Assembly: GCF_032854445.1 (NCBI RefSeq)
Contig: NC_088297.1
Span: 14,553,039 to 14,617,038, forward strand
From: Liolophura sinensis
Taxonomy: Eukaryota; Mollusca; Polyplacophora; Chitonida; Chitonidae
Length of the DNA stretch: 64,000 nt
Direction of reading: 5' to 3'
Position numbers and translations under genes: made by a program. The notes beneath the pieces are model-generated. The model was not told where the DNA came from and searched no databases. It worked only from the letters and a program-made list of their open reading frames with translations. Shown here in pieces: positions 1-64,000 of the stretch (position 1 is its first letter; every line of letters starts with the position of its first letter).

Positions 1-3000
1 AGATGTTGGAGATCGTGAGGCCATTGTTACAGTTGCTTCATCCAGACAGATCTGGTCTGCAGAACTTCGAGGCTCTGCTAGCCTTAACCAACCTCTCCTC
101 CGTCAGTGAATCTGTACGGTAAGTGCAAGGTCAGAGGGTAAAGCCAGGTCATCGAATGTTAAAGTGATGAAAAATCTGATACAGGTAGAACTCACAAATG
201 ATTGGTACAGTACCACTATGGCAAGTCAGTATCCAAAAGTGGCGTATATATAAACCTTTAGGAGGCCTCCGTGGTCGATGCCAGCATGGCATAATGATAC
301 AGAAATGCGATCACTGCGAGTTCAAGTCCAGCTCATGCTGGCTTCCTCTCCGGCCACACGTGGGAACGTCTTCCAGTAACCTGCGGATGGTCGTGGGTTT
401 CTCCCAGGTCCTGCCCGGTTTCTTCCTTCCTGCTATAATGTTAGCTGCCAATCCACAATCCACGGTAGACTTTAGTGAGACAAATCTGGTCTGGGTTAGA
501 ATCTCTGGTCTCTTGTTCATGTTGTACTTTTTCTGGTTTCTTTCAGCAAGAGGATAATCTCAGAAAAGGGTTTTGGCCTGATAGAAAACTACATGTTTGA
601 AGACCATGACGAAATCAAGAGAGCAGCCACTGAGTGCATGTGCAATATGGTCATGAGTGAAGAGGTATGTTCTGAGTGGTTGGAGTGTTCTTAGATCTGA
701 TTGGCTGGAATGTTCTTAGATCTGATTGGATGTTGTAACGTTGACTCTGAGTGGATGTTATATGCTTATGGTATATAACCTAAAGTTTCACCCTGGGACT
801 TGGAAAGTGCATCCCAGGATTCACTGCGTTGATTGTGGTTGTTATTGACTGGGTGTCGCAGGAGACCATCAGGGGTGACCAGGGGATTATACTGACAGTA
901 CAAGAATGTAATAAACAATTTCACACTTCATTGAGCAGTAGTCTGTGCTCCTATGACTAAAAGTTCATGTTTTCCTCAGTTTTAATCATAATAATTTTAG
1001 TACATGCTCTTTGCAAGAGGTTGATTTTTTTATTATCATTTTATGATAGGTGGGAATTTGGGAATTTGCAAACTCTGTGGAGATTAAGTGTGACTATTCA
1101 GTACCTTTACGCATGTAGAGTGTCATGTCCAATATCCGTTATTAAACTGCAGGGCTCTCTGTATACAAAGATGCAGCAGAATTGAGCACACCACGAATTA
1201 ATACTAGAAAACTAGGCCTACCAGCAGTTGAGATATGATGTCAGGCTGCGATTAAAGTGACACCTGCACATGTGCGTTTGCATCGCGATAGCTAAACAGT
1301 TCTTGTTCATTGTGACATAATTTGAAAGACTGTCAACTTCCACCCATATTTCGTTAACATGAATGCTTGATTTGCTTTATACTTAATCAAGTCACGTACG
1401 GATGAAATTTTAGTCATCCAGACTGATTTTATCTACATGTAGATAAAAACCAGCTACAATCAAAGGACTCGCAATATTCCATGTGTCTACCCATGGATCA
1501 CGTGATTTTTGCTGGCAAAAAGGCAAAACAATAATCTTGTCTTACATGTATATCACGTCTAGGCCAAACTGTGTTCAGGAAATTATAAAACATGCATTTT
1601 ATTTTGATTTAAAGCCATTGACTGTGTTGTTCAAACTCCTGATGTGATAACAACTCACACAAAACCTGTCTCCTGATATGCCGGACTCGCACACAGTGCT
1701 GAAAAGGGGTAAAAGTAAATTATGGTAGTTTTCAGAAATGTCGCGTGGAGTATGGTTTTCTCTGTTTAATATATGTTTCCTCATAAAAAACAGATGCTGG
1801 AGAAGGAACTGTTCTGCAATAGGACACTTCCGCCTGTAAAGAAACAAAATGTCATATTTCTTACAGCTCATGCGTCGCTCTCTACCTTTCCCTATACATC
1901 ACTGCCACCAATAGCAAATTTTTTACACAAATCTTGAACAACGCCGAGGTGACTGGGGTCACGGTGATAAGGCAGGAATTGAAGTCAGTAAACCAAAACA
2001 ATTCGTCTCAGCCTTTGTCTCCAATAATACTGTGTACACATGCATTCTAGAGTATGTACAACATAATTCTAACCAAAACCGCGTAGTTCTGCGAGATGAG
2101 ACAAATGATGAGGCTAGCATAAAAAGCGTAAGTGTGTCTTACAGGCTAAAAAAGTTCAAGCCTGTCTATTGGTGGCAATGATGTAAAGAGAAAGGTAGAG
2201 AGCAGCGCATGCTCTGTAAGGAGTATGACAAACTCTGCATGTAGACTGACATACCAAATTAGTATTATATGGGCATGGGAAGCTGACAGACATTTCTCAG
2301 TGAAATTCGTTTTTAGCTTAAATACATTTGTACACGTATTCATCGCATAATGAGTGCTCTCAGCTGACAGCTGTGTACCAGTTCACAGGTGGGGTGAGGT
2401 GACTTCCACATAGGCCTAACTCAGAAATAATCAGTTCGTCCCACAGTGTACATTGTGCATGTACATTCCTTGTTTGGCGTGGTCATGCTTTGAGACAGTG
2501 TTTGATATTTAAAGGTTTGTAATAGACATCGCCAGTCTTGATATTTTCTTTGATTTCGTTCATGGGTATATTTAGAGATTGTAGGGGCCTACATGTAGGC
2601 CTACTAGTCGGGGGACTGCACACCTCACCGTCAGTGACACGACCCCATATGGCAAGGAGTAGAAACTGCGAAGTGCCATGGAGGGTAATGAAACAGGCCG
2701 AGGCTGATCCCTCTCTTCTGTCATCTTGCCGCCAACTCAGTCCGACAGTAAATGACAGTAACTCACGTGAAAGTTCAGGTCATTTACCGTAAGTCTGATT
2801 GGACACCACGTTCTTTGATCTGATACGATGTTGTGTTTTGGGGTCTGATTGGATTTTATGTCCCCGAGCCTTGTCAAATTTATGATGAGTTCGTAAATTC
2901 TGAATTAACAGTTGTGTTGGAATGAAAACATGGAGCAGTAAATAACAACAAAAGAACAGCATTTGCATGTATGATCATACTGAATTCCTTCGTGTCTCCA

Positions 3001-4273
3001 TTTCAGGTCGCAGCACACTTTAAGGGAGCAAATGATCGCATAAAGTTGTTAGTTCTCTACGCTCAGGAAGCTGAGGACTTAAAACTTGTGCGTGCGGCGG
3101 CAGGTGCTTTGGCTGTTCTGTCCAAGGAACCAGAAATCTGCCAGAAGATTGTCCAGGTGAGTCGTCACGCTCTCAGTCACTGATAGTTTCTTCTGCGTTA
3201 CGAGTTTAAATCTGGAGTTTTCTGTTTTCAGCTTTGTTTCAAAAGATACAACAAAGTAAACTCTTAAAATGAATATTGTACTTATGTGGGAAATACCATA
3301 AAAATTATGGCATATTTTATGTCACAAAACTACCCCTTCTGTGCATGTTTTCCGGAAATGACGCAGACGCTGAATGTAGCTATGTGGGACCAACTTAGAG
3401 CCCCCCCACCCCTCTTCCCTATTCTAACTCTTTGGACAATTATAAATGTTGATGTTCTGACTGCTCGCTGCTTTATTTCCGCTCTGACCACGAGGGCCTG
3501 AGTCATTTTTATCCCCCAAAAAGAAGGCTGAGACTTTTTTTTTTTTTTTTTGGAGTGGTTTACTTATTTAACCACCATTATATGAGTGGAGTTGTTTCCA
3601 CCCAGTGTACCGGACTTGATAACGCAGTTGGTAGAGCGTCCGCTTCGGGAGCGGTAGTTCCAGGGTAAATCCTGGTGGTTTACCCTAATTCCTTGACCCT
3701 AAATTGTTAAGTACGACGTTAAACCCTAATCACTCACTCACTTACTCACTCCACCCAGTGTGACTGATATCCAAGATTGTTTTCCCTCACTATACTGATT
3801 ACGAATGTACTTTAGGCCAGGAAAAGGGTTTTTTTTGCAACTTTTGTGTTTGATTTCATGGTGCAGAGTGCAGACAGAGACAGAAAAAAAGCGAGGAATT
3901 ATGAAAGAAGAATTTTTCCCCTTTGTACATGTACGTGCAATAACAAATTTTCCCATTTGGTTGAATTAGCTCCACTGCATATCAACGAATTACAAATTTG
4001 TCCTTTGCCCTTTAGGTACAGAGTTGGCTGGAGATGTTACAAGGGTTGGTGGTGAATGAACAGACAGACATCCAACACCGAGGCTGTCACCTTCTCATGA
4101 ACATGATGGATAGTGGAGAAGACGTCGCAAAGAAAATTGTTGAAACGAACTTGCTCGAAATCATGATGGCTCTGTCCAAATCGGATGGCCCAGAAAAAAA
4201 ACCCATTCAGCAATGTGTGAATTCAGCACTGGAAACGGCTGTGAATTTAAAACTGATCAAACCCTTTAACTAG
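1..4273 (+). CDS. UNC45: UNC45 myosin chaperone, C-terminal part (last four exons; 5' end outside window)
   Basis: UNC45 proteins fold and stabilise the myosin motor head with Hsp90. Their C-terminal UCS domain is an armadillo-repeat superhelix that binds myosin. Exons seen: 1-118 (frame starts at base 3), 547-664, 3007-3156 and 4016-4273 (stop TAG 4271-4273), all with GT-AG introns and matching phases, giving about 213 residues. Family-like stretches are [52 protein letters not shown] and [20 protein letters not shown], ending in LKLIKPFN. All of it is UCS domain; the N-terminal TPR and central regions lie outside the window. Vertebrates have UNC45A and UNC45B, while invertebrates usually have one gene, so no paralogue letter is given. 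Introns hold a SINE-A, a SINE-B and a large inverted repeat. The identification is by recalled similarity, without a search. Confidence 0.93.
262..455 (+). mobile_element. SINE-A copy, 3' truncated
   Basis: tRNA-like head (CCTCCGTGGTCGATGCCAGC) followed by the SINE-A body: GAGTTCAAGTCCAGCTCATG, TCTCCGGCC, AACCTGCGGATGGTCGTGGG. It breaks off after TGCTATAATGTTAGCTGCC, without the CTTGAGTACGGCGTAAAAC tail. It lies in an UNC45 intron, 92 bases before an exon. Confidence 0.85.
1851..2229. repeat. Inverted-repeat element with about 64 bp arms
   Basis: Left arm 1851-1914 and right arm 2165-2229 are near-perfect reverse complements. Both contain CTCTCTACCTTTC and GCCACCAATAG (right arm on the other strand). 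The roughly 250 bp between the arms looks unique. This is the form of a non-autonomous inverted-repeat transposon or a local inversion duplication. It lies in an UNC45 intron; no target-site duplication was established. Confidence 0.7.
3605..3753 (+). mobile_element. SINE-B copy with large internal deletion
   Basis: A head (GCAGTTGGTAGAGCGTCCGC, TTCGGGAGCGGTAG, CCAGGGTAAATCCTGG) is joined directly to the SINE-B tail (AATTGTTAAGTACGACGTTA, then ACTCACTCACTTACTCACTC). About 200 bp of body present in full copies is missing. It lies in the last UNC45 intron. Confidence 0.85.
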
Positions 4274-4650
4274 AAATCATCGTGCCAGCTCTTTCATTGT
4301 TGAAACTCATTTGTAGTGTAGACCACAACAACATTTTACTTGTACATATTTAAAGGACTGCATTCGATTTCATTTGTTTTAGAAGTATCGTATTTGTTCG
4401 TGTGTTTTGAAGGAAATTGACCTTGACAGTTGACCTTGGTGATTTGAATGTTCAAACATTGCAGTTTGAATTTTGATACATCTGTTTCATAAAATGTCGT
4501 CATTTTATTAAAAGTGTCTTTCTTTATGTGAGCATTATGCTGTGCATGAATGTAGGTCTGGTTTAATGTCACATTCACAACAAAAAAAAGATGCTGCACT
4601 TCAAGATCCACATAAAATTCGGGTGAAACAACCTTGGCATATTATGAGGG

Positions 4651-4862
4651 GCTGATTCCACTAAGGCAGTTTTGACTTAAGTCAAAATTTGAAATATAAT
4701 TTTAGAGTTTTTTTTTTCTCATGTCCTGTAAATTAAAATTTTGACCACCTGATCAATGTTATCTCAAGACGAAAGTGTGAAAATTTCAACTTCTAAAACC
4801 ATGAAACCATTGTTACTACACTTCTAAATTTTGACTTAAATCAGAAATCTTTGTGGATTTGG
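4651..4862. repeat. Inverted-repeat element (MITE-like) beside UNC45
   Basis: The left end (GATTCCACTAAGGCAG, then TTGACTTAAGTCAAAATTT) is mirrored by a right end with AAATTTTGACTTAAATCAG and CTTTGTGGATTTGGCC on the opposite strand, giving arms of about 35-38 bp. A related arm (AAATTTTGACTTAAGTC, then CGCTTTGTGATTC) lies at about 56154-56200. It is probably part of the UNC45 3' UTR. Confidence 0.65.
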
Positions 4863-5082
4863 CCTCAAAGAAATGAAATTTTGCATTGCGTGAACTGTGT
4901 TGTGTTATTTTGAAAGACAGCGCAGAACCTCTTACGACATTAACGGTGCTAAAGGTTTGCGAAAGTTTCAAAATGAAACAGTGTTCTTAACCAGTGTGTG
5001 TTAGAGAGAGCCCTAAATGTCAAGATTTGTTGTTGCTGAAAAAACTTCCAAGTTCTTAGTGCAATATTTTTTAAGGTAGTGA

Positions 5083-5088
5083 AATAAA
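5083..5088 (+). terminator. candidate UNC45 polyadenylation signal
   Basis: AATAAA about 810 bases after the UNC45 stop, directly followed by an A-rich run. It is the first hexamer I noticed in the 3' flank, but A-rich sequence produces this motif by chance. A transcript end near 5100 would place an inverted-repeat element (4651-4862) inside the 3' UTR. Confidence 0.3.
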
Positions 5089-5274
5089 AAAAAAACAATA
5101 CATAGACAAAAAAATGAGATATTATTATATATCCAAAATTATATACTATGCATTTCCTGAACAGCTCAAAGCTCAGTTTAATCGAGAAGGGGTATGTTAT
5201 TTTGTTCTGTCAGTTGGCATCAGTGTGAAGCTTAAGACCTTGAGTCAATGCTACCTGTACATCAAAAATTGACA

Positions 5275-5366
5275 GTGGCACAACATGTGTAATGTCACAA
5301 TGTATTCGTTTCTACTGTGTCGTCATTACAGCTTTATTGTGACGTCATAATTATGAGCTGGGACAG
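5275..5366 (+). repeat. Dispersed repeat with GTGACGTCATAAT, copy 1
   Basis: Shares about 80 bp with 61980-62060: ACAATGTAT, GTTTCTACTGT and TGACGTCATAAT appear in the same order and spacing. TGACGTCA is also a CRE-type site, but its presence in two repeat copies argues that it came with the repeat. The boundaries are unclear. Confidence 0.5.
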
Positions 5367-5820
5367 GAACAGGGGCCACGCCCATGTTACTACCACATAA
5401 TATCTACAGTACTGGTTGCCATGAAAGTTAAGTGCACGTAACGTTACATGAGCTTTTGTGAAACAGGCCTCAGAGTCATGTTGTTAGGTGGCTTAATCTT
5501 AACCCATTAAGACTGTTTGGCAGGGGTAACCTATTTCTGCAACCTTTTTTAATGTTCACCCGTGTCCTATTCTACAAAACTGTTGCAAAGCTGCCTCATG
5601 CACATTTACCATGGTGACGTATCTCTTCACTGTATGTTGTCATGGAAATTGCGGCAGGCGCAGCTTGCGACTGCTTCATAGAATGAGCCCCAGGTGTTCT
5701 TTAAGCATATCTAAAAGGCATTTTTCTGCCTAGACTGAAAAAAGATTACACATTCTGTGAAGAATTGATGTTGTTAAACCAACCAGAACATAACTTATTG
5801 TCATGATCAATACATTAAGA

Positions 5821-5969
5821 GGTATGTGGAAAGGTCTTCCAGCAACTTGTGGTTGGTCATGGGTTCCCCTCGGCTCTGCCTGGTTTCCTCCCACCATAAT
5901 GCTGGCCGCCGTCATATAAGTGAAATATTCTTGAGTACAACATACAACACCAATCAAATAAATAAATAA
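5821..5969 (+). mobile_element. SINE-A copy, 5' truncated, with target-site duplication
   Basis: The 3' half of SINE-A (CAGCAACTTGTGG through AAGTGAAATATTCTTGAGTA, then CACCAATCAAATAAATAAAT). It is flanked by ATCAATACATTAAGA (5806-5820) and ATCAATGCATTAAGA (5970-5984), a 15 bp duplication with one mismatch. This shows 5'-truncated retroposition. Confidence 0.93.
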
Positions 5970-6571
5970 ATCAATGCATTAAGATGTGTCAAGTGTGTTT
6001 AAATGTGCTCTTAAATATGTGAAAGGGTTGAAGAGATAGGTTAACTGTTTAAACTTTTTCTGTGGCTTTTCTGAGAATTGTAAGTGTTACAGCTATGTGA
6101 AACAGTGGTCCTTACATGGCTTATTTTATCTGCCAGTTTACCTATAGCAAGCTTCATGTACAAAGCTGTTTGAATCCCTGTTAGCCTGATAGTGTACACT
6201 GTATTTACCCCATGGCGAAATATTTGAATGTTCAAATAATTAGAATTTCTGAAAAAATAGAACAATTATGGTATGTTACTGGCAGTGTATCTTACATGAT
6301 AAATTATCACTAATTCAATTGTTAATGAGTCTCATGTTGAAGGGTGTCTTAATATTTAACTGAATGTGTTTTGAAGAGTTGGCCATGTTGTTTGTTTAGA
6401 GAATGTGCATGTTCTGAATCCCATATTTTTTGCCACAAAATGTACTTTGTAACGTTTTGTATGTTTTTTTATTGGATTGTTAAGAAATAAAATACATTTG
6501 TATTTCATTATAATTCTGGTTTCCTGTATCAGATTTTGTGATTCCAATTGATAGATTATTGTATTTCATTT

Positions 6572-6751
6572 AAAGTTTAGCAGTTTTTCAAGTGAAACAT
6601 CTTGCTTGGTTATGACGAAGTCTTCCACATTGTAGGGCCACTTTAGAGAGTGTTTTTTTGTGTGTGTGGGAAGTTTGATTCATTGCTTGTCAGAAAAACT
6701 TCAGTGTTGGCATCAAAAGTATCATTTTAAGGTCTTCCTCTGCATTTTTAC
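6572..6751 (+). repeat. Dispersed repeat E, copy 1
   Basis: Shares ordered blocks with 12690-12890 and 36862-37390: AAGTTTAGCA, TTTTCAAGTGA.ACAT, ATTGTAGGGCCAC, TGTTGGCATCAAAAGTAT and GGTCTTCC. Family unknown. A SINE-B 3' half follows at once. Confidence 0.55.
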
Positions 6752-6893
6752 AGTGAAGCAGCACTAGATAAAAGAGCGGTGGAAATCCGTCCTGCAACAA
6801 GGAGGCACACTACACGCACTCTTAAGGATTCTCTTGTTATGTGACTGAAAAATTAAGTACAACCTTAAACCCCAAGCACTCACTCAGTTTACA
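6752..6893 (+). mobile_element. SINE-B copy, 3' part only
   Basis: Begins GTGAAGCAGCACTAGATAAA, continues AGCGGTGGAAATCCGTCCTG and ends TTAAACCCCAAGCACTCACT. The 5' half is missing, as expected for incomplete reverse transcription. Confidence 0.85.
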
Positions 6894-6895
6894 AT

Positions 6896-7262
6896 CGTTG
6901 AAGACCACTTTGGGACTGACTGGAACAATATATCTAGTGTCAGTGTGCTGTGTCTGGGTGAGGTGTGTGATTGTGCGCATGATGTCTGGTGTCAGCAAAC
7001 TGTGTCTGGGTGGAGTGTCATGTCTGGTGTCCATATACTATGACTAGGTGAGGAAGCATGTCTGGTGTCCAGATACTTGGACATCATTGGGCATAACGTG
7101 TGGTGTCAGTCTAATGTGACTGGGTGGGGCATCCATATGATCTGATTGGATGGCCTGTCATGTCTAGTGTCAGCATACTATCCCAGTTTGGGGCATCTGA
7201 CCAGTGTCCATATACTGTAACTTCCCCTTATCCTCTGACCATCATGTCTGGTTTCTTCAGCA
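6896..7262 (+). repeat. Degenerate repeat, family D-like
   Basis: Diverged repeats of a motif like GTGTCATGTCTGGTGTCAGT, then ATACTGTGACTGGGTGG, about five times. The same motif occurs once each in the dispersed copies at 30446 and 34130. It may be a local expansion within a family D element. Confidence 0.5.
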
Positions 7263-7699
7263 TTATATTCCAGTGAGGCAGAACTGTAGATTCTGTAGTC
7301 ATTTTAAAAATTATTATGTTCCCATACATGACAGTTAAATACAATGCAAAAATATAAACAAACTTTTATATTCACTGAATGATTTATTGAAAAACATACA
7401 AGCACTCCACCGTTCCATATTTTGTACAAATGTATAACCATTATGCATGTATCACAAATCAGAAATTTATTTCGGAAAAATGAGACGTTAAGTTTGAGCA
7501 GAGTGTCATGTGAGCCTCAATAAAGAAGTGATCAACTGATTTACTGATTAATCAACATTTGCCAGTGAACTTTAGAAGCTCAACCATTCTGACGCCATAA
7601 AAGCTCAAAAATTTATCGACAGCAGCTGTTTGATGAAGCAATGAACAATGAGACAATTACTAATTAACATACTTGTGCTATACTTCTGAAGTAAAATTA

Positions 7700-7910
7700 T
7701 TTCATTCTTCAACCTTTTCGCATGTTTGCAAGGTTTTTATTCAAGCATATTCTGAGGGCACTATTCTCTGTAGATTTTATAAAATTATACTTTTTGTGAA
7801 GCCCTGAAATTGCAACTCGATGAATTATAAATGAAACTCGAATTATAAATGCACATGAATTGCACTGAAATTTGCTCTTTCATATGCGAACAGCTTGAGG
7901 AATTGGGGTA
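7700..7910 (-). mobile_element. MITE-C copy
   Basis: About 210 bp element with inverted ends: TTCTTCAACCTTTTCGCATG at the left, and CATATGCGAACAGCTTGAGG then AATTGGGGTA at the right. The body motifs (AAGCATATTCTGAGGGCA, TTTTTGTGAAGCCCTGAAAT) recur in six other copies. Strand is arbitrary, because the ends are inverted repeats. Confidence 0.8.
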
Positions 7911-8357
7911 ACCAGTCAAATTTAAGCATCGCTGCATCAGTCTGAATTTTGTTAAAAAAAAATCTGACACATGAACAAGTACATGTATCTCTATCCTATT
8001 TAGAAACACAGGGTCCTATTCATGTAAATAATCTCTAAACTGTAACAAGTTACAATGTTTACATATTCATGTAAATAATATATAAACTGCAACAAGTTAC
8101 ATCTGTGCAAATTGTCCATTCCAGATCAAAACATTATATGCAGCAAGACAGAAAAATATATACCAAAAAATGTTTTGTCATCACTAATGCCTTTAATTTT
8201 TTGCCTTTTTTATGTTCAAAATGGTAGATATTTGTTACATATATAGCACTGTGAGACTACAGAAAAACTCGAAAAATCCTGTTACCATAGAAACTGTCCA
8301 ATGACCAAATGGGATCAATGATAAATGTACCAGGGTATATATAAATATAGAGAGGAG

Positions 8358-8581
8358 AGCCTTCATGGCCGAGTGGTTAACGTGCTGGCGCAGCACAGAG
8401 ACACAAGAGTCTCTTACCTATGCATATGCATATCACGTACGCGAGAAGGTCTGGCAGCAACCTGTGAATGGTTGTAGGTTTCCTGCAGGCTCTGCCCAGT
8501 TTCCTCCCACCATAATGCTGGTCCATGTCATAAAAAGTTAAATATTTTTTTAGTTGAGAGAAAAACACCAATCAAATTAAC
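8358..8581 (+). mobile_element. SINE-A copy, diverged
   Basis: The head AGCCTTCATGGCCGAGTGGT resembles an internal tRNA promoter A box of the Ser/Leu kind. The body keeps CAGCAACCTGTGAATGGTTG and TTTCCTCCCACCATAATGCT, and the tail is AACACCAATCAAATTAA. The middle segment around the B box has been replaced. Confidence 0.8.
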
Positions 8582-9477
8582 AGTGGAGTAGTGACACTGT
8601 GAAATCTATGGTATGGTCAAACAGTATAATTTGGACCAATGGCAAAATGTCAATGACCAGAGGCCTTAAACCACACCTATGGTACCATAATCAAGTCTTC
8701 TGCCGTCTCTACAGGGACAAAAGAAAAAAAAAAAAAACAGACCTTAAATGCACAAAGCACATGAAGTTTATATGTTAAAACAACTGTAACATTTATACAT
8801 GTGTGTATCATGTAAACAGAAACAAGTTAATATCAACAGAACACGTCAGAGAAATTACCATAAAATATCTAAGGAAAATAATCATGCAATTTCATAAAAA
8901 ATATCCAACTGAACAAGTTTTCAGACACGATAAGATTCAGTGAGACATGGTTACACTTTCTAAAAGCATAATTTTAGACAGCCAGCTAATAAACAATACA
9001 AAGTTGCAGCTAAAGCCCAACATTTTGCTTTTTCCTGAGCACATATTATTTTATACGATGTATTATGACTGTAATTTACCAATTAATTCAAGAAAAAGCC
9101 ATAAACAGTATATTTTTTTACTTCCTCCCTGATGCGAAATGCAGGTTACTAAAAATAACAATTAAAGTTCATAATTCACATAAAAATTGGTCAGATTTTC
9201 TTTGGGTTTTATATTTGAAAATCACAGTAACTGTTTCCAAATACATAAATACACCAAAAGATAAGAATGGGTACTACAAAATACACCAAAAGATAATAAG
9301 GACATTTTACATGCATCAAATCGATGTAATATTTCATTTCAATTCATCAGTGTCTATACCCAATTTGAATGTTTTACTTCAGTGAAAATGTCTGAACTTA
9401 TTCTTAAAGCTGAAAACGATCTTTTATCAACACAAAATATGTACCGGTACAGTTTTCCGTCATTCCATAAAAAGTCA

Positions 9478-9541
9478 GCACCTAAAAAGTCAAGCACCTA
9501 AAAAGTCATGCACCTAAAAAGTCATGCACCTAAAAAGTCAG
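9478..9541 (+). repeat. 16 bp tandem repeat, 4 copies
   Basis: Four near-identical units GCACCTAAAAAGTCAT in the UNC45-KYNU intergenic region. No gene is seen between the MITE-C/SINE-A copies and this repeat. Confidence 0.85.
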
Positions 9542-9748
9542 CAAAAGGCCCAGAAATACAACAGCACCGATGCCCACATATTCATTCTTAATGAGAAAAG
9601 TGTCATTTACATTCGTTTGTATACTTTATACAACAAAGACTTTATGTACAGACACACGGACTGGCGAACGGACAATGCCATGCCTTTATATGCCCCCATC
9701 GCTATCAACAGGCATATAAAAAATGAATTCTTTGGTTCAATAATTTTT

Positions 9749-10674
9749 CAGTGGTGTGTCTGGTCATGATGATGACAGTGGTGTGTTTGGTCATGATGAC
9801 GACAGTGGTGTGTTTGGTCATGATGATGACAGTGGTGTGTCTGGTCATGATGATGACAGTGGTGTGTCTGGTCATGATGACGACAGTGGTGTCTGGTCAT
9901 GATGACGACAGTGGTGTGTCTGGTCATGATGACGACAGTGGTGTGTCTGGTCATGATGACGACAGTGGGGTGTCTGGTCATGATGACGACAGTGGTGTGT
10001 CTGGTCATGATGACGACAGTGGTGTGTCTGGTCATGATGACGACAGTGGTGTGTTTGGTCATGATGACGACAGTGGTGTGTCTGGTCATGATGACGACAG
10101 GGTGTGTCTGGTCATGACAACTGGTGTGTTTGGTCATGATGACGACACTGGTGTGTCTGGTCATGATGACAACAGTGGTGTGTTTGGTCATGATGATGAC
10201 AGTGGTGTGTCTGACAGTGGTGTGTCTGGTCATGATGATGACAGTGGTGTGTCTGGTCATGATGACATGATGATGACAGTGGTGTGTCTGGTCATGATGA
10301 CGACAGTGGTGTGTCTGGTCATGATGACAACAGTGGTGTGTTTGGTCATGATGATGACAGTGGTGTGTCTGACAGTGGTGTGTCTGGTCATGATGATGAC
10401 AGTGGTGTGTCTGGTCATGACGACATGATGATGACAGTGGTGTGTCTGGTCATGATGACGACAGTGGTGTGTCTGGTCATAATGATGACAGTGGTGTGTC
10501 TGGTCATGATGATGACAGTGGTGTGTCTGGTCATGATGACGACAGTGGTGTCTGGTCATGATGACGACAGTGGTGTGTCTGGTCATGATGACGACAGTGG
10601 TGTGTCTGGTCATGATGATGACAGTGGTGTGTCTGGTCATGATGACGACAGTGGTGTCTGGTCATGATGACGAC
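9749..10674 (+). repeat. 27 bp minisatellite, about 34 copies, with partial 158 bp higher-order repeat
   Basis: Unit GTGGTGTGTCTGGTCATG then ATGACGACA. Because 27 is divisible by 3, stop-free frames run through the array on both strands (up to 225 codons); these are not genes. Each unit contains the dyad GTCATGATGAC. A block of about 158 bp (GACAACAG starting at 10168 and again at 10326) is duplicated, including the same short units, which shows recent block amplification. Confidence 0.95.
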
Positions 10675-10869
10675 AATGCTTCATGTACTATTTTTATTCA
10701 GATTCCAGCAATTACAGTAAATTACCTAAGGCTACTACATTAAATTTCACATTTTTCCTAATTCTGATCGGAAATTTCTCAGATTTTTTTAGGTTTGTTT
10801 GTTAAGTGGGATGATGTCCTATTGAAAAAAAAAATAAGTTTCAGCACTATAATGTAATACTTTATGACA

Positions 10870-10875
10870 TTTATT
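10870..10875 (-). terminator. candidate KYNU polyadenylation signal
   Basis: TTTATT on the + strand (AATAAA in the sense of KYNU), about 470 bases after the KYNU stop codon. A second hexamer lies near 10692, just beside the 27 bp minisatellite. Neither can be chosen from sequence alone. Confidence 0.25.
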
Positions 10876-11346
10876 TGCCTCTAAAAATGGACCTTTTTGG
10901 GGCGAAACTTTAGGTCGTTTACAATATTGTTGTAGAGGTAAGTTTTCTGGTAAAATGCTTCATACACTGGACAATAAGGGAGTTTCGAATTTGAACTCTT
11001 TTGTTTTTGTATGCAAAAATGGTCCTCCTAAATCATGCAACTCGTGAAAACTGTTCAGTAACCTTTGATGACATTAGTTTACTGGTCTTTTGTCTCACCA
11101 AGTTCCAGAGGAACAAATCTTTCCTATAGAAGCTTCTCAAGTTCACAAACGTTCAGCTCCACCATTTTCTCTACTCTAAGAAACTTTTTGCCCAACTTTT
11201 TTCAAACACCCATGTCACAGTACATGCTAGGCAATAGTTGTTTAACGCTTTTTGACAGGTCACATGTTACAACAAGACTTTTTTTTTTTTACCTTTAACG
11301 ATAAAAGAGGTCGAACTCCAAACTTCCCTTCTGTTCTGCTAATTTC

Positions 11347-14300
11347 CTATTCGGCTGCATAAGCTGCTTGTAACGCGTCCTCTAAATATTTCATAAATCG
11401 GTGGACATCATAGAAGGAGCAGTAAAGAGGGGCGGGAGCGATTCTGATGACACTAGGTTCCCGCTTGTCACACTGAAACAAATAAGAAATTCGTACACAC
11501 CTATACAATTTGCTATTTATTTATTCATTTGTTTCCTCATTTATTTGACTGTGGTTCAACACTACCCCGAAACTCACATTTTACTCACATGACAGCTGGT
11601 AAGATTTAGGATGAGGGATACCAGGGTGCTCAGAGTATACCACCTGCTCTTGGCAAGAAATCGTCAAACTTCCCTGCATGTGACAATACAGGTAAGCATG
11701 CCGTATCGAGGAAAGACAACTGGTCTTAAGCAAACGTTACACAAGAACGTTGTCAATAGCTAATTTTTTGACCAAGGACCCATGACAACAATAAAGGATT
11801 GAACCTAAGCAGATCTATGTGTGTAACAGTAAATGCTGTACTCAAGAACTGTATTTATTTATTTACTTATCTGAATGGTGTTTTACGCCGTACGCAAGAT
11901 TATTTCATTTATACAATGGCAACCAGCATTATGGTGAGAGGAAGCCCGGTGGAGCACAGGGGAAACCCACTGCCAAGGTTGCAGACCTTCCCATGTATCG
12001 AGACCTTCCCAAACCAGCATGAGCTGGACTTGAACTCACAGTGACTGCATTGGTGAAGGGCTCTTGAGTCATTTAGGCATAATTTTCTAAAAAAAACCTT
12101 TTGGATTTCTATTTTAAGCAATGGTGCATACACAGTTCTACAAAAAAAACATGCTCTGTTTTTCTTTGTACATGTAGTTTGTTGATTGTTTCTTTTCTTC
12201 TTTTGTCACATATTACATTTATTTTCAAATGACAAAAAGTTTCAGAATACAAAACACTCACCACAACACCTCTTTTCTCCAGTTCTTTGAACACCTCAAT
12301 GATGGGAATAGAGAAGATGAGTGAGAGTTGTGCGCCCCTTTGCTCTGGGTCAGAGGGCGTCATTATGTCCACATGGGGGCGCTGCCCAGTCTCTTTCCCA
12401 TGATACTTCTGCACAATCAACAGTTCCAAGTAGCCGGTCAGAAGCTTGGACTTGGTGCGAATTTGTGACATTGATGTCTTTTTAAAAACCTGCAAGAAAG
12501 TGTTAGTACCTACTTATCTGACTGATATTTGACAATCTCATTAGTACCTACTTATCTGACTGATATTTGACAATCTCAGCAAGACTTTTTCACACATATG
12601 TGATGGGACTCTGTCTGATTGGTGGCGAAAAAGGGAAGTTTCTGGAGTAAACCACAGATCTTCAGCGAGCTACTGGTGGACTACTGTATGTCACCTAAAG
12701 TTTACCATTTTTCAAGTCACACATTTTGCATGATTCTTATTGACTCATCCACTCTGTAGGGCCACATAATTGATTTTTTGGGGTTTTTTGTTTTCTTTTT
12801 TTTTGTAAAGTTTGATAAATTAAAGTGTTGACATCAAAAGAATTGTTCTTAGGTCATTACTTCCTTCTGAAGGTACATTTTTACATACCAAACTTTAGGT
12901 GAAATATTTGGCATCCGTCAAGCTCAGGTGCAAGACAATGAGAGATGCACCATCAACTAATTCTTGCCACAAACGCCCTCCCCCCCCCCAACCCAATGAA
13001 CAAACAGAGCAGGGAGTGCAGATACTTTCCTGTCCAACAATGGGTTTGAATCCACATCTCACTGGAAAAACTGACCATTCAGACATGAGCCAATCCTTCA
13101 GGAAAGTAAACCAATATTTCAGTTTACATTTTCTCATATACACTGAATTTTGACAAGTTTGTTAATTTTAACAATTTGTTTATAATTTTAGGATCTCGCC
13201 GTTTTTCAAAATGAATCCAAACCTTCAGCACTGGAACAAACTCACCTCTAGACTGGCCTCTATTGGAGGGCATAACAGCCCAGCTGGGTTAGTTATTCTG
13301 TAACCATAAGCACCTGGAGATAACACCATCTCTTTAAACATAAAGAACAAAAACAACATCTCTTTAAACATAAAGAACAAAAACAACATCTCTTTTAACA
13401 AAAAGAACAAAAACAACATCTCTTTTAACAAAAAGAACAAAAACCCCATCTCTTTTAACAAAAAGAACAAAAACACCATCTCTTTTAACATAAAGAACAA
13501 AAACACTATCTCTACATGTAATAATATCATCATCTTTAGAATATCAACCTACATTACCAAAGAGCTTGCCTACAGGAGACACACGAATGCAAAACTTCAG
13601 CTCAATACATGAAGCACTGAAATCAATGAATTTGATAATTTATGGTAATTAATATGCACACAGAGCAATACAATAAGTAAGGAATTTGGTCATTTACGGT
13701 ATTTAATATGCATACACCAAGTCAATGATGGAATATGCCCCTCCTGCTACTGTGCTCTACCTGTGAACAAACCCTGAGTTTAATACTTGCTGCACTTTTT
13801 GAGATACCACCCCTAATATTTTGTTTGACATTGATTCTAATACACAATACACTACGTCAGGAATTCAGTATACATACACACTGTGTCATCGATGGAATAT
13901 CTCCCTCGTGTTATTGTACTCTACAAGTGAGCAAACCCTGATCTCAATACCGGCATACTTTTTACATGTTTTAAGAAACCACCTCTAATATTTTGTTAAA
14001 CACTGCTTTCCCAGTTGTTGGACGCCAATGTTGACGGTACAACATAAGTTATGAGCGTACTTTGTAAAGGTGAGCTAATACCACAACCTCCGTGAAATAA
14101 AAAACAATAGCACCATCCCTGTCACATGAAGAGCAATAGCACCAACCCTGTAACATGAACAGCTATAGCACTATCCCTGAAACATGAAGAGCAAAAGCAC
14201 CAACCCTGGAACATCAAGAGCAATAGCACCATTCCTGTAAAAGGAAGAGCAATAGCACCATCCCTGTAACATGAACAGCAATAGCACCATCCCTGGAACA

Positions 14301-17300
14301 TCAAGAGCAACAGCACCATCCCTGTAAAAGGAAGAGCTATAGCACTATCCCTGGAACATGAACGGCAATAGCACAATCCCTGTAACATGAACAGCAACAG
14401 CACCATCCCTGGAACATGAAGAGTAATAGCACCATCCCTGAAACATGAACAACAATAGCACCATCCCTCTAACATGAAGAGCAATAGCACCATCCCTGTA
14501 ATATGAACAGCAATAACACCATCCCTGTAACATGAAGAGCAATAGCACCATCCATGGAACATCAAGAGCAATAGCGCCATCCCTGTAAAAGAAAGAGCAA
14601 TAGCACCACTGCTGTAACATGTAAAAGGAAGAGCAATAGCACTACCCCTTTAACATATAGAATATTAACACCATTTCTGTGTTAACACAGAGAACAATAA
14701 CGTTTTTATTTTCTCGTAGGCTAAGGTTACCCCAAACAACAAATCTTATTTCATTGATTTGTATATTTCACTTATATTTCACTTATGACGGACAGCATTA
14801 TGGTCAGAGGAAACTGGGCAGAGCCTTGACCATCCGCAGGATGCTGAAAGACCTTCCCACGTACATTCCCAGAGACAGCGACAGCATTAGTGGGAGGCTC
14901 CTGAGGACACTTTCACAAAGATGTCATCAACGTACAATAATCGCACATATAGGACAATGGCACAGTAATAGTGACTTCTGTTTGAAATATCGTAACACAA
15001 ATGTACGATAAAAAAATGTTGCACGTTGCTTTGTGAACAGAGCCCCCCATTATAAGGATGGACCAATTATAACACAAGCAAAAACATTTCTAACATATAC
15101 GACAGCTACATGCATGCATAGCATCTGACCACCTTTAACATAAAGGCCATCTTTAACAGCAACACCGCCATCAAAATTGCAAAGATATATTATAAATATA
15201 TACACATAAGCAAATGAAAAAAACAGTTAACAGAAAGGAATAAATCGCTAAAACAAATGTGTCACTCACTGTTATCCATTGTAAACCTGGTGCTCAGTTC
15301 ATGACCCCACCAGCCCAAGAGCTTAGGAAAGTCGTTACGGGCAAACTTCTCGTGAAGGAAAAACCCTGCCAGACAACCCGCACTGCTGTTCAGGTACTGA
15401 CAACACAGAACAGAACAAAATGGTGTATCAGATCTATATGCAGCCAGGTGACTCTGTAACATGGTGCATTATAAGTGGTACCCACATCGAGGCTGTAGGG
15501 CATTTCCCTTTTATTCTAGTGGTAGAAGTGTGGACATGACACTCATAGGTCAATGATTCCAACAGGGTTGCCCTGTCACAATACGCAGCTTTCGTGTTAC
15601 GTCATTACGACAACAGAATGACGTCCTATTGCAAAATGACGTCGTCACTTTACGGCACTAACTGCCTATCTTATAAGATGGCACTGATCGTGTTTAGATC
15701 AAAGTACCGGGATAACATCATTATTTTTGCAATATTGGGAAATCCATCCAAAAACATGATTCAGGAGATCAGTCTAATGCTTTTAAATTAGTACTCTATA
15801 TTCTATATACGACCCCATGTTAAAATTACCAGATTGGCCCTACTGTGCAGTAAAGCGACGACATTATATAACAAAGGGATGTCACTCTGTCGTCGTAACG
15901 TCATATCTGGAAACCTGCGTATTGGCGCTACGCCCGGGTGTGTTGGCATAGTTTAAGTACAGCTTTCAAATATTTTGGACAGTACCCTAATTCTTCTAAT
16001 TTTTAGGACAGACATTAGTAGTGCTGAAGGCAAAGAATTACATTTCTCCCAGTTTTTTTGAAAAGTAAAGATATAAATATGTTGCACATTAGATCTGAGA
16101 CTATGATATACATAGTTCCAGATTAGATGGACTAACCATGGGAAAAAAAAAGAAACTAAATATTCCTTTCACAATTTCTTGTACATTGGCTAAAAAGGGC
16201 AGACCAGGTTCCCACAAATTAGAAGAATTAGGGTCGATTCACTACCCTTAAATGATACACGGAAAGGAACTATAAGTCAAAGATTATGTTTTTATGCCAA
16301 ATGAAGAGAATTATGCCTGTTAAAAATTACCTGTTAAAAATTACCTGTTAACTACCCCTCTATATTATGCATATTTTTCGTCAATGGTCGGATTTTTCCA
16401 GAAATTACATCGTTGTAGACCTTGCTTGGAACTCAGTAAGCTTGAGCTCCCTGAGCCTGGTGAATCAAGTTGCTAAAGTGATAGCAAGGGCCACATGTAC
16501 ATGGGTCCTGCATGGCCTCTTCAGGTCACTTTAGTGCCCCATCCATGCCCCTACACCCGTCACCATTCGGTCGGTCTGTCCCCAACAGAGTTCCTTTTAA
16601 ACAGGGATCATCGCTGACTTAATTTCTGAGCTGACTGCTTAGGCCTTAAGAAAACTGTACAGTTAAGCCATTTTTACCTCTCCCCCTCCCCAAAGTAAAA
16701 GTTGAAAACACTGTTTGTACTGTTATATGTTATTACGCATTACAATCTGCACATTAAGAAATGAAGTCACAGTGCTTCATGTATCCTTTAAGTGTGAAGA
16801 AGACATGACAGGTCTAAAGACAGGGTGAATGTAATATGATGGAATATAAGCACTATCTCTATGCTTGAGGAACTTTCCCTTAGTCTAGTGGTAGAATTAA
16901 GCAAAGGACTCGAAAGGTTGATGGTTCAAACCTCAACAGGGTCGCCCTTCCATGGGATAGGATCCTATAGCATTTCACCACTAGGCCAAAGGGAGACAAC
17001 TGTTAACCTGATTGTAGATAGCTAGCGCATTCTACTCTACTACGTGCAATAACACTCGTTCTGTTTTTCTTTTTACCACTCATATGGCCATCTCACTAGT
17101 TTTTCAACATTTGTTGGATCATTGCTGTATATATTTCAAAATGACCTGACAATAGAGATATGTAAATAACCTACTAATATTGAACGCTTTAACATGTACT
17201 GCTTACTCCCAAGACTTAAATTTTGTTCAAAAAAGTTTTGCTCATGACTAAGTTGCACTGATTCACAGGTGTTTTGAGGATTGGTTGGGAGATACCAAGA

Positions 17301-20300
17301 CATCCTGCTTAAAAATACTGGAAAAGTTTCAGCACCAAAAGCAATATATGAAGACATTTATTTGCCTTTAAAAGTGCACTACCTGCCTCAATATGATAAA
17401 TTATCATATCGTCATATGACTGAAAAGTTGTCAAGTACAATGATAAACCCAAAACACTCACTCGCTCACTTAAAATGTACTTTTTGTGAGAGAACATCTG
17501 TACTAAAGCCACCTGGCTGGGCAAATCTGAATATGTGTTAATTTCTACCTGTCATATGTCATGTATGAAAGTCATTACACAAATTGACGGAAGACATCAA
17601 GGTTTTCCTTCTGCTATGAAAAGCTTAAGACAATTGGGCATTACCTTAATTCTCACTCCATTATAGTTTAAATAAGGTATATATGACATATTTATTTTCC
17701 ATAACTTTCACGACAGAGAAATCTCATGTTTAAAATCCTGAAAATTATTTCTCTGAAATTGTCCAGTGCACACCAAACCCCCAAAATGCTTGATCTTTTA
17801 TAAACTGCATAATATATTCCCCATACATAAATGGAGTGCACATTGCCCACAGCAAAACAGCATCCTGGCCAGGACTTAACCTTTGTGTTCATACATATTC
17901 ATCAAAACCATAGATATTCATGAACACCTCATACATATTCATGCCCACCTCATACATGTTCATAACCACCTCATACATATTCATCACCTTCTATATACTT
18001 TCAAGTAAGCCTGCCATGATACTTATTGACCACGTACTCACAAAGCCAGTCATTCACTTTGCACACCATGATAAAATTACCTTGTATGTACACCAACATG
18101 CAAAGTCAATGTCCCAGTCATGTAGGCAGACTGGTACATTGCCAGCAGCATGTGCCAGATCAAAGCCAACATAGCACCCCTGAAAAAATCAAAAAAAAAA
18201 AAAAAGAAATATCTGTGACAGCTATTTCACAAAATTCATCAGGTTATTTTTCAGAAAAACTAAAGAATACAGCAGAAACAATTTTAAGAGGTTTGTTTTT
18301 CACATTAAATTTTCAAAATATCACAGCATATACCAGTATTTCTGTTGCATGTATATCAGAGGAATTCAACGATATGACGTTTACCATTTTACAGACTGAG
18401 AAAAACAAGAGAGATGATTACATCTGAACTGGTTGTCATGGTAACTTCACCTTTTTATGCCCTGCCTTGCAGATTCGCTCCATTTCAAACACTTGTCCAG
18501 TATAATACTGTACTCCACTGAACATTACTACAGCAATACTGTCACCTTCTTCCTCGATTTTGGACAAAATGTCTTCTGTTCGTAGAGTGAACTCTCCCTA
18601 CCATGGCAGTAAAAAAAAAAAAAGAACACTGTAGGCCAAAAATGACAAACTTCTTAATGAACTGATCAATGTCAACCAAGCTTGCCACAAATTTTATTAC
18701 TTTATTTATCTGATTGGTGTTTACACTGTACTCAAGAATATCTCACTTATACAACGGCGGCCGGCACTATGATGGGAGGAAACTGGGCAGAGCAGGGGAA
18801 ACCAACATCCATCTGCAGGTTGCTGACAGACCTTCCCGCAAGAGTCCTGCCGTAAATGACATGTTTATTTATGTAAAGAGCTAGTGGCACAATTAACTTT
18901 TTTTTCGGACATTAAGTTTATATAAATAGGCAAACAGATTTAGCCAGCAAACAGATTTAGCCAGCAAACAGAGTCATTCCAAACTTTTGGGAGCAGAACT
19001 ATCCATCCCATCAAGCACTACTTCGCTTGTGAGTGAGTGAGTGCTTGGGGTTTTGCAGGACGGATTTCCACCGCTCTTTTATTTAGTGCTGCTTCAATGA
19101 GACGACTTACCAAAGGCAAGTAAGCCGCCCCGCCCGAGCCATTATACTGATACGGGTCAACCAGTTGTTGCACTATCCCCTACATGCTGAACGCCAAGCG
19201 AGGAAGTTACAACTTCCTCTTTTAAAGTCTTAGGTGTGACTCGATCAAGGATTGATCCTGGATCTACCGGTCGCGAAGCAGACGCTCTACCAACTGTGCT
19301 ATTCAGGCCGGTACTACTTTGCTTGTGGAAGCAGATCTAGTGCAACAGGCGGTGTGACAGCAACATTCATTTTATAGTGCAGTCAGACTGCACCAATTTC
19401 TGTTTTTTATATTTTTGTTTTACTGGCAGAATGACTCTTTTTCTTCACTATCAGAGGAGGACATAAAAATAAAAGTGAAAAATTATCTAATTTATGGCAA
19501 ATGTGGACTGTCCAACCAATTTTTTGCCTTAGTTTTTTTTAATATATGATCAAAAAAAATTCATCAACAGAAGAGATAAGAATAAAAACATGTATTTTTT
19601 GTTTTATCTTTCTTCCAGTCTTTGATTGTTTAGTGTCAGCTTGTCTGTAAAACACAAAATAAAACTGGTTTCATCTTTTATTTGAAAAGTGTTGACCTGG
19701 TATACTTATTACTGTACAAGCAGATATTAAGTGTTCTAACCGGTATACATGTATCTAGCAAATATTGAACCTACAAAAATCTTTACAAGACTTTCATATT
19801 TTCAGACTATTTTATATTAAATATGTTAATTTCATCTTTTGTGCTGAGAAAAAGACTTACAAAATAGATACCTCCTGCAACAATACTGTTGCTTTTTAGT
19901 TTTACCTATATTAGTTGTAGCCTTAACTCATCTGCTCAAAGGGGTGTAAAGGTAAAGGTAGCCTGTTGTGAAGGGGAGGTAACTCTCTGTACAAGCAAAT
20001 TAAGTGTCTTTTGTTACTTAATTTGGATATTTTGTCATGCAGCTCCAATTCTTTCATGTTTAAATAATATTAAAAACGAAATATTTTTAAGACTTGTGAA
20101 AAAACATAACAAATAGCTCTGATCTATTTATATCAAAATAAATATTACAACCAACATGTGTTTATTATCGAAGGCAGAACCCACAACGCAGACACGGTTT
20201 CTGGTTGACTACTCCCGAAGCTTACCACTGACACATAACTCTGGTTTCTCTTCAAATCCACGCACAAATCTTTCGCCTTTTACTAAAGATTTCCGTGGGG

Positions 20301-23300
20301 AGGAACATACAAATGAGTCTATAGACTATTTTTTGTAGTCTTGCGAGAGCAAGACAATATTCCAATCAAAAAACAGATGACCGATCTGCTTACCTCACCT
20401 TGCACGACCCTTCAAACACATAGCAACATTTCCTACAGAATAACTCACTGCTCCGTGTAAATGATCAGTACATTTCACAAAACATTCTATTGCCAGTTAC
20501 TCCCGTGATGCAAACTGCAGCAGTGCTTACCTCCCTTGGTTCAAGAGCAATGACGCTGGTATCTGGATCGTAACCATGGAGACGAATCTGTGATTCAACT
20601 GCATACTGGACAGAAAACATTCAAGGAAAAGAAAAAACCCTCAAAATAAAAATTAGCAAAAGGGTTGATGAATTAAATTTTTTTAACTAACTTTAAAAAA
20701 AGAACACATTAAAAATGGTATGTCCTTAAATGCTAGTTTGCATAGTATGAAAACTAATAAAGAAAATTACTTTTCGTTTTCGCCATTTCGTTTCTTTTTT
20801 GTTCAATGGTCTTATCCTCTAAAACATGAGCATCCCAATGTTTATTTCTTCAATATTTCTGCTACTTTATGGAAATATCCTAGATAGTGCAGTTTACCAA
20901 AACTTACCACATCAGATGGGAAAGCTTTACTTTCTAACAGAATTTTATGTCTCTGAGGTGTGGGACGATAAAATGAAATCTGAAAATAAAATTCAAATGA
21001 TTTATTATTATGATAGAATTATTGTATCATTGCATTTCAGAACGTTTGTAATTTAGTGACAGTCTCACTGATTCCAAAAAAATGTTGTTTTTTTTTTGTT
21101 TTTTTTATAATGAAAACTAGTCACAAAAGTACCTTACTTATTTGAACTAATATTGTACCCAATATTGCAAAAATTTATTAAAAAATTTTAAAAAAATATA
21201 AAAATTTATTCATTTCTTTTTGTTGGTGTTTAACATAACTTTTCATACTTTAAAAGTATATCTGATTACCCACCCGTATCTTGCTCAAGTCAGATAAATG
21301 AAGACAAAGAAAAAAATTTTAGATGGCTAATAAAACATGAATAAAGGCAAAAATGTTTTGTAATGCAGCACACTATAAGCATTTTATTAAATTGGCAGGC
21401 TTAAAAAGTTTTCATTGATATGACAGTGCTCTGGGACAGACAAATTACATACCTATAAAGTTATCAATTTATCGTAAATTGGCAAAATTATAAAAAAAAA
21501 AAAGAAAGAAAAAAAAAACCCACTGCAAACTGAATCCAATTTTCCATGAAGAATCAATACCATGGACAAGACTGACAATGGTAAGGAGAACAGTAAATGT
21601 ATTACCAGCAGCAGGTGTAGATTGACGGTAAGGCCATTCATAATGGCAACTTCCCCTGGTTTGGCTCCTGTAAAACAATACAAAAATAAAACAATGCGAT
21701 GTTAAAAAGACTATACTGCAGATTTTTGGCTCAAGAACAGCTCAGATCATTGGCTTTTAGTAAATATCAGACTACTACATCATTAAAAAGATTCTAGTTT
21801 GAATAAGTTGTAGTTATATACCGGAGATTTTTGACTCAAGAACAGCTCATATCATTGGCTTTTAGTAAATATCAGACTAGTACATCATTAAAAAGATTCT
21901 AGTTTGAATAAGTTGTAGTTATATACTGCTGACAAACTTGTTTACGTGTCATTGTGATTCATGTTAGAGATCGCGACAACTGAGGACGAGATGATACTGA
22001 ACAGATGTGTTCTTTATGTAACATGAACTGAATATTCCACCAATGTCGATCTATCCTGTTTCTGTCCAAGTATTAACTGCCCCAAGCTTATATAACTACA
22101 TAGGCCTATTTACATTGTTGGAAATCAGCTATACACATTAGAGATACACATTATTTAATCTGAACTGAAAATACCACCAATTATGGTTATATTAGTTTCA
22201 ATATCTAGTTATTATGCCTTGCCTCCTTTTCACTATGTTAGGAACTCAAAGATTATAGAAGCTTACCCTGCCGTTAAGGTACTTGGAAGATGACAGAAGA
22301 GCTTGAGAATAACTTAACTTTTCGCGCTTCATTTATTTAACTTGCATGAACTATTGTTTGTTAATTTTACTATAATAAAATGTTCATCTATAACTATTTT
22401 CCTAATCTCTGTTTTCTATGAGTCTGTTATTTCTTCAGATCTTTATTCTGTTTTATATTTATTACAGCACCCAGGAAGACTACAGTTTACTAGCATAACT
22501 TTAATGTCAGTTCTTCCTCTGGGATTTTATGTTTGGTGATTTATTAGAGAATTTCCTACAATAACAATTATCCCGGGGGTTGGGTGCGACATTATTCAAG
22601 CATATTCTTTAGGCTTTATTCCGTGTGGACTAATAAGATTATACTTTTTGTGAAGCCCTGAAATTGATCAATCCAACCAATCTAGTTTCGACTCCAAAAT
22701 CTTATTATAAATGTATATAAATTGAACTGAAAGTTGCTCTTTCATATGTAAAAAGGTTAAAGAATTTGGGTACTCAAGAACTGATCACTAATAAGACGGC
22801 TGTCAGGTTTATGGCTGGAGGAAACCTGCCACCGTTTTCCAGGTACCTGACAAACCTCCTGACATAATGCCACAGCCAAACATGTGATAACTGGATTTGA
22901 ACCTGTGACCTCAAAGGTGTGGTGCAGGTCGACAAGGATGAGAGGATGTCAATTTCAACCACAGAGTTCAGCTGCTTAACTTTGGCCATTACTTACCACA
23001 AGGTTGCAAGACTTCAGGGGACATTTTACCCACAAGTTCTCTCGCAAGGGAATTTTTTCAAACATTTAAGTTAAATTTATCAAGCAATATTCACAAAAAT
23101 TCTGGGGAATTATGGCACATGCTGTAATTTGGGCACCTGTAAATGGTATCAACAATGTCCTTACATTTTACCCTGCTTACCAACAAGTTTTCCCATGACC
23201 TCATCCAGCTTTTCGTCACACAGCGACCATGGAGATTCTCCCGAAAAGTGACCAATGACTCCCCTGAAAACAGAAAGACAAAATGAGTGATGCATCAGCC

Positions 23301-24638
23301 TGGATAAGAGTACGTGTATTTCACTGAATGTAATACTGTGGGAAAAAATCTGATAAAATTAAGTTATATGTTTTTATTTATTCATTTGATTCATGTTTTA
23401 GGCCATATTTATTCATTTGATTCATGTTTTAGGCCATACTCAAGAATATTTCACTTATACGACGGCGGACAGCATTATGGAGGGAGGAAACCGGGCAGAG
23501 CCCGGAGGAAACACTCGACCATCTGCAGGTTGCTGAAAGACCTTCCCACTTATGGCCGGAGAGGAAGCCAGCATGAGCTGGACTTGAACTCACAGGCTAC
23601 CCCCAAGTTATATGTAAGTTAAATCAAAAACAATTTTCAAGGGTCAGGGGCCAATTTCATGAAGCATACTTACTGCTAAGTAGCCCTTAGCTAAGAGTAC
23701 TTTATATCTCTTTAACATGTCATCATGGTATTTAAGGGCAAACTTAGCTAAGTGAGCTTCTTGAAACCGGCCCCTGTCCTTTGAAGCTCATAGTGTTTTC
23801 TGTATTGTTTCACTAAGACTTTCTGCCATATCCAGTCCTACTCCCTAACATGTACTGACTAAAATGAAATTGACTAGAAGGGAGACACAAATGAACTATT
23901 GGCAGAGTATCTCACATCTGTGCCCACTTTGTGATTTCCCTGTCCATGTACTTCTTGGTTGCCCTGGGGCAGAGGCCTAATGAATTCCCACAGAAGTAAA
24001 CACAGTCCTCCTCAGGGTCAACAAGGGACTGGTCAACTGAAAACAAAACACTGGAGTTTACTCATTTATTTATCAGATCGTTGATTAATACAGTCCTCAA
24101 CAGATCAAAAGCACAATGATAGTAAATTAACCTTTGTTACCTCCTCCAAGTAGATTATCTTTTTGCCAGGGTCTGCCTGCAAATTTATTGAAAAAGTAAT
24201 GCAAGGGATTTTGATGAAATGTTCAGTTGTTCCACACAATTTCGGCCGTGAACTGGGTGAGGAAATTCTTTAAATGATTTTTAACCATTGACAGAAATGC
24301 CGAGTCTTGTACCATTGTGCCTATTCCGTACAGTAACTAGTACAGGACTATAGGGGATTTGGGGTTAAGCGAAATACTACAAGGTTTTGTGCGAGTAAAT
24401 TGAATTAGCCTCAATTATTAGGTTATTATCACTTACCAACAGGAAGTTCTTTCATCTTTGGGTAGAAAAATTCGCCTCTCAGGTGACCAATCGGATCGAT
24501 CTGGTCCATGTACTGAGCAAATTTCTTATTGGTGATGTCACATCCTAAACTGTCTGCAACATCTTGTAACTGTTGCCATGGGTGACTAGCATCCAGCATC
24601 TTCTTGGATGAAATATGGTGGTTCGGTTCATCTCCCAT
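11347..24638 (-). CDS. KYNU: Kynureninase, complete (12 coding exons, 475 residues)
   Basis: PLP-dependent hydrolase of the kynurenine pathway. It cleaves kynurenine or 3-hydroxykynurenine to anthranilate or 3-hydroxyanthranilate plus alanine. Coding exons in gene order: 24437-24638, 23916-24036, 23181-23263, 21606-21667, 20908-20979, 20531-20605, 18451-18597, 18081-18179, 15270-15396, 13246-13331, 12262-12489, 11347-11472. They total 1428 nt with every phase matching. Recognised stretches include [58 protein letters not shown] and [10 protein letters not shown] then [17 protein letters not shown]. The PLP lysine should be K287 (CWCTYK), with D261 contacting the pyridine nitrogen and substrate residues near H113, W316 and N344 (human K276, D250, H102, W305, N333 as recalled). 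W317 stands where I recall human Phe306. Human length is 465. A non-coding 5' exon is likely: TTTGATACAG before 24667 may be an acceptor. Confidence 0.96.
11850..12075 (-). mobile_element. SINE-A copy
   Basis: Reads as a reverse-strand SINE-A from TTTATTTATTTACTTATCTG (tail) to CATGAGCTGGACTTGAACTC (B-box region). A short duplicated piece (GACCTTCCCATGTATC / GACCTTCCCAAACC) replaces part of the middle. It lies in the last KYNU intron. Confidence 0.88.
12503..12578 (+). repeat. 38 bp direct duplication beside a KYNU splice acceptor
   Basis: Two identical 38 bp units starting TTAGTACCTACTTATCTGAC. They lie just upstream (in KYNU sense) of the acceptor of exon 12262-12489, so part of the intron end has been copied. 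Confidence 0.9.
12690..12890 (+). repeat. Dispersed repeat E, copy 2
   Basis: Blocks TTTTTCAAGTCACACATTTT, CACTCTGTAGGGCCAC, GTGTTGACATCAAAAG and TTAGGTCATTACTTCCTTCT match 6572-6751 and 36862-37390 in order. It lies in a KYNU intron. Confidence 0.5.
13329..13508 (-). repeat. 30 bp minisatellite (6 copies) built on a KYNU 3' splice site
   Basis: In KYNU sense the unit is a pyrimidine tract, then TTTAAAG or TTAAAAG, then AGATGG. The copy nearest the exon is the real acceptor of exon 13246-13331, and the other copies lie directly upstream. The frame stays open through all copies and would add 10 hydrophobic residues ([10 protein letters not shown]-like) for each unit included. Confidence 0.93.
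14105..14660 (-). repeat. 30 bp minisatellite, about 18 copies, of splice-acceptor-like units
   Basis: In KYNU sense the unit reads TTGCTCTTCATGTTACAG then GGATGGTGCTA. It aligns base for base with the 13329-13508 unit at most positions. Copies vary (for example CTCTTCCTTTTACAG). It lies in the KYNU intron between exons 15270-15396 and 13246-13331. Confidence 0.93.
14762..14870 (-). mobile_element. SINE-A fragment
   Basis: Contains ACGGACAGCATTATGG, GGCAGAGCC, ACCATCCGCAGGATGCTGAA and GACCTTCCCACGTAC. Both ends are missing. It is next to an inverted-repeat element. Confidence 0.8.
14893..15048. repeat. Short inverted-repeat element
   Basis: The left end GGCTCC then TTTCACAAAG mirrors the right end CTTTGTGAACAGAGCC. 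Ends and size suit a small MITE. It may relate to 23646-23778, which has similar ends. It lies in a KYNU intron. Confidence 0.45.
15580..15923. repeat. Inverted-repeat element with about 80 bp arms rich in GACGTC
   Basis: The left arm (AATACGCAG, TTACGTCATTACGAC, AGAATGACGTCC, GACGTCGTCACTTTACGGCA) is matched by the reverse complement of the right arm 15843-15923 (TGCAGTAAAGCGACGACATT, CTGTCGTCGTAACGTCAT, CTGCGTATT). It lies in the KYNU intron just upstream of exon 15270-15396. The many GACGTC sites come from the arms. Confidence 0.65.
15984..16234. mobile_element. MITE with perfect 19 bp inverted ends, related to MITE-C
   Basis: Ends ACCCTAATTCTTCTAATTT (15984-16002) and AAATTAGAAGAATTAGGGT (16216-16234) are exact reverse complements. 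The outer CCCTAATTC is shared with MITE-C, but the body differs. It lies in a KYNU intron. Confidence 0.8.
17405..17472 (+). mobile_element. SINE-B tail remnant
   Basis: Only the end of the element: TATCGTCATATGACTGAAAA, GTTGTCAAGTACAATGATAA and CACTCACTCGCTCACTT. It lies in a KYNU intron. Confidence 0.7.
18700..18848 (-). mobile_element. SINE-A copy, 5' truncated
   Basis: Tail TTTATTTATCTGATTGGTGT, then CTCAAGAATATCTCACTTAT, CTATGATGGGAGGAAACTGG and CTGCAGGTTGCTGACAGACC. It stops before the B-box region. It lies in a KYNU intron. Confidence 0.88.
19032..19312 (-). mobile_element. SINE-B copy with 15 bp target-site duplication
   Basis: Reverse-strand SINE-B from GTGAGTGCTTGGGGTTTTGC to CGCTCTACCAACTGTGCTAT (A-box region). 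It is flanked by ACTACTTCGCTTGTG (19017-19031) and ACTACTTTGCTTGTG (19313-19327). Part of the tail around GACTGAAAAATTG is deleted. Confidence 0.93.
19340..19690 (+). repeat. Dispersed repeat F, copy 1
   Basis: Shares ordered blocks with 40131-40410: GGCAGAAT.A, GGAAATGTGGACTG-like sequence, GATTGTTTAGTGTCAG, then AAACA-AAAATAAAA-TGGTTT. It lies next to a SINE-B, as does copy 2. Family unknown. Confidence 0.55.
21719..21930 (+). repeat. 105 bp tandem duplication
   Basis: Two copies, 105 bp apart, of a segment beginning GATTTTTGGCTCAAGAACAG and ending AAGTTGTAGTTATATA, differing at a few positions. It lies in a KYNU intron just upstream of exon 21606-21667. Confidence 0.92.
22597..22771 (-). 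mobile_element. MITE-C copy, one end lost
   Basis: Keeps AAGCATATTCTTTAGGC, CTTTTTGTGAAGCCCTGAAA and the right end AAAAAGGTTAAAGAATTTGG, then GTA. The left inverted end is replaced by CCCGGGGGTTGGGTGCGAC. It lies in a KYNU intron. Confidence 0.78.
23372..23600 (-). mobile_element. SINE-A copy with duplicated tail segment
   Basis: Tail, then ATACTCAAGAATATTTCACT, ACGACGGCGGACAGCATTAT and the B-box region CATGAGCTGGACTTGAACTC. A segment of about 33 bp ending TTCATGTTTTAGGCCATA occurs twice in tandem at the tail. It lies in a KYNU intron. Confidence 0.9.
23646..23778. repeat. Small inverted-repeat element (about 130 bp)
   Basis: Left end AGGGGCCAATTTCATGAAGC and right end GCTTCTTGAAACCGGCCCCT are reverse complements at 17 of 20 positions. 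GTC flanks both sides, too short to prove a target-site duplication. It lies in a KYNU intron. Confidence 0.65.
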
Positions 24639-24819
24639 CTTTCTTCAGATCCAATTTCTTAAATCAACTGTATCAAAGTAGTAAATGTTATTCAAGTAGT
24701 TAAATGTATGAAAGTAGTTAACTTTATCATAAATGGATGTGGCTTTAAAAAAAATTGACTGCCTGCTGTATTTGAATCTAATTGCTGTTTTGAAAAATAT
24801 TTCACTTCCGATCAAACTA

Positions 24820-25026
24820 CCCTAATTCCTTAACCTTCTCTCATATGAAGGAGTAACTTCACATGCACATCTGTAATTTGATTTTGGAGATAAAACTAGA
24901 TTTGTTTGTATTGGCCAATTTCACAGTTTCACAAAGAGTACCATTTGTCAGTCTACACAGAATATGCCTTCAGAATATGTCTGAATAAACACCTTGCAAA
25001 CATGAGAAAAGGTTGAAGAATTACAA
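24820..25026 (+). mobile_element. MITE-C copy
   Basis: CCCTAATTCCTTAACC at the left and GAAAAGGTTGAAGAATTACA at the right form the inverted ends. Inside are AGATAAAACTAGATTTGTTT, CACAAAGAGTA and AATAAACACCTTGCAAACAT. It lies just upstream of the KYNU start exon. Confidence 0.8.
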
Positions 25027-25029
25027 CTG

Positions 25030-26590
25030 ATTCCTCTTTCCCCATTTTTCTGGTGCAAACCATTCTGCATCAAGCAGAAAACAGATTCGAACTTATCACC
25101 TCACTCACCAAGAGTTTGCTGTGAAGAATAAAGCATCTATAGGCCTATGTGCTAACATTCACTAATAATATATGATCGTGTATCACTCTGAATTTAAAAT
25201 AATAGTAACAGTTTACCAGCAATGAAGAAATTAATGCAATGACACAACTTTATATTCAAGTACCCACCTGCAAATCTATCAATTCAGCATACAATGAAGG
25301 TACTCGCTCTGTTAAAAAGATTGACGCTTTACAAAAGTGAACTGGTTGGGACAATACTGTATGTGTCAGTAACACTTGCCTTGCACTACACTTAAACTCT
25401 GCTTCGTGACACGCATGAAGGTCACTGGCCCAGAAAAGTCGCCTTAAGCCGGCTTTTAAATGGCTGTAACAGTGACTTCTGCGATACCTGGTTTACAGAG
25501 ACAGCACCCGCCAAACTTACAAGGTCAGTGTCATCGTGAAGCTTGACATGTATCAAGCCATGGTGACACTGTCTTTACCTCCATTCGCCGAGAAGGAAAC
25601 CGTGGGGCTCTTGACGAGGGGGTATCCGATTGTGGAGAGCTGTTTACAGAGGAAACTCCAATTACACTACTATTTTGATAGATAAAGATATTTGATTTCT
25701 TCAAAAATTAAAAGTATTACCTCCATTCTGTGCCATGAACTATAGCCATCTGCGCTGATAATAGTAAAACAACGTGTCTTTTACTTATGCGAAACATGTT
25801 AACGTGAAAAGTCGTAGTTCCGCTCCAGTGAGCAATTTCATTTATCTTTGTGTCTTCTGTTCCACAGGACAAAACATTAGCTGGTGAAAGAATGGAGATA
25901 TTTAACCTCGTTTTGTTGCTTTTTCTTTCTAAATTCACCGAACACTTGTAAAGTGTTCCAGATTTGCTACCTGTTGACAACAACAACAACAAAAAAGGTA
26001 AAAAAAAAATAAAGGGCAAACAGAATACATGTACATCAAACAAATTTAGTGATTCCGTTAATCAATATTTAAGATCGTCGTTATATGACTGAAAAAGTGT
26101 TAAATACGACGTAAATGTGTAGTAGGTAGGTAGTTGGACTTGTTATTCAAGGTACCATATGATATGTTTATTTAACAAGAGCTAAAGTTGAGTTGCTTAT
26201 GCTAAGGTATTAATATAATATAATATATGAATTACTGGTACTGTAATTATTGCTTGTAGTTAAACTGTTTTTAAATTTTAATTTCTTTCAACTTTTCAAC
26301 TGCAGTTACCACGTCGAATACGCAGTGAATGAAGCCATTCTTCATATTCTAACACATAACCTCTTCATATGTACTAGTATTTTATAATACTACTCAGTTT
26401 TCACTCCTTTCGATTTTCAAACTGATGCCTATTCACCCCTTTATTTTGATTACACTTCTTTTGCGTCGATCGCTGCGTGGAAGAGTCCAGTTTGCAGAAC
26501 TACAGCGTCCACATGTCGAGAACAAATGAGAATACCGCATTTCGCATGTGACGTGTCCACGCTTGTTTTAGGGTGTTTTAGACATTCCTA
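25030..26590. other. KYNU-FAF2 intergenic DNA, no gene recognised
   Basis: I see no convincing exon here. A SINE-B tail remnant lies near 26075-26110 (ATATGACTGAAAAAGTG then AATACGACG). The promoters of the divergent genes KYNU and FAF2 must lie between about 24.6 and 27.7 kb, but no TATA box or initiator could be chosen. Confidence 0.4.
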
Positions 26591-26595
26591 AAGTA

Positions 26596-26858
26596 TTTAT
26601 TTATTTGACTGGTGTTTTACGCCGTACTCAAGAATATTTCACTTATACGACCGCGTCCAGCATTATGGTGGGTTGAAACCGGACAGAGCCCGGGAGAAAC
26701 CCACGACCATCCGCAGGTTGCTGAAAGACCTTCCCACGTACGGCCGGAGAGGAAGTCAGCATGAGCTGGACTTGAACTCACAGCGACCGCATTGGTGAGA
26801 GAGACTCCTGGATCATTACGCTGCGCTAGCGCGCTAACCAACTGAGCCACGAAGGCCC
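26596..26858 (-). mobile_element. SINE-A, full-length copy with target-site duplication
   Basis: Best reference copy of the family. In element sense: GGCCTTCGTGGCTCAGTTGG (A-box region), GAGTTCAAGTCCAGCTCATG (B box), body, then AAGTGAAATATTCTTGAGTA and CACCAGTCAAATAAATAAAT. It is flanked by CATTCCTAAAGTA (26583-26595) and CATTCCTACAGTA (26859-26871). Confidence 0.95.
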
Positions 26859-27698
26859 CATTCCTACAGTAAGTCTTCGCGCGAAGATTTCAGTCGGGAG
26901 TGTTGAAACGTGGAAGTAAAACTAACAAGAGATCGACAGACGGCAATCACGAACGGGGCATTTAGATAACAAGGCGATAAGAGCTACGCAACAGGCTACG
27001 GACTCTCAACTAACTCAACTGCTTTGGGCCGTCACTGGCAGCATGAAGTCCGGCATGAAGGGCCTGCAGGCTTTGATATTTCCAACATTTACTTGCCCCT
27101 GTCCCCAGCTATTCGCGAGCCCAGGGTGCCATACGAACATCGGGAAAAAAAATTAAAAATAAAAAATTAAAATAAACAAATTAACATGGGTACGTAGAAT
27201 TGTGCTGTTGCTTTTCGTTGTTTATACTTCGTAGTTGCTAGGTGTAAATAGATCTGTCAGCGAGTGTAAGTAATCCATTCTCAAGTTAAACATATTGACC
27301 TACGTAAAGATTGCACGGCTTCATGTTGATGACGTCATTTAGGTTGACTTCATACGTTTTTACTGTATGCGGTACCAACCTATCCTCCCTGCGGTTAGAT
27401 CAACCCTGCGGAACGCTATGACGTTACTCTTCGACAATAGTGTTGGGTTGAACTATAGTCCGGAGCTTATGATATATACAGGAACCTGAGTGGAAATATC
27501 GTTCAGTTTAAAAAAAAAAAACAAAAAAAACACCGAATAAAATAAAATTTTAGTGATTTGGGGTATGTAAAAATACACTCTGAGATGCACATGAAGGCCT
27601 GCTAAGTTGGCCCTACAGTAGAGCCGCATAACATTCTCCAGGACTCGAATGTTTAGCGTCGTGGAGAATTGAAAGGTCAGAGGTCAGCATCCTGAGCG

Positions 27699-30600
27699 AT
27701 GGCGGACGGCGAAGTAGGTGATTTGTCGGCTGATCAGACGGAAAAGTTGTTACAGTTCCAGGTATGTGGCAATAACGATCTATTTTAGCAAGCGCGTGGC
27801 TCTGGGAACCTGAGTTCTGCCGGAATCCCGGAAAATTAGCGTTCGTTCATTGACTGATTTAATGTGAATTATCGGCGTTTACCTTTGACGTTGCTGTTGT
27901 TGTTGTAAAATGTCTCGTCACTGTGCATGACAGCTGGGCAGGTGCAACATAAATTCTAAGAACCGGATATTGCAAGTACTGTGGCAATATTAGAAGCTTG
28001 TACATGGGAGAGCCCTTGTATATTTTGTCGCAGTTCATCTTTCCATTTGCGGAAATAAAGATTGAATCTAGACCGGAACATTGGAATTAGAGGAAAAACA
28101 CGTTTGTGACGTTTAGTTTTAGTCATTGTGGTATAGTTGTAGTCGCGTAAGGTAACACTGGGCCTATAGTGTGTGCAAGTGTGCTAATGTTTCAAGAGAA
28201 TAAATGATTTCATCACATTGAAAGTTTTTGATACCAATTAAATGGCCTATTCTTGGCAAGTAAGCTGCAAATAAACATTTTTTGAGGCCAAGAAAATTAT
28301 TTATCTGGCACATCAAGACCCGAAGAAATCATTGCTAAAGCTTTGGAATTCACAGCAAACTCACTTTTAGTTGGTTGTTGTGGAGGAAACATGTTTTACG
28401 TTGTCTGCTATTTTCGTTTCAATCTTGAAGAAAAAATTTCAGATTAATAGCTGATCTCTCAAGGGCAGTTGTACCAATACTTTGTCAGGGCGAGGTAGGT
28501 CCTAGTTGTATGGCATTTCAACCATATTGGGCATCAAGTACTGTAAACTAATCCGTAACATTCACCTACCCTAATTCCTCAACCTTTTTGCATGTGAAAG
28601 AGCAACTTTTGCAGCGCACTTTATCCACATTTTAATTCGATATTGGAGACAAAACTGCATTGGTTGCATTGGCCAGTTTCAGGCCTTCGCAAAAAGTATG
28701 ACTTTATCAGTCAACACAGAATAATGGCTTTAGAATATGCTTAAATAAACACCTTGCAAACCTGCAAAATGGTTTAAGAATTACAGTAGTATTGTTAGCA
28801 TGCAGAGATCCAAATGAAAAAAAAAATCAACTTAGCTTCATTTATATTCATCTGATGAAAGAATCTGCTTTAATCTATTCCATTGACAAAAATTCGAAAG
28901 GTGGCTTGTTTTAACAACAATGGCGAATTTTGGTGAGCCCATTTTATTGTTCATGTGTGGTAATGGAGGTGTTGAGGTTTTTGCATTCTTTTTTTTTCAA
29001 CTGCTTTTCTTGATATGTAGCTTGTGGCAGCACCTCCAGGCCTAAATAGCCCCTGCAGAAGGACAATTTGTAGGTAATTTCTTTCAATATAAAAGTGCCT
29101 GCTTCGGGAGCAGTAGATCCAGGATCAATCCTGGGTCGAGTCACACCTAAGACTATAAAAAAGGAAGTTGTAACTCCCTCGCTTGGCGTTCAGCATGATA
29201 GTGCAACGAATGGTTGACCCGTAACAGTATAATGGCTCAGTTGGGGCGGTTTACATGCCTTCCGTAAGTCGTCTCAGTGAGGCAGCACTAGATAAAAGAG
29301 CAGTGGAAATCCGTCCAGCAACAAGGAGGCACATTACATACACCATACGGATTCCTTCATCGTCATATGACTGAAAAATTGTTGAGTACGACGTTAAACC
29401 CCAAGCACTCATTCACTCACTCACTCACTCAATATAAAAGTGACAATTTCATCCACAATTGTAGCTGGTAGTTCTACATTGTGTTTGAATATATAACGGA
29501 AATTCTGCCAAAAATCTCTCCTTCCTTCTGCTATTTATTCAATCTTTTTGATCCCATAGACTCTTCTACACAGATATTGCATAAGAGCTTGTGGCACCCT
29601 GCTTCCTGTGCGGAGCAATGCAGCAGTCAAGAGGTAGTAGACTAAGATAAAAGCTTTTTTTTACACAGAAGTAGTCCAGAATGTATTATGCCACGCTTGA
29701 TCTTGTTTTGCATTGTAACTCATGTCGCTGCACCATGGTGTTCAGATTTTAATACTTAAATACAGAAGGTATTAAAGCTTTGTTTCATCTTTACAGTTAA
29801 TGCATTTTACCACCCGTGTTTTACCACCAGTTTGCATGGTATTGCTTTTGATAACAAACGTGGGATAAACAGATCAGGGTGATGGGCTGAAAATACAAGT
29901 TATTTCACTGTGGTTGAACGTATGGGCAGTTGTAAAGTATAGGGTGCTGTCATTGTGTGCTGTTGACCAACTCTCGGATTTTTATTTTGAAAAACAGATT
30001 CTTTTATGAACGAAAGCATTTCCTTTACCACATGACCTAAACATCCCCCTAAACTTTATAGCTCCAGAATATATATAAAAATGATGTATTAAATTATGAG
30101 CATATGCGTAAATGCAGCATTTTCATGAATTTTATATATTCTTAAAATAGACTCATGCACGGCATTAATAATTTAATAAAATTAAGAAATGTACAATGCA
30201 TCGTTTATGCTTTTGTTAGTTATCATCTGTAGATGCAAGCATCAAATGCTACAGTGTTCTAAATTATGATGTGAATGTTGGATATGATCTGAGCTCGTAG
30301 TGATGCAAAATGATGAGTGAAGATATTAAATTAGCAATAATTTTATGACATATTTGTTCACTCTATCCGTACCAAAGCTGTTTTTCATTGGAAGAGCTCA
30401 TATTATCTTTGGGGTCCTTAAATAGTTTTATTTTCATTTGTTGATGGCCTAATGATTAGAGTTTCCGCTTTGAAGCCAGTAGACCTGGAATCTAACCTGG
30501 GTCGGGTCACACCTTGAAATATGGCACTTGTTGCTACCTCCATTGGCGCTGAGCACTAGGAGTCCTGGTGTCAGTATAATGTGACTGGGTGGGGTGTCAT

Positions 30601-32022
30601 GTTTGATGTCTTCGGCATGATACTTCAGTTTGGCGTAATGGACTTGCGCGGCCACAAGATGACTCTGTATATGTACACACATCTAATGACTCATCGTCAC
30701 ATGATTCAAAACCTGTTTAGGACAAAAATTAGGACAGTAAACCCCTAGCATATATATACATACAATGTATGAAATAGTTAACTTTCTGTACCTTTTTTTT
30801 CAGGATTTAACAGGAATAGAGGATATTCAAAGATGTCGGGAAATATTACAGAGACATAACTGGGACATTGAGGTAGTTCTCTTCATTTTCTTTGTTTGAA
30901 AAGGCTAAATCATGATATATGTAAGAGAAAGAATTCTGTTTGTTACTTCATTATAATGAAAAGACTTTTATGTTTGTCACATCATGATAAGAGAAAAACT
31001 GTTACATTTGTTACATCATGATAAGAGAAAAACGGTTATGTTTCGTACATCATGATAAGAGAAAAACGGTTATGTTTGTTACACCATGATAAGAGAAAAA
31101 CGGTAATGTTTGTTACATGATGATAAGATGAAAACAGTTATGTTTGTTACATCATGATAAGAGAAAAACTGTTATATTTGTTACATCATAAGTGAAAAAT
31201 GGGTATGTTTGTTACAACATAAGTGAAAAACAGTTATGTTTGTTACATGATAAGAGGAAAACAGTTATGTTTGTCACATCATGATTTGAGAAAAACTGTT
31301 ACATTTGTTACATCATGATAAGAGGAAAACAGTTATGTTTGTTACATCATGATAAGAGGAAAACAGTTATGTTTGTTACATCATGATAAGAGGAAAACAG
31401 TTATATTTGTTACATCATGATGAGAGAAAAACAGTAATGTTTGTAGCATCATGATGGAGAAAAATGGCTATATTTGTAACATCATGAGAGAAAAAGGGTT
31501 GTGTTTGTTACATTATAAAGAAAAGCAGCTATGTTGTAACATCATGATAAGAGAAAAATGGTAATGTTTGTTACATTATGATAAGAGGAAAACAGTTATA
31601 TGTGTTGCATCATGATAAGAGAAAAAGGGTTATGCTTGTTACCTCATAGAGAAAAGCGGGTATGTTCGTAACATCATGATAAGAGAAAATTGGTAATGTT
31701 TGTTACATCATCTTGAAAGAAGAATGTTACAATTGTTACATCATGATAATAGAACACTTGGTTATGTTGGTTACGTTTGTTGTTCTGTTGAATATGTTAC
31801 ATAACATACATCATGAAAAGAGAAAGACCATTACATTTGTTACCATCTTTTTCAGGTGGCTGTACAGGACACGTTCAATGAGAGAGAGGGAGCCCCTTCA
31901 GTGTTTACCCCACCCCAGCGACAGGACCCTCGCCTCCCACCCATGAATCTTCAGCCCTCAGACCAAAGGTAAGTTTTCATGAAAAATTGACTCTTACAAT
32001 TGTTTATTTGTGGGTGTGTGTA

Positions 32023-32070
<48 letters not shown>

Positions 32071-35000
32071 GAAGAGACTATACCAAAGAGTTATCACAGC
32101 TTTTTGGTTTAAGCAATTCTAGGTGAACTTTTTGTAATTTTCTTCTTCAAAATATGCACTTTCAGAAAATGTCACCTTCATTGATATTGTAGTAATTTAT
32201 TTTTTTAGCAGTTCACATTTTGACTCAGACTATGAAAGTTAAAGCATGGACGGAAATTATTGAGCATGACCGTATGTTTGATACTCATTTACTTTCACTT
32301 TCTGTTTACAGAGTATTCACAATACAGGGACGCAGGCCTGAGGGTTTTTTCCAGTGGAGCTACTTCCTCCTCCTCCTTCCATTTAGATTTTTATATAGTA
32401 CAATAGCTGATATATTTAGATTTGCATGTAAGTATCTGTAGCTATTATTAGTTTATTTATTATTGATCTGTTGTAAATTCTTCAGACTTTTTGTATGTTT
32501 GCAAGGTGTTTATTTAAGCATATTCTGTGGACATTAGTCTGTGTAGACTGATAAAATTATACTTTTTTGCGAAGCCTTGAACTGGCCAATCCAACCAGTG
32601 TAGTTTGTCTTCAAAATCAAATGCACTTCGGGAGCGGTAGATCTAGGGTCAATCCTGGCTAGTCATACCTAACACCCTAAAAGAGGAAGTTGTAACTTCC
32701 TTAACATGAAGGGGATATTGCAACGACTGGTTTACCCATATCAGTATAATGGCTCGGGCGGGGTGGCTTACTTGCCTTTGGTAAGGCGTCTCAGTAAAGC
32801 AGCACTAGATACATGTAAAAGAGCCATGGAAATCTGTCCTGCAACAAGGAGGTGCATTACAAGCACTGTAAGGAATACTTCGTCGTCATATGACGGAAAC
32901 ATTTGTTAAGTATGATGTTAAACCCCAAGCACTCAAGATCAAATGAAAAAAGTGTATGAATTGCACAGAAAGTTGCTCTTTTATAGGCGTAAAGGTTGAG
33001 GAATTAGGGTAATTACCTAGATACAGTTTGTTTCTGTGTGATTATGTTGGATGCAAGTGTGGAACATAGCTCAGGGATTAAATGCACAATTCTTGATTGC
33101 AGGCACAAAGTTTCCAGGCTCAATCCCAGCCTCGGGCAGGGTATTTCTCGGTTCTCTCCTCCTGATAGTTTTGGGGGCTACCAGTGACCCTCATGGAATC
33201 GTTTGTAGATATTTATTCAATGAAAACCACTTGTTTACCACTGACATGATTAATTCCTGGACTTACAGGCAAAGAAAACACTAAAATGAGATATGAAATC
33301 AGATGAAAAAAAACCATAAAACACTGTCAAAGAAAATAGAGCGATTTATATTTTTTTAAAATTTTTTTCAATCAAGGAAAATGGTTTTAAAATGTCAGAT
33401 TCTGCTGTAGGCTGTACTGACCCAGAGGGTATCAGAGGTGTCACATCTTATCTTTTGCTTGAAACAGTGCGTTTCAAGGTTCATTCTGTGAATACATCCA
33501 TGGATCTATATGTATACTATATATAGTTTGAATGATGAAATTTGCCAGTCTGTTCGTGTGCCGCGTGGCAAAACCGAATGTGACATCACTGGTCACAGTA
33601 TGGTCAGAATTCAAAGTTTTATATACATTTTTCTAGGATTCAATAACTAAATCACCCCATTGTATTAATTAAAGTTAGTGAAAAAAAAAAGTGTGGGTCG
33701 GGGAATGGGTGCATACTAAGCTGGTTCCGTGGTCCCAGTGTTTAGCGTTAAAGTTCACTGATAAGGTCTGAAAATTTCAGACCATTGACGAAGAATATGC
33801 ATAAAATTAGAGGGATTATTAAGAGATATTAATATTCTCAAACATAATATTGGCATAATTTCATCATTTCTCATTAAACTTTAATCTTTGTTTTTATCGT
33901 TCCTTTTCATGTGTGGTTTAAATTTCTGTAACTTATGTTTTCAGATCGTTTAGTTAGACCAGATCCTAGAAGAAGTAAGTATTTTCAAATTGATATTTTA
34001 TAGAAAATGATACAGTGTGTACCTGTATCTCTGCTCAAGCATGCTTCAAATATATGCAGTAATATTATGAAAATAATGTTATTTAAAATTACTGCTCATC
34101 ACTGAGAGGTTAGAGGAAAGAAACAAGGCTGGTTGGCCAGATGTCCGTATAATGTGACTGTGTGGGATGTCTTCAGTATGATACCTAAGTGGCAGCAGCA
34201 CTTTGGCGACATGGACCTGTCACAAGAAGACACACATATATATATATATACACACACACCTAATAACTCCTCATTGCCATATGTCTGAAAAACTAGCCTT
34301 ATGTCCTTTTAAATATGAATTACATCACCTACTTCCTGTTTTACACTATATTAATCTTACAGCTTTTCTCCCTCTTTTTCTTCCTTACAGTCCTGAATCA
34401 CCTAAAACTTTGCCTGTGATTCTCTTATTTCTAACTGGAGATCTATTCCTAGAAAGCAGCTGTGAGGTTGTGGGTGGAACATCTAATGATAACCTACTCA
34501 GTACTGGAAAAATTAATGTGTCAAGACTATTTGTGACATTTTATAACATACATTTGCCTTCAAAAATGCACATTTTTTTTGAGTGAAATTTTAGGTCAAA
34601 TTTTCTAACTTCAGAATATATGAAGTAAGATAATCTGTCCAACAGGTGTCCATGCTGGCCTGTGGATTTGGAACATGTATAGACTGAACATAAGTGTTTC
34701 CTAATACATTTACATGTACCCTGTACGTGGGAATATCTGCCAGCAACCTGCGGAGGGTCATGGGTTTCCCCCCACCATAATGCTGGCCCCTGTCGTATAA
34801 GTGAAATATTCTTGAGTACGGTGTGAAACACCAATCAAATAATACATGTTCCCCAACAGATCACAGTACCGAGATGATGTGATGGGGTCCGTCTAAGTCT
34901 CCTCTTCTTCTTTTGTAAGTCTCCTCATGAACATTGCACATATCAAATTTATACAATGTAATACTTTTTGTCTAACAATACTCAGACTTCCTTATGCCTG

Positions 35001-38000
35001 TAACACTTATCACGTGTAATTTCACTAAATCACCCCACTGTATTAATTAAAGTTAGTGAAAAGTCTTCTTTTTTTTTTAAATCGTTTTTCTAATCACATT
35101 TCTGACTTTTTTCTGACGCACGATTTTTCATCAACTCATTACCTTTGTGTAGACTAAGTACAGTGGGTACAGCACTGCGATTAGTTGATGGAAAATATGA
35201 TGAAATTATATGTGATTTACTGTAATACCCATGAGCTTATTAACGAGTTCAAATGTATGAACTTCAACATATCATGAACTCATTCTGCTGGTAACAAATG
35301 TTACAAAGGTTTGAGCTCTGTTGTTCCTATTTTATTACAGTAATTCATCAACCTTTGCGCATGTTTGCAAGGTGTTTATTCCTGCATATTTTGAAGGCAT
35401 TTTTCTGTGTAGACTGATACAATTACATTTTTTATGAAGCCCTGAAATTTGGCCAATACAACCAATGTACCTTGGTCTCTAAAATCAACTTCAAAATTTG
35501 CATAAACTTCACTGAAAGTTGCTCTTTCATATCCGAAAAGGTTGAGGAATGTGTGTGTGTTCATAAAGCCTGTATGTAGTACACAAGCACTACAACATCA
35601 CAGAAGAAAGTGATTCGCTCCACTGCGTGACCTGTTTGTGCGGCTTGTCCTCAAGTCTGTCATTTGTGTTGTATGTTATAGTTGTCACAGACCCTGTAGG
35701 AGATGTAGTGTCGTTTATTCACGTGTTTGAGGAGCAGTTTGGAACAGCTCACCCCACCTTTTATCAGGGAACATATAGTCAGGTAAGTACAGTGGTAGGG
35801 TGCAATTTTTATTTGCTCAGTTGGTTAGTGCGCTAGCGCGGTGTAATGACCCAGGGGCATCTCACCAATGTGGTCACTGTGAGTTCAAGTCCAGCTCATG
35901 CTGACTTCCTCTCCAGCCGTGCTTGGGAAGGTCTGTCAGCAACCAGCGGATGGTTGTGGGTGTCCCCCAGGCTCTGCCCGGTTTCCTCCCACCATAATGC
36001 TGGCTGCCTTCATATAAATGAAATATTCTTGATTACGGCATAAAACACCAATCAAATAAATAAATAAATAAATACATTTTTTTTTTTCTTATTGCTGAAA
36101 AGGAATATCTATGAGCTGTAACAAAGCAAAATAATTTATATCTTCTTGACAACTGTCAAACTGTGGAGAGAAATAAACACGCAGCATAAAGGCCAACAAA
36201 ACCTGCATAATACTCTGATGCATACGGCCTGCACTCGCAACGCTCCACATATATTAAATTAAAAATATCTGATGTGGAATGTTGTGTTTGTTGTCAAGCT
36301 GAGAGGTAAGACCACAGTTGACACCTGTTTTGAACTGCAGACATCGTTTGGAAAGGTCTTATTGGACTTGGTATGAAAACGGTGTATAGTTGTGGCCGTG
36401 GCTGTGATACTTAGCCAGCGCACCATAAAGATAAGAGTTGAAAAACCCTAATTTTTTAGCCGCCTCTACAGCCAACATTTTGAAACTTTCTGAGATAACT
36501 ATAGAGTCTAGAGAAATAACTTTGAAGCTTGCATCCCGAGGGACACAAAAAGTCATTTTTAGAGATCAAAAAGATTGAAGATCTGCAGTAGCTGCCTGGG
36601 GCCACAGGTACTGTATTGGGTGGGTTTATATTCTGTATTGAGCTCTGCATTCTGCAGTTTACTCTTCACTGGATTTACATGCATTTCATGATCTCCTGTT
36701 TGCAGGCATTAAATGATGCTAAGCGAGAGCTGCGGTTTCTCTGTGTCTATCTCCATGGAGATGACCATCAGGATACCCCAACTTTCTGCAGGTGGGTAAT
36801 CAACAGCTGTTCCCCTTTAATACTCCGCATAATGAACTGTTAAACTACATGTAAAAATTGTATTTTAGCAAAAGTTTAGCAATTTTCAAGTGACACATTT
36901 TGTTGATTCTGATTGACCAGCTTAGATAGCACAGTTGGTAGAGCGTCCACTTCAGAAGCGGTAGATCCAGGGTCAATCCTAGGTCGAGTCAAACCTAAAA
37001 CCTTAAAAGAGAAAGTTGTAACTTCCTCACTTGGCGTTCAGCATGAAGGGGATAGTGCAAAAACTGGTTGACCCGTATCAGTATAATGGCTCGGGTGGGG
37101 CGGCTTACTTGCCTTCGGTAAGTCATCTCAGTGAAGCAGCACTAGATAAAAGAGTGGTGGAAATCCGTCCTGCAACAAGGAGGCACATTACATACACTCT
37201 TAGGATTCCTTCTTCGCCATATGACTGAAAAATTGTTAAGTACGACTTTGAAACCCCAAGCACTCACTCACTCACTCACTGATTCTCATTGATTCATTCA
37301 CCTTGTAGGGCAACTTAAGAGTTTTTTGTGAAGTCTGATTAATTTCTTATCAGAAAAAAGCGTTTGATTAAAAGTATAATTTGTAAGGTGCATATGGGTG
37401 TGTGTTGTTAAGGACTGCTTAACCCCCTGTGTGGTGCATGTGGGTGTGTGTTGTTAAGGACTGCTTAACCCCCTGTGTGGTGCATGTGGGTGTGTGTTGT
37501 TAAGGACTGCTTAACCCCCTGTGTGGTGCATGTGGGTGTGTGTTGTTAAGGACTGCTTAACCCCCTGTGTGGTGCATGTGGGTGTGTGTTGTTAAGGACT
37601 GCTTAACCCCCTGTGTGGTGCATGTGGGTGTGTGTTGTTAAGGACTGCTTAACCCCCCTGTGTGGTGCATGTGGGTGTGTGTTGTTAAGGACTGCTTAAC
37701 TCCCTGTGTGGTGCATGTGGGTGTGTGTTGTTAAGGACTGCTTAACCCCCATGTGTGGTGCATGTGGGTGTGTGTTGTTAAGGACTACTTAACTCCCTGT
37801 GTGGTGCATGTGGGTGTGTGTTGTTAAGGACTGCTTAACCCCCATGTGTGGTGCATGTGGGTGTGTGTTGTTAAGGACTACTTAACTCCCTGTGTGGTGC
37901 ATGTGGGTGTGTGTTGTTAAGGACTGCTTAACCCCCATGTGTGGTGCATGTGGGTGTGTGTTGTTAAGGACTACTTAACTCCCTGTGTGGTGCATGTGGG

Positions 38001-41000
38001 TGTGTGTTGTTAAGGACTGCTTAACCCCCATGTGTGGTGCATGTGGGTGTGTGTTGTTAAGGACTGCTTAACCCCCCTGTGTGGTGCATGTGGGTGTGTG
38101 TTGTTAAGGACTGCTTAACCCCCTGTGTGGTGCATGTGGGTGTGTGTTGTTAAGGACTGCTTAACCCCCTGTGTGGTGCATGTGGGTGTGTGTTGTTAAG
38201 GACTGCTTAACCCCCCTGTGTGGTGCATGTGGGTGTGTGTTGTTAAGGACTGCTTAACTCCCTGTGTGGTGCATGTGGGTGTGTGTTGTTAAGGACTGCT
38301 TAACCCCCATGTGTGGTGCATGTGGGTGTGTGTTGTTAAGGACTACTTAACTCCCTGTGTGGTGCATGTGGGTGTGTGTTGTTAAGGACTGCTTAACCCC
38401 CATGTGTGGTGCATGTGGGTGTGTGTTGTTAAGGACTACTTAACTCCCTGTGTGGTGCATGTGGGTGTGTGTTGTTAAGGACTGCTTAACCCCCATGTGT
38501 GGTGCATGTGGGTGTGTGTTGTTAAGGACTGCTTAACCCCCCTGTGTGGTGCATGTGGGTGTGTGTTGTTAAGGACTGCTTAACCCCCTGTGTGGTGCAT
38601 GTGGGTGTGTGTTGTTAAGGACTGCTTAACCCCCTGTGTGGTGCATGTGGGTGTGTGTTGTTAAGGACTGCTTAACCCCCCTGTGTGGTGCATGTGGGTG
38701 TGTGTTGTTAAGGACTACTTAACTCCCTGTGTGGTGCATGTGGGTGTGTGTTGTTAAGGACTGCTTAACCCCCATGTGTGGTGCATGTGGGTGTGTGTTG
38801 TTAAGGACTACTTAACTCCCTGTGTGGTGCATGTGGGTGTGTGTTGTTAAGGACTGCTTAACCCCCATGTGTGGTGCATGTGGGTGTGTGTTGTTAAGGA
38901 CTACTTAACTCCCTGTGTGGTGCATGTGGGTGTGTGTTGTTAAGGACTGCTTAACCCCCATGTGTGGTGCATGTGGGTGTGTGTTGTTAAGGACTGCTTA
39001 ACCCCCATGTGTGGTGCATGTGGGTGTGTGTTGTTAAGGACTACTTAACTCCCTGTGTGGTGCATGTGGGTGTGTGTTGTTAAGGACTGCTTAACCCCCT
39101 GTGTGGTGCATGTGGGTGTGTGTTGTTAAGGACTGCTTAACCCCCTGTGTGATGCATGTGGGTGTGTGTTGTTAAGGACTGCTTAACCCCCTGTGTGGTG
39201 CATGTGGGTGTGTGTTGTTAAGGACTGCTTAACCCCCCTGTGTGGTGCATGTGGGTGTGTGTTGTTAAGGACTGCTTAACCCCCCTGTGTGGTACATGAA
39301 GATTTAACATAACTTGTTACTCAGTATCATAAAAGCCCACAATGCATTTGTACTGGCACACTTTTCAGGTTTTAATGACACACAGTTCTCAAAAGTATGT
39401 ATTGCCCGGGCCCCCGAAGCCCATGGCGCCCCTCTCCAAAATCATCAGGGGGCGATAACTTGTTACTACTAATGTCTGAGAGAGAGTTAACAAATGTCTG
39501 AGAGAGAGTTAACAAACTTTCACTTGCACCGTCTTTTACACTTGGTTTCTGATGTCACAGGACTAGAAAACACTGATCATCAGCTGCTGACAAGTGAATT
39601 TTGAGTTTGCAGGCTTGGAATGAGCAGTTGCTGCTTTGACTTAGGCTTTAAGTCAGGAGGTTTATCAGGTGGCTGGTGATCAAATGGCAGTGGTGGGCAG
39701 TGGTTTCCTCCAGGCATTCTGGTTTCCTCCACCCATAAACCTGACTGGCATTTATATTAATGCCACTCCAATTTAGATTGACCTGTCCCGATAGCACAGT
39801 TGGTAGAGCGTCCAAGTCCAGAGCAGTAGATCCAGGGTCAATCCTGGGTTGTGTCACACCCAAGACCTTAAGAAGGAGGAAGTTGTAATTTCCTTGCTTG
39901 GCGCTCAGCATTAAAAGGATAGTGCAACGACTGGTTGACCCGTATCCGTGTAATGACGCGGGCGGAGCGGCTTACTTTCCTGGGGTAATTCACCTCAGTG
40001 AAGCAGCACTAGGTGAAAGAGCGGTGAAAATCCGTCCTGCAACAAGGAGGCACATCACATGCACTCTAAGGATTCCTTAATCGTCACATAATTGTTAAGT
40101 ACGACGTTAAACCCCAAGCTCACTCACTCACCCCATTTTAAATTGTTGTCTTATGGGCAGAATAAATCTTTTTCTTATGTTGGAGTAGAGTATAAATACA
40201 AAAATGAAGCTTAAAATTCATGTAATTTGTGGGAAATGTGGACTGCCCCAACTGTTTTTTTTTTCTGTTGGAGACATGTTTACGTGATCAGGAAGTCTTG
40301 AAAATGGGAAAATCATAAATATATCTAGATCAGACAAAATAAAAAGGTGGATTGTTTAGTGTCAGATCGCCTATGAAACATAAAATAAAATTGGTTTTGC
40401 TTAAATGAGAAATTGTTGAAGTTTGAAAAAGTAAAAGTAAAATGTTTTTTTTTTTTTGTATTGCAGGGAAACCCTGGGGAGCACAGAAGTAATAGATTTC
40501 ATCAATAGCACAATGTTATTTTGGGCCTGTAATGTCAACAGTCCTGAGGGGTACAGAGGTAAGTTATATCCCAGGAGGCTCTAAATGGCTGATTACTGAC
40601 CACAGGACATCTTTTTGAGCCAAGCAACCATTAGAGTGCTGACGCGGCACAAGGCCCCAGGAGCCTTTTACCAATGCAGTCACTATGTGTTCAAGTCCAG
40701 CTTATGCTTGCTTCCACTGCGGCTGTACGTGGGAAGGTCAGCCAGCAATGTGGATGGTGGTGGGTTTCCTTTGGGCCTTGTCTGGTTTCCTCCCATCATA
40801 ATGCTGGGCGCCGTTGCATGAGTTAGTGAAACATTTTTGAGTATGGTATAAAACACCAATTAAAACTCATAAGTAAAATGTGTAATGTCGTATACACACT
40901 GAACTTGCAAATTAGTGAACTTGTAAACATTTGGGAAATTTTGTTGCTTTATTTGTACTTTGAGCAGTTCCATTTTCCACCCTTGAAACTGACTACAGTC

Positions 41001-44000
41001 TATTAAGTGAGACATTCGTGTTCAAATGCAAATTGTTCATGTCACACTGGCGATCATACGCGGGAAGGCCTGCCAGCACCCTGCGGATGGTCGTGAGCCC
41101 CCACCCCTGGGCTCTGCCCAGTATATTCCCACCGTAATTCCTACATGCTGTCATATAAGTGAAATACTCTTGAGCACAGCGTATAAGACCGATCAAATAA
41201 ATGAATAAGTAAAATGACAATCCGTAAGTCGTGAAAGAACTGGATAGTGAGATGCATGTACATGTAAGTATAAATACATGTATGTCTAGTTTCTTACCTC
41301 TCGTATGTACATCTGCTTAGCTATTTCAGTGTGATCTTTATAATTGCAGTGTCACAAGCCCTCAAGGAATATACCTACCCGTTTATAGCTTTGATTGTCC
41401 TTCGTGACAACAAAATGACTGTTGTCTTGAGGATAGAGGGGCCAATCAGTAAGTACACCTGAAACTTATTTATATATGTTACCTGGTATTTACTGCACTT
41501 GATGTTATAAATGTACATATTTGACATATCAAAGTTGTGAACAACTGTAACATGTGATAGGCTTACACTGTATGCGTGTTGGAAAGTGCATAATAGCCTG
41601 CCCTAGGAATGTTAATGCATTTCTAGTTTTGCCTGCACAAAGTACAGATGTAGCTTATGTCCAGTAAAGGCTTCCAATAATAGTGAAAGCAATGTTGTAG
41701 TAAATTTTAGAGGTGGTGTCGTTAAAAGGTGTACGTGTATTGAGCACATATTATGCACACTTGTAGAGCACAACCACACGGGCTGGTGGGGGGGGGGGGC
41801 ATTGCAGTTGCATTGTGTGCATATTAAAGACTGAAAATACAAAATTCACGACTTTAGTACTTAGGTAATGAGCTGAAGTTTTGCATTGGAGCTCTTTTCT
41901 CCTTGGAACAGTTTTTGCATTACTGTAAATGACCTAAAAATTCGATCACAAAAAGAGCATTTAAATATCATGAGATTGTACTTGTTAAAATGTACATTTT
42001 CCCAGTAGGATGTCATCCTTCCTTCCAGACACCTCTCTAAGCACCTTTCTAAAATACATAGAACCTGGAATCTGGAAAAATGAGAAATTTTTACGTCATT
42101 TAAGGTATTTCGAAAACAACTTATAGATTTGGCTTTATGACATCTAAACTGTTGTATTTAATACGGTGACATAAAATCTGCTGTCAAGAACAGAAAATTT
42201 CATGAAATATCATCTTAAAACTTACAAGATATATGTCAGTTTCAAAAAGTCAGAAATCGCTGATCGTTTTATTATTCCCATTTTGACTCTTGTTTCACAC
42301 CTCGTTACAGGTGGCCCTGACCTGATAGGTCGTCTGACCCGGGTCATGGAGGATAACGAGCCGTCGTTAGTGGCTGCTAGAGCCGACAGGTGAGTCGAAT
42401 CAGAAGGAAATGGGAGATCTTAAAAACCAGGTCTTAGTGTTGATGTCAATCGGTGACAGATCAAGCCATCTTTAAAATCATGTTGGTTTGGTTAATCAAT
42501 TTAAAGATTCCTAAAACTGATTCAATTAATGGATGGTATGTAATGCAAGCTGTAGCATGAAACAGTTTTCACGATGCACAGTGTTGTTTCTGTTGCCATA
42601 GAGATGAGAGAACATTTAACCAGACACTCAGACAGCAGCAAGATGAAGCCTACAGGGAGTCTCTAAGGGCAGATCAGGAAAAGGTGAGAGTTACTCCTCT
42701 TGGAAATGTGTTTCGTTCCCCGGTTACACTCTATGACTGTTTGCTGATTATCTGTAGTCATATTTCTGCGAACACATTCCAAAGCTTTTTAAAAGTGAAG
42801 TTCTTACACAAACATGTAACACTACCTTAATTCCTCAAGCTTTTCGCATGTGGAAGAGCTACCTCCAGTACAATTTATGCACGTTTATGCATTGATTTTG
42901 GAAACAACACTACATTGGTTGGAGTGACCCTTGTCAGGGCTTCAAGAAAAGTGTAATTTTGTCAGCCTGCACAGAATAATGCCTTGAGAATAAGCTTGAA
43001 TAAACACCCTGCAAACATAAGAAAATGTTAAAGAATTACAATATGTTCATGTTACTGCACCACATAGGCGTGTGCTGTTAGTATTCTATCATATTATACC
43101 AGCAATGCGATGGCTGTGAGTTCAAGCCCAGCTCATGCTAACTGGCTTCCTAACTGTCATACATGGGAAGGTCTGCCAGCAACCTGCGGGAGATCGTAGG
43201 TTTCTCCAAGGCTTTCCCTGGTGTCCTCCTACCATAACTCTGGCCGCCAGCTTATAAGTGAAATATTCTTGAGTATGGCCTAACACCAGTGACATAAAGA
43301 AATAGTTAATTTATATCATACCATGTGTGAAGCAGCCACCCGACGACATTTTCATTCTAATCTAACGGTGACATTATACGAGGAGAAATAAGTTATTTTT
43401 GTAAGCTTTTCACAAAAAATCTTAGGAAAGGAGGGCGGTCTTGGTTTGTTTTGGACCAGTAACGATTTACTTAACTCTGGTTAAGGTGAAGGAAAAAGAT
43501 TATTGTATGCATTTATATTTAATTTATGTTAAAAATAAATGAATAAATGGCTTGATAGGAGTGATAAAAGAGTGTAGTAATGGTATGTTGTTGGAAAATA
43601 GGCTGTAGGAGTAGGTGATATGGGAATTTTGAACTCTTATCGCCGATGGTAAAAGGAGACCGACTGAACCATGTGACATGTGAGAAATGTTAGGCAAAAA
43701 TTATTGATCACATTTATTATAACCTGGGCATCTGAAAAAGTTTCACCAAAAAGTTATATGGAGTAGATGAACGACGTAGAAAATTGGGGAGCTTAGAGGT
43801 TGTGATCCTAGGGGGTTCTTTACATGAAGGGGTGTCATGTTTATGCTCGGAATATGACGAGACACCTGATTGGTTAATTAATGTAAACAGTAGTTGCCCA
43901 GCATTTTTGATAACTCGCATGATACAGTAGGACAAATTTTATATTCAGCGAAAAAAAGAATTCAGTCTCAAAACTCCCCCATTGGTTACTGGTTCTATTT

Positions 44001-47000
44001 TGGGGTGTGTAAAATAAGGGAAGCTGTGTGACAGATTGTAGTATGATCATTTGCTTTAGGAAAGAAAAAAGCGGGAGGAGAAAGAAGAAAAGGAGAGAGT
44101 TGCTCAGTTAGCGCGGAATGAGGAGCTGGAAAACCAGAGACTGCTTGAGGTGAGAATGTTTACACGGTTGATCAGTCAGTCAGTCAGGGCCAAAGTTAAT
44201 GGATTATTAATGAAAAGTTTCGCGCCTGTTTTCACAATAAACATCCGAAGCTCAGTAAATGGCTTCAAGATGGAGAAAACATTAAAATAAAAAAGTTCAG
44301 GTGAAAGAGTGAAAGAGAAGTTAGTTGTAGGTGTGGTTTTAAATACCTGTTTGGAATTTTCTTTAAAGAGAAAAAGACGCTTAAAAATAATTTTTGTAAG
44401 GTGGGTAGAAATACAGACGGCATTCATGTTCATGAACTTGCATTCAGCATACAAGCTTGTGTGTTCATGAAGAATACAAGCTAGTGTGTTCATGAAGCAT
44501 GCAAGCTAGTGTGTTCATGAAGCATACAAGTTTGTGTGTTCATGAAGCATACAAGCTAGTGTGTTCATGAAGCATGCAAGCTAGTGTGTTCATGAAGCAT
44601 ACAAGCTTGTGTGTTCATGAAGCATACAAGCTTGTGTGTTCATGAAGCATGCAAGCTTGTCTGTTCATGAAGCATACAAGCTTGTGTGTTCATGAAGCAT
44701 ACAAGCTTGTGTGTTCATGAAGCATGCAAGCTAGTGTGTTCATGAAGCATACAAGCTTGTGTGTTCATGAAGCATACAAGCTTGTGTGTTCATGAAGCAT
44801 ACAAGCTTGTGTGTTCATGAAGCATACAAGCTAGTGTGTTCATGAAGCATACAAGTTTGTGTGTTCATGAAGCATACAAGCTTGTGTGTTCATGAAGCAT
44901 ACAAGCTCGTGTGTTCATGAAGCATACAAGCTCATGTGTTCATGAAGCATGCAAGCTCGTGTGTTCATGAAGCATGCAAGCTCGTGTGTTCATGAAGCAT
45001 GCAAGCTTGTGTGTTCATGAAGCATGCAAGCTTGTGTGTTCCTGAAGCATGCAAGCTTGTGTGTTCATGAAGCATACAAGCTTGTGTGTTCTTGAAGCAA
45101 ACAAGCTTGTGTGTTCATGAAGCATACAAGCTTGTGTGTTCATGAAGCATACAAGCTTGTGTGTTCATGAAGCATACAAGCTTGTGTGTTCATGAAGCAT
45201 ACAAGCTCGTGTGTTCATGAAGCATGCAAGCTAGTGTGTTCATGAAGCATGCAAGCTTGTGTGTTCCTGAAGCATGCAAGCTTGTGTGTTCATGAAGCAT
45301 ACAAGCTTGTGTGTTCTTGAAGCAAACAAGCTTGTGTGTTCCTGAAGCATGCAAGCTTGTGTGTTCATGAAGCATACAAGCTTGTGTGTTCTTGAAGCAT
45401 GCAAGCTCGTGTGTTCATGAAGCATACAAGCTTGTGTGTTCTTGAAGCAAACAAGCTTGTGTGTTCCTGAAGCATACAAGCTTGTGTGTTCATGAAGCAT
45501 ACAAGCTTGTGTGTTCTTGAAGCAAACAAGCTTGTGTGTTCCTGAAGCATACAAGCTTGTGTGTTCATGAAGCATACAAGCTTGTGTGTTCATGAAGCAT
45601 ACAAGCTTGTGTGTTCATGAAGCATACAAGCTAGTGCAGAAATGTATTTTTTAAGTTCATGTTTTCAGAAATCTAAATCCCATTCACCTTACGTGTATTC
45701 CACCATTATGATGTTCAAGTCTATATGATACTTCAATACGAGTCCTGCCACGCTGAAATTTATTTATTTATTTTTTTAATTGGTGTTGTATGCCATACTC
45801 AAGAATATTTCACTTATACGACGGCAGCCAGCATTATGGTGGGAGGAAAGTGGGCAGAGCCTGGGGGAAACCCACGACCATCCGCAGGTTGCTGGGAGAC
45901 CTTCCCATGCCACTTCAAGACACAGTATATATACACACACCTAATGACCCCTTGTAAAATCCCAAGCATACATACATGTACGGTGTCCCCAGCATGATAC
46001 TTCCTAGGCAGCAGCATTTCGGCAGCACAGACAGCCTGCCGCAAGAAGACACATTATATACACACACCTAATGACTCCTCGTCGTCATATAAGTGGAAAA
46101 TTACGATGCGATGTTAAAACCCAAGCGCACATACATGCAAGCGTCTACCTGACATCCGAGAAAGGGTGTGACCAGTAACTGACAATAGGTCAGTCAGTGG
46201 CATTGTGGTTTGCTCCGCCAGTCAAACTGTCCGTCCGTACGTGGGAAGGGCTGTCAGCAACCTGCGGATGGTTGTGGGTTTCCCCCGGGCTCTGCCTGTT
46301 TCCACCCACCATAATGCTGGCCACCGTCGTATAAGTGAAATATTCTTGAGTACAGCGTAAAACACCAAATAAATAAATAAATAATAACCAGTCAAACTGA
46401 TTAACATCCTATATCTGAAATTTCCTGACAAGTCTGAAAATATTTGTTTGTTTATTTGATTGGTGTTTTACGACGTACTCGTGAAGAATATTTCACTTAT
46501 ACGATAGCGGCCAGGTTTATGATGGGAGGAAGCCAGGCATAGTCCGAAAGGGAAACCCACGACCATCCGCAGGTTGGCAGCAGACCTTCCCACATACTAG
46601 TTTGAAAATAAGCAGTAGTACAAGACAGTGTCCTGCACCAAAGAATATATTGTCGGTGACCAACTGTTCGGTACAAGACAAAAATGTCATGTAAATAATA
46701 TTTTATCTTGTTTTTTAATGTTGTGAATAGCGGAAAGATTTGTCATTATGTCCTGCACCAATTTAAACATTGTATCCAGGCTTTAAACAACAAATTTAAT
46801 CAAATTACATTGGGGCAGCCCAACAAATGGTCTGGCATGAAGGTACTGTTGTGATTTGAGCCAAATTATTTTTGAAAAGACAATAAAACTGCGAAACAAT
46901 TAAACTGTCAAAAGCAGAGGAATAATCTTTGTGCGTATTTGCTGATTTGCCTCCCTTGTAGGAGCGCGAGCGCCAGAAGGAGGACCTGAAGACAGGTATC

Positions 47001-48453
47001 CCTGCAGAGCCCCCTAGTGACGACCCAGAGGCCATCCGCATACTCCTCAAACTTCCTTCAGGCACGAGGCTAGAGAGAAGATTCCGAAAGTCACAGTCTC
47101 TCAAGGTGAGTTGCTGCTGGAAGCAGTATCAGATTGAAGGAAGAATGTGTATTGATACTTAAAGGAATTCATGGATGTAGTTTGTGAAGACTAATGTGAA
47201 GACTAATGGTGTCTGAACAGGTGTCGCTGCAGTGAGTGATGACTTCCATGTCAGAAGTTTTGCATAGTATGATGTCATCTATGATAATGACATATATAGT
47301 CTGCTCAGCGTGATGTTGCACTATTGATGGTGCAGTAGAGCATTTAGCGTCACTAACATGACAAACTTTGTACATCTGTGGGTATCCCATTCCACTGAAA
47401 ACAAACCAGCTATTCTGGATATATTTACACTTTGTTTATGCTATCATTTGATTGGTTGGATGTCCAATCTAGTGATGCAAAAGCCATGCATAATGGGATT
47501 CAGAATAGGTTTTGGTCAAGCCTTTCCAGACTGTCAGTCAAGGACACACAGTTGACCAATCATAAGCAGTTTTGTCACAAATAGGTCAACTGGCTGTCCC
47601 ACACATTGGTTACAAATGTTCCATCTTTCCATGACGTTATGACGTCACAATTGCCTTCACCAGGAAATGAAATGAAAAGTAACCTCGTCCTGACAAGGGG
47701 TGGTGGGACATCGGATGAGTGGGATCCATCCATTAGTAGTCATTATTGGGTCAGGTCAAAAACTTGATAGCACGATGCAAGCTGTCACACATGAACCTCA
47801 GGGCAGCAAATGGCTAGCCAGATATGTGAAAAAGGGTGTCAGGTCAGCCCTTTTTTGAGGCCTTTTTGTTTGAGCAGGGTGTCCAATTTCATTATTTCCT
47901 GTCTCTGCCATGTTCAAAGTGCATAAAACAGGAGTTTTTCAAGATTTTTGAAAGCAGTCACTAATTATTGCCCCTTCTGTAAACAGTAGTGTGGGAAAAC
48001 TTATAATGATGCCTAGGCAGTTAAACTATGTTAATTAGTTTGTAAAAATGCTCTTTCGGAAGCACATAAAGGCCTTAAAATGTTTTTTTCATAATGAATT
48101 TATCAAACTCTTTCACAAATTCTATAACGAATCTTTACTGATAGATGAATCAATCAGAATCAAGCAAAAGATGTCACTTCAAAAATTATAAACTTTAGAT
48201 GAAATGCAGTATTTAGTTCACTAAAGAATGAGATAAAAGGGTACAGATTTTTTTTCGCCCTTTTCTGTTTCAGTATTTATATTACTTCGTGTTCTGCCAT
48301 GCCGAATGCCCAGATGATTTCCACATTGTCACAAACTTTCCACGCAAACAGTTGCCATGCCAACCAGATGATGCCAATCCCGAGCCTCCTACATTCGAGG
48401 AAGTTGGCTTGGGGAAGTCAGAAATGTTGTTTGTCCAGGACAATGAGGCTTGA
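27699..48453 (+). CDS. FAF2: FAF2/UBXD8 ubiquitin regulatory X protein, complete (14 coding exons, 447 residues)
   Basis: FAF2 sits in the ER and lipid-droplet membrane by a hairpin and recruits p97/VCP to ubiquitinated clients in ERAD and lipid-droplet turnover. Coding exons: 27699-27761, 30804-30872, 31856-31968, 32312-32427, 33945-33974, 35682-35782, 36706-36791, 40467-40558, 41350-41448, 42311-42389, 42602-42683, 44060-44149, 46962-47105, 48274-48453 (stop TGA). They total 1344 nt with all phases matching. Domains: UBA-like, about residues 11-47; hydrophobic hairpin about 93-120 (FFQWSYFLLLLPFRFLYS); UAS thioredoxin-like, about 131-270 (VYLHGDDHQD, TMLFWACNVNSPEGYR); charged coiled coil about 283-355; UBX about 360-447 with the p97-binding loop FPR at 410-412. 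Human FAF2 is 445 residues. The start ATG sits in GAGCGATGGCG. Exon 5 is only 30 nt. Introns 2, 7 and 12 carry large minisatellites. Confidence 0.96.
28569..28786 (+). mobile_element. MITE-C, intact copy with TA duplication
   Basis: 218 bp element starting CCCTAATTCCTCAACCTTTT and ending GGTTTAAGAATTACAG, with TA directly on both sides (28567-28568 and 28787-28788). TA duplication fits the Tc1/mariner or a similar TA-targeting superfamily. It lies in FAF2 intron 1. Confidence 0.85.
29098..29428 (+). mobile_element. SINE-B copy with 14 bp target-site duplication
   Basis: Starts near CTGCTTCGGGAGCAGTAGAT and ends CATTCACTCACTCACTCAC. It is flanked by exact 14 bp copies of TCAATATAAAAGTG (29084-29097 and 29429-29442). 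It is 5' truncated just after the A box, at nearly the same point as the copy at 32624. It lies in FAF2 intron 1. Confidence 0.95.
30446..30720 (+). mobile_element. Family D SINE-like element
   Basis: tRNA-like head (GGCCTAATGATTAGAGTTTC, GACCTGGAATCTAACCTGGG), then AGTATAATGTGACTGGGTGG, TCTTCGGCATGATACTTC and CTAATGACTCATCGTCACAT. Related pieces are at 34130 and 45912. It shares the ..CATATGACTGAAAA-type end with SINE-B. It lies in FAF2 intron 1. Confidence 0.6.
30921..31845 (+). repeat. About 34 bp minisatellite (roughly 25 copies) running up to a FAF2 splice acceptor
   Basis: Unit GTTATGTTTGTTACATCATG then ATAAGAGAAAAACA, with copies shortened to 26-30 bp. The last partial unit (CATTACATTTGTTACC) ends about 10 bases before the AG of exon 31856-31968. 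It includes the dyad ATCATGAT. Confidence 0.92.
32025..32068 (+). repeat. 44 bp poly-T tract
   Basis: Uninterrupted T run 56 bases after the donor of FAF2 exon 3. It is either a poly-A retroposon tail on the other strand or simple slippage; no element body is visible next to it. Confidence 0.95.
32474..33009 (-). mobile_element. MITE-C copy interrupted by a SINE-B
   Basis: The left part (AAGCATATTCTGTGGACATT, TTTTTTGCGAAGCCTTGAAC, TAGTTTGTCTTCAAAATCAA) is separated from the right part (TGAATTGCACAGAAAGTTGC, AAAGGTTGAGGAATTAGGG) by the SINE at 32624-32937. Removing the SINE and one copy of its target duplication restores a normal MITE-C. Confidence 0.88.
32624..32937 (+). mobile_element. SINE-B inserted inside MITE-C
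   Basis: 5'-truncated SINE-B (from CTTCGGGAGCGGTAGATCTA) ending TTAAACCCCAAGCACTCA. It is flanked by ATCAAATG on both sides (32616-32623 and 32938-32945). It lies in FAF2 intron 4. Confidence 0.94.
33640..33682 (+). repeat. Short dispersed repeat, copy 1
   Basis: AATCACCCCATTGTATTAAT followed by TAAAGTTAGTGAAAA; the same sequence with one change occurs at 35024-35062. Both lie in FAF2 introns (4 and 5). Family and boundaries unknown. Confidence 0.6.
34130..34300 (+). mobile_element. Family D fragment
   Basis: GTCCGTATAATGTGACTGTG, TCTTCAGTATGATACCTAAG, GCAGCAGCACTTTGGCGACA and ACACACCTAATAACTCCTCA match the D copies at 30446 and 45912. A short TA/CA microsatellite is inside. It lies in FAF2 intron 5. 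Confidence 0.65.
34722..34843 (+). mobile_element. SINE-A copy, 5' truncated with internal deletion
   Basis: GTACGTGGGAATATCTGCCA, CAGCAACCTGCGGAGGGTCA, then the tail AAGTGAAATATTCTTGAGTA and CACCAATCAAATAA. The usual GGCTCTGCCCGGTTTCCTC segment is deleted. It lies in FAF2 intron 5. Confidence 0.88.
35024..35062 (+). repeat. Short dispersed repeat, copy 2
   Basis: Second copy of the sequence at 33640-33682, with C for T in CCCCACTG. It lies in FAF2 intron 5. Confidence 0.6.
35338..35550 (-). mobile_element. MITE-C copy
   Basis: Left end CAGTAATTCATCAACCTTTG after TA, then GCATGTTTGCAAGGTGTTTA; right side CATATCCGAAAAGGTTGAGG. The right terminal bases have been replaced by a short GT run. 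It lies in FAF2 intron 5. Confidence 0.8.
35812..36076 (+). mobile_element. SINE-A, nearly full-length copy
   Basis: GCTCAGTTGGTTAGTGCGCT, GAGTTCAAGTCCAGCTCATG, TGTTCAGCAACC-type centre (TCTGTCAGCAACCAGCGGAT), tail CACCAATCAAATAAATAAAT then a T run. It begins 30 bases after the exon 6 donor of FAF2. Confidence 0.92.
36862..37390 (+). repeat. Dispersed repeat E, copy 3, split by a SINE-B
   Basis: The left part (AAGTTTAGCAATTTTCAAGT, GACACATTTTGTTGATTCTG) and the right part (TGATTCATTCACCTTGTAGG, TTCTTATCAGAAAAAAGCGT) match copies 1 and 2. The SINE-B at 36917-37280 lies between them. Confidence 0.6.
36917..37280 (+). mobile_element. SINE-B, full-length copy with target-site duplication
   Basis: Reference copy of the family. 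The head TAGCACAGTTGGTAGAGCGT with TCCAGGGTCAATCCTAGG looks like a tRNA D arm and T arm. The body includes AGGAGGCACATTACATACAC, and the end is TTGTTAAGTACGACTTTGAA then CACTCACTCACTCACTCACT. It is flanked by GATTCTGATTGA (36905-36916) and GATTCTCATTGA (37281-37292). It lies in FAF2 intron 7. Confidence 0.95.
37388..39299 (+). repeat. 46 bp minisatellite, about 41 copies, with 10-unit higher-order repeat
   Basis: Unit GTGTGGTGCATGTGGGTGTG, TGTTGTTAAGGACTGCTTAA, CCCCCT (46-47 bp). Variants (GACTGCTTAACCCCC, GACTACTTAACTCCC, CCCCCATG, extra C) recur in the same order about every 465 bp. Each unit holds the dyad GTTAAG-GACTG-CTTAAC. It makes up over half of FAF2 intron 7. Confidence 0.96.
39785..40130 (+). 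mobile_element. SINE-B, nearly full-length copy
   Basis: Head GATAGCACAGTTGGTAGAGC, body through AGCGGTGAAAATCCGTCCTG, tail GTTAAGTACGACGTTAAACC then CTCACTCACTCA. A 13 bp imperfect duplication (CCAATTTAGATTG before, CCATTTTAAATTG after) may be its target site. It lies in FAF2 intron 7. Confidence 0.92.
40131..40410 (+). repeat. Dispersed repeat F, copy 2
   Basis: GGGCAGAATAAATCTTTTTC, TGGGAAATGTGGACTGCCCC, GGATTGTTTAGTGTCAG and ATAAAATTGGTTTTGC line up with 19340-19690. It begins directly after a SINE-B. Confidence 0.55.
40620..40868 (+). mobile_element. SINE-A copy, diverged
   Basis: Near-complete element: TTTTACCAATGCAGTCACTA, GTTCAAGTCCAGCTTATGCT, TTTCCTCCCATCATAATGCT and tail AACACCAATTAAAACTCATA. 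It lies in FAF2 intron 8, about 60 bases after the donor. Confidence 0.88.
41050..41210 (+). mobile_element. SINE-A copy, 5' truncated
   Basis: ACGCGGGAAGGCCTGCCAGC, ACCCTGCGGATGGTCGTGAG, GGGCTCTGCCCAGTATATTC and tail ATAAGTGAAATACTCTTGAG then CAAATAAATGAATAAG. It lies in FAF2 intron 8. Confidence 0.88.
42835..43041 (+). mobile_element. MITE-C copy with TA flanks
   Basis: CCTTAATTCCTCAAGCTTTT to AAATGTTAAAGAATTACAA, with TA on each side (42833-42834, 43042-43043). The body has AATAAACACCCTGCAAACAT. It lies in FAF2 intron 11. Confidence 0.83.
43100..43305 (+). mobile_element. SINE-A copy lacking the extreme head
   Basis: AGCAATGCGATGGCTGTGAG, TTCAAGCCCAGCTCATGCTA, CAGCAACCTGCGGGAGATCG and tail GAAATATTCTTGAGTATGGC. 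It lies in FAF2 intron 11. Confidence 0.88.
44448..45635 (+). repeat. 25 bp minisatellite, about 47 copies
   Basis: Unit GTGTTCATGAAGCATACAAG then CTTGT. Variable sites are A/G in CATACAAG or CATGCAAG, CTTGT, CTAGT or CTCGT, and C or A in TTCATG or TTCCTG. The palindrome ACAAGCTTGT is in most units. As 25 is not a multiple of 3, reading frames repeat every 75 bp, which yields several repetitive false ORFs. It lies in FAF2 intron 12. Confidence 0.96.
45758..45911 (-). mobile_element. SINE-A copy, 5' truncated
   Basis: TTTATTTATTTATTTTTTTA (tail), CTCAAGAATATTTCACTTAT, CATTATGGTGGGAGGAAAGT, GACCATCCGCAGGTTGCTGG. First of a cluster of SINEs in FAF2 intron 12. Confidence 0.9.
45912..46140 (+). 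mobile_element. Family D element, partly duplicated
   Basis: CAGCATGATACTTCCTAGGC, GCAGCAGCATTTCGGCAGCA, CCGCAAGAAGACACATTATA and ACACCTAATGACTCCTCGTC. The segment TATATACACACACCTAATGA occurs twice (near 45930 and 46056). It lies in FAF2 intron 12. Confidence 0.65.
46227..46386 (+). mobile_element. SINE-A copy, 5' truncated
   Basis: CCGTACGTGGGAAGGGCTGT, CAGCAACCTGCGGATGGTTG and tail TAAAACACCAAATAAATAAA. It lies 57 bp from an inverted partner at 46443-46598. Confidence 0.92.
46443..46598 (-). mobile_element. SINE-A copy, 5' truncated, inverted to its neighbour
   Basis: TGTTTGTTTATTTGATTGGT, AGAATATTTCACTTATACGA, ACCCACGACCATCCGCAGGT and GACCTTCCCAC. With 46227-46386 it could pair in the FAF2 pre-mRNA. 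Confidence 0.92.
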
Positions 48454-49096
48454 GGGCCAAAACTAGAGATACCTTTGGGGAAAATGTCCATTATTGCATT
48501 TATTAGTGGTAAAGGAAACCAAACCCTGATGGTGTGACTGTGAGCAGAGTAAAACTCAGTGGACACCTTCAGCTAGCGGCAAGTAGCAGTCATGGCGGCC
48601 TGGACTTGGACAGAGAAGACAAATGGTCGGAGGGAAAGACGTCTTGCTACGTTCTGCAGAAATGTCTAAAAGCATGAGACAAAGTATTACCCACAGGAAA
48701 CTGGTGTGAGAAAATGGACATGTACTTGCGACAGCAGGTGGCTTTAAGAAAAGTATTTGCAACAACAAATGGTTGTACTAGTTTATTTTAATTAAGTGTC
48801 CAGTATTTACCTGGACAGTGAGGAGTTAGGAAATGTAAGGTATGATTTTAAGTGACATCAAAAGATAGTGGAGAAAGCAAAATTCATCTTTAGAACAAAA
48901 TTTCTGATTTTAACAGGAAGTAAGAGGAAGTAGATGATGATGGAGAAGTGTACTAGTTTGGAATTCATCTCTGTTATTTGTTCACATGGTGAGATTTTCA
49001 GAGAAATGTTTACAGAATTATTTTCAGAGAGAGGAAATGTAGAAGGAAGATTGATGCTGTATCTGTGGCATGCTAATTGAAACTGAGAATTTTGAA
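48454..49096 (+). other. Proximal FAF2 3' UTR
   Basis: Follows the FAF2 stop without another recognisable gene. No AATAAA was seen here, so the transcript probably runs on through the SINE-A at 49097. The nearest AATAAA hexamers I noticed are near 51341 and 51863. Confidence 0.5.
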
Positions 49097-49306
49097 AATT
49101 TATTTATTTATTTATTTATTTGATTGGTGTTTTACACCATACTCAAGAATATTTCACTTATACAGTGGCAGCCATCATTATGGTGGGAAGAAACCAGGCA
49201 GAGCCTGGTGGAAACCCACAACCATCCACAGGTTGCTGCCAGACCCACTTGTGGCTGGAGAGGAAGCCAGCAAGAGCTGGACTTAAACTCAAAACGGCCA
49301 CAAGAA
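49097..49306 (-). mobile_element. SINE-A copy
   Basis: TTTATTTATTTATTTGATTG, CTCAAGAATATTTCACTTAT, CCACAACCATCCACAGGTTG and the B-box region AGCAAGAGCTGGACTTAAAC. It is missing only the head, and probably lies in the FAF2 3' UTR. Confidence 0.9.
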
Positions 49307-52300
49307 TTTTGATAATGGGTTGTTAATTGGATAATGGAAAACGCTAACTGAGGATACTTTCTACTGAAGCCAAATTTCGAAGTTTGAGAAGCTGTAGGTA
49401 TGTGGAATGCATGATGTTGTAGTCTGACCACACTTTGCATGAGAAAATGAGGGATAAGTTAGGTGTCAACAATGCGAACGCTAACATGTGAAGGGGTGAA
49501 AATTGACAGCTGAAACACATAAGCTCAATGTGATCCAATTCTGTGAGAATTGACGAGGAAAATTTTTTTATACCTATATTTATCAACAAAACCCTTGTTG
49601 TAGATAGAATCAAGTTCTGCACACTTTTATGAATCTCTGTTTCTCAGCTTCTCTAGAAAACTCTCTCTCTCGCATTAACTGAGCTCTAGCATGAAACAGG
49701 CAGGAGGATCTACCTTGACCAATCCTGATGGCTTTTGGACTGTGAATATCTATTCAACATGGCAGCCATGGCTTGTGTAAATTGTAAGGAAGCGCGGACT
49801 GTACAATAGGGGAGAATTGAATTTGAACTCTCTTATCTCTTCTAGGTAGATGTAGTCCTGTTGTACCATGTGATGTGTTACAAATGTTAGGCAACTATTT
49901 TTGATTACATTTAAAGTTTCATAAAAGGGGATTTAGATTAGATGAACGGTAAAGAAAACTGAGAAGCTGGACGTGTGAAATTAAGAAGTTGCTAAAGGAA
50001 AGAGGTTTCATTTGAACCTTTGGAACATCAGTAACTTAATGTGACCCTATCATTCTTGAGAACTCACATATACAGTACAGTTTGGTGTTTGTTTTTTTTT
50101 ACCTTTGGGGACAGAAGAGTTTATACTTGAATCTCCCCTATTGTTCTAGGTAAACCAATGATGGAAAAGAACACACACAGCTTGAAGTGGATGCTGTTAC
50201 TATGAACACCCTCACCCCCCACCACTATTACTGGCAGCCACAGTTTATTGTGCAGTAGCATTCGACTATCAGGAAACTCTAGTCATTTATGTATGCCCCC
50301 ATTTCCATTTTTCTTAACTCTGAACTGACTCCATGCATGTACTGTTTTTGCTTTGAAGCCATGATGTCCTGGCCTTACACAGGGAATTTGTTTGTTCCCC
50401 TCACCCCCCTCTCACACTGTTCACTGGGGCTTTGTGACAATAACCCAGACGACAAAATGATGCTCGTTGAAGAACCTTTGTCCTCCACCCATACGGCACG
50501 CATATTTGTATGTCACACGAGGAAAAGTTCTTCAGTAGTTTGCCAGAGGTCTGTATGCTTTACACCTGGACTCTGGTTTACTCCACCCATATCATACGAT
50601 TATGAAAAATTCTGTAGTATGTCGTCTAACAACAGTCAAATAATTAAAGCACTTTAATGAAGTTCATCATCGTCTGGCATTCATCTCCTCAGCAAATTTG
50701 CATCTATTGTACAGCCCATCTTTCTAACCCCTCCATTTCTGTACAGTTACATACCTAGGTTATATCCATGTACAATAATTCACTGGCAGCCTTGAATAGC
50801 CAATCAAGCATCCCTCAATATGTGTGTAGTGTTGTTGTTGTTTTTTTTTTGTTTTTTAAATATTTTCAGCAGTAAATGTAAATTGTTTTGTTGTAAAAAG
50901 TGATTGTTAAATAATTGTATGCTGTTTTATAGCTTACATTTTTCCTTTGATGCATCATTTAGGATCCGTTTTTTTGGGGTCCACACTTGTTCAAACCTGT
51001 CTGGATGAAATTTTATTTTTTGCAATTGAAAGGAAATGGAATCCTTGTAATGTCCGTAAGACAATTTAATCTTTAAAGTGACATTCCTAAGCATTCAACG
51101 GCATTATCATGTGATGAGGGTTTTTTTTTTATCATAACTGATTCAGCAAAAGCATTTAGAATCGATTTCAAAGTACATGTACTTAAATGATTCATATATA
51201 TTCTTGAAATATTTGCATTTTTATTTCTAGAAACACACATTATTGGCAAGGTAACCAGATAAATTTCCCTTTCCAAAGAGCCCTTAATACCAAGCCCTTT
51301 CCCCTTTCATATAAATTTGGCTTCCATTTAATTATTTAAGAATAAATATTGGACTATCCTTCAAAAGGGACTTAATACTTATGCTCAGCGTACATGAGAA
51401 CTTGAGATACAAATCAGATCAACTTTAACTGAGTTGATCCAGTCTTCGATGTCCATTTAACTGCATCGGCCATCCACGTGATGATTTCAGTTGTGTCGTT
51501 ATTTGGAATACTTACGAGTGCTTACGACACGACACAACGGTCTTGTTGAGTTGATTTGGGTCTTAAGCTCTCGTATTTGACGAGCTTTAAGCTTGTGATC
51601 GGAATGGCTCTTCGTGGCATGGTACGGCATCTTTATATCGTTTGATAGAATTGTATATATTAGTTTTTGTTTACAAGACTAGATGATCCACAAAAAGGCA
51701 AAACTACCATTTTGATTATGTGTGACTACAAAGGATTGAAGGATAGGATTGAAGTATTTTGTGTCTTTTTTTTTTATTAAACAAAATCATAAGTTGTGAA
51801 AATGGTGCATTTATTATCACGATAATATCACATTTGTTCATTTTATGAAGCACAAATCAAACAAATAAATAAAGGAAGGGAGGAAAAAACTTGATTCTAC
51901 CAGTTTTTTCTGAAGCTTGTCTTAATATTTGTACCGATATCATAACGGGGAGGGGGGGGGATAATAAAACTCTGCCCAGCGATGTCCTAAAATTGCAGTA
52001 TATACACCTGAACAAATCAGAGTCGGTAAGTTATTTCTTTTCTAGCTTATTTGGATGCTTTATGTCCTTAATAGCAGTCAATTATCTGTGCTACTCGTAG
52101 AAAACAAGACCTCATTAGTTTGGAAATTGTCTTTAAAATATATGGTTTTCTTGTTTTTATTTATTTATTCAAGAGAAGAAAATATTTTGCAAAATCAGTT
52201 CTTGTTTGAATTATTGGCATGTTTCTTTATTAGAAGAAAGTGATAAAATATAAAAATACTCCCCGTAGTAATAAGGAAAGGTATATTTTTGGAAGTGGTT

Positions 52301-53540
52301 TTGAGACACTCGTTCCGCTTCTGTATTTCTCAGTGGAGTATTTGATCAGTTTTACCATTATTACGGCAAGTGTTGTTTCTCCTTGCTCAAAAGATGTCGC
52401 CAATGTTGAATTTGGGGATGAAGGATGCTCTTCAGTTGCATTATAGCACGTGCTCATTTGTGTGTACAGTGTTAGGTAGAGGTAAATGCTATATGTATTT
52501 CTTCAACCCTTTGGGGGTTCCCCAGTAAATAAAAAATCCTGATATTGATATTGGTAAAAGCTTTTTACTTAGTGGTTTGCCTCAAAAGGTAAAATTCAGT
52601 CAGGTCCAAGCTGTAGTAAACTTACTCTTCAGTAAAACAGGACCCCGTTCAAAATAGGCCTATTTCCCCTTAACATATTATCAACTTAGGGAAATTTGGT
52701 TAAGGGAATGAAAATTACACACCAACACGATTGCTAAGGTGAATGTGGCCAAGGGAATGAAACTACGGGCCGGCACGATGGCTTAATAGGGGAAATTTGG
52801 CCAAGGGAATGAAAATTACAACTTGATTGTATGTGTACATTTTCTTTTTAATGTAAGACCGACGCAATTTTGTTGTCCATTAGGACTTGTGAACAGTTGT
52901 CTAGTTTACAGCAAAGGGACACTTAATTACTAATATGTAAACCTTGTGAAAATAATTACGAAGGTTGTTACAAGAATGGAAGTAATACGTATGTGCTTTG
53001 TTAAAAGTAATTTTATGCAGTACTATAATACAAGAAATCATTAGTAACTGAGTGTGTTTAACATAGCACCCATTCTAAAATATAGGCAAATTTAAGTTTT
53101 AATTTATATGGTTAGTAAATTGTAAATTTATTGTCATGCAGCTGGATAAAACATTATATTATAGCCTATATAAACGGAAAAAAAACTTCATTATGTATAC
53201 TAATGAAATTAAAAATGCAATTAAAAATGAAATTGCTTCCTTGTAAATACACAAAATAGATCTTTTCTTGTTTTCTGAGTTTCTTGATTCCTTAATTAGC
53301 TCGAAGTTTTGCAAAAGCGAAATGAACAACTAGTTCCAAATAAGATGAGGGACATTAAGAAAGTTTGACTCGCACTATATTCTAGTGGTGGATTTTATGA
53401 GCTTTGAGTGAGATTCAGAAACAGTGACTTGCTATTTGCTTGAGAAACCTGAAATTCGATGGACTCGGTCCTTACACCGAAAAGCGTAAGGTACTGTACA
53501 AGAAAGAACAAAAGAGTACGTATGTACTCAACAAAAAGGA
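49307..53540. other. Intergenic DNA after FAF2; no gene or repeat recognised
   Basis: Contains AATAAA hexamers near 51341, 51863 and 52527, any of which might end FAF2 transcripts. Open frames of up to 122 codons show no recognisable protein features or neighbouring splice sites. Short polyT, polyA and GA-type runs only. Confidence 0.4.
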
Positions 53541-53628
53541 GTGGTCGGTAATCACAGTTCACAGCACTCAGTACCGAGTGTGTCCACCGTTAGCATCACG
53601 AAGAGCGTGAACTGTGGTTACCGACCAC
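53541..53628. repeat. Strong hairpin, 22 bp arms
   Basis: Left arm GTGGTCGGTAATCACAGTTCAC (53541-53562) and right arm 53607-53628 are reverse complements at 21 of 22 positions, with a 44 base loop. The loop has its own small stem (CACTC / GAGTG). It could be a tiny MITE or a structured RNA element. Confidence 0.8.
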
Positions 53629-53892
53629 ACTGCTTACACGCTACCATAGCTCCTGGATTGCTAAAATGTGATAATATGATGGAAATTGAAGCCACAACTG
53701 GCAATGAATACTTACCCATATTGTTGAGTTAACACGTTATTTAATACCGAAAGAAAGCAATGTAAAATTTTCTTGCGTCTATAAAGTTAGCTTTGTAGCT
53801 TTGGACCATACTGTAAAAAGGCGTAGAGGAGTTTTACCAGTTCCTCATTTGATCGAAACATTCCAGTTTAAACATAGTGATATAGGAACCTG

Positions 53893-54118
53893 ACTGAGCC
53901 CATATTTATTAAGCACCTTAAGACTCAAGTCGTGACTTGCAAGTCCTTAAAAAGCCAAATTCCGGACAGGAAAGAGCTCAAATTGTATATTTAATACATT
54001 TTTCTGCAGTAAAGAATCGGTGTACAAATTTTGAACTTCCTAGAGCAAAACATTTTATTTGTGGCTGCGTTTGAATTTTTGACTTCAGTCTTAAGTCGTT
54101 TGATAAATACGGATCCAT
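53893..54118. repeat. MITE-like element with about 35 bp inverted ends
   Basis: Left end CATATTTATTAAGCACCTTA then AGACTCAAGTC; right end GACTTCAGTCTTAAGTCGTT then TGATAAATACGGATCC. These match as reverse complements over most of 35 bp. Confidence 0.7.
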
Positions 54119-54767
54119 GCAGGTTCACATTAACATAAACCTGCATGTCAAATGTATGAATCTATACCTGAAGCAGTTGGACTTCTGTTGCTATGGAAAC
54201 CAGAAACCGGTCCCTGTTTAAACAGTATACTTGTTCACTTCTTACAGCATGAACCTGGCACATGTCAAATGTGAAATGTGGAAATGTTCATTTAAAAGAA
54301 AAAAGACAACTTTATATTGGCAAGTTATTGCATCGATAATGTGACTGACGTAAAGTTTAAAAGCATACATTTTTTATTTTTGCGATTACTGAGATATGGC
54401 AGTTCAATTAAGGTGAGCAAAATGGCACACGTCGAGAAAATCGAAGCGCCGGTCGCAATGTTACCAGTTTTAACCGTGGTTAACCATCATTACAATCATT
54501 CGCGAGTTATTCTTTTAACTAGAGAACGCACCTGTTTTCTATGACGTCACCGGAACCCAGTTTTGCCCTTTAACCATATATGAGTGACACCTAACATGTA
54601 TCTCATGGCCTCGTAAAAATTTCATATCAAAAGTTGATCTGTAGAGTTTCCACGCATGCGCGTCAGAACAAAACTGTTGTGACAGTTTAGGTCTGTTTCC
54701 AACCCTCTTCCGAAATAGTTATAAGGTTAAATTATTTGTTGTCTTTTCATTCGAACTGATGTGCTGT

Positions 54768-55529
54768 ACAGACAAGTGTGTATGTGTACTTTGGGTATAA
54801 CGTCGTAAGTACTAACAAGTGTGTATGTGTGCTTGGGGTTTAACGTCATAAGTACAGACAAGTGTATATGTGTGTTTGAGCTATAACGTCATAAGTACTG
54901 ACAAGTGTGCTTGGGGTTTAACGTCGTAAGTACAGACAAGTGTGTATGTGTGCTTGAGGTTTTACGTCGTAAGTACTGACAAGTGTGCTTGGGGTTTAAC
55001 GTCGTAAGTATTGACAAGTGTGTATGTGTGCTTGAGGTTTTACGTCGTAAGTACTGACAAGTGTGCTTGGGGTTTAACGCCGTAAGTATTGACAAGTGTG
55101 TATGTGTGCTTGGGGATTAACGTCGTAAGTACTAACAAGTGTGTATGCGTGCTTGAGGTTTAATGTCTTAAGTACTGACAAGTGTGTTTGGGGTTTAACG
55201 CCGTAAGTATTGACAAGTGTGTATGTGTGCTTGGGGTTTAACGTCGTAAGTACTAACAAGTGTGTATGCGTGCTTGAGGTTTTACGTCATAAGTACTGAC
55301 AAGTGTGCTTGGGGTTTAACGCCGTAAGTATTGACAAGTGTGTAAGTGTGCTTGGGGTTTAACGTCGTAAGTACTAACAAGTGTGTATGCGTGCTTGAGG
55401 TTTAATGTCATAAGTACAGACAAGTGTGTATGTGTGCTTGGGGTATTACGTCGTAAATACTGTCAAGTGTGTATGTGTTCTTGGGGTATAACGTCGTAAG
55501 TACAGACAAGTGTGCTTGGAGTTAAACGT
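54768..55529 (-). repeat. Minisatellite of about 43 and 31 bp units, related to the SINE-B tail
   Basis: About 20 units. + strand unit: ACAAGTGTGTATGTGTGCTT, GGGGTTTAACGTCGTAAGTA, CTG; short units lack GTGTATGTGTG. On the - strand each unit contains GACGTTAAACCCCAAGCAC, exactly the conserved end of SINE-B. Long and short units alternate in parts (54890-55080). Confidence 0.93.
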
Positions 55530-55530
55530 G

Positions 55531-56138
55531 TGTATGGTGGGTATTTGGGACCATAAAACATAAAAATGATGTCAAAATCGGATGAAAGAGCGTCAAAATT
55601 TATTTGCAAATATGATCTTTAATATTTTTTTGGATCTTTTTTTTTCAAGAGAAAAGGGTATTTGAAAATATTTTTGTATGGTGGGTATTTGGGACCAACT
55701 TTTGGTATTTATCATTGTTGCATAATAATGTTCTAAATAAAGATATGATGCTTTTCTAATAAATTTATTTGAATGTAAATTTGTTGTTTATATCGAAACA
55801 TATGCATTTAACCTAAATTATGATAATATTTATAAACATATTAAAATATAAATATGATCCAAATTGAGGTTTAATGCATTTGTTAGCTGAAAAGAGCAAA
55901 TTCTAGTGCAAAAATATTTATTAAACCTGTATTACATCCTCATTTATGACATTATTAAACAAAGGCTATAAATACCAAAAGGTGGTCCCAAATACCCACC
56001 ATACAAGAATTATTTTCAAGTGTCTTTTTCTCTTTAAGGAAAAATCGGAAAAAATATTGAAGACCACATTTAGGAATAACTTTTCACACTCTTTCATCTG
56101 AACTTCATGTCATTTTTATGTTTTCTCCACCTTTAAAG
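55531..56138. mobile_element. Foldback element, long copy 1
   Basis: Arms of about 180 bp face each other. Left: AAAACATAAAAATGATGTCA, GGGTATTTGAAAATATTTTT, GTATGGTGGGTATTTGGGAC. Right is the inverse: GGTCCCAAATACCCACCATA, ATTTTCAAGTG, TTTTTATGTTTTCTCCACCT, TTAAAGG. The centre is AT-rich (about 250 bp). An extra piece GTATGGTGGGTATTTGGGAC is stuck on the left edge, suggesting rearrangement. Confidence 0.85.
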
Positions 56139-56330
56139 GGACTTAAAGCGATTTGAAATTTTGACTTAAGTCTAAGATCGCTTTGTGATTCTGGGATCTG
56201 GGTTAAATCCTGGGCCTGTACAGCCTTGATCATGCTTGAAAAAATGTGCAATGCCTAAAATTCAGCTTAGCCTATACGATTAGATTGAACTTTGGCCTCC
56301 AGTGACGATTCTACTGGTCTAATTAATCCC

Positions 56331-56443
56331 TTTAAAGGTGAAGAAAACATACAAAAATATTGAAGACCACATTTACGACTATACCTTTTCGCACTCTTTC
56401 AACTGAATTTTGTGAAATTTTCATGTTTTCTCCACCTTTAAAA
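56331..56443. mobile_element. Foldback element, short internally deleted copy
   Basis: TTTAAAGGTGAAGAAAACAT at the left and ATGTTTTCTCCACCTTTAAA at the right are reverse complements but for one base. The inside keeps only AAATATTGAAGACCACATTT and neighbouring bases from the right arm. About 190 bp from copy 1. Confidence 0.85.
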
Positions 56444-56999
56444 CTTTGCGCATGAAGTAAGGCTGGTGTTGTGACAACTCAAAACAAACGCTTTTCGCAA
56501 GCAAGACAAACACGATCATCTTATACAAGCCTTGAAAAGTTACGCGAGCATCCCTATGTGAGTGGGATGCCGCAATTTGATGGGCCTCAAATTTCTAATC
56601 TCCGCGAAAGTCAAATGAGCCATATAGGCCTAAGTACAGGTTCTCAAAACAAGATATTCCTGAGTATACGGTTCACTACATCAATCAGGTAAATAAATAA
56701 ATCAAAACAAGAAACGGCCAACTTGAACTTTCTTGTGGCAGATTCAAAATTGGGAAAGTGTGATTGGTCGAAAATCCATTCTGAATTGAGACATACCATC
56801 ATGTATTCTGTTATTACAGCGGATTGTTCTGTTAAATACAATACACATATTCTATTAATTCAACTTAAAGATTATGTTTGGCTAACAGAATACTATGTTG
56901 AATATGACAGAATATTGTGCTATTATAACAGCATCACTCGGACAACAAACTTTCTGATAAAACTGACATTATTTTTTGGAGTGGAACAAAATGTTATTT

Positions 57000-59040
57000 T
57001 TAACTGTAGATATTCCAAATTCATAAATTGTCTCTTAAGGTATAATGTTTTATTTTCATTTTTAATAGCTATACGGTATACTTAGAAAGCGAGACGATAT
57101 GGTTTATCTCCCTTGAAAATGGTTGGTATTACGTCCAGTGTTTTCTCTGTATCCACTTTCACGCAATTGACATTTGGCGCTGCGCGGAGACTTATTCGGT
57201 GAGTATCGTGCACAGGGCCGTGCGGACTTGCTTAGGTATCAGATACCAATCAATGCCTGAGTGGAATTTATATACGCCCCGAACCCATGGTTATTTCTGA
57301 GCAGTTTGTACTGCAGCTGTGATCGAAATACACAGAGTCACTGCGTACCGTCATCGTCGGCTGCAGAACGGAGAATCAGATTAAGCTGGCCAGCACTGAT
57401 AAATGGCGAATAGTGAAGTGGGTGGATTAGGGGTCACACTGCTCGCAGGTACAGATCTGTTTTGGGGCATAGAAAAACGTCTCTGCAGCTGTATAAACAC
57501 ACAAATGAGATGGAGAACTTCAATGAAGATCGGATTTATGGAACATATTACTTATTTCCATGTTGATATTATTGATTGCGAAGATATAGGCCTACATTTT
57601 TGGTCGATTTGGTGGATTTCCAGTCCAAAATTAATCTGCGAAATCTTATATATTAAACTTGAAATATTCAGGGATCGACTCGGCTTTAGTCTCTGGCGAT
57701 TCCAGCTGTTACTTAAGTTGATACATTCCCTCTTCCATGCCTGCCAACAGTTGTTCTGTTTTCTGTATATAGATAAATGCTCAAGCTCTGCATTCATATG
57801 CGTATACGTCATTCATCGATCATATTTAATAAGCTTATCCGCTTAATAAGCATAAATATCATATCTTGTCGAAAGCAGTCATGCTGTTAAACATATTAAC
57901 CGCTACGGTGAATTATGGTAGAGCGTCCGCCTCAATCGAAGTCATGAGACCTTTGATCAAACCCGGGTGGGGTCATACCAAAGACAAATGGTACTCAGGG
58001 CTTTACTTTTGATGGGAATCCTGGAATCCGATTCTCGCCATGGCTCCCGTAAACCCCAAATTTACGGAATCTGCTTGGATTCCCGTAAGAACGTTACAAA
58101 AATAATTTTCAAAATGACCAATTGTTCTCAAATTTCCAATTTACCTCCTCTCAATAAGTGGACGTACGACCATAAACATCGCCATAATGCGCGTTTCGAT
58201 AATTCGATTTTTCACACTTTAATTGAAAATACTGGGCGTTGCTGTTGTCCGCCATGATAACTTTTAAAACATACACACACAAGGACCTCTATACTGACGA
58301 ACAGAGATCAAAATAAATTGTGAACGTATATTGTAATTTTGAAATGAATCGCCTAACTGTTGGTTTTATCCTACATTGCAAGCAAATTCTTCAGCATAAA
58401 CTAACTGACAAATAATACAGTAGGCCCTACAGCAGGGATGGAAATAACCGCTGGCCCGCTAGTAGTGAAATCTTTGACGTGGTGTTGAGAGTTGAGAAAA
58501 GAAAATCTGGCGGGCCAGGCTAAATTTGAACAGCAGGGAGGGGAAATAAAGGCCTTAAATGCATACACAAGCTCAATGAGCGAGCTTCTAACAAATTGTC
58601 GGAAATGCCACCTGTGTGCAACAAAAAGGCAACGTCTGACAGCTTCAGCAGTGGTAGCGGTTCTCATCTGTAGAGAACGATTAAAACCGAAACATATCGA
58701 AACTAATGAGATAATTGTAATGAAATGAACATGGAGCTGTGAAAAGGGGTGCGTGAAGACATTTTTGTAAAAATATTTTGTTGCCTCTTAAGCAGCGATG
58801 AAACACCGGAAGAGGCGGGAATTCGGACGACTTTAAAAAGTTCGCTTGTAAATTTGATCACATCTACACTGGAGTTTTGGAACTAAAGGAAAGATGTGAT
58901 TGCGGCGTGCTGCTGTCAAATGTTACAGTAATGTAGCAAATCCATTACAAATGCCAGCAACTAAATCAGCTACAGCTAACTTCTGTAAAGGATCGTTTAT
59001 ATTTTACTAATAGGCCTACATAATTGATGACATAGGTACA
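57000..59040. other. Intergenic DNA before KHK; no gene recognised
   Basis: A short tRNA-like stretch near 57915-57975 (TATGGTAGAGCGTCCGCCTC) resembles a decayed SINE-B head. The segment 57300-57460 is locally less AT-rich and has an ATG followed by a possible donor (CTCGCAG, GTACAG), but no match. Confidence 0.35.
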
Positions 59041-59054
59041 TAATTAATGAACAG

Positions 59055-59300
59055 CTCAGTTGGTTAGCGCGAAAGGGCAGCGTAATCACTCAGAAGTCTC
59101 TCACCAATGCGGTCGCTGTGAGTTCAAGTCCAGCTCATGCTGGCTTCCTCTCCGGACGTACGTCAGCCAGCAACCTGTGGATGGTTGTGGGTTTCCCCAG
59201 TGCTCTGCCCGGTTTCCACCCACCATAATGCTGGCCGCCGTCGTATAAGTGAAATATTCTTGAGTACGGCGTAAAACAGCAATCAAATAAATAAATAAAT
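59055..59300 (+). mobile_element. SINE-A, full-length copy with 12 bp target-site duplication
   Basis: CTCAGTTGGTTAGCGCGAAA, CTCACCAATGCGGTCGCTGT, GAGTTCAAGTCCAGCTCATG and the tail AATCAAATAAATAAATAAAT. It is flanked by ATTAATGAACAG (59043-59054 and 59301-59312), an exact match. Confidence 0.95.
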
Positions 59301-59589
59301 ATTAATGAACAGATTTCAAAAAGACATATGGAATAAATAAAAATAAAATATATAATACATCATGCTGACACGCCCTTATATAATTGAGTTTTTTCAGTGC
59401 CAAATGCAACAGCTAAATGTAAGACATTATTCGAAAACACGTACTTAATCCAGCCAGGATGGCAAGCTATACATGCGTTTAGACCTTACTGTCCCAAACT
59501 TAGTGTTCCATACATATATGAGGACGGCTGCGATAAGTTGGAATATTACACTTTACTGATACATGTATACCCATGTGTATTACATGTAT

Positions 59590-59762
59590 TTGGGTGGGAA
59601 GGTCTGCCAGCAACCTTCGGATGGTCTTGAGTTTCCCCCGGGCTCTGCCCAGTTTCCTCCCACCAAAATTTTGGGTGCTATCGTATAACTAAAGTATTCT
59701 TGAGTACGGCGTAAAACACAAATCAAATCAAATCAAATAAATAAATAAATAAATAAATACAT
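59590..59762 (+). mobile_element. SINE-A copy, 5' truncated
   Basis: GGGAAGGTCTGCCAGCAACC, TTCGGATGGTCTTGAGTTTC and the tail AAATCAAATCAAATCAAATA then (AAAT)n. A TACATGTAT sequence lies on both sides (59580-59588 region and 59757-59765), a possible target duplication. Confidence 0.9.
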
Positions 59763-60478
59763 GTATTTTCTCTCTTCCAAAAAAATTTGTTAATTTTTTT
59801 CTTTTAGAATTTTTGCTTACCATGTCACGGTTCCGTACAGAAATTGCAACTTCCCAAATTCCCACGTTTTCTATAACACGCGTAAAATAACTCAACCTTA
59901 GATTATATATGGAAGAAGAAATATTGTGTGAAATGTATACATTGGCATGTGACAATATCTTTGAGATACTGCAAATAAAATCGGTCGTTACCAAAATCTC
60001 TAAATCCCGTACTAAGAATGTGAAAGAAGCTGTTTTGAAATAAGATTAATCGAATCAATTTTAGGGTCCAAGAACCGATCATACGTTCTGACACTCCGAG
60101 AGTTATTCTTTTCACTTCAGTCCCGGAATGAACTGTGCTGTTGCCGTCAACCTGGTGGAAAGAGGTCAAGGCCAATGACGTCACAGCACATTGCATTTTG
60201 GGATTCAATCAATGTGGTGTTACATACACCTGATCTGTTCTTGGGTCAAAGTTTTAAAGTTGCTGAAATGAAAATCTTTTATGAGTTTTTCATCTTTCTT
60301 CTTTCTATTTTCCTTCATTTGAGTGTGTGTGTATGTGTGTGTGTGTGTTTTCTGTTTTTTCCCAATCTTAAAGATATTGTGGGCTACACCATTTGAATTT
60401 TGTCTCATATATATGGCACATTGATGGACTGTATTCGAAAGATTCTAAATTTTAAACATGCAGGTTACGGCAACTACG

Positions 60479-63400
60479 ATGGCGGACGATCGCGGCAGAG
60501 TGATGTTTGTGGGGATGAACTGTCTTGACATCAGCACTACGTGCCAGGTTTATCCGGAAGAGGATTCCGATCACGAGTAAGGCATAGTATTTGTTGGACG
60601 ATGTGTAGGTTCAATTCCGGCCTTGTAGACAGGGAATTTGGGAATTTGTCCCCGCTCTTACTGTTCGCACCTTGCCTTTGATGACAGAAAAAGGATGGAT
60701 CAGAATCGAGGCCAATTATTTGACAGTTGAGATAGGATTTCCTTAGTTAAAGGAGAAGAAAACATAAAAATGGTGTCAAAATCAGGTGAACGAGCGTCAA
60801 AACTTATTTGCAAATATGATCTTTAATATTTTTTTGGATCTTTTTTTTTTCAAGAGAAAAGGGTATTTGAAAATATTTTTGTATGGTGGGTGTTTGGGAC
60901 CAACTTTTGGTATTTATCGTTGTTGCATAATAATGTTCTAAATAAGGATGTGATACTTGTCTAATAAATTTATTTGAATATACAATGGTTAGCTGAAAGA
61001 ACAAATTCTAGTGCAAAAATATTTATTAAACCTGTGTTACATCCTCATTTATGATATTTGTAAATAAAGACTGTAAATACCAAAATGTGGTCCCAAATAC
61101 CCACCACCCAAGAATTATTTTCAAGTGTTTTCTCCTTAAGGAAAAATCAGAAAAAATATTGAAGACCACATTTAGAAATAGCTTTTCACACTCTTTCATC
61201 TGAACTTCATGCCATTTTCATGTTTTCTCCACATTTAAAAGCCACATTTTTTTTTCACGCTTGAACGACGGTGCCACACCTAAAATTGAGCTTAGCCAAG
61301 GGATAACCTAGACTTACCTGTCTCTCACACCAACCAATCCGTGACGATTATGTATCTGTTTGAGCGGTAGACAGCGTGCGGCTGTTTTCCCAATCAAACG
61401 TTCGTTGGAGACAAGTTGTGGCAGGAAGAAACCGAGCAAAGCCCCGGGGAATCGCACGACTACCCGCAGATTGCTGCAGACGTTCACGTTCGGTAGGAGA
61501 GGAAGCCAGCATGAGCTGGACTTGAACTCACTGCAACCGCATTGATGGAAACTGTGACATCAAGCCTATAACGACATGTTTCCGCCATATTGAGTTTTCT
61601 TGGTTGGTGTTGACTTTCCTGACGAATGTTTGAACACTATGAATCCTTTGGTACTGGTTCATCCGTTTTTTTTTTTCTTTTCTAGCGCGCGTATATAGGC
61701 CCACGTCACACTAAACAACGTGTCACTTGTATGACGGTAATCATTTGGGTTTATATAAGTGGACAAAACTTGACAGAGCCTAGCGAGAACACCGCACCTC
61801 ACATCACCATGTACATACATGACTTAAAGCCGCGGCCGCATCACCCGGATCTGGATCTTGGCGGATGGGGTTGCAGCAAATATCAATGTAATGGGAAGGC
61901 ATATTTTTTTCTTTTATTTCCTCAAGGTGGCGCTAGTGTGAAACAGGACCTTGGGTATTGCTACGTCACAGATGTATTGTAACGCAACATCTACAACGTT
62001 ACAATGTATCAGTTTCTACTGTAACATCGTACTGCCTTTAATTTTGACGTCATAATGGCATGTTCCCATTAAAATTAACCTCTATTATTACATTATCGTC
62101 TTCTTCCAGCTGCCTGGACATGTTGTGGGTGCGCGGTGGAAATGCGTCTAACAGCTCGACGGCGTGTGCCCTATTGGGAGGCAACACCCAATACATGGGC
62201 AACCTGGCGGACACCTACGAACTGCAGTTAGTATTAACAGTTATATTGTCTCTGTTGAACTGAATGGCGTATTGACTAAGATATCGTCGCCAAATACCAG
62301 CACTGGCATCTTTTCGTCGACGCCATATACCGGTACTGGTCTAGATCTTTCATCGCCGCCATATACCGACACCGGTGTCCTTTCATCGACGCTATATACC
62401 GGACCTGGTATCTTTTCATCGACGCCATATTCACAGGCACTGGTATCTTTTCATCGACGCCATATACACCGGCACTGGTATCTTTTCATAGACGCCATAT
62501 ACACCGGCACTGGTATCTTTTCATTGACACCATATACACCGGCACTGGTATTTTTTCATAGACGCCATATACACCGGCACTGGTATTTTTTCATAGACGC
62601 CATATACACCGGCACCGGTATCTTTTCATAGACGCCATATACACCGGCACTGGTATCTTTTCATAGACACCATATACACCGGCACTGGTATCTTTTCATC
62701 GACGCCATATACACCGGCACTGGTATCTTTTCATTGACACCATATACCCCGGCACTGGTATTTTTTCATAGACGCCATATACACCGGCACTGGTATTTTT
62801 TCATCGACGCCATATACACCGGCACCGGTATCTTTTCATAGACACCATATACACCGGCACTGGTATCTTTTCATTGACACCATATACACCGGCACCGGTG
62901 TCTTTTCATCGACGCCATATACACCGGCACTGGTTTTCATCGATACCATATACACCGGCACTGATATCTTTTTATACGCTCATGTAGTTATGTATTCAAC
63001 TGGTCTTTAGTATTTTGAGGTGAGGTTTATCCTTTAATAGAGTCGGGCCATGGTTCCGCGAGAAATTATCCGACAAATATCTTCGGCTGACATTGTCATC
63101 AGGCGCTGAGTTCCAACACACCTAGCACGGTATTCACCAAGATGTCCACAAAAACAGAGCCGTTAGGCGAAGGGGCTACAAATTCAATGTTTAGATGAAA
63201 TAGTAATGAAAGTGGTGTAAAGAAGTGTAAAGCCTATTTTTGCACGATGCCTCTCCTCTTATATGCTTAAACGCCGCAAGGTCTTCGTGGCGCCTTTACC
63301 TTTTAAATTGCGATATTCTCTAAAAAGAATCGAAAATTGTTGATTCTTTTAAAAGTGTTATAAAATACACGGAAATGCAATCTTTGAAGGCCTGTTCGCA

Positions 63401-64000
63401 GAGCAGATTTTTGGTGCTGTTCTTTTTGTTGTTGTTGTTTTTTTTTTGTTTGTTTGTTTTTTTCCCGACGAGCCTTTTTGAAAGACAAATTTAACGGCGT
63501 TTCTCGAAGACCACGACAGAAACACCTATACTGTAATATAGACCAAAAACACGTGGAAAGGTTAGTCATCGACATTATATGCTGCGTCAGTATGCTGACC
63601 ACCGTCGTATAAGTGAAATATTCTTGAATACAGTGTGAAACGCAAGTCAAATAAATAATGTTGGCGATCAAAAATTTGAACTGAATTCAATGCTTCACTT
63701 TGCGGAAAGCTTGTAAACTGCTGTGTTGTTTTCCTTCACTGAGAATTCATCAGGATCCTTTGTCGGTCAACAAACCTATTCAGGCTTTCCCGCGATATTT
63801 TACCGCTAAGGTGCAAATCCTGTAGCTCTCGTGAGATAGGTTTTTTTAACATGATAGCCGCCATGTAAGTCGAACATTTTTGATTAAGCACATTTAAATT
63901 AAATACTTCTGAGTTTTGTCACTTTGCAGATTTTTTAAGGACACGTTTGAAGAGGTGGGCATTCATTATGAGGACTGTCCCATTGTCAAATCGCAATGTC
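60479..64000 (+). CDS. KHK: Ketohexokinase (fructokinase), N-terminal part (first three coding exons; 3' end outside window)
   Basis: PfkB/ribokinase-family enzyme that phosphorylates fructose to fructose-1-phosphate in the cytosol. Exons: 60479-60576, 62110-62226 and 63930 to beyond 64000, with matching phases. The protein begins MADDRGRVMFVGMNCLDIST, continues with CQVYPEEDSDH, and reaches VRGGNASNSSTACALLGGN at residues 40-58. The GGNASN motif contributes the sugar-binding asparagines (N44 and N47 here, N42 and N45 in human as recalled). Exon 3 starts FFKDTFEEVGIHYEDCPIVK. The anion-hole and catalytic GAGD motif lies beyond the window. A CAG at 60461-60463 may end an upstream intron, implying a non-coding first exon. 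Exon 3 begins where the mutually exclusive exons 3A/3C begin in vertebrate KHK. Intron 2 holds a 35 bp minisatellite. Other PfkB kinases are less likely given RGGNASNS. Confidence 0.92.
60747..61240. mobile_element. Foldback element, copy 2
   Basis: Left arm TTAAAGGAGAAGAAAACATA through GTATGGTGGGTGTTTGGGAC; right arm GTGGTCCCAAATACCCACCA through CATGTTTTCTCCACATTTAA. The centre is about 110 bp shorter than in copy 1. It lies in KHK intron 1. Confidence 0.88.
61412..61550 (-). mobile_element. SINE-A fragment lacking the tail
   Basis: GGCAGGAAGAAACCGAGCAA, CGACTACCCGCAGATTGCTG, GAGGAAGCCAGCATGAGCTG and ACTTGAACTCACTGCAACCG. The AAAT tail and AAGTGAAATATTC segment are missing. It lies in KHK intron 1. 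Confidence 0.82.
61980..62060 (+). repeat. Dispersed repeat with TTGACGTCATAAT, copy 2
   Basis: Matches 5275-5366 (CAACATCTACAACGTTACAA, TGTATCAGTTTCTACTGT, TTTTGACGTCATAATGGC). It ends about 50 bases before KHK exon 2. Confidence 0.5.
62284..62976 (+). repeat. 35 bp minisatellite, about 20 copies
   Basis: Unit GACGCCATATACACCGGCAC then TGGTATCTTTTCATC. Early units differ from late ones (ATACCGG against ATACACCGG). A dyad ACCGGCACCGGT or ACCGGCACTGGT is in each. It starts about 57 bases after the KHK exon 2 donor. Confidence 0.95.
63592..63660 (+). mobile_element. SINE-A tail fragment
   Basis: GCTGACCACCGTCGTATAAG, TGAAATATTCTTGAATACAG and CAAGTCAAATAAATAATG: only the last 70 bp of the element. 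It lies in KHK intron 2. Confidence 0.85.

Follow-up and report, generated by a model that had tools for sequence, protein, structure and literature searches.

Tandem repeats matching a 3´ splice junction of a kynureninase gene, probably copied from it

Minisatellites that cross exon-intron boundaries have been described in amphioxus as "mirages"; they are reported in Adh3, in the globin genes BflGb6 and BflGb9 and in troponin C, with similar repeats in PGBD5 (PMC3087553, PMC3902484). According to the same reports, many mirage units include AG/GT signals, cluster boundaries escape homogenization, and unit lengths are quoted as 10-72 bp for Adh3 and 150-160 bp for the globins (PMC3087553, PMC3902484). 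RT-PCR in amphioxus suggested that regular splicing persists (PMC3087553). Here we describe a comparable arrangement in the kynureninase gene KYNU, which lies on the minus strand of a 64,000-nucleotide stretch of DNA (the window).

The KYNU junction and its repeat units

The features at the junction are as follows.

15270-15396, minus strand: KYNU exon upstream of the intron that holds the arrays (tblastn with a human KYNU query; sequence and frames)
13246-13331, minus strand: KYNU exon whose first 12 bases lie within the repeat (kynureninases 3e9k and 2hzp, PDB)
13332-13333, minus strand: acceptor AG giving a protein of conserved length (phase fit; acceptor score 6.81)
13320-13331, minus strand: 12 nt of exon lying within the repeat, AGATGGTGTTAT (match to both unit consensuses)
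13332-13511, minus strand: near array, built of six 30-bp units that all end in AAAG (TRF; unit table)
14091-14647, minus strand: far array, mostly 29-bp units (TRF, acceptor scoring, unit table)

The upstream exon ends ...MDN A/GTGAGT at 15270 in phase 1 (donor GTGAGT, 15269-15264), and AAAG/AG.ATG at 13331 finishes the split codon to give K. The spliced junction, MDNKMVLSPG, aligns without gaps to human KYNU and to three of four bacterial loci; the fourth locus gave no kynureninase-type alignment in this region. Alone, exon 13246-13331 matches 3e9k and 2hzp weakly (E 0.53 and 0.63); joined to its neighboring exons, the match to PDB kynureninases is strong (E 2.8e-61). We infer the exon boundary at 13331 from this protein alignment, and the exon-proximal AG there is most likely the acceptor still used by the spliceosome. 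Two other AGs were considered and rejected: the second AG of AGAG (13329) would shift the frame into a stop, and the in-frame AG at 13313 would cost six residues of a stretch of conserved length.

The near array directly abuts this exon, the acceptor AAAG/AG forming the end of its last unit, and TRF reports it at 13322-13513 (period 30, 6.4 copies, 95% matches). The far array is reported at 14105-14621 (period 29, 17.8 copies, 83% matches); with its degenerate edge units the far block runs from about 14711 to 14060, in the same orientation as the near array.

The near and far unit consensuses align on the same strand with a score of 16. This was reached by none of 2000 dinucleotide shuffles (mean 1.2, maximum 10) and by none of nine other repeat consensuses from the window (best 9). 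Among random 29-mers, 7 of 2000 reached 16 in a first draw from the whole window and 0 of 2000 in a new draw outside 13290-14720 (maximum 12). Over the first 12 bases of the exon, 11 agree with the near consensus and 10 with the far one, and beyond them the agreement ends; of 13013 other 12-mers on the sense strand of the gene, none reaches 11 matches to the start of the near unit.

The initial annotation, made from the letters of the sequence, had proposed most of this. The exon with its acceptor at 13331 agrees with both the phase and the gap-free protein junction. The six tandem 30-bp copies were placed at 13329-13508, three bases off their true span of 13511-13332, and the roughly 18 further related units at 14105-14660 correspond to the 17.8 copies and the larger block found here. 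Homology of the arrays, for which a comparison of the consensuses with chance had been proposed, held up when that comparison was run, and the inclusion of about 12 exon-start bases in the repeat was borne out by their register.

We favor copying from exon to array rather than from array to exon. At exon positions 1, 6, 9 and 11 the base is that of one or both block consensuses, and such sharing would be expected if coding constraint had kept the source unchanged. The reverse, in which an intronic minisatellite predated the exon start and reached the acceptor by expansion or conversion, contributing its AG together with the opening 12 bases of the exon in place of the old junction, we consider unlikely. 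It would accord with the partial variability of the residues concerned (K-M-V-L here, K-L-Q-L in human, different again in three bacterial loci) and with the mismatches to the exon, at positions 6 and 11, in the two units next to it, which are thus not its closest copies. However, protein length is constant relative to the human and three bacterial enzymes, and a replacement would have needed luck to preserve it.

One array, probably interrupted by a dispersed element

Four further minus-strand features and one to which no strand was assigned bear on how the two blocks are related.

13512-13547, minus strand: candidate degenerate unit bordering the inserted element on the near side (local alignment weak, at score 20)
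13555-14072, no strand assigned: dispersed repeat of about 500 bp between the array blocks, ends approximate (internal repeat and second copy)
14060-14090, minus strand: candidate degenerate unit on the element side of the far block (score 18 against the far consensus)
14648-14711, minus strand: 5´ edge units of the far block, nearer to the near consensus (alignment scores, identities)
41627-41912, minus strand: the other copy of the dispersed repeat, with no unit arrays next to it (nhmmer)

We think it probable that a 3´ splice junction was tandemly duplicated into a junction-spanning minisatellite, which was then split by the element and whose halves drifted apart. A segment of about 30 bp, comprising the last ~18 intron bases, with a T-rich tract and the AG, plus ~12 bases from the start of the exon, would have been duplicated, probably by slippage or unequal exchange, with the array growing into the intron and away from the exon. 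The ~500-bp dispersed element would have inserted into the array later. The exon-side piece would then have been homogenized to the 30-bp type and the distal piece to a 29-bp CAG/GGATGG type, while old intermediate units would persist at the outer edge of the far block. This order of events is our inference. Two features argue for a single array of origin: units of the near type at the far block's outer edge, and the element between the blocks. Segment 14720-14650 scores 60 against the near consensus and 32 against the far (neither score is reached by any of 197 random segments), and the identities of the 5´ edge units, near versus far, are 25/34 versus 21/33 and 20/33 versus 17/32. The earlier proposal that both arrays grew from the junction thus stands as to the copying of the junction and the homology of its copies, and is refined to one interrupted array in place of two growths.

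The dispersed repeat holds two diverged core copies (13698-13836 and 13860-14008), forming a 71% internal repeat with the cores 164-172 bp apart; the locus at 41912-41627 carries one core copy. Element copies were compared by BLAST and nhmmer, as a MAFFT alignment misplaced the left part. At the second copy, the unit profile found no match at E up to 10, and its flank, 41628-41570, does not resemble the units, with scores equaled or exceeded by 179 of 194 and 135 of 196 random segments. A search of 13514-14110 for inverted repeats of at least 16 bases, shorter ones being outside its scope, returned no pairs. The near and far blocks look like one old array split by a mobile-like element, with two reservations. 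The evidence that the element occurs without units comes from one other copy, and the edges facing it are weakly unit-like, which blurs the insertion point. At 13512-13547, the score of 20 is reached by 3 of 196 random segments against the far consensus and 11 of 195 against the near; at 14060-14090, 4 of 196 score as high against the far consensus, and the segment is not above chance against the near one (149 of 194).

Acceptor strength and splice choice

Acceptors were scored with a matrix built from 10 other KYNU acceptors, and compared with 728 other AGs from across the gene region, including its exons. The true acceptor scores 6.81, as high as or lower than 14 of the 728. Upstream of it, six AGs follow at 30-bp spacing (13361 to 13511), four of which lie above the 95th percentile (5.17). 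Extensions to all six are open and in frame and would add 10 to 60 residues, as the initial annotation had foreseen in stating that each near copy used would keep the frame and add 10 hydrophobic residues; most of the 10 are indeed hydrophobic. By a branch-point consensus, the best candidate branch points for 13331 lie 40 and 33 bases upstream, in the preceding unit. An AG-free path from at least one of the top four candidates exists for 8 of the 11 KYNU acceptors; 13331 is among the three without one, which leaves it lacking a clean AG exclusion zone. With the branch point at 40 or 33 bases, the AGs of the preceding unit would fall within ~10 bases of it and would probably be skipped.

Could the near units serve as alternative acceptors in vivo, adding 10 to 60 residues immediately before the active-site exon segment and giving isoforms that depend on allele length? 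The open frames, the four strong upstream AGs and the placement of the true site's candidate branch points in recurring unit sequence would allow it, but we regard it as improbable. The segment has equal length in the human and three bacterial enzymes, and the amphioxus RT-PCR suggested that regular splicing is undisturbed by such repeats (PMC3087553). In addition, the near array varies at five positions across its six units and all five changes would alter the amino acid; there is thus no sign that the array has been kept as coding sequence, five sites being too few for proof. It is similarly improbable that the near units form a splicing ladder coded by length, in which certain tissues or alleles use acceptors 30 bases apart and alleles differ in their number of rungs. 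If they did, kynureninase isoforms would gain 10n hydrophobic residues shortly ahead of the active-site segment.

The far array might instead act as a decoy or source of cryptic exons that cuts KYNU output, by drawing off splicing factors or yielding stop-bearing transcripts, which we think very doubtful. Of its 18 regular unit ends, 13 score above the same 95th percentile and four score higher than the true site. The earlier statement that each far unit carries a good acceptor goes too far: the unit ending at 14554 lacks an AG and several other unit ends are weak. Moreover, the scoring matrix was built from 10 sites, and the scores of units with one ancestor are not independent evidence. Downstream of the far acceptors there is a single donor-like site with at least 7 of 9 matches to MAG/GTRAGT (13553, 7/9), and the three far acceptors shown of 17 listed all read into a stop; on these grounds the proposed role of the far array as a source of cryptic exons was not upheld.

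Finally, it is highly improbable that the arrays are part of a mobile element (Helitron-like, for example, with tandem core repeats) inserted beside the exon and matching it by chance: the element between the blocks is dispersed with core repeats ~164 bp apart, and ~160-bp repeats are described for bivalve Pearl/Helentron elements (PMC7492417), but the other element copy lacks units, and a match of at least 11 of 12 at a fixed place has a chance of about 4 per million and is found in none of the 13013 other gene 12-mers.

Wider setting and comparison with described systems

Among 45 exon ends in the window (22 of KYNU and 23 of FAF2, the latter approximate from tblastn), one lies inside a repeat array, against a random mean of 6.7, and four lie within 50 bp of one, against 8.9. 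The 24 arrays were merged from TRF rows, leaving out a mononucleotide run at 32025 and rows at 63418. The KYNU junction is thus the only overlap among these ends, and a general enrichment of tandem repeats at splice sites is rejected, since the overlaps fall below the random means. A search of 13200-15400 for known structured RNAs gave no match at gathering score, and a search for tRNA genes across the window (bacterial code) found none.

The SINE-like sequences of the window are presumably of molluscan type, and on that account the host is probably a mollusk. If so, this case would extend boundary-spanning minisatellites beyond the lancelets. A literature search found no published kynureninase repeats, and a single targeted search found no molluscan boundary-spanning minisatellite, of which a published case may still exist. 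KYNU offers a clean case of a splice junction copied many times, apparently without wrecking the gene. It also sets up a natural experiment on the spliceosome's choice of one AG among near-identical tandem sites; the apparent split by the dispersed element would also provide a relative date for the array.

Several described systems share parts of this arrangement. In human IFI6 (6-16/G1P3), a minisatellite is described as providing multiple splice donor sites (cited in PMC2572611); the likeness is one of description, as the IFI6 repeats give donors and those of KYNU acceptors. ABCA7 is reported to have an intronic VNTR tied to splicing (PMC5954066), and is likened by description to the intronic repeat of KYNU. 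The inserted element, also by description, is like the non-autonomous Helentrons Pearl and Cg_HINE of bivalves, its cores being 164-172 bp apart where Pearl repeats measure ~160 bp (PMC7492417); it has the short array of ~160-bp cores and the dispersed copies that characterize Pearl/Helentron elements.

The KYNU array resembles the mirage type described above. Like mirages, it consists of tandem short units (by TRF) beside a functional exon, and its unit spans an intron-exon boundary, here placed from protein alignment, including the splice signal. Its 30- and 29-bp units fall inside the range quoted for Adh3 and are shorter than those of the globin mirages. Unlike the mirages in these accounts, it lies in KYNU, in a host that is probably not a lancelet, and has apparently been split in two by a dispersed element.

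KYNU and its acceptor at 13331

In composition the window is eukaryotic (38.7% G+C, genes with introns). KYNU, the kynureninase gene, occupies about 24581 to 11362 on the minus strand. A tblastn search queried with a human sequence recovered its exons in order, with weaker chance matches alongside; its joined last exons match human kynureninase among solved structures (phmmer, E = 2.8e-61). Eleven KYNU acceptors were placed from tblastn ends and splice signals. The exon upstream of the array-bearing intron ends ...ATG GAT AAC A/GTGAGT at 15270, in phase 1, and joining this end to AG ATG GTG TTA TCT CCA GGT at 13331 yields a protein stretch with no gap against human MDNKLQLIPGVCGFRISNP. The alignment at this junction is also gap-free with three of four bacterial loci; the fourth matched query residues 1-24 only and does not align as a kynureninase beyond them. 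Because the joining is gap-free with human and three bacterial loci, the protein evidence argues that 13331, the acceptor chosen in the initial annotation, is the correct one. Two other candidates were rejected: use of the AG two bases past 13331 brings in a stop, and use of the one at 13313 would cost six residues of a conserved-length stretch.

Elsewhere in the window lie FAF2, recognized with a human probe, and, near 2.9-4.3 kb, an UNC45-like gene spotted by eye in translations. Long minisatellites are also present.

Other long minisatellites of the window
30922-31754, 34-bp units, between FAF2 exons, starting 41 bp after the approximate exon end 30881
37387-39298, 93-bp units, between FAF2 exons
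44446-45636, 25-bp units, between FAF2 exons
62296-62972, 35-bp units

Origin of the junction arrays

Repeats at the KYNU junction
13511-13332, minus strand, near array: six 30-bp units immediately before exon 13331-13246
about 14711-14060, minus strand, far array (far block): units mainly 29-bp
about 13555-14072, dispersed repeat between the blocks: two diverged copies of the core, spaced by 164-172 bp
41912-41627, minus strand, second copy of the dispersed repeat: one core

The first 12 exon bases extend the near unit, with 11 of 12 positions identical, and the match stops there; among 13013 other 12-mers from the KYNU sense strand, none comes as close to the unit start. With rotation and strand left free, the consensus units of the two arrays, AGATGGTGTTTTTGTTCTTTATGTTAAAAG and GGATGGTGCTATTGCTCTTCATGTTACAG, align best on the same strand with a score of 16, which was reached by 0/2000 dinucleotide shuffles and by none of the consensuses of nine other repeats in the window. 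Among 29-mers drawn at random, 7 of 2000 reached 16 when taken from the whole window and none of 2000 when taken from outside 13290-14720 (maximum 12). A profile built from 22 units (6 near, 16 far, irregular far edge units omitted) found nothing convincing in the window outside both blocks (best E 1.7). The initial annotation had described both arrays as probably grown from a copied KYNU 3´ splice junction, including about 12 exon bases; the observation is sound and the proposed origin largely right, to be sharpened in that an insertion probably divided what had been one array.

The outer edge of the far block (14701-14650) scores 60 against the near consensus and 32 against the far consensus, values equalled by none of 197 random segments for either; units of the near type are therefore present at either end of the whole region. 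The edges facing the dispersed element are weakly unit-like: random segments were as good in 4/196 cases (far consensus) and 149/194 (near consensus) for the far-side edge, and in 3/196 and 11/195, respectively, for the near-side edge. The copy at 41912-41627 has no units beside it: the profile gave no hit there, and the one flank compared directly was not unit-like. Judged from these sequence comparisons, the region was probably a single array split by insertion of the element. Alternatively, there may be two related arrays between which the element merely happened to land. The element itself (13555-14072, 41627-41912) is possibly Helitron-like, of the Pearl type.

An open frame of 175 aa (14125-14649, minus strand) runs through the far array, crossing all three unit frames because 29 cannot be divided by 3; we regard it as the consequence of a unit that lacks stops and not as a gene. 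A SINE-like dispersed repeat, presumably of a molluscan SINE type, lies at 14746-14864, with 15 further matching places listed in the window.

Acceptor strength and consequences of acceptor choice

Acceptors were scored with a matrix trained on 10 KYNU acceptors, 13331 excluded, few as training sites go (leave-one-out scores 0.2 to 10.6), against 728 other AGs of the KYNU gene stretch, exons included (95th percentile, 5.17). The true site at 13331 scores 6.81, and 14 of the 728 background AGs score at least as high. The 95th percentile is exceeded by four of the six upstream AGs at 30-bp spacing in the near array and by 13 of the 18 regular far unit ends, four of which lie above the true site; since all units derive from one another by copying, these scores amount to one observation, not many.

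Scored against the branch-point consensus, branch-point-like As for 13331 lie within the preceding unit, 40 and 33 bases before the acceptor, and the AGs of that unit intervene. Eight of the 11 acceptors placed in KYNU have, among their four best branch candidates, one with no intervening AG; 13331 belongs to the other three. An AG very near the branch point would probably be skipped, which would allow the exon-proximal AG at 13331 to win; the same closeness could equally let some transcripts take an upstream AG. Use of the six near acceptors would add extensions of 10 to 60 residues, open and in frame. All five variable positions in the near units would alter the peptide, and there is thus no sign of selection as coding sequence, although five sites are few. 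Of the 17 listed far acceptors, the three displayed all lead to a stop, and downstream of the far block is one donor-like site (7/9 match).

Two further duplications lie near KYNU acceptors. A perfect 2 x 38 bp duplication (12503-12578), which sits at a doubled TACTAAC/TACTAAT branch-point-like motif, ends 14 bases before the next acceptor (12489), and a 2 x 105 bp duplication (21712-21926) lies about 45 bp upstream of the acceptor at 21667.

Comparison with known boundary minisatellites

A human minisatellite with multiple splice donor sites is reportedly the subject of a 1995 paper (cited in PMC2572611). In duplicated human genes, tandem repeats have been linked to new introns and to cryptic splice sites (PMC2812944). 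Minisatellites that span exon-intron boundaries, named mirages, are described from amphioxus in Adh3, troponin C and two globin genes, and PGBD5 has similar repeats; these accounts report or suggest regular splicing, report length instability, and note that the boundary units of a globin gene mirage are not homogenised (PMC3087553, PMC3902484). In its anatomy, the KYNU array shares the features of mirages.
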